Origin: Clostridia bacterium
Lineage (GTDB): Bacteria > Bacillota > Clostridia > Oscillospirales > QAMX01
Assembly (NCBI GenBank): GCA_017532825.1
Contig: JAFXIT010000059.1
Coordinates: 1-37,764, forward strand
Direction: 5' to 3'
DNA: 37,764 nucleotides
Shown here: positions 1-37,764 of the stretch, in pieces
How the letters are laid out: every line of letters starts with the position of its first letter
Numbering within the stretch: the stretch's first letter is position 1
Notes under the pieces: model-generated
What the model was told of the DNA's origin: nothing
Databases searched by the model: none
What the model saw: only the letters and a program-made list of their open reading frames with translations
Program-made: the position numbers and the translations under genes

Positions 1-132
<132 letters not shown>

Positions 133-138
133 AAAGTC

Positions 139-171
139 ACACCCTATGGCCTTTCGCCATAGGGTGTTTTC
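139..171 (+). terminator. Rho-independent terminator of lysS
   Basis: A perfect 12-bp stem (139-150 with 156-167) has a 5-nt loop (CTTTC) and is followed by TTTTCCTTT. It lies 7 nt after the lysS stop codon. Confidence 0.9.
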
Positions 172-283
172 CTTTGTGGCAAGGGTACAGTCCTACCCTT
201 CCCCCTACCGCAAGAACAAGACAGCTCGGAGACTACATATACAAACTTGGGACAAATCAATAATATACAAGGAGGTCAACCGC

Positions 284-1111
284 ATGAGTGTATTAAGCAG
301 GGTGAATGATTTCAAAGCCTTCCTCATCCACGAGGAAAAGAGCGATGCCACCGTCGAAAAGTACGTTCGGGACGTACGCTCTTTCGGCCGTTTTCTGTCA
401 GGCCGTGAAATAAGCAAGCAGGAAGTCATCGACCACAAAAAGCAGCTCTCCAAGCATTACGCTCCCTCAAGCGTGAACTCTATGTTAGTTTCCGTCAACC
501 GTTTTTTACATTTCATAGGCCGACCCGATTGCTGTGTAAAGCTGCTCAAAATTCAACGGCAGATGTTCACAAGCGAAAAAAAGGAGCTCACAGCCGCCGA
601 ATACCGCCGTCTGCTGAAGGCGGCGCAGGGTACACGGCTGGAGCTGGTGATCCAGACCATCTGCGAAACGGGCATAAGAGTCAGCGAACTGAGGTATATT
701 ACCGCAGAGGCCGTCGAGCAGGGACGGACGTCCGTGGACTGCAAAGGCAAAGCCAGGGTGATCTTTATTCCCTCTGCGCTCAGAAGGCGGCTTCTTGAGT
801 ACAAAAAAAGGACCGATATACGGTCCGGAAGTCTTTTTATAACGAGAAGCGGAAAGCCTCTCAACAGGAGCAATATCTGGCGTGAGATGAAGAGTCTCTG
901 CGAAAAGGCAGGAGTTCTTCCCTCCAAGGTGTTTCCGCACAACCTCCGCCATCTCTTCGCAAGGACCTTTTACTCTCTTGAAAGGGATATCGTAAGGCTG
1001 GCCGACCTCCTCGGACACAGCAGCATCAACACCACACGCATCTACACAGTCGAAACGGGAAAACAGCATCTTGACTGTATCGAAAGGATACACCGACGAT
1101 TAACAACATAA
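284..1111 (+). CDS. Tyrosine site-specific recombinase (putative DNA invertase)
   Basis: A 275-aa XerC/XerD-like recombinase that would cut and rejoin DNA through a 3'-phosphotyrosine. Residues 1-95 look like the helical SAM-like core-binding domain and the rest is the catalytic domain. All catalytic positions are visible: Arg132 in TGIRVSEL, a beta-hairpin Lys (154 or 156, KGKAR), His219 and Arg222 in HNLRH, His245 in LLGHSS, and Tyr254 in the IYT motif. I chose ATG 284 because AAGGAGG (269-275) sits 8 nt upstream; a longer in-frame reading from 146 starts inside the lysS terminator. The stop codon lies inside recombination site A, and sites B and C follow within 350 bp with a promoter between them. 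The likely job is therefore local promoter inversion and not phage integration. No excisionase or attachment site was seen. The function as an invertase is inferred from context; the enzyme family is certain. Confidence 0.93.
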   Translation: MSVLSRVNDFKAFLIHEEKSDATVEKYVRDVRSFGRFLSGREISKQEVIDHKKQLSKHYAPSSVNSMLVSVNRFLHFIGRPDCCVKLLKIQRQMFTSEKKELTAAEYRRLLKAAQGTRLELVIQTICETGIRVSELRYITAEAVEQGRTSVDCKGKARVIFIPSALRRRLLEYKKRTDIRSGSLFITRSGKPLNRSNIWREMKSLCEKAGVLPSKVFPHNLRHLFARTFYSLERDIVRLADLLGHSSINTTRIYTVETGKQHLDCIERIHRRLTT

Positions 1112-1126
1112 TACCAATTATGTTGT
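1103..1126 (+). repeat. Recombination site A (centre ACCA)
   Basis: A perfect inverted repeat of 10 nt (1103-1112 and 1117-1126) surrounds the centre ACCA at 1113-1116. Its 18-bp core is 1106-1123. It overlaps the last codons and TAA (1109-1111) of the recombinase; the stop lies in the left arm, so strand exchange in the centre would not alter the protein. The asymmetric centre makes the site directional, and A is opposite to B and C. The arrangement of two 10-nt arms around a 4-nt spacer is shorter than a Xer site, whose spacer is 6-8 nt, so the exact cleavage positions are unknown. Confidence 0.82.
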
Positions 1127-1190
1127 ATTAATCAATTCTCCGAGCAGTGCATTTACTGTTCTTGTGGGCTTACTTTCCCAATTAAAATAA

Positions 1191-1255
1191 AAAGGCGCAC
1201 AAGACAGACCGGTAAAACAAAAATAGCTGTTCCGGCCTGTTTTTTGTGCGCCTTT
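1191..1255. terminator. Bidirectional terminator inside the invertible segment
   Basis: A long hairpin: 1191-1202 pairs perfectly with 1244-1255 (12 bp). An inner stem (1204-1212 with 1232-1240) has one mismatch. A-rich sequence precedes it and TTTATTTA follows, so T-tracts occur on both strands. In the orientation shown it separates the recombinase from the switch promoter. After A x B inversion it would lie between the reversed promoter and the polysaccharide operon, blocking read-through. Confidence 0.8.
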
Positions 1256-1296
1256 ATTTAAATAATTCAGAGAGAAAAAGAAAATTTAGTCAATGT

Positions 1297-1312
1297 GTTG
1301 TTAAATAACAAC
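1297..1312. promoter_or_regulatory. Palindrome abutting the -35 element
   Basis: The arms GTTGTTA and TAACAAC are separated by two bases and touch the -35 hexamer at 1313. The same GTTGTTA/TAACAAC words recur next to the recombination sites (perfect palindrome GTTGTTAACAAC at 1369-1380; TTAACAAC at 1100-1107). It could be an accessory site for the recombinase or an operator. No binding data are implied. Confidence 0.45.
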
Positions 1313-1341
1313 TTGCAATTAGCAATTCGCTGTGATATAAT
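1313..1341 (+). promoter_or_regulatory. Sigma-A promoter of the polysaccharide operon, on the invertible segment
   Basis: TTGCAA (1313-1318), a 17-bp spacer and TATAAT (1336-1341), with the extended -10 dinucleotide TG at 1333-1334. Expected start of transcription is about 1348. It points right, through sites B and C, into the gene at 1633. It lies between site A and site B, so its direction depends on the state of the switch. Confidence 0.82.
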
Positions 1342-1375
1342 TAGACCAAGAATCGGGAACTGCACCTTGTTGTTA

Positions 1376-1399
1376 ACAACATAATTGGTATTATGTGAC
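1376..1399 (-). repeat. Recombination site B (centre TGGT)
   Basis: The arms ACAACATAAT and ATTATGTGAC surround the centre TGGT (1386-1389). Its reverse complement shares 21 contiguous bases with site A. The right arm departs from perfect symmetry in its last three bases. The left arm overlaps the perfect palindrome at 1369-1380. It is inverted relative to A and direct relative to C. It lies in the transcribed leader, about 30 nt after the predicted start. Confidence 0.82.
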
Positions 1400-1438
1400 A
1401 AGACGGTATTTTCACCAAGTTTGCTGTTGGTCGTTTAT

Positions 1439-1462
1439 GTTACATAATTGGTATTATGTTGC
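1439..1462 (-). repeat. Recombination site C (centre TGGT)
   Basis: The arms GTTACATAAT and ATTATGTTGC surround the centre TGGT (1449-1452). The 18-bp core (1442-1459) is identical to that of B and to the reverse complement of that of A. C lies 63 bp from B in direct orientation and is inverted relative to A. It gives the recombinase a second inversion partner and a possible 63-bp excision. Confidence 0.75.
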
Positions 1463-1632
1463 CCCGTTCACGAGATTTCCGCCGACGAAAGTTGCGCCGA
1501 TTCCCAATTTTGCAATATAAAAAACGACAGCTGCGTTGCCCACCGCCCATTTCGATGAGTTTGAGATGCGGCAGACCGACCGCCCATTCGGGCACAACGG
1601 CAGACAAGGTGTGAATCGAAAGGAAAAAACAT
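1463..1632 (+). other. Constant part of the operon leader
   Basis: About 170 nt between site C and the first operon gene. It stays in place whichever way the switch points. The last bases hold the ribosome site GAAAGGA for the ATG at 1633. I see short GC-rich words that could pair (for example GCCCATTCGGGC-like sequence near 1580-1593) but no recognisable riboswitch, ops/JUMPStart or EAR element and no terminator. The longer reverse-strand readings here are not supported by a ribosome site. Confidence 0.4.
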
Positions 1633-2406
1633 ATGAACGCAGATAAAACCGATACCAATATCAAAGACTACTACGGCGTTGATCTGGCTCACATAGTAAA
1701 GGTCATCTGGCACAGGATCTGGATAGTAGGCATAGTCGGACTTTTGCTGGCGGCCATAGGGTTTGCGATGGCGGCGTTCGCCATCACTCCCACCTACTCG
1801 TCCTCGGTAATGCTCTACGTTAACAACAGCTCCTTCAACGTCGGAGACCTTGGTTTCAGCATCAGCTCCTCACAGCTGACCGCAGCACAGAGCCTGACGA
1901 GGACCTATACGGTGCTGTTGAAAAACCGCACGACCCTTGAACGTATCATAGACGAGACCGACGTCCGATACACCTGGAAAGAGCTCTACGACATGATAGA
2001 TGCAGGCTCTGTAAACGAGACCGAAATAATACGAGTCACCGTTACGAGCACGAATCCCTATGAAGCCGAAAAGATAGCAAACGGCATTGCAACGATACTC
2101 CCCCAGCGTGTTTCGGAGGTCGTGGAAGGGGCTTCGATGGAGGTCGTCGATTCGGCTATCGCCGATATGAAGAAGGTAGCGCCGAGCATAACGGTCTATA
2201 CGGCCGTCGGATTTATACTTGGCGTGCTGTTGGCGGTAATCGTTCTTATAATTTTGGCGTTGATGGATAATACCGTCCACGATGAGGATTACGTCATAAA
2301 GACCTATGACTATCCCGTTCTTGCAAAGATACCCGACCTGCTGGAAGCAAATACAAAGAGGTACGGTTATTACTATAAACGGCATTCCGGCAAGGAGGGA
2401 GCGTAA
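1633..2406 (+). CDS. Wzz/CpsC-type chain-length protein and BY-kinase adaptor
   Basis: A 257-aa inner-membrane protein of the Wzz/CapA (polysaccharide co-polymerase) family. It has an N-terminal cytoplasmic stretch, a membrane segment at about residues 30-52, an extracytoplasmic domain beginning PTYSSSVMLYVN, and a second membrane segment at about 189-212. A short cytoplasmic tail follows, ending with several Tyr. In Gram-positive capsule systems such adaptors bind and activate the separately encoded tyrosine kinase and set polymer length. The kinase gene follows with a TAATG overlap, which supports this. ATG 1633 is preceded by GAAAGGA. It is the first gene of the operon and receives the switch promoter directly. 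Confidence 0.9.
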   Translation: MNADKTDTNIKDYYGVDLAHIVKVIWHRIWIVGIVGLLLAAIGFAMAAFAITPTYSSSVMLYVNNSSFNVGDLGFSISSSQLTAAQSLTRTYTVLLKNRTTLERIIDETDVRYTWKELYDMIDAGSVNETEIIRVTVTSTNPYEAEKIANGIATILPQRVSEVVEGASMEVVDSAIADMKKVAPSITVYTAVGFILGVLLAVIVLIILALMDNTVHDEDYVIKTYDYPVLAKIPDLLEANTKRYGYYYKRHSGKEGA

Positions 2407-3170
2407 TGTTCGGCCGAAAAAAGCACAGCGAAAGTCCGTTTTCGATCAAGGACACCCAAAAGACCCTGCACAAGAATTTGGAATTTACGGCCACCGAGCA
2501 ATACAAGCTTCTGAGGACGAACCTGAAATTCACCCTGCCCGATGAGGACGGCTGCAAGATCATCGGCGTTACCAGCTCGATGAGGGGCGAAGGAAAGAGT
2601 ACCACCGCCGTTAATCTGTCCTACGTGTTGGCCGAAAACGGAAAAAAGGTCCTGCTTATCGACGGAGACCTGCGAATCCCCTCGGTTGCCAAAAAGATGG
2701 AGATCGACAGCTCCCCGGGTCTTACCGATCTGCTCAGGGGGGACACCAAGATCGATATAGCCTCTTTAAGGTCACCCCACCTTCCGAATTGGTACATTAT
2801 GCCATCCGGAGCCTTACCTCCCAACCCTTCCGAATTGTTAGGGTCAAAGCGTATGGAGGCCGCACTGAAAAGGTTAGCGGATATTTTCGACTACATCGTA
2901 GTGGACCTGCCCCCCGTAAACATCGTGTCCGACGCCCTGGCGATCTCGCAGTATATAACAGGAATCATCGTTGTTATCAGAGAGGAATATACCGAAAAAA
3001 GAGAGCTTACGACCTGCTTTAGACAGCTCAAGCTCTCCAACGCAAACGTTTTGGGCTGTGTTATGAACAGCACCAGCAGCGGAAAGGGATATTACAGCAA
3101 ATACAGGTACAAACGGTACTACAAATACTACAAAACGTATGGCTACTATGACAGTGCCGGCAACAGTTAG
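2406..3170 (+). CDS. CpsD/CapB-type bacterial tyrosine kinase (BY-kinase)
   Basis: A 254-aa cytoplasmic kinase with the BY-kinase layout. Walker A is GEGKST in residues 61-66, Walker A' is LLIDGDLR at 83-90, and Walker B is IVVDLP at 164-169. The C-terminal tail (about 229-249) is packed with Tyr, the usual autophosphorylation cluster. Such kinases phosphorylate their own tail and cycle with the PHP phosphatase to control polymer assembly. It lacks the N-terminal membrane part because that is supplied by the upstream adaptor, whose stop codon overlaps this start. The phosphatase follows 14 nt downstream. Confidence 0.95.
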   Translation: MFGRKKHSESPFSIKDTQKTLHKNLEFTATEQYKLLRTNLKFTLPDEDGCKIIGVTSSMRGEGKSTTAVNLSYVLAENGKKVLLIDGDLRIPSVAKKMEIDSSPGLTDLLRGDTKIDIASLRSPHLPNWYIMPSGALPPNPSELLGSKRMEAALKRLADIFDYIVVDLPPVNIVSDALAISQYITGIIVVIREEYTEKRELTTCFRQLKLSNANVLGCVMNSTSSGKGYYSKYRYKRYYKYYKTYGYYDSAGNS

Positions 3171-3184
3171 AGGAGGCGCAGTGC

Positions 3185-3886
3185 TTGATTGACTTCCACA
3201 CGCATATCCTGCCTGCGGTTGACGACGGGAGTCGCAGTATCGACGAGAGTCTGTTGATGTTAAGGGCGCTGTCCGAGCAAAACACAAAAAAGGTTATCCT
3301 GACCCCGCACTTTTACGCCGACAATGAATCCGTCGATTCATTTCTGAACCGCCGAAACGAGGCTTACGAGCTCCTAAAGGCAAAGGCGCCGTCTGACAGC
3401 CCGAATACGGTCTTGGGCGCCGAGGTCAGGTATTACGCAGGGATAGGTCATCTGCAGGAGCTTAAGAAGCTGCGGATAGACGGCACAAAATTGCTTTTGC
3501 TTGAAATGCCCTTCAGCCATTGGACCGAGCATTCCCTATCCGAGGTGCTTGATATCGCAGGCAGGGGAAATATCACGCTTGTCCTTGCGCATATCGAAAG
3601 GTACCTTCCCTTCATAACCGGCAATATTTTTCAGCGGCTGGCAGAAAGCGGCGTCCTGTTTCAAGCCAACGCAAGCTTTTTTGACGGCTTTTTCAAATCG
3701 GCAAAGGCGATAAAAATGCTCAAGGAAAACAGGATCCATTTTATCGGCTCCGACTGTCACAACACCTCTGAGCGCAGACCCAATATGACTACGGCGTTCC
3801 AAACCCTGAACAGAAGGCTCGGGGAGTACGCCGCAAAAAAATTTTTCGACTACGGGAACCAATTGTTCCTGCAAAATCAAATTTAA
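3185..3886 (+). CDS. CpsB/YwqE-type PHP-domain tyrosine phosphatase
   Basis: A 233-aa metal-dependent (Mn-type) phosphotyrosine phosphatase of the PHP superfamily that would reset the BY-kinase. Metal-binding motifs are visible: DFHTHILP at the N-terminus, the LTPHFY motif, GAEVRYY, VLAHIERY and IGSDCHN near the C-terminus. The start is an uncommon TTG at 3185. AGGAGG at 3171-3176 gives an 8-nt spacing and the N-terminus then matches the family exactly (MIDFHTHILP); no ATG or GTG in this frame fits. The kinase/adaptor/phosphatase trio is the standard regulatory core of Firmicutes capsule operons. Confidence 0.93.
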   Translation: MIDFHTHILPAVDDGSRSIDESLLMLRALSEQNTKKVILTPHFYADNESVDSFLNRRNEAYELLKAKAPSDSPNTVLGAEVRYYAGIGHLQELKKLRIDGTKLLLLEMPFSHWTEHSLSEVLDIAGRGNITLVLAHIERYLPFITGNIFQRLAESGVLFQANASFFDGFFKSAKAIKMLKENRIHFIGSDCHNTSERRPNMTTAFQTLNRRLGEYAAKKFFDYGNQLFLQNQI

Positions 3887-3918
3887 AAACTTATCCAATT
3901 GAAAGGATGGATTTTATC

Positions 3919-4599
3919 ATGAAAAAAGCTGCTACTCTTTGTCTGTCCCTGGTCTTACTCCTTTCCCTGAGTTTGACCGCACTCGCCGCTCCCGACGGAT
4001 TTATTTCCAGCCCCTCGGGCAACCCCGCTCCCACGATCATCGACTTTATCCCCGCCAACGATGACTGCACCGCGACCGCCGTCATCACCTCCTACGGAGA
4101 TAGACACAATCTCCCCGACGCTCTCCGCACGATGCTTGAAAAGGCCTACAGCGACATAACTAACGCCGGCAACATCACCGAGCTCAACACCGCACTTGCG
4201 CAGCTCGTCGAGGAAAAGCAGCTCAACAGCTCAAAGCTCGTTGTCAGCGATCTGTTTGACATCCACGTAACCGGCTGTGACTACCACTCCGAGCACAGGG
4301 ATTTTGACATCACTCTGGCGGCAGAGACCCTCAAGCACTTCGTGGCCCTTCTTCACATGAACGCAGAGGGTGTTTGGGAGATTGTAGCCGATGCCACCGT
4401 CGTCAGTAACGGCGAGCACCTGCAGTTCTCCGTTGACGCCTTCTCCCCCTTTGCCATCGTTGTTGACACCACTTCCGAAAGCGGTGACACGCCTCCGACC
4501 GGCAACAACGGTATGATCTATCTTTGGGGCACGCTCGTCGTTGCAGCAGGCGCACTTTTGATCTTGATCTGCTATAAGACAAAGAAGCAGAAGGCATGA
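3919..4599 (+). CDS. Secreted, C-terminally membrane-anchored protein of unknown function
   Basis: About 226 aa from ATG 3919. A start at 3907 is possible, but it lies directly on the GAAAGGA ribosome site (3901-3907), and ATG 3919 begins the MKKA typical of a signal peptide. The signal peptide ends near ALAAP. The middle is an uncharacterised globular region with no motif I recognise. The C-terminus carries DTPPTGNN, a hydrophobic segment (about 18 residues) and KTKKQKA. That layout resembles a sortase sorting signal, but PPTGN is not a canonical LPxTG, so it may simply be a membrane anchor. Its stop overlaps the LCP gene start (ATGA), so the two are translationally coupled. Confidence 0.75.
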   Translation: MKKAATLCLSLVLLLSLSLTALAAPDGFISSPSGNPAPTIIDFIPANDDCTATAVITSYGDRHNLPDALRTMLEKAYSDITNAGNITELNTALAQLVEEKQLNSSKLVVSDLFDIHVTGCDYHSEHRDFDITLAAETLKHFVALLHMNAEGVWEIVADATVVSNGEHLQFSVDAFSPFAIVVDTTSESGDTPPTGNNGMIYLWGTLVVAAGALLILICYKTKKQKA

Positions 4600-5597
4600 G
4601 TGCAAACAAACACAGCAACGAGGTAAGAGCAATGTCCCTCAAGGTCGGGGTCATTGCTCTTACCGTCATCTTTTTAGTCTCCTTGCTCATGCTTGCGGCA
4701 GGTCTTTTTGAAAGGTATAACAGCCGGTACAGCGGAGATGAGGTGTCCATAGAGGATTCCGTCATCTACAACGGGCAAAAATACCTCCTTAACGAAAATA
4801 TCGAGACCGTTTTGCTGTTAGGCTTGGACAAGCTTGTCGGTGACGGAAACGAGTCGTACAACAACGACAAGCACGCCGACTTTTTAATGCTGCTGGTCCT
4901 TGACCACGAGGCTCGGAGCTGCCGTGTTATCCACCTGAACCGTGATGCGATGGTAGGGATGAACATCCTCGGCGTCGCAGGGGACAAGGTCGGTACGGTG
5001 ACCAAGCAGTTAGCCCTTGCACACACCTACGGCAACGGAAGGGAAGTAAGCTGCAGAAACACCGCTAACGCCGTCTCCAAAATGCTTATGGGCGTAGAGA
5101 TCGATCATTATCTGTCGGTCACTATGGAGGCCGTATCCGCCTACAACGATCTCCTCGGCGGTGTAACGCTGGAGGTCCTGGACGATTTTACCGGAATAGA
5201 CGACTCGTTGGTAAAGGGTAAGACCGTCTCGCTTACGGGCGAGCAGGCTCTTGTCTACGTTCGTTCCAGGTACGGTCTTGACGATCCGACCAACAACAAC
5301 CGTATGAAGCGACAGAGACAGTATCTTGAAGCGCTTTATAATAAGACCTGTCAGGCGATCGATGGGGATCCGGCGTTTATTTCCCAGGCAGCTTTGACCG
5401 TGGCAGACTATCTGGTCTCTGATTGTTCGGGAAACAAGCTGGAAACGCTTGTGAAGCGTCTTTCCGAATACGAAATGGCCGCTCCCCTTGACATCGACGG
5501 CAAGACCCTAACGGGAGAAAAGTTTTTGGAGTTTTATCCCGACGAGGAATCGATAAAAAAGGTCGTAGTTGAGTCTTTTTACATTCCGGAAGAATAA
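4596..5597 (+). CDS. LytR-CpsA-Psr (LCP) family glycopolymer ligase
   Basis: A 333-aa protein with an N-terminal membrane anchor (about residues 14-36) and an extracytoplasmic LCP domain. Family landmarks are ETVLLLGLDK, the acidic DKHADFLMLLVLD, the Arg motif IHLNRDAMV, the central VTMEAVSAYNDLLGGVTLEV, and ALVYVRSRYG followed by RMKRQRQYLEAL. LCP enzymes move undecaprenyl-pyrophosphate-linked polymers onto peptidoglycan. Its presence suggests the product is wall-attached, capsule-like, and not purely secreted slime. The start ATG overlaps the upstream stop. Confidence 0.93.
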   Translation: MSANKHSNEVRAMSLKVGVIALTVIFLVSLLMLAAGLFERYNSRYSGDEVSIEDSVIYNGQKYLLNENIETVLLLGLDKLVGDGNESYNNDKHADFLMLLVLDHEARSCRVIHLNRDAMVGMNILGVAGDKVGTVTKQLALAHTYGNGREVSCRNTANAVSKMLMGVEIDHYLSVTMEAVSAYNDLLGGVTLEVLDDFTGIDDSLVKGKTVSLTGEQALVYVRSRYGLDDPTNNNRMKRQRQYLEALYNKTCQAIDGDPAFISQAALTVADYLVSDCSGNKLETLVKRLSEYEMAAPLDIDGKTLTGEKFLEFYPDEESIKKVVVESFYIPEE

Positions 5598-5623
5598 ACC
5601 AAGACGAAAGGATGTGATCCAAG

Positions 5624-6313
5624 GTGGAAGCAATGAAACAACCGCTCAGCGATACAAAGGTTGTGGTCATACTGCCCTACGGACGTTGTGAAGACGTCTA
5701 TATCGAGGACCTGGGTGACGTTCGGGTGCCAAGGCGGTATGCGTTTTTCAAGCGCTTATTTGACCTGGTCTTTTCCGCAACCGCTCTGATAGTACTTGCC
5801 TTACCGATCTTGATCATCTCTTTGCTTGTAAAGTTTGGTTCAAAGGGTACCGTCTTTTATCGGCAGGAGCGTTTGGGGCTTAACGGAAAGAAGTTTAACG
5901 TAATCAAATTCCGAACCATGGATATGAATGCGGAAAAGGACGGATGCAGATGGTCCGACGGTGACGACGACCCTCGGATAACCTCCGTCGGCAGATTTCT
6001 CAGAAAGACCAGACTGGATGAACTCCCCCAATTTTGGTGTATCCTCAAAGGCGAAATGAGTTTAGTCGGCCCCAGACCGGAAAGAGAGTGCTTCTATAAC
6101 GAATTTGAGAAGTACATCCACGGCTTCAGTCAAAGGCTGAAGGCCAAGCCCGGACTTACCGGTCTGGCGCAGGTCAAGGGTGGCTATTACTTGAAACCGG
6201 AAGAAAAAATAATGTACGATATCGACTACATAAAAAACAGGTCCTTGAAGTTGGATATGAAGCTTGTGCTTGATACGGTCAAGGTAGTCCTCAAGCGCGA
6301 AGGCGCGAAGTAA
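5624..6313 (+). CDS. Undecaprenyl-phosphate sugar-1-phosphate transferase (initiating enzyme)
   Basis: A 229-aa monotopic phosphoglycosyl transferase (WbaP/PglC-like bacterial sugar transferase domain). It would load the first sugar-1-phosphate onto undecaprenyl phosphate at the inner membrane. Visible are a re-entrant hydrophobic helix (about residues 33-62), YRQERLGLNGKKFNVIKFRTM, the catalytic-type DDPRITSVGRFLRKTRLDELPQ, MSLVGPRPE, and KPGLTGLAQVKG. It is the short form without the polytopic N-terminal domain. The start is either GTG 5624 (used here) or ATG 5633; both lie behind GAAAGGA at 5606-5612 and the choice is not firm. It is the last gene before the AT-rich variable block. Confidence 0.94.
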   Translation: MEAMKQPLSDTKVVVILPYGRCEDVYIEDLGDVRVPRRYAFFKRLFDLVFSATALIVLALPILIISLLVKFGSKGTVFYRQERLGLNGKKFNVIKFRTMDMNAEKDGCRWSDGDDDPRITSVGRFLRKTRLDELPQFWCILKGEMSLVGPRPERECFYNEFEKYIHGFSQRLKAKPGLTGLAQVKGGYYLKPEEKIMYDIDYIKNRSLKLDMKLVLDTVKVVLKREGAK

Positions 6314-6412
6314 TCGATATGATCGAATGAATCATTGTATGGTTCAGCAACCTGTGTAATGATGCGGGATTCTTTGTTTGTATGTGTTTATGCAGTACAT
6401 TTGAGGTGAAGT

Positions 6413-7225
6413 ATGCAAAAAAGAATAAACGGTGTAACGATCATTATGCCGGCATATAATGCTGAAGCTACAATAAATCAAGCGATACAGTCGGTCATCA
6501 AGCAGAGTTACGCTGCATGGGAACTAATTGTAATAGATGACAAATCATGCGACAAAACAAGTTCCATAGTCCAATCGTTCATAACTAACGATCCACGAAT
6601 AAGGTTAATATCCAACCAACAAAACAAAGGAGTTTCTGTTTCCCGAAATATTGGTGTTGCCCTTGCACAATATCAATGGATCGCATTTTTGGATAGTGAC
6701 GATTATTGGGAGCAGAATAAGCTAAGCAAGCAGATCGAGGCTCTGCAAGAACACAAAGATTGCAAGCTCTGCTTTACAGGAACAAGGTATCTTTGCAGCG
6801 GCGGGGATCTTTCTCACTACATTCTTCAAGTCCCATCGAAAGTATTTGGCGAGGATATACTCAGGCAAAACGTTATATCATGCTCGTCGGTCCTCGTCGA
6901 GAAGGAAGCTTTGTTACGTAACCCTATGCCGAATATCCGGACATTGCACGAGGATCTTGCAACGTGGTATAAGATCCTTAAGTCCGAAAACAAGGAGTCA
7001 GCTTCATACGCAGTAGGCATTAACGAACCCTTGTTAGTTTATCGGCTCAGCAGTTCCGGAAAATCAGGAAACAAGCTTAAGTCAGCGGTAATGCAATGGA
7101 AAACGTATCGGTATTTAGGTATTTCATTTTTTAAATCAGTGGCATGCTTTATTTCATATGTTGTTAGAAATGTAAACAAATACCGTAAGATCAGAAAACA
7201 GGGCGGTGGTTTGGCCCAAATATAG
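6413..7225 (+). CDS. GT2-type glycosyltransferase
   Basis: A 270-aa GT-A fold inverting glycosyltransferase. The N-terminus reads VTIIMPAYNAEATINQAIQS, then ELIVIDDKSCDKT, then GVSVSRNIG, and the metal/nucleotide-sugar motif AFLDSDDYW. The C-terminal third is more basic and hydrophobic, suiting membrane association. It should add one sugar to the lipid-linked repeat; donor and linkage cannot be read from sequence. It begins the AT-rich block after a 99-nt gap without a terminator. The ATG has TGAGGTGA upstream. Confidence 0.9.
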   Translation: MQKRINGVTIIMPAYNAEATINQAIQSVIKQSYAAWELIVIDDKSCDKTSSIVQSFITNDPRIRLISNQQNKGVSVSRNIGVALAQYQWIAFLDSDDYWEQNKLSKQIEALQEHKDCKLCFTGTRYLCSGGDLSHYILQVPSKVFGEDILRQNVISCSSVLVEKEALLRNPMPNIRTLHEDLATWYKILKSENKESASYAVGINEPLLVYRLSSSGKSGNKLKSAVMQWKTYRYLGISFFKSVACFISYVVRNVNKYRKIRKQGGGLAQI

Positions 7226-7236
7226 GAGATTGGAAA

Positions 7237-8034
7237 ATGCATCTACAAGTATTAGTTGCAACGATTAACCAATATGATGATTCGATCGTCAATAAAATGA
7301 ATATACGTTGCGATTCGATCGTCGCAAACCAAACCGACCGAGCTGAAATTAAGGATATTACGATTAACGGTTTTAGACACAAGATCATCTCGACCAAAAC
7401 GCGTGGAGTCGGAGTAAATCGGAATATTGCATTATTGGCTTCCGATTCAGACGTGGTGCTTTTTGCTGATGATGACGTCGTGTACAATGACGATGTGGCA
7501 AGTCGCGTAATCAAAGCATTTGAGGAAACTCCGCAGGCAGACGTTATTGTGTTCGGAATGGACATGACTAAAGCCGGCCTTGTTTACGAAAAACGAAGAT
7601 GTAAGAACCGGAAGCTTCACGTTTGGAATTCAATGCGATACGGCACCTGCAGAATCGCTGCGAGAAGAGAATCATTGCTTAATAGTAACATCCATTTTCA
7701 CCAATGCTTTGGCGGAGGATGTTTGTTTTGTTCCGGCGAGGACAGTCTGTTCCTTAAAGAGTGTTTTGACAAAGGGTTGAAGGTGTACTCCCACGAGTAT
7801 GTCCTTGGAAGGTGCAGCAAAGACAATTCGACATGGTTTACAGGGTGTGACGAAAAGTACTTTTATGATAAAGGGGTCCTGTTTCGGCATCTGTTCCCGT
7901 TTGCAGCGTATTTAATGGCATTATATTTTGGCCTTCGTTTTAAGCGCAAGACCGATATAAGTATAATAAAAAGATTGTCTTTGATCTACTCCGGCGTACG
8001 CAATGGCAAGAAAATGATTCCGTATAAGGGCTGA
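7237..8034 (+). CDS. Glycosyltransferase, divergent GT2/GT-A type
   Basis: 265 aa with a GT-A-like pattern. A short N-terminal strand (LQVLVATINQ), TRGVGVNRNIAL, and the acidic motif VVLFADDDVVYNDD take the place of the usual DxD region. GGGCLFCSGEDSLFLKEC could form the acceptor/catalytic part, with GED as a candidate base. Lengths and motif order fit small capsule glycosyltransferases, but it is more divergent than its neighbours. It is preceded by TAGGAG 9 nt before ATG and is 11 nt from the upstream gene. It is immediately followed by the relic of another glycosyltransferase. Confidence 0.8.
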   Translation: MHLQVLVATINQYDDSIVNKMNIRCDSIVANQTDRAEIKDITINGFRHKIISTKTRGVGVNRNIALLASDSDVVLFADDDVVYNDDVASRVIKAFEETPQADVIVFGMDMTKAGLVYEKRRCKNRKLHVWNSMRYGTCRIAARRESLLNSNIHFHQCFGGGCLFCSGEDSLFLKECFDKGLKVYSHEYVLGRCSKDNSTWFTGCDEKYFYDKGVLFRHLFPFAAYLMALYFGLRFKRKTDISIIKRLSLIYSGVRNGKKMIPYKG

Positions 8035-8035
8035 T

Positions 8036-8140
8036 ACGAAACGACTCATCATTGTTAATAATACGAAAATCGGTGGTGTGCAAGAAAGCCTTTGTAATTT
8101 GCTTTGTGAAATAGAAAAGGAGCACTCTTGTGTCAAATGA
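8036..8140 (+). pseudogene. Relic of a GT4-type glycosyltransferase N-terminus
   Basis: The frame at 8036-8140 encodes 34 residues beginning (T)KRLIIVNNTKIGGVQESL and going on to NLLCEIEKEH before TGA. The GGVQ-x-S-L pattern after a first hydrophobic strand is the typical start of GT-B fold GT4 glycosyltransferases. The expected start ATG is ACG here (8036-8038), and the remaining several hundred residues are missing. What is left now supplies the ribosome site (AAGGAG 8117-8122) of the next gene. This looks like the scar of a deleted gene. The alternative, a short functional leader peptide, is less likely because there is no start codon. Confidence 0.6.
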
Positions 8141-9078
8141 TGGACAGTATCACCATTTCTGTAATAGTTCCCATATATAAAGTTGAAGGGTATCTGGATC
8201 GATGTGTTCGCTCATTGATAGAGCAGACCTATACAAATTTAGAGATCATTCTTGTGGACGACGGAAGTCCGGATTCTTGTCCCGAAATGTGTGACGGATA
8301 TGCAAAAGAGGATAGCCGCATCCGTGTGATACACAAACCAAACGGTGGATTGTCCGACGCAAGAAACGCCGGAATAGAGGCTGCATCAGGGGATTACATA
8401 ATGTTTGTCGACTCCGACGACTATATTGACCCCGATGCCTGTGAGAGACTTGCCTCATTTATGAAGGACCGTCCCGACATTATCATCGGAGACGGTAAAT
8501 CTAACGATAAAAACAGAAAAATAAAGCACTGCGGGTTTTATTCAGCCTGTTCCGGAAAAGAGTATTTAAAACGGGCGGTAAAAGCCAATGCTATGCCCGT
8601 GATGGTCTGGTTATATGTCTTTAATAAAGACTTTTTGAATAATTACGGTTTTCGATTCAAAAAAGGTATAGCTCATGAAGATGAGGAGTTCACACCGCGT
8701 GTTTTTTTGGAAGCGGCTTCGGTTATTGAGACCGGAGTGTGCTTTTATAATTACATGGTACGCAACGACTCAATTACAACTAATCCGGATCTGAGAAAGA
8801 ACGCCGTTGACTTATACAACACATGTCTTGACTTAGAAAAACGATACGAGCAACTTGAAGATAACGAACTCAAAAAGATCCTTTTAGATTCGCTTGTTAT
8901 GAAATACTTGAGTCTTGCGCAGACCGGGCGTCTATACCGATATGGACGAGCTTATATACACAAGTCTTTTGTTTTCAGAAACTCCTTTTTTACAAAAACG
9001 AAGTTTAAAGCCGTACTGTACTGCCTTAACCCTTCTCTGTATTGGCATGTAAATAATATAACCAAAAAAATCAAATGA
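8128..9078 (+). CDS. GT2-type glycosyltransferase (EpsJ-like)
   Basis: 316 aa with a textbook GT2 N-terminus: ISVIVPIYKVEGYLDRCVRS, then EIILVDDGSPDSCPEMCD, HKPNGGLSDARNAGIEAA and the DxD motif MFVDSDDYIDPDA. The C-terminal part (HEDEEFTPR, typical of this subfamily) probably shapes the acceptor site. The start is uncertain: TTG 8128 has the best spacing (5 nt) to AAGGAG at 8117-8122, while ATG 8137 or 8140 would shorten the protein by 3-4 residues. It overlaps the GT4 relic. A T7 run near 8702 lies inside the gene. Confidence 0.92.
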   Translation: MCQMMDSITISVIVPIYKVEGYLDRCVRSLIEQTYTNLEIILVDDGSPDSCPEMCDGYAKEDSRIRVIHKPNGGLSDARNAGIEAASGDYIMFVDSDDYIDPDACERLASFMKDRPDIIIGDGKSNDKNRKIKHCGFYSACSGKEYLKRAVKANAMPVMVWLYVFNKDFLNNYGFRFKKGIAHEDEEFTPRVFLEAASVIETGVCFYNYMVRNDSITTNPDLRKNAVDLYNTCLDLEKRYEQLEDNELKKILLDSLVMKYLSLAQTGRLYRYGRAYIHKSFVFRNSFFTKTKFKAVLYCLNPSLYWHVNNITKKIK

Positions 9079-9100
9079 ACTGTTTGAATAAGGGAAGGAT

Positions 9101-10192
9101 GTGATTCGAATTATTGTCTCCTATATACTGTATATCGGCGTTTTGATTATATGTTGGCAAATAGCTCGTTTCGCAGAATTCTGCAACAGTAAAAAGAGCG
9201 TGTGGGCGATTGTAGTTATTCTGACTTTGTTTGCGGGCTTACGTCACTATTCTGTCGGAATAGATACGATATCCTACGCAAACCACTTTGATCTGATAAA
9301 AAGGGGCGAGCTTGCATACGCATACGGGCTGGAAGAAGGCTTTAAATACATTTGTTATGGTTTTCTGAAAATTATACCAAACACTTCAGCACTGCTTGTC
9401 TTTTTATATTTTATAATCAACGGCTTGATCGTTTGGCGAATGTGGGATTTTAAAAGAGTTTCCGCTTTTGGCACCATGGTAGCGTGCTATTATATGGCTT
9501 TTTTCCACTCATCATTGAATATTATGCGCCAGTTTTGTGCTGTTGCCATTATTTTCTTTTTCACTCGTTATTTGACAAGGCACAAAACGTTACTATATAT
9601 AATTGGTGTAGTGCTCGCATCTCTGTTCCACACCTCCGGCTTGTTGGGAATCGTCTTTCTTGCGATCAATCTTCTCCGTTGGAAGCAACTGAAAACTAAA
9701 GAAAAGGTCTTCTACATAGGAATTCTTGCGTCGTTTCCCTTTTTAACGGCCTATTTGGTTACACAAATGCTCCGCTATGAATCTGATTTTATTTTCGGCG
9801 GATATGACGTAGGCTTTATGGTCCCGATTAAAATTTTATTTTATGCCTTCACTCTATTATTTGTTTACGCCTTTTACGGCCACCACAACCATTTCGCCGA
9901 CTGGGCGACCATGACCGAGGATAACAAAACCGAGGTTTACACGGCTCAAATATATTACGGAGCAGGCCTGTTGATGTTGTTTTTGAGCTATATGTTTTCA
10001 GCGCTCAACCGAGCAGGGTTGTATTTCAGCATTTTTGAAGCAGTTTATTTCGGAACCCTGGTGCGAACAAAGCATCGATCTCACAGACAAATTTTTGGAG
10101 CCTGTGCGCTTGCCATCGTCGGATACGGCTTTGTTATGGCAATGATCGGGAACGAACATGGAACGATGCCGTATTTGTTCACGTGGCAATAG
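9101..10192 (+). CDS. EpsG family polysaccharide polymerase (Wzy-like)
   Basis: 363 aa, strongly hydrophobic, with about 9-10 predicted membrane segments. An early extracytoplasmic motif, LRHYSVGIDTISYANHF, is the hallmark of the EpsG/Wzy-like family. The role is polymerisation of flipped repeat units on the outer face of the membrane. The start is GTG 9101 preceded by AGGGAAGGAT; the N-terminus then begins in the first membrane helix. Together with the flippase at 11326 it makes this a Wzx/Wzy-dependent pathway. Substrate linkage cannot be inferred. Confidence 0.88.
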   Translation: MIRIIVSYILYIGVLIICWQIARFAEFCNSKKSVWAIVVILTLFAGLRHYSVGIDTISYANHFDLIKRGELAYAYGLEEGFKYICYGFLKIIPNTSALLVFLYFIINGLIVWRMWDFKRVSAFGTMVACYYMAFFHSSLNIMRQFCAVAIIFFFTRYLTRHKTLLYIIGVVLASLFHTSGLLGIVFLAINLLRWKQLKTKEKVFYIGILASFPFLTAYLVTQMLRYESDFIFGGYDVGFMVPIKILFYAFTLLFVYAFYGHHNHFADWATMTEDNKTEVYTAQIYYGAGLLMLFLSYMFSALNRAGLYFSIFEAVYFGTLVRTKHRSHRQIFGACALAIVGYGFVMAMIGNEHGTMPYLFTWQ

Positions 10193-10213
10193 CCGTTTCA
10201 AGGAGAAAGCGCA

Positions 10214-11287
10214 ATGAAAGTCGGTATTATTTCAATGCAAAGGGTCGGTAATTACGGCTCATTTTTGCAGGCATATGCGTTGAAAAGATTGATCGAAGAT
10301 CTTGGAAACGACGTCGTTTTTGTAGACATTGACGCTTCTGAAACCAATAAAAAAGTCTTTTTAAAATCGTTTAAATTCAGACGGTATATTTTTAAACGCC
10401 TTCGATACGGAAGAAAAGGAAAGCTCGTTTCACAAAAGTACAAAGAGGCACAAGCCAAGTACTTGAATTTAGCCGATCGGAAAATGACTTCAGAGAACTG
10501 CGACGCTATCGTGATCGGCAGCGACGAGATCTTTAATTGCGATTCACAAGGAGCATGGAAGATCACAAGAGAGCGGTTCGGATATGTTCCGGCAGCTAAG
10601 CGCGTAATCAGTTACGCAGCCTCTTGCGGCAACACCGATATAACCGGCGCCTCAAGTGAAGATGTTGAGATTATAAAAACGGGGCTTTTTTCGCTTCAAG
10701 CCATATCGGTAAGAGATCAAAATACTGCAAAAATGGTTTTCGACGTTTCCGGATTTTCCGCAAACAAGCACGTCGACCCGGTACTTGTTTACAACTTTAA
10801 AAGCGAAATGGCTAGCTGTGCGAAAACCGTTTTTCCGGCAGGACCTTATATGATCGTATATGCGTATAGAGGAAGGATCAATTCCAGGGATGAGATCAAA
10901 GCAATACGGGCATATGCTCGTAAAAAAGGTCTGCGGATCCTTTCCGCCGGCGGTATGCAGGCGTGGTGTGATGATTATCTTGTTTTAGATCCATTTGAAG
11001 TGCTGCTATACTTTAAAAATGCGGCATGTATCGTTACCGATACCTTCCACGGGACGGTTATGGGCGCAAAATTTAACAAGCCTATGGCTGTATTTGTCAG
11101 AGAGAGCAATTCTAACAAACTCATAGATCTGTTGGAGCATTTTCACATGGAGTCCCATATCGTGCATAACGTCAATAATATTGCCGAGATTATCGATCGC
11201 GAAAACGATTACAGTGCTTTTAACAGAATTGCAGATGAAGAATCCGCACGAACACGCAAATACCTAAAGGAGCAATTAAGTATATAG
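10214..11287 (+). CDS. Polysaccharide pyruvyl transferase family protein
   Basis: 357 aa of the CsaB/EpsO-like family that transfers pyruvate from phosphoenolpyruvate onto a sugar, adding an acidic ketal. Visible are the N-terminal VGNYGSFLQAYALKRLI, VIGSDEIFN in the middle, SVRDQNT, and the conserved TDTFHGTVMGAKFNKPM near the C-terminus. AAGGAG lies 9 nt before ATG. It is probably cytoplasmic, acting on the lipid-linked repeat before flipping. Pyruvylation makes the polymer negatively charged, and in some walls it creates binding sites for surface proteins. Activity is inferred from family only. Confidence 0.88.
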   Translation: MKVGIISMQRVGNYGSFLQAYALKRLIEDLGNDVVFVDIDASETNKKVFLKSFKFRRYIFKRLRYGRKGKLVSQKYKEAQAKYLNLADRKMTSENCDAIVIGSDEIFNCDSQGAWKITRERFGYVPAAKRVISYAASCGNTDITGASSEDVEIIKTGLFSLQAISVRDQNTAKMVFDVSGFSANKHVDPVLVYNFKSEMASCAKTVFPAGPYMIVYAYRGRINSRDEIKAIRAYARKKGLRILSAGGMQAWCDDYLVLDPFEVLLYFKNAACIVTDTFHGTVMGAKFNKPMAVFVRESNSNKLIDLLEHFHMESHIVHNVNNIAEIIDRENDYSAFNRIADEESARTRKYLKEQLSI

Positions 11288-11325
11288 AGGACTGTACGGA
11301 AGCAGCAGGATGACAGGAGCAGCCG

Positions 11326-12741
11326 ATGAATCAGAGGAGTCGAGATCTAATTAAAAATATCATCAGCTTTGCTTTCGGGAAGATCGGAGTCCGACTGATC
11401 TCTTTCCTTCTCGTACCGGTTTATACACACATATTATCGACCGACGAATACGGAACCTTGGATCTGATATCCACTGTATGTACCGTATTGGTTCCGATAC
11501 TTACTCTGAACATCTATGAATCGGTCATGCGCTTTTGTTTAGACAAAGGAGCGGATCGAGAACAGATCCTAAGTATCGCCACATCTGTCTTGGCAGTCGG
11601 TTCCGTTGTAGGACTGTTAATAATTCCGATAAGTTATTTGATACCTTCTTTTTCAAGCCTGAGTTGGTATATTTATGCTTACATAGTCAGCGCAGCCGTT
11701 ATGCAGGTTTTTCTGGCATATTTGCGAGGGTGTGAAAGGCTGAATCTGTATTCGATCGGAAATATAATTCATACTGCGCTTTCCGCAGTACTGAATATTG
11801 TTTTTCTGGTCGGTTTGCGAATGGGCGTTCAAGGCTATTTGTTGGCATATATATTGTCCAATCTTGCAACAGCCGTTTTTGCGGTGATCGTCGGACAAGC
11901 ATACCGTGCAATCAAGCGGTTCCGCTTTGACAAAGCCTTGATCAACAGCATGTTGCGCTTTTCAGTTGTGCTAATTCCCAACTCTTTTATGTGGTGGATC
12001 ATCAACTCCTCCGACAGAGCTATGGTCACCGCAATGGCAGGAGCCGCGGCTAACGGTATATATGCAATCGCCTACAAAGTTCCTTCGTTGCTGACTGCAA
12101 TCTCCGGCGTGTTCAACCAATCGTGGATATATACTGCTATCAAAGAAAATGATAGTGCATGTGCGGATCAATATCATGACTCCGTATACAACAGAATGGC
12201 ACAAACACTCATTTGCCTCGTGGCTTTTATATTGGTGTTTCTCAAACCGTTTATGTCTGTATACACATCCAAAGAATACTATATTGCGTGGAAATACACC
12301 CCCTTTCTTCTTATTGGCTTTTTGTTTTTGTCGCTGGGAACGTTTTTGTCCACGTCGTACACGGTAAACAAAAACGGTATGGGCTTTTTGCTTTCAGGTA
12401 TCGTCGGCGCTGTATTAAATATTCTGCTGAATTTCAGTTTAATTCCCATAATCGGTGCAATGGGCGCTACAATTGCAACCTGTTTTAGTTATATTGGAGT
12501 TTTTGCGTTTAGGGCCGTTCATACAAAAAAATATGTAAAAATTCAAACAGCCCGAAAAGGTCATTTAATTGGATATCTACTGCTTGCTGTTATGAGTGGG
12601 ATAGAGTTTGTGGATGCCTTTTGGGGCGAGGTCCTCTTGATCATACTTTTTTCAATTATTCTTTATTTAAATCGAGGACTTTTTATTGCAATGCTCGGTG
12701 CTTTAAAAACAAGAAGAAAAGAAAAGCGATTCTATGATTAA
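11326..12741 (+). CDS. Wzx-type oligosaccharide flippase
   Basis: 471 aa with about 12-14 membrane segments along its length, of the MOP/polysaccharide transport family. The N-terminus KNIISFAFGKIGVRLISFLLVPVY is typical, with TDEYGTLDLI following. NSSDRAMVTAMAG lies in the middle. It would move the undecaprenyl-linked repeat across the membrane for the EpsG-type polymerase. It overlaps the next gene by 8 nt. The ribosome site is an AGGAG-like sequence at about 11314. Confidence 0.92.
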   Translation: MNQRSRDLIKNIISFAFGKIGVRLISFLLVPVYTHILSTDEYGTLDLISTVCTVLVPILTLNIYESVMRFCLDKGADREQILSIATSVLAVGSVVGLLIIPISYLIPSFSSLSWYIYAYIVSAAVMQVFLAYLRGCERLNLYSIGNIIHTALSAVLNIVFLVGLRMGVQGYLLAYILSNLATAVFAVIVGQAYRAIKRFRFDKALINSMLRFSVVLIPNSFMWWIINSSDRAMVTAMAGAAANGIYAIAYKVPSLLTAISGVFNQSWIYTAIKENDSACADQYHDSVYNRMAQTLICLVAFILVFLKPFMSVYTSKEYYIAWKYTPFLLIGFLFLSLGTFLSTSYTVNKNGMGFLLSGIVGAVLNILLNFSLIPIIGAMGATIATCFSYIGVFAFRAVHTKKYVKIQTARKGHLIGYLLLAVMSGIEFVDAFWGEVLLIILFSIILYLNRGLFIAMLGALKTRRKEKRFYD

Positions 12742-13942
12742 CATCCTTAGAAAAAGCCATTGCTCCGGGTGTTCCGCCTGTGCAAATGCTTGTCCTGTCG
12801 GCGCTATTGTCATGAAGCCGGACGAGCACGGATTTCTGTTTCCGGCAGTGGATGTGAGCAAGTGTATAGATTGCGGATCGTGTGACAACGTGTGTCACTT
12901 CGCAAATCCAAATGACCGTCATCATTGCATTGCCGCCTATGCTATGCAATCGGCGGATCACGAGCTGCTGAAGGCCTCCGCCTCCGGCGGAGTGTTTGCA
13001 TCACTTGCCAGAGAAATTATTGCGCAGGGAGGTGTAGTGGCAGGATGCACATTGGAACACACATGCGACGGAGCATTTGAGGTTAAGCACATTGTTATTA
13101 ATTCGCTCAATGATCTGCACAAACTTCAAGGATCCAAATACGTGCAAAGCTCTATGGACGATACGTACGTAAAAGTGAAAGAGTTCCTTGATCGTGGAAT
13201 AAAGGTGCTGTTTTCCGGAACGCCGTGTCAAGTTGCCGGCCTTAAAAGCTTTTTGACCAATGCAGATCATCCCGACCTTTTGACTGTGGATATTATCTGT
13301 CACGGCGTGCCAAATGCGCAGATGTTCTATGATTATATAAAAACACAAGAAAAAAAGCACAAATTAAAAATCACCGATTTTCGCTTTCGCGACAAGTCAG
13401 ACACTTGGGGATTAACCGGAGGCGTTAGTTACACGGACGACAACGGCAAAAAGCACACGGTATCCTTTCCGGCTCGCAAATCCTCTTTTTACAAGCTTTT
13501 TCTCGGCGGTGAAATCTTCCGTGAATGTTGCTATCATTGCCCTTACGCTTCCCCGGAACGCCCCGGAGATCTGACCATAGGTGATTTTTGGGGAATTGAA
13601 AAAAATTATCCCGAATCAATTAGCGCAAACGGCGGCCCATTCAAGGTTGAAAAAGGTGTTTCTTGTATGTTGGTGAATACGAGAAAGGGGAACGAATGGG
13701 CAGAAGTTTTGACAACTCAAATGGAAGCCGTGCCGGTAGATTATAGGATCGTATCAAAAGAAAACCACCAGTTGTCCAGGCCTTCCGACTTGGGAAAGAA
13801 CCGTGACAAGGTACTGGTGTTGTATGGGAAACATGGATACGATGCTGTAGAAAAGTGGTTTCAACGGCACGATCTCATTCACAGGACTAAACGCAAGCTG
13901 TTTAACCTTTTGAACAGAAACAGAAAAAGGAGCAATGTATAA
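12734..13942 (+). CDS. F420-hydrogenase beta-subunit-like iron-sulphur protein
   Basis: 402 aa. The N-terminus carries two 4Fe-4S cluster motifs (CSGCSACANACP and CIDCGSCDNVCH). The coenzyme F420 hydrogenase/dehydrogenase beta-subunit N- and C-terminal domains follow, with SASGGVFASLA, FSGTPCQVAGL, DIICHGVP and CCYHCPYA. Members inside capsule operons are common in Clostridia and Bacteroidetes and are thought to do redox chemistry on a sugar or its modification; the reaction is unknown. It is likely cytoplasmic and oxygen-sensitive. Start and stop are interlocked with neighbours (8-nt overlap upstream, directly abutting LicD downstream). Confidence 0.9.
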   Translation: MINILRKSHCSGCSACANACPVGAIVMKPDEHGFLFPAVDVSKCIDCGSCDNVCHFANPNDRHHCIAAYAMQSADHELLKASASGGVFASLAREIIAQGGVVAGCTLEHTCDGAFEVKHIVINSLNDLHKLQGSKYVQSSMDDTYVKVKEFLDRGIKVLFSGTPCQVAGLKSFLTNADHPDLLTVDIICHGVPNAQMFYDYIKTQEKKHKLKITDFRFRDKSDTWGLTGGVSYTDDNGKKHTVSFPARKSSFYKLFLGGEIFRECCYHCPYASPERPGDLTIGDFWGIEKNYPESISANGGPFKVEKGVSCMLVNTRKGNEWAEVLTTQMEAVPVDYRIVSKENHQLSRPSDLGKNRDKVLVLYGKHGYDAVEKWFQRHDLIHRTKRKLFNLLNRNRKRSNV

Positions 13943-14806
13943 ATGGATAATCAAGCTTCTTCCTTAAGGGAACACCAAGAAGCACTGATAGTCCTTTTGG
14001 ATGAGTTTGACCGTGTATGCAAAATATTAAATATACCATACGTGCTGTTTGCCGGCACTATGTTGGGCGCCGTTCGCCATAAGGGTTTTATTCCGTGGGA
14101 TGATGATCTGGACGTATTGATGCTACGCAAGGATTACGCTCGCTTTCTGAACGAAGCCGATACGGTGATCGACAGAAAGCGGTTTTACCTGCAAAAAGAG
14201 TTTTCAGAACATTGGCCGATGTTTTTTTCCAAGCTGCGGCTCAACCAAACCACCTGTCTTGAGAAATATCATCCAAAAGATTCAAATTGTCATCAAGGAA
14301 TATATATGGACATATTTCCTTGCGACTATGCCAAGAATTCTGAATTCGGCCGAAAAATGCAGTTTTGGGCCTCCAAAGTGGTCATAGCAAAATCGCTGAG
14401 CCAAAGAGGATATGAAACCAAAAGCATTAAAAAGAAATTGTTCATTGCGGTTTGCCGTTTTCTGCCGAGAAAACCTTTTTGGAAATACGTTGCAAAAGAG
14501 AAAAGGACCGGGGATATGGTACACACCTTTTTCTCGGCCGCCAAGGACTATTCAAAAAACGTGTTTCCGTACGCTTTCATTACGGAGCGAACGAGCATTC
14601 AATTTGAAGGAAAGAAATATCCGATTCCCGTCAACTATCATCATCTGTTAAGCACTATGTACGGAGATTATATGGTCATTCCTTCACACAGAGAGCGAGA
14701 AGCAAAAAAACACGCAATAATCGTTGATACCTTAAGATCGTATGAGGATTATGAAGGGTGCAGAGATAAAATGTCTTTTGATGTTACCTCAAAAAGCATT
14801 CGGTAG
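13943..14806 (+). CDS. LicD family phospho-substituent transferase
   Basis: 287 aa of the LicD family (nucleotidyltransferase-like fold). The signature GTMLGAVRHKGFIPWDDDLDV spans about residues 37-57 and contains the catalytic acidic residues; YMDIFPCD follows in the second half of the fold. Family members transfer phosphocholine, or other phospho-alcohols, from a CDP-activated donor to glycans. The operon has no licA/licC-type genes, so the donor, and whether it is choline at all, is unknown. The ATG directly follows the upstream stop. The operon also encodes surface proteins with aromatic repeats, which is why this gene matters. Confidence 0.9.
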   Translation: MDNQASSLREHQEALIVLLDEFDRVCKILNIPYVLFAGTMLGAVRHKGFIPWDDDLDVLMLRKDYARFLNEADTVIDRKRFYLQKEFSEHWPMFFSKLRLNQTTCLEKYHPKDSNCHQGIYMDIFPCDYAKNSEFGRKMQFWASKVVIAKSLSQRGYETKSIKKKLFIAVCRFLPRKPFWKYVAKEKRTGDMVHTFFSAAKDYSKNVFPYAFITERTSIQFEGKKYPIPVNYHHLLSTMYGDYMVIPSHREREAKKHAIIVDTLRSYEDYEGCRDKMSFDVTSKSIR

Positions 14807-14841
14807 AAATGCGTGTGAAGCGGCAAAAGGGGTAAAGTGTC

Positions 14842-15420
14842 ATGAACAAGTATGAAACATACAAGATCAGCAAGATATCCTTATTGTTGTTATGTTGCTG
14901 CACCTTGTTGTTAGGTGCCTTTATCGGTACGGGCATTACCATGTTAATTTACGGCGGAAAACCACTTGATATGCCATCAAATGACATGTCCGACAATAAT
15001 AAAAACGAAGTTACGCTTCCTGCACATTCGAAATTTGCCGTGCTTTCAAAAAAGGAAGACGGTGATCTGGTAGTTGTGACAACGACCTACGGATCGTTTA
15101 GTTACCCATTTGCATTTACGGATGTTTTATCGTACGAAGCAAGTACGGATGACAGTTCCGCTGCCAAACTAAACTTTTACGCAGACATAGACGAAAATAA
15201 ATACATATTGTTCACGCTTAATTTCGGCATATCGGAAGGAATATTCATCGGCCGGTTAAATGTCGGAGAAGAAGGCGGTCAAACCGATGTTTCGGTCGTA
15301 TTTTACGACACCCCCGAAGCTTTGAGCAATGACGAGTTAACGACATATTATGCGGCTAAAGAATTGTTTAACGATATTGAGCAATCGCTAATGAAAAGCG
15401 GTAACTCTTTAAACCATTAG
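14842..15420 (+). CDS. Small membrane-anchored protein of unknown function
   Basis: 192 aa. Residues 1-12 are polar and basic, and 13-36 are a single hydrophobic segment with several Cys (LLLLCCCTLLLGAF). The rest is predicted to be outside the cell: an acidic linker, then a beta-rich domain of about 140 residues. I recognise no family. It lies at the end of the glycan-building genes and just before the giant surface proteins. A role in assembly or anchoring is possible, but that is context only. AAAGGGGTAAAG precedes the ATG. Confidence 0.75.
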   Translation: MNKYETYKISKISLLLLCCCTLLLGAFIGTGITMLIYGGKPLDMPSNDMSDNNKNEVTLPAHSKFAVLSKKEDGDLVVVTTTYGSFSYPFAFTDVLSYEASTDDSSAAKLNFYADIDENKYILFTLNFGISEGIFIGRLNVGEEGGQTDVSVVFYDTPEALSNDELTTYYAAKELFNDIEQSLMKSGNSLNH

Positions 15421-15512
15421 AGTCCGTATCGTCTTATATGATAAACGACAAAATTTATCGAAGTATTATCACTTCGTTCCAGATATATTGAGCCACAGAG
15501 AGGAGAACGAAT

Positions 15513-18500
15513 ATGAAGCGATTACTGTTTAGATGTCTGGCGCTTATGTTAACAATTGCAATTACAGTTGGGGCAATGATGCCGATAACTTATGCAGCTT
15601 CAGTTACATCTTATGGGGATTTCATGGCAAAACTTGAGGTTCTGGAGGAGTACGCTGATGAATTTTCAGCAACGTCCGGGAAGGACAAAAATCTTTTGAT
15701 GATCAACTTTATCAGAACCGGAGTAGATCGTTACCGCGACGGCAACTGGTCTACTTTGGCCGGAGCGGAAATCACGGAGTTTACGGAATACGTAGAACTC
15801 AAGGACGCTCAAAACGGCACTACCGTAATGGATCTGAGAGATATTGTCATTGATGACTTCAGTCTTCCAAACGGAAACAAGGTCGACTTCGGCCATATGT
15901 TCGGAACAATGAATATTGCTTACGTTGCTTCTGCGGCAACCGCAGATCTTGGCGGCTGGGCAGGTGATATTTGTGATCTGATTCTATACAGCAAGCATTT
16001 TGGTAACGTTCCTGCGGGAACCGTTGACGAAATGGCGGATTATGTCCTGACCAATTGTTTCGGAGTAAATGCAGACGATGCTTTTGGTATGGATGACTTC
16101 TATGGCGATATGGATGCATTCTATCTGTATACCAATCTCAAAGCAGATGCCTCTTCAATGACCGCACTGATGAGTGAGTATTTCACTGAAACACTTTGTA
16201 ACGAAGATCGGGCGGCATATTTTCTCAACAATCGCTTTGATGGACTCGCCACCAGAGAAGACGTACGCACAGCAATTTATGACACTTATACTTCCAACAC
16301 GGGCTTGATGGTTCTTGAGGCAGATCGTGGGATCAGTGACGAAGATGATTTAAGACAAGCATCTTGCTATGCTTTTGCGGATTATCTGTATAATCTTGCC
16401 GGCGACAGCCTTGAAGGCGGTTCGGGAAAAGGCGAGGAAGATGATAACGGAAACGGTTACTACTCCATCTTCTCCAGCACCGAGTCTATCCTTGCTCCCG
16501 GTATCACGCAGAAGATCAATTATGCGGTTACCACCGACAATAAGCAGATCGTTTATTATGTCGCAACTGTTGATGTTACTCGTGACGATGTAACGATCAT
16601 GGTAAATTATAAAGACAACGATCCGTCTAAAGGATGGGGAACGCAGCGAGTTGAAGATCAGGCAACCGCTCTTGTAAATAAATACAAGAACAAATATGAG
16701 CACTTCAACGCCATCGTCGCAACCAATGCAGACGGCTATAATATGTCCACCGGCGAACCCGGCGGCCTCTTGATCATGGACGGCAGGGAATGGAAGGGTG
16801 TTGATAAAGACGGTTTCTTTGCCATTCTCGATGATGGTTCTGCTGTAATTGGCACCCAGGCGGACTACGAAACTTACAGAAATCGCATAAAGGAAGCCGT
16901 GGGCGGCTTTGGCGCTGTCCTTATTAAAGACGGCGAGATCGTTACCACAAATAACTCCGGCAGAGCCAGCCGCACTGCGATAGGTATCAAGGCAGACGGT
17001 TCTGTCGTAATGATGGTACTGGACGGTCGTCAGGAACCCTTCTCTGCAGGCGGTTCGATGCGCGAGATCGCACAGATCATGTATGAAGCGGGTTGTGTGG
17101 AAGCAATTAACCTTGACGGCGGCGGCTCTACCACCTACCTCTCAAAGCCCGAGGGCAGTGACAGCCTTAAGCTGATCAATAAGCCCTCTGACGGATATGC
17201 AAGAAGTGTTGCAACCTCTTTGGTTGCGATCTCTACGGCAAAATCCTCCAATGAGTTTTATCGTGCGACGGTTTCGTCGGATTACGATTATTTGACCATC
17301 GGCACAAAGCTGCAGATGTCGGCCATCGGTATCAGTAACACCGGAAACGCTGCCGCTCTTCCTGCAGACGCAACGTGGACGGTTTCCGACCCAACGGTTG
17401 GTTCGATCACTTCCGACGGTGTATTTACCGCTCTTGCAAACGGCGAGGTTGAGGTCCAGCTGGTCTCCAAGGGAGAGGTAGTTGGCACTAAGACGTTGTA
17501 TGTTGTCGTACCGGATACCTTGGAAATCGAAGGCGGCTCAGTGACAGCTGTGTTTGGCATACCTACAAAAATCCCCGTTATTGCTACATATAATGGTGAG
17601 GAAGTCGCTATAAATGAAAGCGACATCTTCTTGGGAGCTGTTGAAGAGACCGCCGGCGTATTTGAAGGCTTTATGTTCACCGGTGACGAAAATGTCGGCA
17701 TCCGCAACGTAACTGCGGCAGCAGTTGTAATGGCAGTAGATGATGTTGGCGTAATGTTTAACATTAACCTTTATTATGCCGATGAAGCGTATTTTGATTT
17801 TGAAAATGCAACTGCCGGAAATCTCACTCTTGCATGGCTCCGTGAGGTTGCCAATTCGATTACCAAGGACAATTCGTTGTATGAGATCGTTCTTCCCGGA
17901 CAAGACATGGACGTCTCATATACCTTCGCTCTTGATATGAAGGCGATTCCGATCCCCGATAAGCTTGCCGGTCTTACGGATATGCTCCCCGGTGCGGACC
18001 AGGGTTCAACTGCATTCCAGTTCCTGCTTCAACTCGCAGAACGTGTCAGCGTGCTGACCGAGGTTAAAATCGAAGCGCAGTTTGATACCGATCTTGATGT
18101 GGATATTTCCGGTTTGAAGATCGTCAATGATTATTTCGAACTTGCCGAAGCAACCGTTGATGAAAACAATAAGCTGACCATGATATGCAAATGGATCGAC
18201 CGCACGCAAGCAATCGATCCTGCGACCGCAAATTCCATTTGTATTTTGACGGGTATAACCGCTACACCCAAGGATAGCGCATGGGATGATAATGGAGAAA
18301 CAGATATTATCAACCACGGAACCGTAAGCTACGACATCTACCTCCGTGCATCCTCTCTGTACAGCTTCGCACAGAAGGCTGAAAACCAGGCGACCTACGG
18401 TCTTTATCCCTATTCGACAGATCAGACCGGCTATGAAGGCGGAACCGAGAGCGGTGCTCACTTCCGTGACACCTATGCCGAATTTGCCGATACGTATACG

Positions 18501-20099
18501 CTCGACAGCTCCTTGAAGCAGGGATGGCACGAGCAAGACGGCGATCTGCTCTATTATAAAGACAACGTCCCGCTTACCGGTGTTCAGTATCTTCCCTCCT
18601 ATGAGGACCCTTCCGTAAAACTGTATTATACCTTTGGCGATAACGGTATTTGTAACGGCAAGGTCATGGGTGCCTTTGAGGTCGGCGGCAAGTATTATTA
18701 TGCTTGGCTCGGAGAGAAAAGGACCGGTTGGCAGGCAGTGACCGAATCTGACGGAAACAGCTATTATTACTATTTCAGCCCCTACCGTAACGGTGCTGCG
18801 ATCGAAAGCGGCAGAGTAGGAATTGACGGCATTTACTACACCTTTGAAAACTGCAGATGCGTACTTGGATCCCTCGTGACTACCTCTGCAGGCAGGGTAC
18901 GTTATAGCTTTGCAGGCTCCTGGCAGCGCAACCAGTGGGTCGAGATGGACGGCAAGAAATACTTCCTTGCAAACGATTATTACTGCGTGCAGAATACTGT
19001 TTCCCGTGTGCGGAATTTCGAAGCAACGGCAAATGAGTACCTCGCCTTTGACGAAAAGGGCGTATGGATGGAAGATGAAAGCGGTCTGCGCTTTATAAAC
19101 GGCTCTCTTTATCTTCTTGAAAACGGTAAGCTGATCAGCAGAAATATCGGTCTTAAGAAGATCGGTGAGGATTACTATTATTTCCGCTCCAACGGTGCGG
19201 CAGTAGTTAATGCTACTTATTGGGTCACCAATACGAACAATCTGTTCCCCCAGGGCTCCTACTATTTCGACGAAAACGGAAAGATGTCGACACCCACAGC
19301 CGATGACGGCGAAAAGCTGAACGGCGTTGTGGAGGTAGGCGGTAAGTATTATTACTACATTGACGGAGCCATCGTCGGCAAGCTCGGCGTGCTGAAGCTG
19401 ACCGATGAGTCCGGCGAGGATTATTACATATACGTTCGTACCGACGGAAGTCTTGCGACAGGCAGATACTGGATCACCAAACACAACGACCTTCTGCCTA
19501 TGCAGGCATACGATTTCGGTACCAACGGCAGATACTATCCCTCTGACGAGCCTAGTACTCCCGTCGTTCCCGACACTCCCGATGTTCTGAACGGTATCGT
19601 TGAAGAGAACGGTGAATATTACTACTACGAGGATGGCAAGCTGTCCTATCTCGGCCTTGTGAAGCTCACCGACGAAAGCGGCGAGACCTTCTATATCTAC
19701 GTGCGCTCCAACGGCAAGCTGGCCATCGGCAGATACTGGCCCACCAAGCACAACGACGTGCTGCCTCTTACCGGCTACGACTTCGGAACCAACGGCAGAT
19801 ACTATCCGAGTGCAACAACCGAGCCTCAGCCTCCCGTGAATCCGGATTCTCCCGCACAGCCCGGCGGCAAGAACGGTATCGTAGATGTAGACGGTGTGCT
19901 CTACTACTACGAAAACGGCAAACCCACGTATAAGGGCCTAATAAAGCTTGAGGACGAAGAGGGAAAGACCTACTACGTTTACGCCCGTTCCAACGGTCAG
20001 TTGGCCCTCGGCAGATACTGGCCTACAAGGCATAACGATCTGCTGCCCTATGCCGGATATGATTTCGGCACTGACGGCAGGTACTATCCCGCAAACTGA
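15513..20099 (+). CDS. Giant secreted protein with NAGPA-type phosphodiester glycosidase domain and wall-binding repeats
   Basis: 1528 aa. A signal peptide (about 1-29, ending TYAAS) leads into a helical region of unknown type (about 30-300). Residues 335-575 fit the phosphodiester glycosidase (NAGPA/DUF2233) family: IVATNADGYNMSTGEPGGLL, SRTAIGIKADGSVVMMVLDG, and the conserved EAINLDGGGSTT. A bacterial Ig-like (Big_2) domain follows at about 595-670, then an unrecognised beta-rich part to about 1000. From GWHEQDG onward are aromatic repeats of the choline/glucan-binding type, ending in three long units. NAGPA-family enzymes cleave sugar-phosphodiester bonds (for example uncovering GlcNAc-1-phosphate). 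GAGAGGAG precedes ATG. It should be exported and held at the surface. It is probably part of the switch-controlled operon, since no terminator precedes it. Confidence 0.88.
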   Translation: MKRLLFRCLALMLTIAITVGAMMPITYAASVTSYGDFMAKLEVLEEYADEFSATSGKDKNLLMINFIRTGVDRYRDGNWSTLAGAEITEFTEYVELKDAQNGTTVMDLRDIVIDDFSLPNGNKVDFGHMFGTMNIAYVASAATADLGGWAGDICDLILYSKHFGNVPAGTVDEMADYVLTNCFGVNADDAFGMDDFYGDMDAFYLYTNLKADASSMTALMSEYFTETLCNEDRAAYFLNNRFDGLATREDVRTAIYDTYTSNTGLMVLEADRGISDEDDLRQASCYAFADYLYNLAGDSLEGGSGKGEEDDNGNGYYSIFSSTESILAPGITQKINYAVTTDNKQIVYYVATVDVTRDDVTIMVNYKDNDPSKGWGTQRVEDQATALVNKYKNKYEHFNAIVATNADGYNMSTGEPGGLLIMDGREWKGVDKDGFFAILDDGSAVIGTQADYETYRNRIKEAVGGFGAVLIKDGEIVTTNNSGRASRTAIGIKADGSVVMMVLDGRQEPFSAGGSMREIAQIMYEAGCVEAINLDGGGSTTYLSKPEGSDSLKLINKPSDGYARSVATSLVAISTAKSSNEFYRATVSSDYDYLTIGTKLQMSAIGISNTGNAAALPADATWTVSDPTVGSITSDGVFTALANGEVEVQLVSKGEVVGTKTLYVVVPDTLEIEGGSVTAVFGIPTKIPVIATYNGEEVAINESDIFLGAVEETAGVFEGFMFTGDENVGIRNVTAAAVVMAVDDVGVMFNINLYYADEAYFDFENATAGNLTLAWLREVANSITKDNSLYEIVLPGQDMDVSYTFALDMKAIPIPDKLAGLTDMLPGADQGSTAFQFLLQLAERVSVLTEVKIEAQFDTDLDVDISGLKIVNDYFELAEATVDENNKLTMICKWIDRTQAIDPATANSICILTGITATPKDSAWDDNGETDIINHGTVSYDIYLRASSLYSFAQKAENQATYGLYPYSTDQTGYEGGTESGAHFRDTYAEFADTYTLDSSLKQGWHEQDGDLLYYKDNVPLTGVQYLPSYEDPSVKLYYTFGDNGICNGKVMGAFEVGGKYYYAWLGEKRTGWQAVTESDGNSYYYYFSPYRNGAAIESGRVGIDGIYYTFENCRCVLGSLVTTSAGRVRYSFAGSWQRNQWVEMDGKKYFLANDYYCVQNTVSRVRNFEATANEYLAFDEKGVWMEDESGLRFINGSLYLLENGKLISRNIGLKKIGEDYYYFRSNGAAVVNATYWVTNTNNLFPQGSYYFDENGKMSTPTADDGEKLNGVVEVGGKYYYYIDGAIVGKLGVLKLTDESGEDYYIYVRTDGSLATGRYWITKHNDLLPMQAYDFGTNGRYYPSDEPSTPVVPDTPDVLNGIVEENGEYYYYEDGKLSYLGLVKLTDESGETFYIYVRSNGKLAIGRYWPTKHNDVLPLTGYDFGTNGRYYPSATTEPQPPVNPDSPAQPGGKNGIVDVDGVLYYYENGKPTYKGLIKLEDEEGKTYYVYARSNGQLALGRYWPTRHNDLLPYAGYDFGTDGRYYPAN
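19317..20096 (+). repeat. Three tandem C-terminal repeats (about 75-residue units plus Pro-rich linkers)
   Basis: Each unit begins NG(V/I)V, has a YYYY-rich strand, then YI/YVRSNGKLAxGRYW, then KHNDLLP and ends YDFGTNGRYYP. Units start near 19317, 19588 and 19872. The first two are followed by Pro/Thr linkers and the third ends the protein. The same unit in a shortened form (YVRSNGQLxTGxYW ... GTDGK) recurs in the C-terminus of the next protein. Aromatic and glycine spacing is like choline- or glucan-binding repeats, but the units are longer and may form their own class. Confidence 0.8.
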
Positions 20100-20119
20100 C
20101 CTCCCAAGGAAACAAGCCC

Positions 20120-20146
20120 CTTCCTGCCCCTTTAGGGGGCAGGAGG
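20120..20146 (+). other. GC-rich hairpin between the two giant genes
   Basis: TCCTGCCCC (20122-20130) pairs with GGGGCAGGA (20136-20144). It lacks a T-run, so it is more likely an mRNA-stabilising or attenuating structure than a terminator. The downstream gene may therefore be co-transcribed. Confidence 0.5.
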
Positions 20147-20181
20147 CAGGCTATCAATAACTCCGGAAAGGAAAATCAAAT

Positions 20182-23100
20182 ATGACTAATTCGATCAAAT
20201 CAAGAGTGTTGGCAACGGTCATCGCCTTGGCAATGCTTTTGTCTATGCTCCCAACAATACAACTGCATGTCCATGCGGCGGGTACGCTGACCGTGACCGA
20301 TGCAAATGTCGGTCTGTCCTGGACCGATGCATCTAGTAGCAAAGGCAACGCAACCTGGACAGCCTCCGGCACCACAGTCACCGGTACGGCAACCGGTTAT
20401 ACACAGTATATAATTAGTAAAAAGAGCGTAACGACCACGCTGACCATCACCAACAACCACAGTGATGACCGTACCCTGTCCTTTGACTATACCTTGACCG
20501 GCGGTGGTAGTGTTTCCGGGACCATTTCCGGCACCTCCGGCTCCTATTCCAAGACCCTGGCGGCCGGTACCTCTACCACCATCACCTTGACCTCTCCCTC
20601 CGGTAGCAGTAATACCAACACTCTGACTCTTTCAAGTCTGCAGCTGCTCTCTTCCGGCAACGTGACCTCCACATTCCTTGCTCCCGAAAACGGCAACTAT
20701 ACCGTGGACGGCGCAGCCGTTACCACACAGACTACCAAAGAGAAGGCCGCCTCTGAAGCATATGCACTGAATGCGACTCCCGCATCCGGCTATACATTCT
20801 TTGGCTGGTGGAGTAACGCAAGCGAAAGTTACGTATCTTATGATAACCCTGCATCCGTAAAATTCGGCTCCGATCCTCAGTTGAAGCCTGTATTTCTTCC
20901 CGCCAACACCGCACTCTTCGGTGTTGGTACGGCTAAGTTTGCAGATCTCACAGAGGCTTGTAATTTTGCTAATTCCACTTCGGCTTCCACCAAGACCGTC
21001 GTTCTGCTGAACAACGGTACGCTGCGCGGCGAACATACCATTCCCGCAGGCGTTACCTTGCTGATTCCCTTTAATGCCAGTAATACCTTGTATACGAAAG
21101 AACCTGCGTGTACAAGTTCTTTTATGAATAACCAGGCATGGGTGCAGCCCACGGCTTACCGCACATTGACTATGGCGGGTGATGCCAAAATTACGGTCAA
21201 CGGTGCTATGTCGCTGAGTGCGCAGCATGCGGCAGCCAATGGTGGCTCTAACTACTGCGGCAGCCCAACCGGCCCTGTCAGCTTTGTGAACATGCAGGAG
21301 GGTTCCAATATTACCGTCAATAACGGCGGTAAGCTCTACGCTTGGGGCTTTATTACCGGCTCCGGCTCGGTAACTGCAAACTCGGGTGCTACCGTTTACG
21401 AGAACTTCCAGGTTACAGACTTCCGCGGCGGTAGTGCAACGGGGGATTATGCCGATAATGGTTTGGCATTCCCCTTGAACCAGTATTATGTTCAGAACAT
21501 TGAGGTTCCCGTCACGTTCTATGCGGGTGCTTCCGAAAAGATTTACACCTCCGCATATGCGAGCAGTCTTTGTATTGGTGGCGAAGCTACCTTTATTGGC
21601 TCCGGCGGTATGTTTACCTCCGGTGAAGGCGGATACGTTATCAAAGATTACGATGAGAGCAGCGACCGACTGAATGTTGATCTTTACGGCAGCTGCGAGC
21701 TCAATAGCATGACAGTAAAGTTCTCTATTGAGGTGAATTCCGCTAATTATCTTCTGCCCATTACCAACAATGTTTCTATTGGCATTCATTCCGGCACTAC
21801 TACGCTGAAGCAGAGCGTTGCGCTTTTTCCCGGCGTGGAGGTAACTGTTGACCAAGGAGCAACCCTTAATTTGGCTTACTCTGGAAAATCCATCAATGAT
21901 TTCTGTGCCGATGGTTACAATATCATTGTATATGACCGTGACGAGTGGTTCTATGGCTTGAGCTTGGCTGAAGCTACCATGGGCGAAGAAATAACCGGTG
22001 TTAAATACGGTCTCGTATTGAATTCCAAAGCACCTACACCCAACGGTTATTCCGCTAAGCCCTCTTACTTTGCTCCTGTTCTTTACGCCCCTGGTAGAAC
22101 CGACGGACGTACTGATGCAGACCTGAAGGATGCTGTACTGGACATCAACGGTACCCTAATAGCTAACGGTTTTATTTATACCACCATCGGCGGTGCGGCT
22201 ATTAAGTCCACCGGAAAGACCGGCGAGATTCAGATGGTGAGCGGTGCCGGTGCTGACATGATCACCTGTCAGAACAACGGTACTACCGGTGTCACTCTGG
22301 GTCTCATGATTCGTTCCGCATGGCTCCAAAACGGTGATGGTTCCTACCTGCAAACTATGGCATTTGACGAAGAGACCGGCGACCCTATCTATGCAGCCGA
22401 ACCCGGCACCGTATACGAATACTGCGCTACCTGCGATTGCTGGTACACCGGCGTATGCGAGGGTTGCAGAGAATACACCCTGACCTTCAATAACGAAGAC
22501 GGTACACCTATCACAGATATCGTTGCAGTAAACGGATCGACCGTATCCTACAACGGCCCGGTGCCGACCAAGCCTGCAACTGCAGAGTACACCTACACCT
22601 TTGCCGGTTGGAAGAGCTCTCTTGACGACAACGTGTATGCTTCCGATGCGCTTCCCAAAGTTACCAGTGATGTGACCTATACGGCAACGTTTACTTCGGA
22701 AACGAGAGAGTACACCGTAACTTGGGTAGACGGCGATGGCAAGACCTTGTACAGTGAAGATATTGCTTATGGCACCGATCCCTCTTACGGGGGAGACACT
22801 CCCACCAAGACTGCAACCGCGCAGTACACCTACACATTTAAGGGGTGGGACAAGGAGTTTGAAGCCGTAACCGGCGACGTGACCTACACCGCAACCTTTA
22901 CCTCTACGGTAAACAAGTATGAGGTCACCTGGAAAAACGGCGACGGCGATCTGCTCCTTACTGAGGAGTACGACTACGGTGATACCCCTGAATACAAAGA
23001 TGACACTCCGACTAAGGCAGCAGACGGTTGTACTGTTTATGACTTCTCCGGTTGGGATAAGGACGTAGTAGCCGTAACCGGTGAAGCAACCTACACCGCA

Positions 23101-26100
23101 GTATTCACCGCAGGTACAAACCACCTTAATGTCGTTACTGACAACGCAAAGGATCCCACCTGCGGCGAGACCGGCTTGACCGAAGGTTCTCACTGCGAAG
23201 CTTGCGGTGTCACCATTGTAGCACAGGCTGTGATCCCCGCAACCGGCAACCACACCGGCGGTGATGCGACCTGCTCTGCTCAGGCGATCTGCGAAGCTTG
23301 CGGACAGCCCTACGGCGACACCGATCCTACCAACCACGCCTGGACGATCGGCAGCTACACCAACAACGGCGAAACCCATACCGTAAACTACGTATGTGGA
23401 AATGACCCGACTCACACCAAGTCCGAGTCGGACAAGCCCCACTCATACGACGGCCCCACCCACACATGTGTCTGTCAGGCAGTTGAAAAGTTCACCATCA
23501 CCTGGATAGTCGATGGTACCGCAACGACCGAGACCTACTCCTACGGCGCAACGCCTTCTTACAAGGGTAGTACCGACAAGTCCCCCGATCAATCCTATCA
23601 CTACACCTTTACGGGTTGGGATACAACGCCCGTAGCAGCAACAGGCGATGCAACCTATACCGCCGAATTCTCGGTCACTGCGCACGATAAGGCCAAGATC
23701 GTCGACGGCAAGCACTACTGCAGTGTTTGTAACTACCTTATGGGCAGCTGCAACGACTCCGGAAACGATCACAAGTGTGACGTCGGAAATGAGGTCATGG
23801 CCTGCGGCAACGCCTATTTGACTCTTACCAAGGGTCAGGCTCCGACCTGTGACGCAGACGGTTGGAAGGATTACTACACCTGCTCCTGCGGCAAACTCTA
23901 TGAGGATGAAAACGCAGTCAAAGGTATCGCCGACCTCAACGCTTGGAAGAACGGCGATGGTAAGCTCCCCGCAACCGGTCATAGCGGAGAGCCCGATTAC
24001 ACCGACAACGGCGATGGAACTCACTCTGCAACCTACAGCGAATGCGGTTGTTCTTATGTAACCAACGAACCGCATAGCTATACCGCCGGTGTCTGTGTCT
24101 GCCAAAACAAGCAAACCTTCACCGTCACCTGGATAGTTGACGGTAATGAAACGACCGAAACCTACTCCTACGGTGCAACGCCTTCCTTCAATGGTAGTAC
24201 CAACAAGGCCCCCGATCAATCCTATCACTACACCTTTACGGGTTGGGATACAACTCCCGTAGCAGCGACAGGTAACGCAACCTATACCGCTGAATTCTCG
24301 GTCACTGCACACAATACGTCCAAGACCGAGAACGGCAAGCATTACTGCAGTGTTTGTAACTACCTTATGGGCAGCTGCAGTTATACTCCCGCCAATGCGG
24401 TATGGAACGACGACAAGACCGAATGTACCGTAACAGGTACTTGTGAGACTTGCGGAGGCAAAGTTACTGCAAGTGCAGCTATCAGCTCCGCTGTAACCAC
24501 CGAAGCCGACTGTATGACCGAAAAAGTAACTACCTATACCGCCACCTTTACTGAGGCGTGGATCACCGAAAAGACCGTCAAGGTCGACGTTACCGGTGAA
24601 AAGGATCCATCCAACCACACCGGCGGCACTCCCGTACATGAAAACATTGAAGACGCAAAGTGCGAGACTGCGGGCAGCTACGACGAAGTCGTATATTGTA
24701 CCGAGTGCGGCGCAGAAGTCAGCCGTACTAACAAGGAGATTCCTGCGCTCACGCATGATTGGGCTGCTCCCACCTACACATGGTCCGATGACGGTAAGGA
24801 GTGCACCGCTGAGCGTACCTGCAAGCGGGATGGCTCTCACAAGGAGACCGAGACCGCAACTGCAATCGGCGTTGTTACCACTCCTGCAACCTGTACCGAA
24901 AAGGGTACGACGACCTATACCGCCAACTTCGATGCGGATTGGGCGGTTGACGGACAGACTGCGACTCGCCAGGACGTTGCTGCAAAGAACCACGCCTGGA
25001 CGATCGGCAGCTACACCAACAACGGCGAAACCCATACCGAAAACTACGTATGTGGAAATGACCCGACTCACACCAAGTCCGAATCGGGCAAGCCCCACAC
25101 ATACGACGGTACCACCCACGTATGTGTCTGCCAGGCAGTTGAAAAGTTTACCGTCACCTGGATAGTCGACGGCAATGAAACGACCGAGACCTACGCCTAC
25201 GGCGCAACGCCTTCCTTCAAGGGCAGCACCGACAAGGCGGCAGATGCAGGCCTGACCTACACCTTCAAGGGATGGGACAAGGAGCTTGTCAACGTCACCG
25301 AAAATACGGCCTACACGGCTCTTTACAGCGTGACCGGGTTTGTATATACCGATAACGGTTTCGTTTACAAGAATGAAGATGATGTGCAGAAGACCGAATG
25401 GACCAAGATCGGCAACGCCTGGTATTACCTTGATCCCGTAACCGGCATACGTGCAGAGGGCATCAGTCGAGTTCCCTATCCTACCGCCTTTGGCAACTAC
25501 GGTCCCGATGGCAGAGATCTTGGCAAAGAAGACTTTCCCGATACCGACACTGCCCTTTTCGTCTTTGGAGAGGACGGTAGGTTCCTAAGCAACTTTACAG
25601 GACTTACATCCGACGGCCACTGGGCTGTAAACGGTATGCTTCCTTGGTTCGTTGGTCTGGTTGAAGCGGACGGCGATTACTACTACTTCGGTGCAAACAA
25701 TGTCATGGTTACCCCATCTCACCGCACCGGAGGCAGGATCTATCTCTCCAGAGACGGCAGGACCGATGTCTCCGCAAATGACGTCTTCGTTGCTGACGGC
25801 ATCTACTTCTTCGGCGCAGACGGTAAGCTTATTAAGAACGATGGTGTTACCGAGATGGACGGTGAGCTCTACTACTTCGACAATTACCGTCTGGCTCTCG
25901 GTGCAGGACTTATCAAGGAAAGCGGAAACTACTACTACGTTCGTTCCTCCGGTAAGTTGGTCGTAAACCAGAGCTATTGGATCTACAACGTAAATGAGTA
26001 TACCGATATCAACATCGGTACCTACCTGTTTGATGAAAACGGTGTAATGGACGTAAACTCTGCCAAGAACGGTGTTTACGAAGAAGATAACGGTCTGTTC

Positions 26101-26688
26101 TACTACGAAAACGGCAGACGCACCTACAAGGGACTGATAGAATACGACGGCAGTCTCATCTACGTTCGTTCCAACGGGCAGCTGGTAACCGGTAGGTACT
26201 GGATAACCAAAACCAACGGAATCGAAGGCTTTGTCCAAGGCTCATACCACTTCGGTACCGACGGCAAGATTCTTAACGGCGTTGCGGACGGTTTCTACTA
26301 TGAAAACGGTAAGCCCGCTTACAAGGGCCTGATGGAATATAACGGCGGTTACATCTACGTCCGTTCTAACGGCCAACTCGCAACAGGTCAGTACTGGGTC
26401 AGCAAGCATAACGAACTGGCTCCTGTGGGCAACTACAATTTCGGCACTGACGGCAAGATGCTCATCGATGAGCTTCCTGCTTACCATGACGGCGTAGTCA
26501 ACGGCTATTACTACGTTGACGGAGTGATCCAATACGGTGCAGGACCCATCGTTTGGAACGGCGACGTATATTACGTTCGTTCAAACGGGCAGGTCGCGAC
26601 CGGTGCCTATTGGACTACAACGTCAAACGAGATCCTTCCTTCCGGAAGATATACCTTTGACCCGACCGGAAAGCTGATCACAGATTAA
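20182..26688 (+). CDS. Giant secreted surface protein with InlB-type and Cys-pair repeats and C-terminal wall-binding repeats
   Basis: 2168 aa. A signal peptide (about 1-33, ending HVHAAG) precedes a Ser/Thr/Gly-rich beta domain (35-180). A divergent InlB B-repeat (ASGYTFFGWW) and a long beta-solenoid-like region (to about 765) follow. Then come at least three Listeria-Bacteroides (Flg_new/InlB) repeats ending TFAGWK, TFKGWDK or DFSGWDK plus YTATFTS. A region with many CxxC pairs and three further WIVDG-type repeats follows. The last part, about 1725-2168, carries aromatic repeats of the same class as the upstream protein. No enzyme domain was recognised. The likely role is adhesion or a structural coat, retained by the C-terminal repeats. 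GGAAAGGA precedes ATG 20182. The operon's first strong terminator follows it. Confidence 0.86.
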   Translation: MTNSIKSRVLATVIALAMLLSMLPTIQLHVHAAGTLTVTDANVGLSWTDASSSKGNATWTASGTTVTGTATGYTQYIISKKSVTTTLTITNNHSDDRTLSFDYTLTGGGSVSGTISGTSGSYSKTLAAGTSTTITLTSPSGSSNTNTLTLSSLQLLSSGNVTSTFLAPENGNYTVDGAAVTTQTTKEKAASEAYALNATPASGYTFFGWWSNASESYVSYDNPASVKFGSDPQLKPVFLPANTALFGVGTAKFADLTEACNFANSTSASTKTVVLLNNGTLRGEHTIPAGVTLLIPFNASNTLYTKEPACTSSFMNNQAWVQPTAYRTLTMAGDAKITVNGAMSLSAQHAAANGGSNYCGSPTGPVSFVNMQEGSNITVNNGGKLYAWGFITGSGSVTANSGATVYENFQVTDFRGGSATGDYADNGLAFPLNQYYVQNIEVPVTFYAGASEKIYTSAYASSLCIGGEATFIGSGGMFTSGEGGYVIKDYDESSDRLNVDLYGSCELNSMTVKFSIEVNSANYLLPITNNVSIGIHSGTTTLKQSVALFPGVEVTVDQGATLNLAYSGKSINDFCADGYNIIVYDRDEWFYGLSLAEATMGEEITGVKYGLVLNSKAPTPNGYSAKPSYFAPVLYAPGRTDGRTDADLKDAVLDINGTLIANGFIYTTIGGAAIKSTGKTGEIQMVSGAGADMITCQNNGTTGVTLGLMIRSAWLQNGDGSYLQTMAFDEETGDPIYAAEPGTVYEYCATCDCWYTGVCEGCREYTLTFNNEDGTPITDIVAVNGSTVSYNGPVPTKPATAEYTYTFAGWKSSLDDNVYASDALPKVTSDVTYTATFTSETREYTVTWVDGDGKTLYSEDIAYGTDPSYGGDTPTKTATAQYTYTFKGWDKEFEAVTGDVTYTATFTSTVNKYEVTWKNGDGDLLLTEEYDYGDTPEYKDDTPTKAADGCTVYDFSGWDKDVVAVTGEATYTAVFTAGTNHLNVVTDNAKDPTCGETGLTEGSHCEACGVTIVAQAVIPATGNHTGGDATCSAQAICEACGQPYGDTDPTNHAWTIGSYTNNGETHTVNYVCGNDPTHTKSESDKPHSYDGPTHTCVCQAVEKFTITWIVDGTATTETYSYGATPSYKGSTDKSPDQSYHYTFTGWDTTPVAATGDATYTAEFSVTAHDKAKIVDGKHYCSVCNYLMGSCNDSGNDHKCDVGNEVMACGNAYLTLTKGQAPTCDADGWKDYYTCSCGKLYEDENAVKGIADLNAWKNGDGKLPATGHSGEPDYTDNGDGTHSATYSECGCSYVTNEPHSYTAGVCVCQNKQTFTVTWIVDGNETTETYSYGATPSFNGSTNKAPDQSYHYTFTGWDTTPVAATGNATYTAEFSVTAHNTSKTENGKHYCSVCNYLMGSCSYTPANAVWNDDKTECTVTGTCETCGGKVTASAAISSAVTTEADCMTEKVTTYTATFTEAWITEKTVKVDVTGEKDPSNHTGGTPVHENIEDAKCETAGSYDEVVYCTECGAEVSRTNKEIPALTHDWAAPTYTWSDDGKECTAERTCKRDGSHKETETATAIGVVTTPATCTEKGTTTYTANFDADWAVDGQTATRQDVAAKNHAWTIGSYTNNGETHTENYVCGNDPTHTKSESGKPHTYDGTTHVCVCQAVEKFTVTWIVDGNETTETYAYGATPSFKGSTDKAADAGLTYTFKGWDKELVNVTENTAYTALYSVTGFVYTDNGFVYKNEDDVQKTEWTKIGNAWYYLDPVTGIRAEGISRVPYPTAFGNYGPDGRDLGKEDFPDTDTALFVFGEDGRFLSNFTGLTSDGHWAVNGMLPWFVGLVEADGDYYYFGANNVMVTPSHRTGGRIYLSRDGRTDVSANDVFVADGIYFFGADGKLIKNDGVTEMDGELYYFDNYRLALGAGLIKESGNYYYVRSSGKLVVNQSYWIYNVNEYTDINIGTYLFDENGVMDVNSAKNGVYEEDNGLFYYENGRRTYKGLIEYDGSLIYVRSNGQLVTGRYWITKTNGIEGFVQGSYHFGTDGKILNGVADGFYYENGKPAYKGLMEYNGGYIYVRSNGQLATGQYWVSKHNELAPVGNYNFGTDGKMLIDELPAYHDGVVNGYYYVDGVIQYGAGPIVWNGDVYYVRSNGQVATGAYWTTTSNEILPSGRYTFDPTGKLITD
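23332..25241 (+). repeat. Long near-identical direct repeats inside the 2168-aa gene
   Basis: Segment 23332-23585 recurs at 24988-25241 (offset 1656), and 23487-23751 recurs at 24114-24378 (offset 627). Agreement by eye is about 85-95% at the DNA level, much higher than needed for protein similarity alone. The common part (WIVDG ... TETY(S/A)YGATPS) is thus present three times. Such repeats allow unequal recombination and assembly collapse. Confidence 0.8.
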
Positions 26689-26714
26689 AGATCGCCGCAT
26701 TGATGCGGCAACAG

Positions 26715-26758
26715 AATAAAGGCTCTGTCTTGTCTTCAGACCGGGCAGAGCCTTTATT
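26715..26758 (+). terminator. Terminator of the polysaccharide/surface-protein operon
   Basis: AATAAAGGCTCTG (26715-26727) pairs perfectly with CAGAGCCTTTATT (26746-26758), an inner GTCT/AGAC stem may add to it, and T-rich sequence follows. It lies 27 nt after the stop of the 2168-aa gene and is the first convincing terminator downstream of the switch promoter. Confidence 0.85.
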
Positions 26759-26762
26759 ATCT

Positions 26763-26808
26763 GTTGATGATGAATAAAGAGCATACAGCGTTTTTATTCA
26801 CCATCAAC
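26763..26808. repeat. Second inverted repeat after the operon terminator
   Basis: Arms 26763-26778 and 26793-26808 are 16 nt with one mismatch and a 14-nt loop. There is no T-run on the far side, so its role (back-up terminator, RNA end protection or operator for the next gene) is open. Confidence 0.5.
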
Positions 26809-26856
26809 GGATAATAGGTTTTTCTGTTCTTAGCACACAGTAAGGAGCATATCAAA

Positions 26857-28245
26857 ATGGATAACAACAACATAGATGATGTGGTTAAATTAACCGAAGA
26901 AATTTCCGACGGCATATCAAACACGGAGGAACGTGACGTCGCACCCTCCGATCCGCAAAGGGCGGCGGCTCACCATTCCCACCATTCCGGCCACAGAAGA
27001 AAAAAGCACAGGCACCGCGCCGGATTATTTAACAAGAAGACCGGCGAAAGCATAAAACATTTTCTTGTAAAGAACAAGCGCTATCTCATTCATGCAACGA
27101 TAACTCTCGTTGCCATAGTATGTCTGATTGCGGTCGGATCGGTCATAGATAAAAAATATTCTTCACAGAAAAACCCGCAATGGGAATCGAAGGACCCGAC
27201 CCTGCAAAACACCGTAAACAGCCTCAAGATCGACGTCCCGTTTTTTGCAGAAGACGTTGTACTCGTTAATCCTGCCGTCTATGCCTATTATTCTGCCGAG
27301 GATGGCACCTACGCCTCCGACGTATACGATCAATACCGCTCTCAATACGACCGAATGGATGTCGGCTTGCCCGTCAAGCTGTCCTATAAGCTTCTTGGAG
27401 CGCCGATAGGCTGCAGCGTGAAAAATGCAAGATGTTTTGTAGCAGATAATCCCGAATTTACCGATCAGCTCGTCTATACGGCCGACGGATACAGCACAAG
27501 TATTGACGTTTACCATCTTAAGACCGGAACACGGTATTATTTCAAGATCGAATTGACCTTCAATGACGGAAACGTAACCACCGTGAGCGGCAGCTTCAAA
27601 ACCGCCGAAAGCCCCCGTTTCCTTACGGTGGGCGGTGTATACAACCTGCGAGACGTCGGTGGTTGGAATACCTCTGATGGCAGGGTCATCAACCAAGGGC
27701 TTCTCTACCGTGGGTGCGAGCTGGACGGCGCAGTTGAAGAAAAGTATACGATCACTCCCGAGGGAGTAAATACGATGCTGTCTGTTTTTGGTATCAAAAC
27801 GGACATGGACCTTCGTGAGCCCACAGACAATTTATACGGTTTGGACGCTCTCGGCGCAGGTGTAGACCACGTTTATTATTCCGCACCAAACTATTCCGCA
27901 ATTTTTGACCATCCCGAGCCTATCAGGAAGGTCTTCTCAGACCTGGCGGACAGATCAAATTATCCGATATATCTTCACTGTACGTACGGCCAGGATCGAA
28001 CGGGAACGGTCTGTTATCTGTTGGGAGCGATCCTCGGAATGGACGAAAGCAGTCTGATGAAGGAATATCAGCTTTCGGCATTTCATCACAGTGATGTGTC
28101 GATGGATTGGATGTATAAGTTTATCGGCCGTATCAACGGCTTGCCCGGCGACAGCGTCAACGAAAAGATAGAGGGCTGGTTACTGTCGATAGGCGTTACG
28201 GCGGAAGAAATTTCATCCATTCGGGATATCTTTTTAAGCGAGTAA
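26857..28245 (+). CDS. Membrane-anchored tyrosine-phosphatase-like protein (probably extracellular)
   Basis: 462 aa. The N-terminus is acidic, then has a His/Lys/Arg-rich stretch (39-54). One membrane segment spans about 77-97 and the rest is predicted outside by the positive-inside rule. A fibronectin III-like domain (about 150-250, LKTGTRYYFKIEL) precedes a Y_phosphatase3-type domain from about 256 (VGGVYNLRDVGGW, GLLYRGCEL). The P-loop is His374-Cys375-x5-Arg381-Thr, with Cys375 as nucleophile. Relatives (for example Listeria LipA-type) dephosphorylate phosphotyrosine and/or phosphoinositides. An outside location excludes the cytoplasmic BY-kinase as direct substrate. TAAGGAG lies 12 nt before ATG. 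It sits beyond the operon terminator. Confidence 0.85.
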   Translation: MDNNNIDDVVKLTEEISDGISNTEERDVAPSDPQRAAAHHSHHSGHRRKKHRHRAGLFNKKTGESIKHFLVKNKRYLIHATITLVAIVCLIAVGSVIDKKYSSQKNPQWESKDPTLQNTVNSLKIDVPFFAEDVVLVNPAVYAYYSAEDGTYASDVYDQYRSQYDRMDVGLPVKLSYKLLGAPIGCSVKNARCFVADNPEFTDQLVYTADGYSTSIDVYHLKTGTRYYFKIELTFNDGNVTTVSGSFKTAESPRFLTVGGVYNLRDVGGWNTSDGRVINQGLLYRGCELDGAVEEKYTITPEGVNTMLSVFGIKTDMDLREPTDNLYGLDALGAGVDHVYYSAPNYSAIFDHPEPIRKVFSDLADRSNYPIYLHCTYGQDRTGTVCYLLGAILGMDESSLMKEYQLSAFHHSDVSMDWMYKFIGRINGLPGDSVNEKIEGWLLSIGVTAEEISSIRDIFLSE

Positions 28246-28332
28246 TATCCGAAATATTTTATTCCGACGGCTGTTGTCCCTCGGCGAAATGCACGATATT
28301 ACCGTTAATTGAAAACTACTGGAGATGTTTTT

Positions 28333-29328
28333 ATGATTTTAGTTACGGGTGGAGCGGGTTTTATCGGTTCACACACCTGTGTGGAATTACTCAACAAGGA
28401 TCATGAGATAGTGATCGCAGATAATCTTGTCAACTCCAAGATAGCCTCCGTAGAAGCTATAAAACAGATCACGGGAAAAAGCTGTCTTTTTTATGAGCTT
28501 GATATAAACGACGAAGACGGTCTGAGAGCGCTCTTTCGAAGCCACGATATCACCTCCGTGATCCATTTTGCGGGGCTGAAGTCGGTAGGCGAATCCTGTA
28601 AATTTCCGCACAGGTATTACAGCAACAACGTTGGCGGTACGCTGACATTGTTGAAGATCATGCGGGAATTTTCCTGCAAGAGTATGGTCTTTTCCTCCTC
28701 GGCAACGGTGTATGGCCGCGATAACGACCCGCCGTTCACGGAATCTATGCCGACAAGTGCAACAAATCCATACGGTTGGACCAAGGTGATCCAGGAACAG
28801 ATCCTTGTTGACCAGGCCAAAGCAGATCCCGAAATGAGGATCGCCCTTTTAAGATATTTTAATCCGGTAGGGGCACATCCAAGCGGACTGATCGGTGAAG
28901 ACCCGGTGGGTATCCCCAACAATCTCGTTCCCTACATTTGTAAGGTGGCCTTAGGCCGGCTGCCGTATTTGAACGTTTACGGTAACGATTATGACACGGT
29001 CGACGGTACCGGCGTGCGTGATTATATTCACGTCGTCGACCTTGCAAAAGGCCACATAGAGGCTATGAAGTATCTCGACAATAACCGAGGCGTGCTGACG
29101 GTAAACCTCGGCACGGGTATTGGTTACAGCGTCCTTGAGCTTGTTGATGCATATAGCCGTGCAAGCGGTAAGGAGATTCCCGTTAGGTTTATGCCCCGAA
29201 GAAGCGGCGACATCGCAACGAGCTATGCCAATGCCGAAAAGGCCTGCGAGCTTCTCGGTTGGAAGGCAGAGCTGGGCATAGAAGATATGTGCCGTGATTC
29301 CTGGAACTACGCTCAAAAGAAGATGTGA
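28333..29328 (+). CDS. galE: UDP-glucose 4-epimerase
   Basis: 331 aa, the usual GalE length. The N-terminal NAD-binding motif GGAGFIGSHT, HFAGLKSVGES, FSSSATVYG, the catalytic YxxxK (YGWTK) and RYFNPVGAHPSG are all present. It interconverts UDP-glucose and UDP-galactose (or the GlcNAc forms), so it could feed galactose units to the glycan. I chose ATG 28333 (GGAG 8 nt upstream, N-terminus MILVTGGAGF); an in-frame reading from 28309 adds eight unconserved residues. It is possibly co-transcribed with the phosphatase gene (87-nt gap, no terminator seen). Confidence 0.96.
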   Translation: MILVTGGAGFIGSHTCVELLNKDHEIVIADNLVNSKIASVEAIKQITGKSCLFYELDINDEDGLRALFRSHDITSVIHFAGLKSVGESCKFPHRYYSNNVGGTLTLLKIMREFSCKSMVFSSSATVYGRDNDPPFTESMPTSATNPYGWTKVIQEQILVDQAKADPEMRIALLRYFNPVGAHPSGLIGEDPVGIPNNLVPYICKVALGRLPYLNVYGNDYDTVDGTGVRDYIHVVDLAKGHIEAMKYLDNNRGVLTVNLGTGIGYSVLELVDAYSRASGKEIPVRFMPRRSGDIATSYANAEKACELLGWKAELGIEDMCRDSWNYAQKKM

Positions 29329-29412
29329 GCCACCTTCGCAGGTATATGCGGGTGCGGCAGCGGCAATAATAATGACAGCGCCCTTCCAAAAATACGTCCG
29401 ACGGAGACAAGG

Positions 29413-29529
29413 ATGAAAGCTGCACTCATTATCGCTACCGTCGTCTTTATGCTTGCAGATGCACTGCTTATGTGGTGTCTTGTGTACGTAGGTGCGTCCT
29501 GCGAGCGAAACGACAAAAAAGAAAAGTAA
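29413..29529 (+). CDS. 38-residue single-span membrane peptide
   Basis: ATG 29413 to TAA 29529. GGAG at 29403-29406 gives a good 6-nt spacing. The sequence is one hydrophobic helix (about residues 3-29), then CERNDKKEK, a strongly charged tail that should stay in the cytoplasm or at the membrane face. It lies between galE and a strong terminator, so it would be the last gene of that unit. I recognise no family. Being so short it could be chance, but the ribosome site, the clean amphipathic layout and the terminator 8 nt downstream argue for a real gene. Confidence 0.6.
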   Translation: MKAALIIATVVFMLADALLMWCLVYVGASCERNDKKEK

Positions 29530-29534
29530 AAACA

Positions 29535-29579
29535 AAGAAAAGCCCCTCTCTGCTTAGGCCGCAGAGAGGGGCTTTTTTT
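29535..29579. terminator. Bidirectional terminator between galE unit and XRE gene
   Basis: A 14-bp perfect stem (29540-29553 with 29561-29574) has a 7-nt loop, T7 on the right and an A-rich run on the left. It serves both the rightward unit and the leftward XRE gene, whose stop codon abuts the T-run. Confidence 0.92.
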
Positions 29580-29812
29580 CAATCCTCTTCCAAAAGCTTG
29601 GAGGGGGATATTTTTAATACCTGTGCTATCTTAAACAGGGTCTCAAGCGATACGCCGCGTACCGTGCCGGGGCCTTCAACCTGACCTACGAAATTTACGC
29701 TCTTATCAATAAGCTCCGCAAAGTATTCTTGGGTGTAACCGGCTTTCTTTCGGTAATAGGCAATTTTCAAACCTAAGGTTATATATTTATCAGCAAACTC
29801 CGTATTCATCAT
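29579..29812 (-). CDS. Small XRE-family HTH regulator
   Basis: 77 aa, essentially only a Cro/C1-type helix-turn-helix. LGLKIAYYRKKAGYTQEYFAELI forms helices 1-3, with VNFVGQVEGPG in the recognition region and LETLFKIAQVLKISPSKLLEED at the end. A GGGAGG ribosome site precedes a double ATG (29812 or 29809). It is likely a cytoplasmic DNA-binding dimer. Divergent from the decayed gene at 29945, with a shared palindrome between them, so autoregulation is plausible. The target genes are unknown. Confidence 0.88.
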   Translation of the reverse strand: MMNTEFADKYITLGLKIAYYRKKAGYTQEYFAELIDKSVNFVGQVEGPGTVRGVSLETLFKIAQVLKISPSKLLEED

Positions 29813-29854
29813 TACGCCTCCCCCATACTAATAGTTTAAAGTGAAGGCAAGTAA

Positions 29855-29911
29855 ATTATAACTTTCTTCAAATAAATAATTATTTACTTTCAGTCAATAA
29901 TAATCTATAAT
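29855..29911. promoter_or_regulatory. Divergent promoter region with palindrome, XRE / decayed gene
   Basis: Rightward promoter: TTTACT (29883-29888), 17 bp, TATAAT (29906-29911). Leftward: TATAAT read at 29860-29855 with a poor -35. The perfect 14-nt palindrome TAAATAATTATTTA (29873-29886) overlaps the rightward -35 and lies in the leftward -35 zone, which fits an operator for the XRE protein. AT-richness makes chance palindromes likelier. Confidence 0.5.
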
Positions 29912-29944
29912 ATGTGAAGAATTATATACTTGGAGTGAAAGAAT

Positions 29945-30141
29945 GTGAGAGAACGAACCTGCTGTTTTTTCGGTCACCGAACCATAAACGAAACGGATGA
30001 GCTGCGGACGAAAATAACCGAAGCCGTTGAAAGACTGATTACTGACGAAAAGGTGGACACCTTTCTCTTCGGAAGCAAAGCGCCCCTACCACCCGCAGAA
30101 GCGGCACGAGGATCGCCCTTGACTACGCCCTCAGAAAAGGC
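29945..30141 (+). pseudogene. Decayed SLOG/DUF1273-like gene
   Basis: GTG 29945 with GGAG 9 nt upstream opens a frame starting RERTCCFFGHRTINETDELR and going on to VDTFLFGS, the typical N-terminus of short SLOG-superfamily proteins. After about 30085 that frame turns into low-complexity residues. In a frame shifted by +2, bases 30091-30141 encode TRRSGTRIALDYALRKG, which matches the C-terminal motif of the same family. The central part is therefore deleted and the ends are out of frame. The family's nucleotide-derivative-binding function is presumably lost. The open frame continues to 30256 but is not meaningful. Confidence 0.75.
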
Positions 30142-30264
30142 CGGTACAGTCGTTACTGCCGTTGTGGACGACGGTACCCTTTTCGACCTTGCGTTCGGTA
30201 AGGCTCGAAAGGATACGCTCCCTGTACCCCACGTCAAGCTTGTTCCATATTCCTGAAATGTCAT
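30131..30264 (-). pseudogene. N-terminal remnant of a Crp/Fnr-family regulator
   Basis: On the minus strand, ATG 30264 with an excellent AAAGGAGGG ribosome site is followed, after an apparent 1-nt deletion in codon 2, by SGIWNKLDVGYRERILSSL, then VEKGTVVHNGSNDCTGLF and a TGA at 30133-30131. That is the start of the cyclic-nucleotide-binding-like domain of Clostridia Crp/Fnr regulators. The rest of the sensor and the HTH are gone, and the end overlaps the remnant of the SLOG-like gene on the other strand. Its promoter (extended -10) is still intact. Confidence 0.7.
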
Positions 30265-30296
30265 TTGCGCTCCCTCCTTTAGTTCCGTCTGCCCCT

Positions 30297-30305
30297 ATTA
30301 TAGCA
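30297..30305 (-). promoter_or_regulatory. Extended -10 promoter of the Crp/Fnr remnant
   Basis: Reading leftward: TGC then TATAAT (30302-30297). No good -35 is seen 17 bp upstream, as is usual for extended -10 promoters. It drives the leftover ribosome site at 30279-30271. Confidence 0.5.
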
Positions 30306-30318
30306 AAAATTCAATATT

Positions 30319-30336
30319 CGGCGGTGACAGCCGCCG
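30319..30336. promoter_or_regulatory. CGGCGG-N6-CCGCCG palindrome between divergent promoters
   Basis: A perfect 6-bp inverted repeat with a 6-nt spacer lies between the leftward -10 (30302) and the rightward -35 (30342). It may be an operator, possibly for the lost Crp/Fnr regulator. Confidence 0.35.
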
Positions 30337-30341
30337 TGCGA

Positions 30342-30370
30342 TTGATTTCGTGTAAAAGTTATTGTATAAT
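30342..30370 (+). promoter_or_regulatory. Sigma-A promoter of the GH32-like lipoprotein gene
   Basis: TTGATT (30342-30347), 17 bp, TATAAT (30365-30370). The gene starts 43 nt downstream. Confidence 0.75.
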
Positions 30371-30412
30371 ATGTACAGACTCCAAACTCCGATAAACGGG
30401 AGCGTGAGAAAT

Positions 30413-31984
30413 ATGAATATGCGCCGTGCCTTCTTTATGCTGCTTGCCCTCGCCCTTGGGCTGTCGGCCACCGGCTGCTCCTCCGACCGTCCCGCTCTGC
30501 AGACTACTGCAGGAAGCTCTCTACAGGGCACCTCGGCATCCCACGAAACTACCGCCGTCCCGACCGGGGAGCCCTTTGTCTACCCCGACGATGACAAGGA
30601 TTTTTCCGCCTTCACCTCTCCTTCGGAGCAGGAGGCGGCGTACGACTACGAGACCTTCGTCCTCCCCGAGCCCGACAACGGGGTACAGCCCTACGTCGGC
30701 GACCCCATGCCCTACTACGAGGACGGGGTATTCTACATCTACTATCTCAAGGACGGCGGGGATTCCCACAACCACTCGGTATACCTCCTGACCACCCGCG
30801 ATTTCGTCAGCTACGAGGAGCACGACGGTCCGATACTGGAATCCGACCGCAACGGCGGTCAGGACGACTGGATCGGTACGGGATCGGTGGTCAAGGTCGG
30901 CCAAAAGTACTACCTTTTCTACACCGGTCACAACGGCTCGGGTGCTATGGAGTACAATGAAAAGATAATGGTCGCCGTGGGCGACAGTCTTACCTCCTTT
31001 GAAAAGCTTGCGGGCTGGGAGATAGTACCCGACCCCTCGCTCGGGCAGAAGACCGACTTCCGCGATCCCCAGGCCTACTACGACCCCGATACCGGCATCA
31101 TCACCCTCACCGTCACCGCCTCGATGCAGGGTACGGCGAGGATACTTCGGTACTCCCTCAACGCCGACCTGAGCGGCGCAGTCTACGAGGGCATACTCTA
31201 CTCAAACCGCAGCGGCAGCTTCTGGAACCTTGAGTGCAGCGACACCTTCCGCATCGGGGACAGGTGGTACCTTACCTACTCTGCCCAGGACGATACCCTT
31301 TGGTTTTCCTCTGCCGACAGCCAATACGGCGAATACACCAAGGCGCGGCGGTTTGAGGGCAGACTTTTCTACGCCGCAAAGCATGTCGAGGACGAAAACG
31401 GCTCGTACATGGTCGGTTGGGCACGCAGATCGAGCGACCCCTCCTCCTCCGAGGTCACGGCCTGGGCAGGAAATCTCGTGGTGCAGAAGATAGTCCGAAA
31501 GGAAAACGGTCATCTTACCCTTGAGCCCGTCGGCGCGGTGGCCGATTCCTATGACAAGCGCCGCGAGCTGCTCCTTTCGGAGGACAGCATCTCCCTTGAG
31601 GGCAGCGCCGAGGTCTTTAACTGCTACGAAAGCTTTAAGCTCACAGGCAAATTTGTCTGCCCCGAAAGCGGCAGATTCGGTCTTTCCTTTGACTGCGGCG
31701 GCTCTGCCGAGGGGTGCAAGCGTGTAGAGGTAGACCTCGACTACCAAATGCTGCATCTCCTCTTTGACGGCGGCAGCACCTCGGTGACCTGGGTCAATAC
31801 CGATCTTGAACCCGGCAAAAGCTACGGCTTTACCTACATCCAGGAGGGCTCGGTCGGCTGCTTTTATATCGACGGTGAGGCCGCGATGACCGTCCGTCTC
31901 TACGGTGTCAGCGGCAGGCCGGTCTCTCTGTACGCAGAGGGCTGCGTTGCGGAGCTTACCGAGCTCCGTCAGTACACAAGATAA
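30413..31984 (+). CDS. GH32-like glycoside hydrolase lipoprotein (fructan/sucrose-type)
   Basis: 523 aa from ATG 30413 (GGGAG 10 nt upstream). A lipoprotein signal (LSATGC, Cys about 23) is followed by a Ser/Thr linker. A five-bladed propeller of GH32 type then shows VGDPMPYY with candidate nucleophile Asp97, FRDPQA with transition-state Asp218, and WNLECSD with candidate acid/base Glu274. A C-terminal beta-sandwich (about 400-523) matches the GH32 C domain. These enzymes cleave beta-fructosides. The first motif is GDPMP where most GH32 enzymes have NDPNG, so specificity may differ; GH43/GH68-type relatives share the fold. It would sit outside the cell on the membrane. Confidence 0.82.
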   Translation: MNMRRAFFMLLALALGLSATGCSSDRPALQTTAGSSLQGTSASHETTAVPTGEPFVYPDDDKDFSAFTSPSEQEAAYDYETFVLPEPDNGVQPYVGDPMPYYEDGVFYIYYLKDGGDSHNHSVYLLTTRDFVSYEEHDGPILESDRNGGQDDWIGTGSVVKVGQKYYLFYTGHNGSGAMEYNEKIMVAVGDSLTSFEKLAGWEIVPDPSLGQKTDFRDPQAYYDPDTGIITLTVTASMQGTARILRYSLNADLSGAVYEGILYSNRSGSFWNLECSDTFRIGDRWYLTYSAQDDTLWFSSADSQYGEYTKARRFEGRLFYAAKHVEDENGSYMVGWARRSSDPSSSEVTAWAGNLVVQKIVRKENGHLTLEPVGAVADSYDKRRELLLSEDSISLEGSAEVFNCYESFKLTGKFVCPESGRFGLSFDCGGSAEGCKRVEVDLDYQMLHLLFDGGSTSVTWVNTDLEPGKSYGFTYIQEGSVGCFYIDGEAAMTVRLYGVSGRPVSLYAEGCVAELTELRQYTR

Positions 31985-31995
31985 CGGAGGATATT

Positions 31996-32550
31996 ATGAG
32001 AAAAGACCTCGGCCCCAAGGCCCACCTCTACCCCATGCCGGTGCTTATAATAGGAAGCTACGATGAAAACGGCGTCCCCGACGCCATGAACGCCGCCTGG
32101 GGCGGCATATCGGAGGCCGACGAGATCTCCATAACCGTCGCAAAGGAGCACAAGACCGCCGCAAACATCCTCTCAAGCGGCGGCTTTACCGTCAGCATTG
32201 CCGACCGAGACAACCTCGTTGCGGCAGACTACGTCGGCATCGTCTCGGCAAACGACCTTCCCGACAAGATAGCCCGTTGCGGCTGGACGTCCGTCAAAAG
32301 CGAGCGTGTCAACGCACCCCTTTTCGAGGAGCTCCCCTTTGCCCTTGAGTGCGAGCTTGTTTCGTTTGACGAAGAGACCGACCGCCTGGTGGGAAAGATA
32401 GTAAACCTCTCGGTCGATGAGCGGATACTTACCGATGGACGGGTCGACCTTTCGAAGTTTGCTCCCCTCGTTTTCACCCCCGATTACGGCTATTACACCC
32501 TGGGCCAGAGGGTCGGACGTGCGTTTTTTGACGGAAAGAAGATAAAATAG
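31996..32550 (+). CDS. Flavin reductase family (FMN-binding split barrel) protein
   Basis: 184 aa. PMPVLIIGSYDENGVPDAMNAAWGG is the flavoredoxin/flavin-reductase start, ISITVAKEHKTAANIL follows, and the end YTLGQRVGRAFFDG is typical of the Clostridia subgroup. It is a cytoplasmic FMN-binding dimer that probably reduces flavin or handles electrons; the physiological partner is unknown. AACGGAGG lies 8 nt before ATG. It follows the GH32-like gene by 11 nt and precedes the next by 1 nt, so the three form an operon. Confidence 0.9.
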   Translation: MRKDLGPKAHLYPMPVLIIGSYDENGVPDAMNAAWGGISEADEISITVAKEHKTAANILSSGGFTVSIADRDNLVAADYVGIVSANDLPDKIARCGWTSVKSERVNAPLFEELPFALECELVSFDEETDRLVGKIVNLSVDERILTDGRVDLSKFAPLVFTPDYGYYTLGQRVGRAFFDGKKIK

Positions 32551-32551
32551 T

Positions 32552-33079
32552 ATGAAAAAACGCCGTGAAATATCCTTTGAGGACACCGCAAGGCTTGCCT
32601 TTTTAGGCTGTCTTATCATCTCTTTGCTCATCGTCTTCCTACCCGGGAAGATCGCCAAGCTTTCACGTATCTGTACCGAGAAAAGCTACGAGGTCTGCTA
32701 CGTTCCCGAGGCTGACTCCCCCTTTTGTACCCTTTATATTATGGCAAACCCGAGGCTTGTCGATCTTGACCGTCTGGAGGAGGTCGTCACCCCCGAGCTT
32801 CTTGACCAACTAAACCTCCGTATGGAGCAGGGACAAAGCTCGGCGTGCGCCGTAGTCATCGTCTGCCCCTCTTACAGTCAGCCCGAGATCGGGTACGGGC
32901 GGGTGCTTGACGATCCCACCGAGACCAAATATGCCGACCGTGTGGCACGTATAACCGTCGGGCTTGGCGACAGGTCGCTTTCGGAGTGCGAGGTGGTGCG
33001 GGAACACGACTGGGACTACTACCAGACCCACCGCACCTGGCTTTGGATACAATGCTTCCTCTTTGAGGTAATACTTTAA
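32552..33079 (+). CDS. Membrane protein of unknown function
   Basis: 175 aa. A charged N-terminus (MKKRREISFED) is followed by one membrane helix at about residues 13-33 and a 140-residue C-terminal domain. That domain holds several Cys pairs too scattered for a clear metal site and ends with the aromatic stretch HRTWLWIQCFLFEVIL. I recognise no family. The ATG lies 1 nt after the flavin reductase stop, with GAAAGAAG upstream, so it is co-translated. A terminator follows immediately. Confidence 0.7.
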   Translation: MKKRREISFEDTARLAFLGCLIISLLIVFLPGKIAKLSRICTEKSYEVCYVPEADSPFCTLYIMANPRLVDLDRLEEVVTPELLDQLNLRMEQGQSSACAVVIVCPSYSQPEIGYGRVLDDPTETKYADRVARITVGLGDRSLSECEVVREHDWDYYQTHRTWLWIQCFLFEVIL

Positions 33080-33085
33080 CTCCAC

Positions 33086-33110
33086 GCCTCCGTTATTCGG
33101 AGGCTTTTTT
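33086..33110 (+). terminator. Rho-independent terminator
   Basis: GCCTCCG (33086-33092), loop TTATT, CGGAGGC (33098-33104), T6. It ends the 30.4-33.1 kb unit. The opposing gene's stop codon overlaps the T-run. Confidence 0.88.
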
Positions 33111-33462
33111 ATGTCCTTTGGGGCGCAACTATCTCCGAAAAATGCTTGAGCGCAGTACGGCGCACACGGTAGACCGTCCGCTCGTCGCAGAAAAACTCGT
33201 CGCAGAGCAGGTCGAAGGGGAAATCGTTTGCCTCGCAGAAGAGCACCTCAAGCGTACGCCGCTCCCTCACGGGAAGCCGTGCAAGGGCGGTATCGGTATC
33301 GTCGATGGCGGCAAGAGCCGCACGGCGGCTCTGCTCGGCCTCTAAAATGAGGTCGGTCTTGTCCTTTTCAAGTCTTTTAAGTCTCTGCTCGGCGAGAGCA
33401 AGCCGTGCCTTGGCGGTACGGTAGCCCGAAAGCAGGGGGTGCACCGATGCGGCTCTGCTCAT
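33109..33462 (-). CDS. Phage-type HTH regulator (ArpU/DUF1492-like)
   Basis: 117 aa from ATG 33462, which overlaps the stop of the upstream gene by ATGA; longer readings in this frame enter that gene. Residues about 15-55 are a coiled-coil-like helix rich in Arg/Lys/Glu. The C-terminal half (LPVRERRTLEVLFCEANDFP then DERTVYRVRRTALKHF) is a sigma-region-4-like HTH. That layout is seen in small phage and ICE transcription regulators. The likely role is control of an element's late genes, but no such element is left in this window. The exact family name is not certain. Confidence 0.65.
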   Translation of the reverse strand: MSRAASVHPLLSGYRTAKARLALAEQRLKRLEKDKTDLILEAEQSRRAALAAIDDTDTALARLPVRERRTLEVLFCEANDFPFDLLCDEFFCDERTVYRVRRTALKHFSEIVAPQRT

Positions 33463-33647
33463 ACAAGCCTCACCCCGTATCCAAACGCCGCCGCAAGCTC
33501 CCTTGCTTCGAGCTGTGAGACCTCCTGGACAAAGCAGTCCCTGCATACCTCTCCCCGCTGTGTCACCACCATGACCTCACCCGACAGAGCCCTACGTCCG
33601 CAGTCGGCACAGTCGGGCCAGCCCTCTGTGTTGCATATTTGTTTCAT
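33459..33647 (-). CDS. 62-residue zinc-ribbon-like protein
   Basis: The start ATG (33647) is preceded by AAAGGAGG. Four Cys in two pairs (CADC and CRDC, about 22 residues apart) plus an early Cys suggest a small zinc-binding fold. The rest is a short helix (EVSQLEARELAAAFG). It is translationally coupled to the HTH gene downstream and is driven by a strong promoter at 33708-33680. The function is unknown; similar small Zn proteins are common in phage regulatory regions. Confidence 0.65.
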   Translation of the reverse strand: MKQICNTEGWPDCADCGRRALSGEVMVVTQRGEVCRDCFVQEVSQLEARELAAAFGYGVRLV

Positions 33648-33668
33648 TTAACGCCTCCTTTGTTTCTT

Positions 33669-33749
33669 GATACGCAACAAGTATACCCCTGCGGCGGCGG
33701 CTTGTCAATACGAAAGATGCAATTTTGCTCATCTTTCGTGTTGCGTATC
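33669..33749. promoter_or_regulatory. Divergent phage-like control region with paired operator repeats
   Basis: Leftward promoter: TTGACA (33708-33703), 17 bp, TATACT (33685-33680). Rightward promoter: TTGCGT (33741-33746), 17 bp, TATAAT (33764-33769) with extended TG. An 11-nt inverted repeat, GATACGCAACA (33669-33679) and TGTTGCGTATC (33739-33749), places one copy just past the leftward -10 and one over the rightward -35. An inner repeat, ACGAAAGATG (33710-33719) with CATCTTTCGT (33730-33739), sits between. This is a typical place for a cI-like repressor to control both directions. Confidence 0.75.
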
Positions 33750-33798
33750 ACGAAACTTTATGGTATAATGGGGGCAGATGATAAGGGGCGTGAGCGAA

Positions 33799-34167
33799 AT
33801 GGGACTAAAGGAAAACATAAAGCTACGGCGATTGAAGCTTAAGATGACACTTGCCGAGCTGTCCGAAAGGGTCGGCGTATCACGGGCGACCATGCAGAGG
33901 TACGAAAGCGGAGCGATAGCCAACATACCCTCCGAAAACGTAGAAAAGATAGCTGCGGCACTCAAGACCTCCCCCTCCGAGCTGATGGGCTGGGAGGAGA
34001 AGCAGGATGGCGAGGAGGCCGAGCTTTACGGATACCTTGACGAGCTCAAAACACGAAGTGAGCTTCGGATGCTTTTCAAGCTTGCAAAGCAGGCAAGCCG
34101 TGAGGACGTTGAGACGGCGGTAAGGGTCGTCGAGGCGTTATTTAAAGGAAGGAGCAGCGATGAATGA
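33799..34167 (+). CDS. cI-like XRE repressor
   Basis: 122 aa from ATG 33799 (MGLKENIKLRRLKLKMTL); ATG 33778 and GTG 33790 are in-frame alternatives, the first close to the promoter. Residues 1-60 are an XRE HTH (TLAELSERVGVSRATMQRYESG, then ISELMGW-like end SPSELMGWEE). The C-terminal 60 residues are a helical, acidic region without a LexA-type peptidase site. So release of repression would need the partner protease. It overlaps the next gene, which encodes that kind of protease, by 8 nt. Probably represses both promoters at 33669-33769. Confidence 0.88.
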   Translation: MGLKENIKLRRLKLKMTLAELSERVGVSRATMQRYESGAIANIPSENVEKIAAALKTSPSELMGWEEKQDGEEAELYGYLDELKTRSELRMLFKLAKQASREDVETAVRVVEALFKGRSSDE

Positions 34168-34378
34168 CGTTTTCATCCGCCGTGTGGGCGGATTTCCCCG
34201 TTCGATAGAGGCGGTGACGGTAGTAGACAGCAACGGCGATTACAACGTACTGCTCAACGCCGCCATACCTCCCCACCGTCAGAGGCAGGCATTCAGGCAC
34301 GAGCTGGCGCACATACGCCTGAATCACTTTGAAAGCCTCGAGCCTCTGCAGATAAACGAGCTTGAGGCGGGTGTCTGA
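34160..34378 (+). CDS. Short ImmA/IrrE-type metallopeptidase
   Basis: 72 aa. The zinc-peptidase signature HELAH is present in QAFRHELAHIRLNHF, with a possible third ligand Glu in INELEAGV, as in ImmA/IrrE proteins. Usual family length is 130-200 aa, so this is either a minimal or a C-terminally trimmed form: it stops right after the third-ligand helix. In ICEBs1-like elements ImmA cleaves the ImmR repressor, and the upstream repressor here overlaps it by 8 nt, which suggests the same pairing. AAGGAAGGAGC precedes ATG. Confidence 0.72.
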   Translation: MNDVFIRRVGGFPRSIEAVTVVDSNGDYNVLLNAAIPPHRQRQAFRHELAHIRLNHFESLEPLQINELEAGV

Positions 34379-34379
34379 G

Positions 34380-35186
34380 ATGTATATTTCGGTATTTTTT
34401 TCACATATACTTGAGCTTGCCCAAAAGGAGGGGCTGTCCCTTGAGGCCGCCCTTGAAGGGGTAAGGGAGCTTGGATACGTCGGTGCGGAATGCTCCGAAA
34501 GGGAGCTTTTGTCCCATCCCGATGCCCCCGCCCTGCTTAAGGCGCAGGGCATGCGCCTTGCCGCCGTTCACGGAAGCGCCGACCTTGTCAAGGGTGACTT
34601 CGAGTCTGCCGCAGCTCTTTTGGAGCTTGCCGCCTCGGTCGGTGCGCCGAATCTGCTGATAGTCCCCGGGCGTGCCGAGACCGTCGATACAAAGCAGGCC
34701 GCCCTTGAAAGGATATCCGAGGGGCTTTTTCGGCTCTGCAAAAGAGGACGGGAGCTTGGGGTCGGGGTGACGGTCGAAAACTTTTCCTCGGTTCTTGCCC
34801 CCTACTCGACCGAGGAGGACCTCCGTGCCCTGTTTGATATGACCGACGGGCTTTTCTGGACCCTTGACAGCGGAAACTTCCGCTGTGTCTGCGCCGACCC
34901 GCTCAACACCTCGGCGGTGCTTATCTCAAGGGCGGCAAACGTCCACCTCAAGGACTGGTCGCTAACGCCCCACCCGTCCGACGGAAGCTTCCTTGCAAGC
35001 GACGGCACAAGGCTTTACTGCTCGGCGGTAGGCGACGGTATAATGCCAAACGCCGAGATACTGCGCCTGCTTACGGCGGTGGGCTACGGCGGTCCGCTGA
35101 CGGTAGAGCTTCACGGCCCCTCCGACCCCCTTACCTGTCTCAAGGCAAGCCGTGAATTTATAGTGCGGCAGCTGCCGAAGTATTGA
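34380..35186 (+). CDS. Sugar phosphate isomerase/epimerase-like TIM barrel protein
   Basis: 268 aa of the xylose-isomerase-like (AP endonuclease 2) superfamily. Visible are SLEAALEGVRELGYVGAE, AAVHGSADL, LLIVPGRAE, VTVENFSS, WTLDSGNF (metal-binding Asp), NVHLKDW and PLTVELHG, the usual strand ends bearing metal ligands. It is cytoplasmic; the substrate is unknown. ATG 34380 is used; TTG 34362 and GTG 34371 are in frame but the former lies inside the protease gene. It starts 1 nt after the ImmA-like gene, so it may be read from the phage-like promoter, though its function looks unrelated. Confidence 0.85.
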   Translation: MYISVFFSHILELAQKEGLSLEAALEGVRELGYVGAECSERELLSHPDAPALLKAQGMRLAAVHGSADLVKGDFESAAALLELAASVGAPNLLIVPGRAETVDTKQAALERISEGLFRLCKRGRELGVGVTVENFSSVLAPYSTEEDLRALFDMTDGLFWTLDSGNFRCVCADPLNTSAVLISRAANVHLKDWSLTPHPSDGSFLASDGTRLYCSAVGDGIMPNAEILRLLTAVGYGGPLTVELHGPSDPLTCLKASREFIVRQLPKY

Positions 35187-35211
35187 TTTTTCGGGGCTTG
35201 TGTGGTATAAT
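35183..35211 (+). promoter_or_regulatory. Sigma-A promoter of the ECF S-component gene
   Basis: TTGATT (35183-35188, overlapping the upstream stop codon), 17 bp, TATAAT (35206-35211) with extended TGG. It leaves a leader of about 65 nt in which I see no known riboswitch. Confidence 0.75.
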
Positions 35212-35284
35212 TTTCAGAAAACATTTGACCTGCCGCCTTTTTTAAAAGGCCCTATATATCAGATATCAATTAAGGAGGATTCTT

Positions 35285-35863
35285 ATGCAAACTACCCGCA
35301 GATCGACCCGTACACTGGTGCTTGGCGCAGTACTGACCGCCCTGGTGGTCGTGCTTCAGCTGCTTGGCTCGTTTATTCATCTGGGACCCTTTTCCATCAC
35401 TCTGGTGCTTCTGCCCATCGTCATCGGTGCGGCCACCTGCGGCATCGCCGTCAGCGTCTGGCTGGGACTTGTCTTCGGCGGAGTGGTGCTGATGACCGAT
35501 GCGGCGGCCTTCTACGCCGTCAGCGTTATCGGCACGGTCATCACCGTCCTTGCAAAGGGCGGACTGTGCGGACTTGCGGCGGGACTTGTCTACAAGCTTT
35601 TTGAAAAGAAGAACCGCTACCTTGCCGTCATTGCGGCGGCGGTCGTCTGCCCCATCGTAAACACCGGCGTGTTTATGCTGGGATGCGTGGTATTCTTCCT
35701 TGAGACCATCAAGTCCTGGGGACTTGCAGAGGGCTTTGGCTCTGCCGCAGAGTATATGTTCCTCGGGCTTGCGGGAGGAAACTTCCTTTTCGAGCTCGGG
35801 ACCAACATCGTCCTCAGTCCGGTCGTGGTAAGACTTCTCAACATAAGAAAAAAGAGCCTCTGA
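35285..35863 (+). CDS. ECF transporter S component
   Basis: 192 aa with six predicted membrane helices. The N-terminus RRSTRTLVLGAVLTALVVVLQ carries the small-residue helix-1 motif by which S components dock to the shared ECF module. The acidic and aromatic residues of GPFSITLVLLPIVIG are typical of the folate/pantothenate/vitamin-type S families. It captures a vitamin or small cofactor; substrate not assigned. The T and A subunits are not in this window, so it would use a group II ECF module elsewhere. AAGGAGGA lies 7 nt before ATG; promoter upstream and terminator downstream make it monocistronic. Confidence 0.9.
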   Translation: MQTTRRSTRTLVLGAVLTALVVVLQLLGSFIHLGPFSITLVLLPIVIGAATCGIAVSVWLGLVFGGVVLMTDAAAFYAVSVIGTVITVLAKGGLCGLAAGLVYKLFEKKNRYLAVIAAAVVCPIVNTGVFMLGCVVFFLETIKSWGLAEGFGSAAEYMFLGLAGGNFLFELGTNIVLSPVVVRLLNIRKKSL

Positions 35864-35872
35864 ACCTGAATA

Positions 35873-35906
35873 AAACTGCCGTCTTATACCGAGACGGCAG
35901 TTTTTT
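35873..35906 (+). terminator. Rho-independent terminator of the S-component gene
   Basis: AAACTGCCGTCT (35873-35884) pairs with AGACGGCAGTTT (35892-35903), followed by further T residues. The A-run on the left side makes it partly bidirectional. Confidence 0.92.
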
Positions 35907-35907
35907 A

Positions 35908-35936
35908 TTGCATATTCACCGAAAGTATGATATTAT
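35908..35936 (+). promoter_or_regulatory. Sigma-A promoter of the BTAD regulator gene
   Basis: TTGCAT (35908-35913), 17 bp, TATTAT (35931-35936), extended TG at 35928-35929. It lies directly after the terminator T-run. Confidence 0.7.
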
Positions 35937-35976
35937 ATAGTAGATAAAGTATGCTTATGTGTCTGGAGGTGGGAGA

Positions 35977-37167
35977 ATGGAAAATACCCTAAGAGTCAAC
36001 TTTTTCGGTACCTTCTCTCTGGAATACGGGGGCAAAAGGGTCAGCTGCGATGCAAATCGGTCAAAGCGGGTCTGGATACTCATTGCCTATATAATCTACA
36101 ACCACAGCCGCATCATCTCCCAAAACGAGCTTTTGGAGGTGCTGTGGAACGACGAAAAGGAGCGTGCAAACCCCGCAGGCGCACTCAAGGCGGCGCTCTA
36201 CCGTGCAAGGGCTCTGCTTGAGGAGCTTGAGCTCGGCGGCGAGCTCATCGTCTACAAAAACGGCGGCTACACCGTCGGGGACGGTATCGCCTTGGAGCTT
36301 GACAGCGAGCTTTTCGAGGAGCTCTGCCGCAGTAAGGACTACGCAGAGGCCCTCAAGGTCTACAAAGGCGACTTCCTTTCCAAGCTTTCCTCCTCGGTCT
36401 GGACCCTCCCTCTTTCGGCATACTATCAGAATATGTACACCGGCTGTCTTTACGACTACCTCCCCGTCCTCTTTGAAAAGGGCGACTATGCGGGGGGCGA
36501 GGAGCTCTGCCGCACGGCGGTGCGTATCCTCCCCTACGAGGAGGGCATCTACACCCACCTTATGCGGATGCTCATCGCCCTTGAAAAGAGGCAGGAGGCC
36601 GCAGAGGTCTACGAGCAGCTTTCAAAGCTTCTGATGGAAAACTTCGGCGTGGTACCCTCCGAGCCGACCAAGGAGCTCTACCGTGAGGCAATGCGGACGG
36701 TCAACCGCAGCTCGGTCTCTCCCGTTATGATAAACGAACAGCTCCGTGAAAGCGGCCCCATCGAGGGTGCGCTGGTCTGTGATTACGACTTTTTCAAGCT
36801 CCTTTACCAGGCCGAGGCAAGGCTCATTGCCCGAAACGGCAACGCCGTGCACATCGCCATTCTCACTATCGTCTCGGCAAAGGGCTTTGAGCTTACCCCA
36901 CGCACCACCGAGAGCTCGATGGAGTTTTTGGGCGAGCACCTCCGCAAGAGCCTGCGAAAGGGCGACGTGATATCCAAGTGCAGTCCCACCCAGTACGTCA
37001 TCATGCTCTCAAACGCCAGCTTCGAAAACAGCTGTATGGTCTGTGACAGGGTCATTTCGGGCTACAAACGGCTAAAGCCCCACAGTCCTGCGGCTATCGA
37101 ATACACCGTCCACCCCCTCGACCCTCGGGAGGAGTGCGCTCCCCCCACATCCTTCCGCAAAAGCTGA
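35977..37167 (+). CDS. BTAD transcriptional regulator with a degenerate GGDEF-like C-terminus
   Basis: 396 aa from ATG 35977 (TGGAGGTGGGAG upstream); GTG 35959 is an in-frame alternative before the ribosome site. Residues 1-90 are an OmpR/SARP-type winged HTH (LRVNFFGTFSLEYGGKRV, WNDEKERANPAGALKAALYRAR). Residues 95-245 are a TPR-like bacterial transcriptional activator domain (AEALKVYKGDFL, EEGIYTHLMRMLIALEKRQEAAEVYEQ). The last 120 residues resemble a diguanylate cyclase fold, ending LRKGDVISKCSPTQYVIML. SPTQY stands where GGDEF is expected, so catalysis is unlikely; ligand binding or dimerisation is possible. It may control the adjacent secreted-protein gene (25 nt downstream). Confidence 0.83.
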   Translation: MENTLRVNFFGTFSLEYGGKRVSCDANRSKRVWILIAYIIYNHSRIISQNELLEVLWNDEKERANPAGALKAALYRARALLEELELGGELIVYKNGGYTVGDGIALELDSELFEELCRSKDYAEALKVYKGDFLSKLSSSVWTLPLSAYYQNMYTGCLYDYLPVLFEKGDYAGGEELCRTAVRILPYEEGIYTHLMRMLIALEKRQEAAEVYEQLSKLLMENFGVVPSEPTKELYREAMRTVNRSSVSPVMINEQLRESGPIEGALVCDYDFFKLLYQAEARLIARNGNAVHIAILTIVSAKGFELTPRTTESSMEFLGEHLRKSLRKGDVISKCSPTQYVIMLSNASFENSCMVCDRVISGYKRLKPHSPAAIEYTVHPLDPREECAPPTSFRKS

Positions 37168-37192
37168 CATCTAAGGAAAGGCGGGATCACCG

Positions 37193-37764
37193 ATGAAAGG
37201 CGCAGCGTTGATATGCTCCGTTCTGGCGGCTATCGTCGTCTCTCTTTCCGCACGCCTTTTTCCGCCTGCGGGCGGTGATCCCGCAGACACCACACTTTTG
37301 ACTGCTACGGCAACGACCGCAACGACTGCGGTCGCAACAACTACGACTGCCGCAACAACTGCGGTAAAGACCACGGTAAAAACGACAGTTGCGACAACCA
37401 CTGCTGCAACCACTACTACTGTCCCAGCGACTACCGTTGCAACTACTACGACCGTTGCAACGACTACCGCAAAGACGACCATTGCGACCACTACTGCGGA
37501 GAGCTCCAAGAGCGATCTTTCGGTCATTCCCGACAACCCCGCTCCGAGGCCCATCCTTTTGGAGGCGGAGGCGTCGGGTGTGCTTCAAAAGTCCAACACC
37601 TACGCCATTATCGACTATTCAAACACCTCCGAGGGATACGTCATGGTAAAATTCAACCTTGACACCCAAAAGCGCATCAAGGCACAGCTCAAGGGTCCCC
37701 TTTCGACCTACACCTACAACCTTCAGCCCGGCGCTTGGGAGGTATTTCCCCTTTCGGAGGGGAG
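37193..37764 (+). CDS. Thr-rich secreted protein, N-terminal part (runs off the window)
   Basis: The first 190 codons of an open gene. ATG 37193 follows AAGGAAAGGCGGG. Residues 1-22 are a signal peptide or anchor (MKGAALICSVLAAIVVSLSA). Residues about 32-105 are a nearly pure Thr/Ala/Val linker, likely an extended, possibly glycosylated stalk. From about 118 a globular domain begins (LEAEASGVLQKSNTYAIIDY, then SEGYVMVKFNLD and TYTYNLQPGAWEVFPLSEG). That domain resembles an N-terminal module found ahead of transglutaminase-like or other cell-surface domains in Clostridia; I am not certain. It is 25 nt after the BTAD gene, so probably co-transcribed. Confidence 0.75.
   Translation, partial: MKGAALICSVLAAIVVSLSARLFPPAGGDPADTTLLTATATTATTAVATTTTAATTAVKTTVKTTVATTTAATTTTVPATTVATTTTVATTTAKTTIATTTAESSKSDLSVIPDNPAPRPILLEAEASGVLQKSNTYAIIDYSNTSEGYVMVKFNLDTQKRIKAQLKGPLSTYTYNLQPGAWEVFPLSEG

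Follow-up and report, generated by a model that had tools for sequence, protein, structure and literature searches.

Does the tyrosine recombinase gene that lies ahead of a capsule operon in an uncultured member of the Clostridia form, with the DNA behind it, a switch that turns the operon on and off? The locus belongs to the Clostridia bacterium assembly GCA_017532825.1, and the window that we analyzed is the whole of contig JAFXIT010000059.1 (37,764 nt), one of 65 contigs of a gut-type genome of 1,825,333 bases. Invertible promoters with neighboring recombinases are well known, and the original prediction placed such a switch, captured in the ON state, upstream of the operon. All of its elements were found, the promoter faces the operon as assembled, and both orientations occur among relatives. 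We hold it to be very likely that the locus is a recombinase-linked invertible promoter, i.e., a phase-variation switch, placed before a capsule/surface operon. The evidence is comparative and drawn from assembled sequences rather than from reads of this genome; inversion was not seen in this organism itself.

The 5′ end of the contig (positions 1 to 132) carries the 3′ end of an apparent lysS gene, recognized from its translation and followed by a hairpin terminator at 139 to 167, upstream of the recombinase gene. The surface operon opens with genes on the + strand for a Wzz-type chain-length protein (1633 to 2406; PF02706, 9.6e-16), a Wze/CpsD-type, tyrosine kinase-like ATPase (2406 to 3170; PF13614), and a CpsB/CapC phosphatase (3185 to 3886; PF19567, 1.2e-40), and an uncharacterized secreted protein with a signal or membrane segment and no Pfam match follows at 3907 to 4599. 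Further + strand genes encode a LytR-CpsA-Psr protein and an initiating sugar transferase (4596 to 6313; PF03816, PF02397), then three GT2 glycosyltransferases, EpsG, a pyruvyl transferase, a flippase, an FrhB-like protein, and LicD (6413 to 14806). A second protein with a signal or membrane segment and no Pfam match is encoded at 14842 to 15420. Next come two very large proteins, secreted or on the surface (15513 to 26688, + strand), the first of 1528 amino acids with an NAGPA domain and the second (20182 to 26688) a secreted-looking repeat protein of 2168 amino acids that matches no Pfam family. A tyrosine phosphatase and a sugar-nucleotide epimerase (26857 to 29328, + strand) likely end the unit, and strong terminator-like hairpins lie at 29538 to 29609, after the epimerase end at 29328. 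Wzz, kinase, phosphatase, sugar transferase, polymerase, and flippase are all present, as in a Wzy-type capsule or exopolysaccharide (EPS) operon, with EpsG counted as the polymerase-like member. The region from 1633 to 29328 (~28 kb) would presumably be a single transcript.

The proposed invertase (284 to 1111, + strand, 275 amino acids) matches PF00589 (2.3e-24) and PF02899 and has the R...H-x-x-R...H...Y catalytic domain of tyrosine recombinases of the phage integrase family. Residues R132, H219, R222, H245, and Y254 are kept at 98 to 99% across 108 relatives, a count that took in two sequences (L085 and L103) read on the wrong strand; the catalytic lysine likely lies in the region of 155 or 156, a less certain assignment. 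The protein has no second match in its own genome at an E value of 1e-20.

The stop codon of this gene had been claimed to lie inside a 10+4+10 inverted repeat, with two further, reversed copies of an 18-bp core, and the sequence bears out both statements. Site A (1103 to 1126, + strand; ACAACATAAT-ACCA-ATTATGTTGT) is a perfect palindrome (10+4+10) whose center is asymmetric, and the left arm of the site contains the TAA stop codon (1109 to 1111). Sites B (1376 to 1399) and C (1439 to 1462) both lie on the − strand, opposite in orientation to A and as direct repeats of each other, 63 bp apart from start to start with a linker at 1400 to 1438 between them. The 18-bp core of A (1106 to 1123) is the exact reverse complement of the B core (1379 to 1396) and of the C core (1442 to 1459), and between A and B the match extends over 21 bp, while B and C have one imperfect outer arm each (TTATGTGAC and GTTACATAA). 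Across all 1,825,333 bases, ACATAAT-N4-ATTATGT occurs exactly only at A, B, and C, and every other match has two mismatches. An exact inverted repeat of at least 14 bp appeared in 1 of 500 order-1 resamplings of positions 1084 to 1632. Two IMG/VR contigs that contain the 18-mer were set aside as chance matches, being microviruses by their proteins and having no site pair.

Between A and B, inverted repeats thus flank a promoter upstream of a gene, the arrangement of an inverton. The promoter, TTGCAA-17-TATAAT with a TG before the −10 box (1313 to 1341, + strand), faces the operon; it heads the ranking of promoter matches in positions 1 to 20000, in agreement with the strong extended −10 promoter of the original prediction. 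The invertible segment also contains a terminator-like hairpin (1191 to 1255), absent from that prediction, which has 12-bp perfect arms and a further inner stem, with energies of −33.1 and −36.3 kcal/mol (z scores of −6.9 and −8.0). Since an A-run precedes it and a T-run follows it, it can end transcription in both directions, and it would flip along with the promoter. An Rfam scan of the window gave no match at the gathering threshold and a single subthreshold chance match near the switch.

From this layout we infer that the recombinase would recombine A with B or C and so flip the terminator-promoter module in this organism. In the ON form, as assembled, the promoter would read into 1633 to 29328, with the terminator shielding the recombinase gene from it. 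In the flipped, OFF form, the promoter would aim at the 3′ end of the recombinase gene, with the terminator now between promoter and operon, where it would block read-through. Operon transcription would be expected to follow promoter orientation, and the recombinase stop codon, because it lies in the outer arm of A, should be kept through every inversion.

Relatives of the recombinase are widespread: at least 79 were found in GTDB contigs among the matches listed, and a match at an E value of 1e-80 or better is present in 66 of the 295 genomes sampled from the same order. We searched for sites in 86 unique loci that extend at least 450 bp beyond the stop codon, four duplicate records having been removed. 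An inverted site pair follows the recombinase gene in 81 of them, in 80 cases within ~550 bp and in one (L037) ~1 kb on. Five of these pairs were seen on a second look: those of L085 (strand), L060, L070, and L088 (variant arms), and L037 (distance). A pair was not detected in the remaining five loci (L103, L023, L028, L057, and L091). Spacing between the sites, beside the gene, is about 200 to 350 bp, and the family consensus is ACAACATAA-N6-TTATGTTGT, with the variants ACAACAGAA or ACAACAAAA. L028, which is the same record as L115, contains a 57-bp inverted copy of recombinase coding sequence ~317 to 373 bp past the stop codon, which suggests a remnant of a second, opposite-strand recombinase copy.

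These counts bear on an alternative in which the enzyme would be the integrase of a mobile element, with sites for attachment or resolution, or else an Xer/dif-like resolvase. The recombinase does match Xer models, and its closest solved relative by sequence is an XerC-like archaeal protein; the scores of all Xer models (XerC, XerD, and XerA) are nevertheless below the NCBIfam curated cutoffs (144.7 versus 220 bits for XerA). With inverted sites next to the gene, on either side of a promoter and a terminator, in 81 of 86 loci, with the gene coming after the 3′ end of lysS and its terminator, and with no relative of the recombinase found on viral contigs of IMG/VR by the search used, we regard a mobile-element or resolvase role as highly improbable.

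The sites themselves behave as partners. When they were picked by their arms alone, the 6-bp center was exactly complementary between paired sites in 72 of 76 loci, and it differed between loci, with 52 distinct centers. Tyrosine recombinases need a matching crossover region for strand exchange, and the match within each locus fits this need. Locus-specific centers suggest that the cassettes of one genome are kept from recombining together. Two recombinase-cassette copies ~7.4 kb apart in one genome (L083 and L084) have identical segments and the same center, so cross-recombination between them would be possible. Cassettes of one Lacrimispora/Hungatella group (L066, L074, L076, L079 to L081, and L083) show one orientation and one center (GAGGTA) across species. 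Their arms are asymmetric and their central hairpin is very strong; they may be locked or strongly biased.

Both orientations of the module were encountered among relatives. A promoter-like score of at least 11 was reached in 24 of 77 segments, compared with a mean of 0.7 in resamplings, and these 24 divide into 18 OFF, 5 ON, and 1 undecided. At the lower threshold, promoter direction could be called in 41 segments and was not clear in 36; 35 calls point toward the recombinase (OFF) and 6 toward the downstream genes (ON), against chance levels of 3.1 and 3.5, respectively, so that the 6 ON calls are near chance, although 5 of them score at least 11. The window is one of the 6, a minority form. 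In 39 of the 41 segments the hairpin of lowest energy is located behind the promoter; the other two are exceptions.

An inversion is also seen between homologous loci. L064 and L068 are collinear and 87.9% identical in the recombinase 3′ end and 78.8% identical in the 400 bp downstream, whereas the segment between their sites is 74.7% identical as the reverse complement and 61.8% in direct orientation. The L064 segment likewise matches those of L071 (70.8% reverse complement versus 58.3% direct) and L065 (66.7% versus 59.7%) better when inverted, again with both flanks collinear, the baseline of direct identity for an unrelated orientation being ~57 to 62%. The segments of L068, L071, and L065 agree among themselves in direct orientation. 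L011 and L013 segments suggest the same inverted relation. Contig ends tell a similar story: in 22 of 107 loci the contig ends no more than 500 bp past the recombinase stop codon, compared with 4 in which it ends ahead of the start (binomial P = 5e-4), and the contigs of L016, L021, L043, L095, and L116 stop 0 to 3 bases past a site. Mixed orientations break short-read assemblies, but repeats alone also produce contig ends.

A once-invertible cassette that is now locked ON in this lineage would leave the same assembled form, and a flipped copy was indeed not found in this assembly. A mixed population would still assemble to a single consensus, however, and the intact catalytic residues and perfect 18-bp cores speak against loss of function. 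We therefore judge locking to be improbable and retain a working switch as our reading of the locus.

Dozens of relatives have this kind of cassette ahead of other genes, many of which serve the cell surface. At positions 1 to 3 downstream, these genes include those for type IV leader peptidases (6), camelysin/TasA-like proteins (7), and sortases (3), as well as Ig-like surface proteins, signal peptidases, and a small number of regulators. L077 provides a second, distant case of a capsule operon (CpsB, Wzz, Wze, sugar transferase, and LCP), which lies behind an OFF-pointing cassette. On pMM59_01, a conjugative plasmid of Pusillibacter faecalis (L120), a relative of the recombinase is located 0.7 kb before a 4.5-kb S-layer-homology gene, and no site of the family consensus was found within 1 kb.

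What, then, does the third site do? As B and C are repeats of one another, A could recombine with either, which gives two inversions, A × B and A × C. Each would toggle between ON and OFF, and A × C would also carry the 63-bp B-C unit to the recombinase side, which would put four configurations within reach; recombination between B and C could delete the linker. Third sites are present in 11 of 108 loci, namely, the window, L007, L009, L025, L041, L054, L089, L098, L114, L102, and L116, the last two of which are cut by contig ends. Depending on the locus, the duplicated site is found toward the recombinase or toward the operon. L089, the nearest relative (63% identity), has its sites at −8, 45, and 328 relative to the stop codon, and the window has them at −8, 265, and 328; a quick tree joins the recombinases of these two loci as sisters with 99% support. 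Such positions would be expected were the outer pair to recombine as well, in a comparison that covers site positions only. On the same tree, into which L085 and L103 entered on the wrong strand and stand alone on long branches, the third-site trait is scattered, with 9 changes, at least 6 of them forced by starred branches. The linker of L007 (~20 to 70 bp past the stop codon) holds a promoter-like TTGCAA-17-TATAAT that points at the recombinase.

A rival explanation, to which we assign about an even chance, is that the inverton is binary, C (or B) being a decaying duplicate, with one pair in use and the linker without a role. Two sites suffice in most relatives, B and C each have an imperfect outer arm, and the exact tandem duplication of site and linker in L025 shows a trivial origin for a third site. 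Recurrence in 11 of 108 loci, the scatter on the tree, and the still perfect 18-bp core weigh on the other side, although neutral tandem duplications also predict recurrence and loss. A four-state element, with two ON and two OFF forms that would give graded or rate-tuned capsule control in a design recurrent in the family, is a tentative proposal that we think rather less probable. If it were true, the ON forms would differ in their leader, with or without the B-C linker, and in the leader containing it the B and C sites would be able to pair into a long hairpin.

The original prediction did not recognize recombinase and site from a described system, but in kind they are known: they belong to a family that is widespread in Clostridia and probably falls within a 2025 survey of the defined gut community hCom2 (PMC11892184). 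In that survey, inverton group 139 has its strongest link to invertase group 35, of the tyrosine type; 32 of its 33 invertons are in Clostridia, a tyrosine-type recombinase lies beside nearly all of them, two examples have ~205 and 227 bp between repeats, and reads showed flipping in Clostridium sp. D5 and in Intestinimonas butyriciproducens (PMC11892184), strains that were not recognized among the loci compared here. Those spacings fit the 200 to 350 bp of the present family, and since taxon, spacing, and gene arrangement agree, the family is probably inverton group 139/invertase group 35. The main text does not mention a terminator-promoter module, a third site, or a capsule operon for group 139 (PMC11892184). 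Nor were these features described for the family in the mostly open-access literature covered, and a literature search by repeat sequence gave no relevant paper among the results listed. The present locus links an entire capsule/EPS operon in an uncultured member of the Clostridia to a self-contained switch and provides an exact, searchable signature (recombinase, ACAACATAA-N6-TTATGTTGT sites, and terminator-promoter module) that stands ahead of Tad-type pilus peptidases, TasA/camelysin-like proteins, sortases, Ig-like surface proteins, and capsule genes. Such searches call for caution, as the OFF form predominates among assembled genomes, and contigs break at these sites.

Among better-known systems, the RecV switches of Clostridioides difficile (cwpV, flgB, and others) share the tyrosine recombinase, short inverted repeats, surface functions, and class Clostridia. 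RecV acts on several remote switches (PMC5903667), whereas the recombinase described here adjoins its only sites, as far as the systems can be compared by description. In an earlier survey, the inversions of Clostridia lay mostly near signaling genes (PMC5903667). In Bacteroides, invertible promoters also stand ahead of whole capsule operons, but the phylum, sites, and promoter differ, and the recombinase there, Mpi, is a serine recombinase that acts on at least thirteen regions (PMC5903667). Overlapping multi-site invertible clusters, such as pneumococcal hsdS with PsrA, are similar in having a tyrosine invertase and more than two repeats, which give more than two states, and PsrA of Streptococcus dysgalactiae is 32.5% identical to the recombinase; these clusters rearrange coding sequences, while the cassette described here would rearrange a promoter and a noncoding linker.
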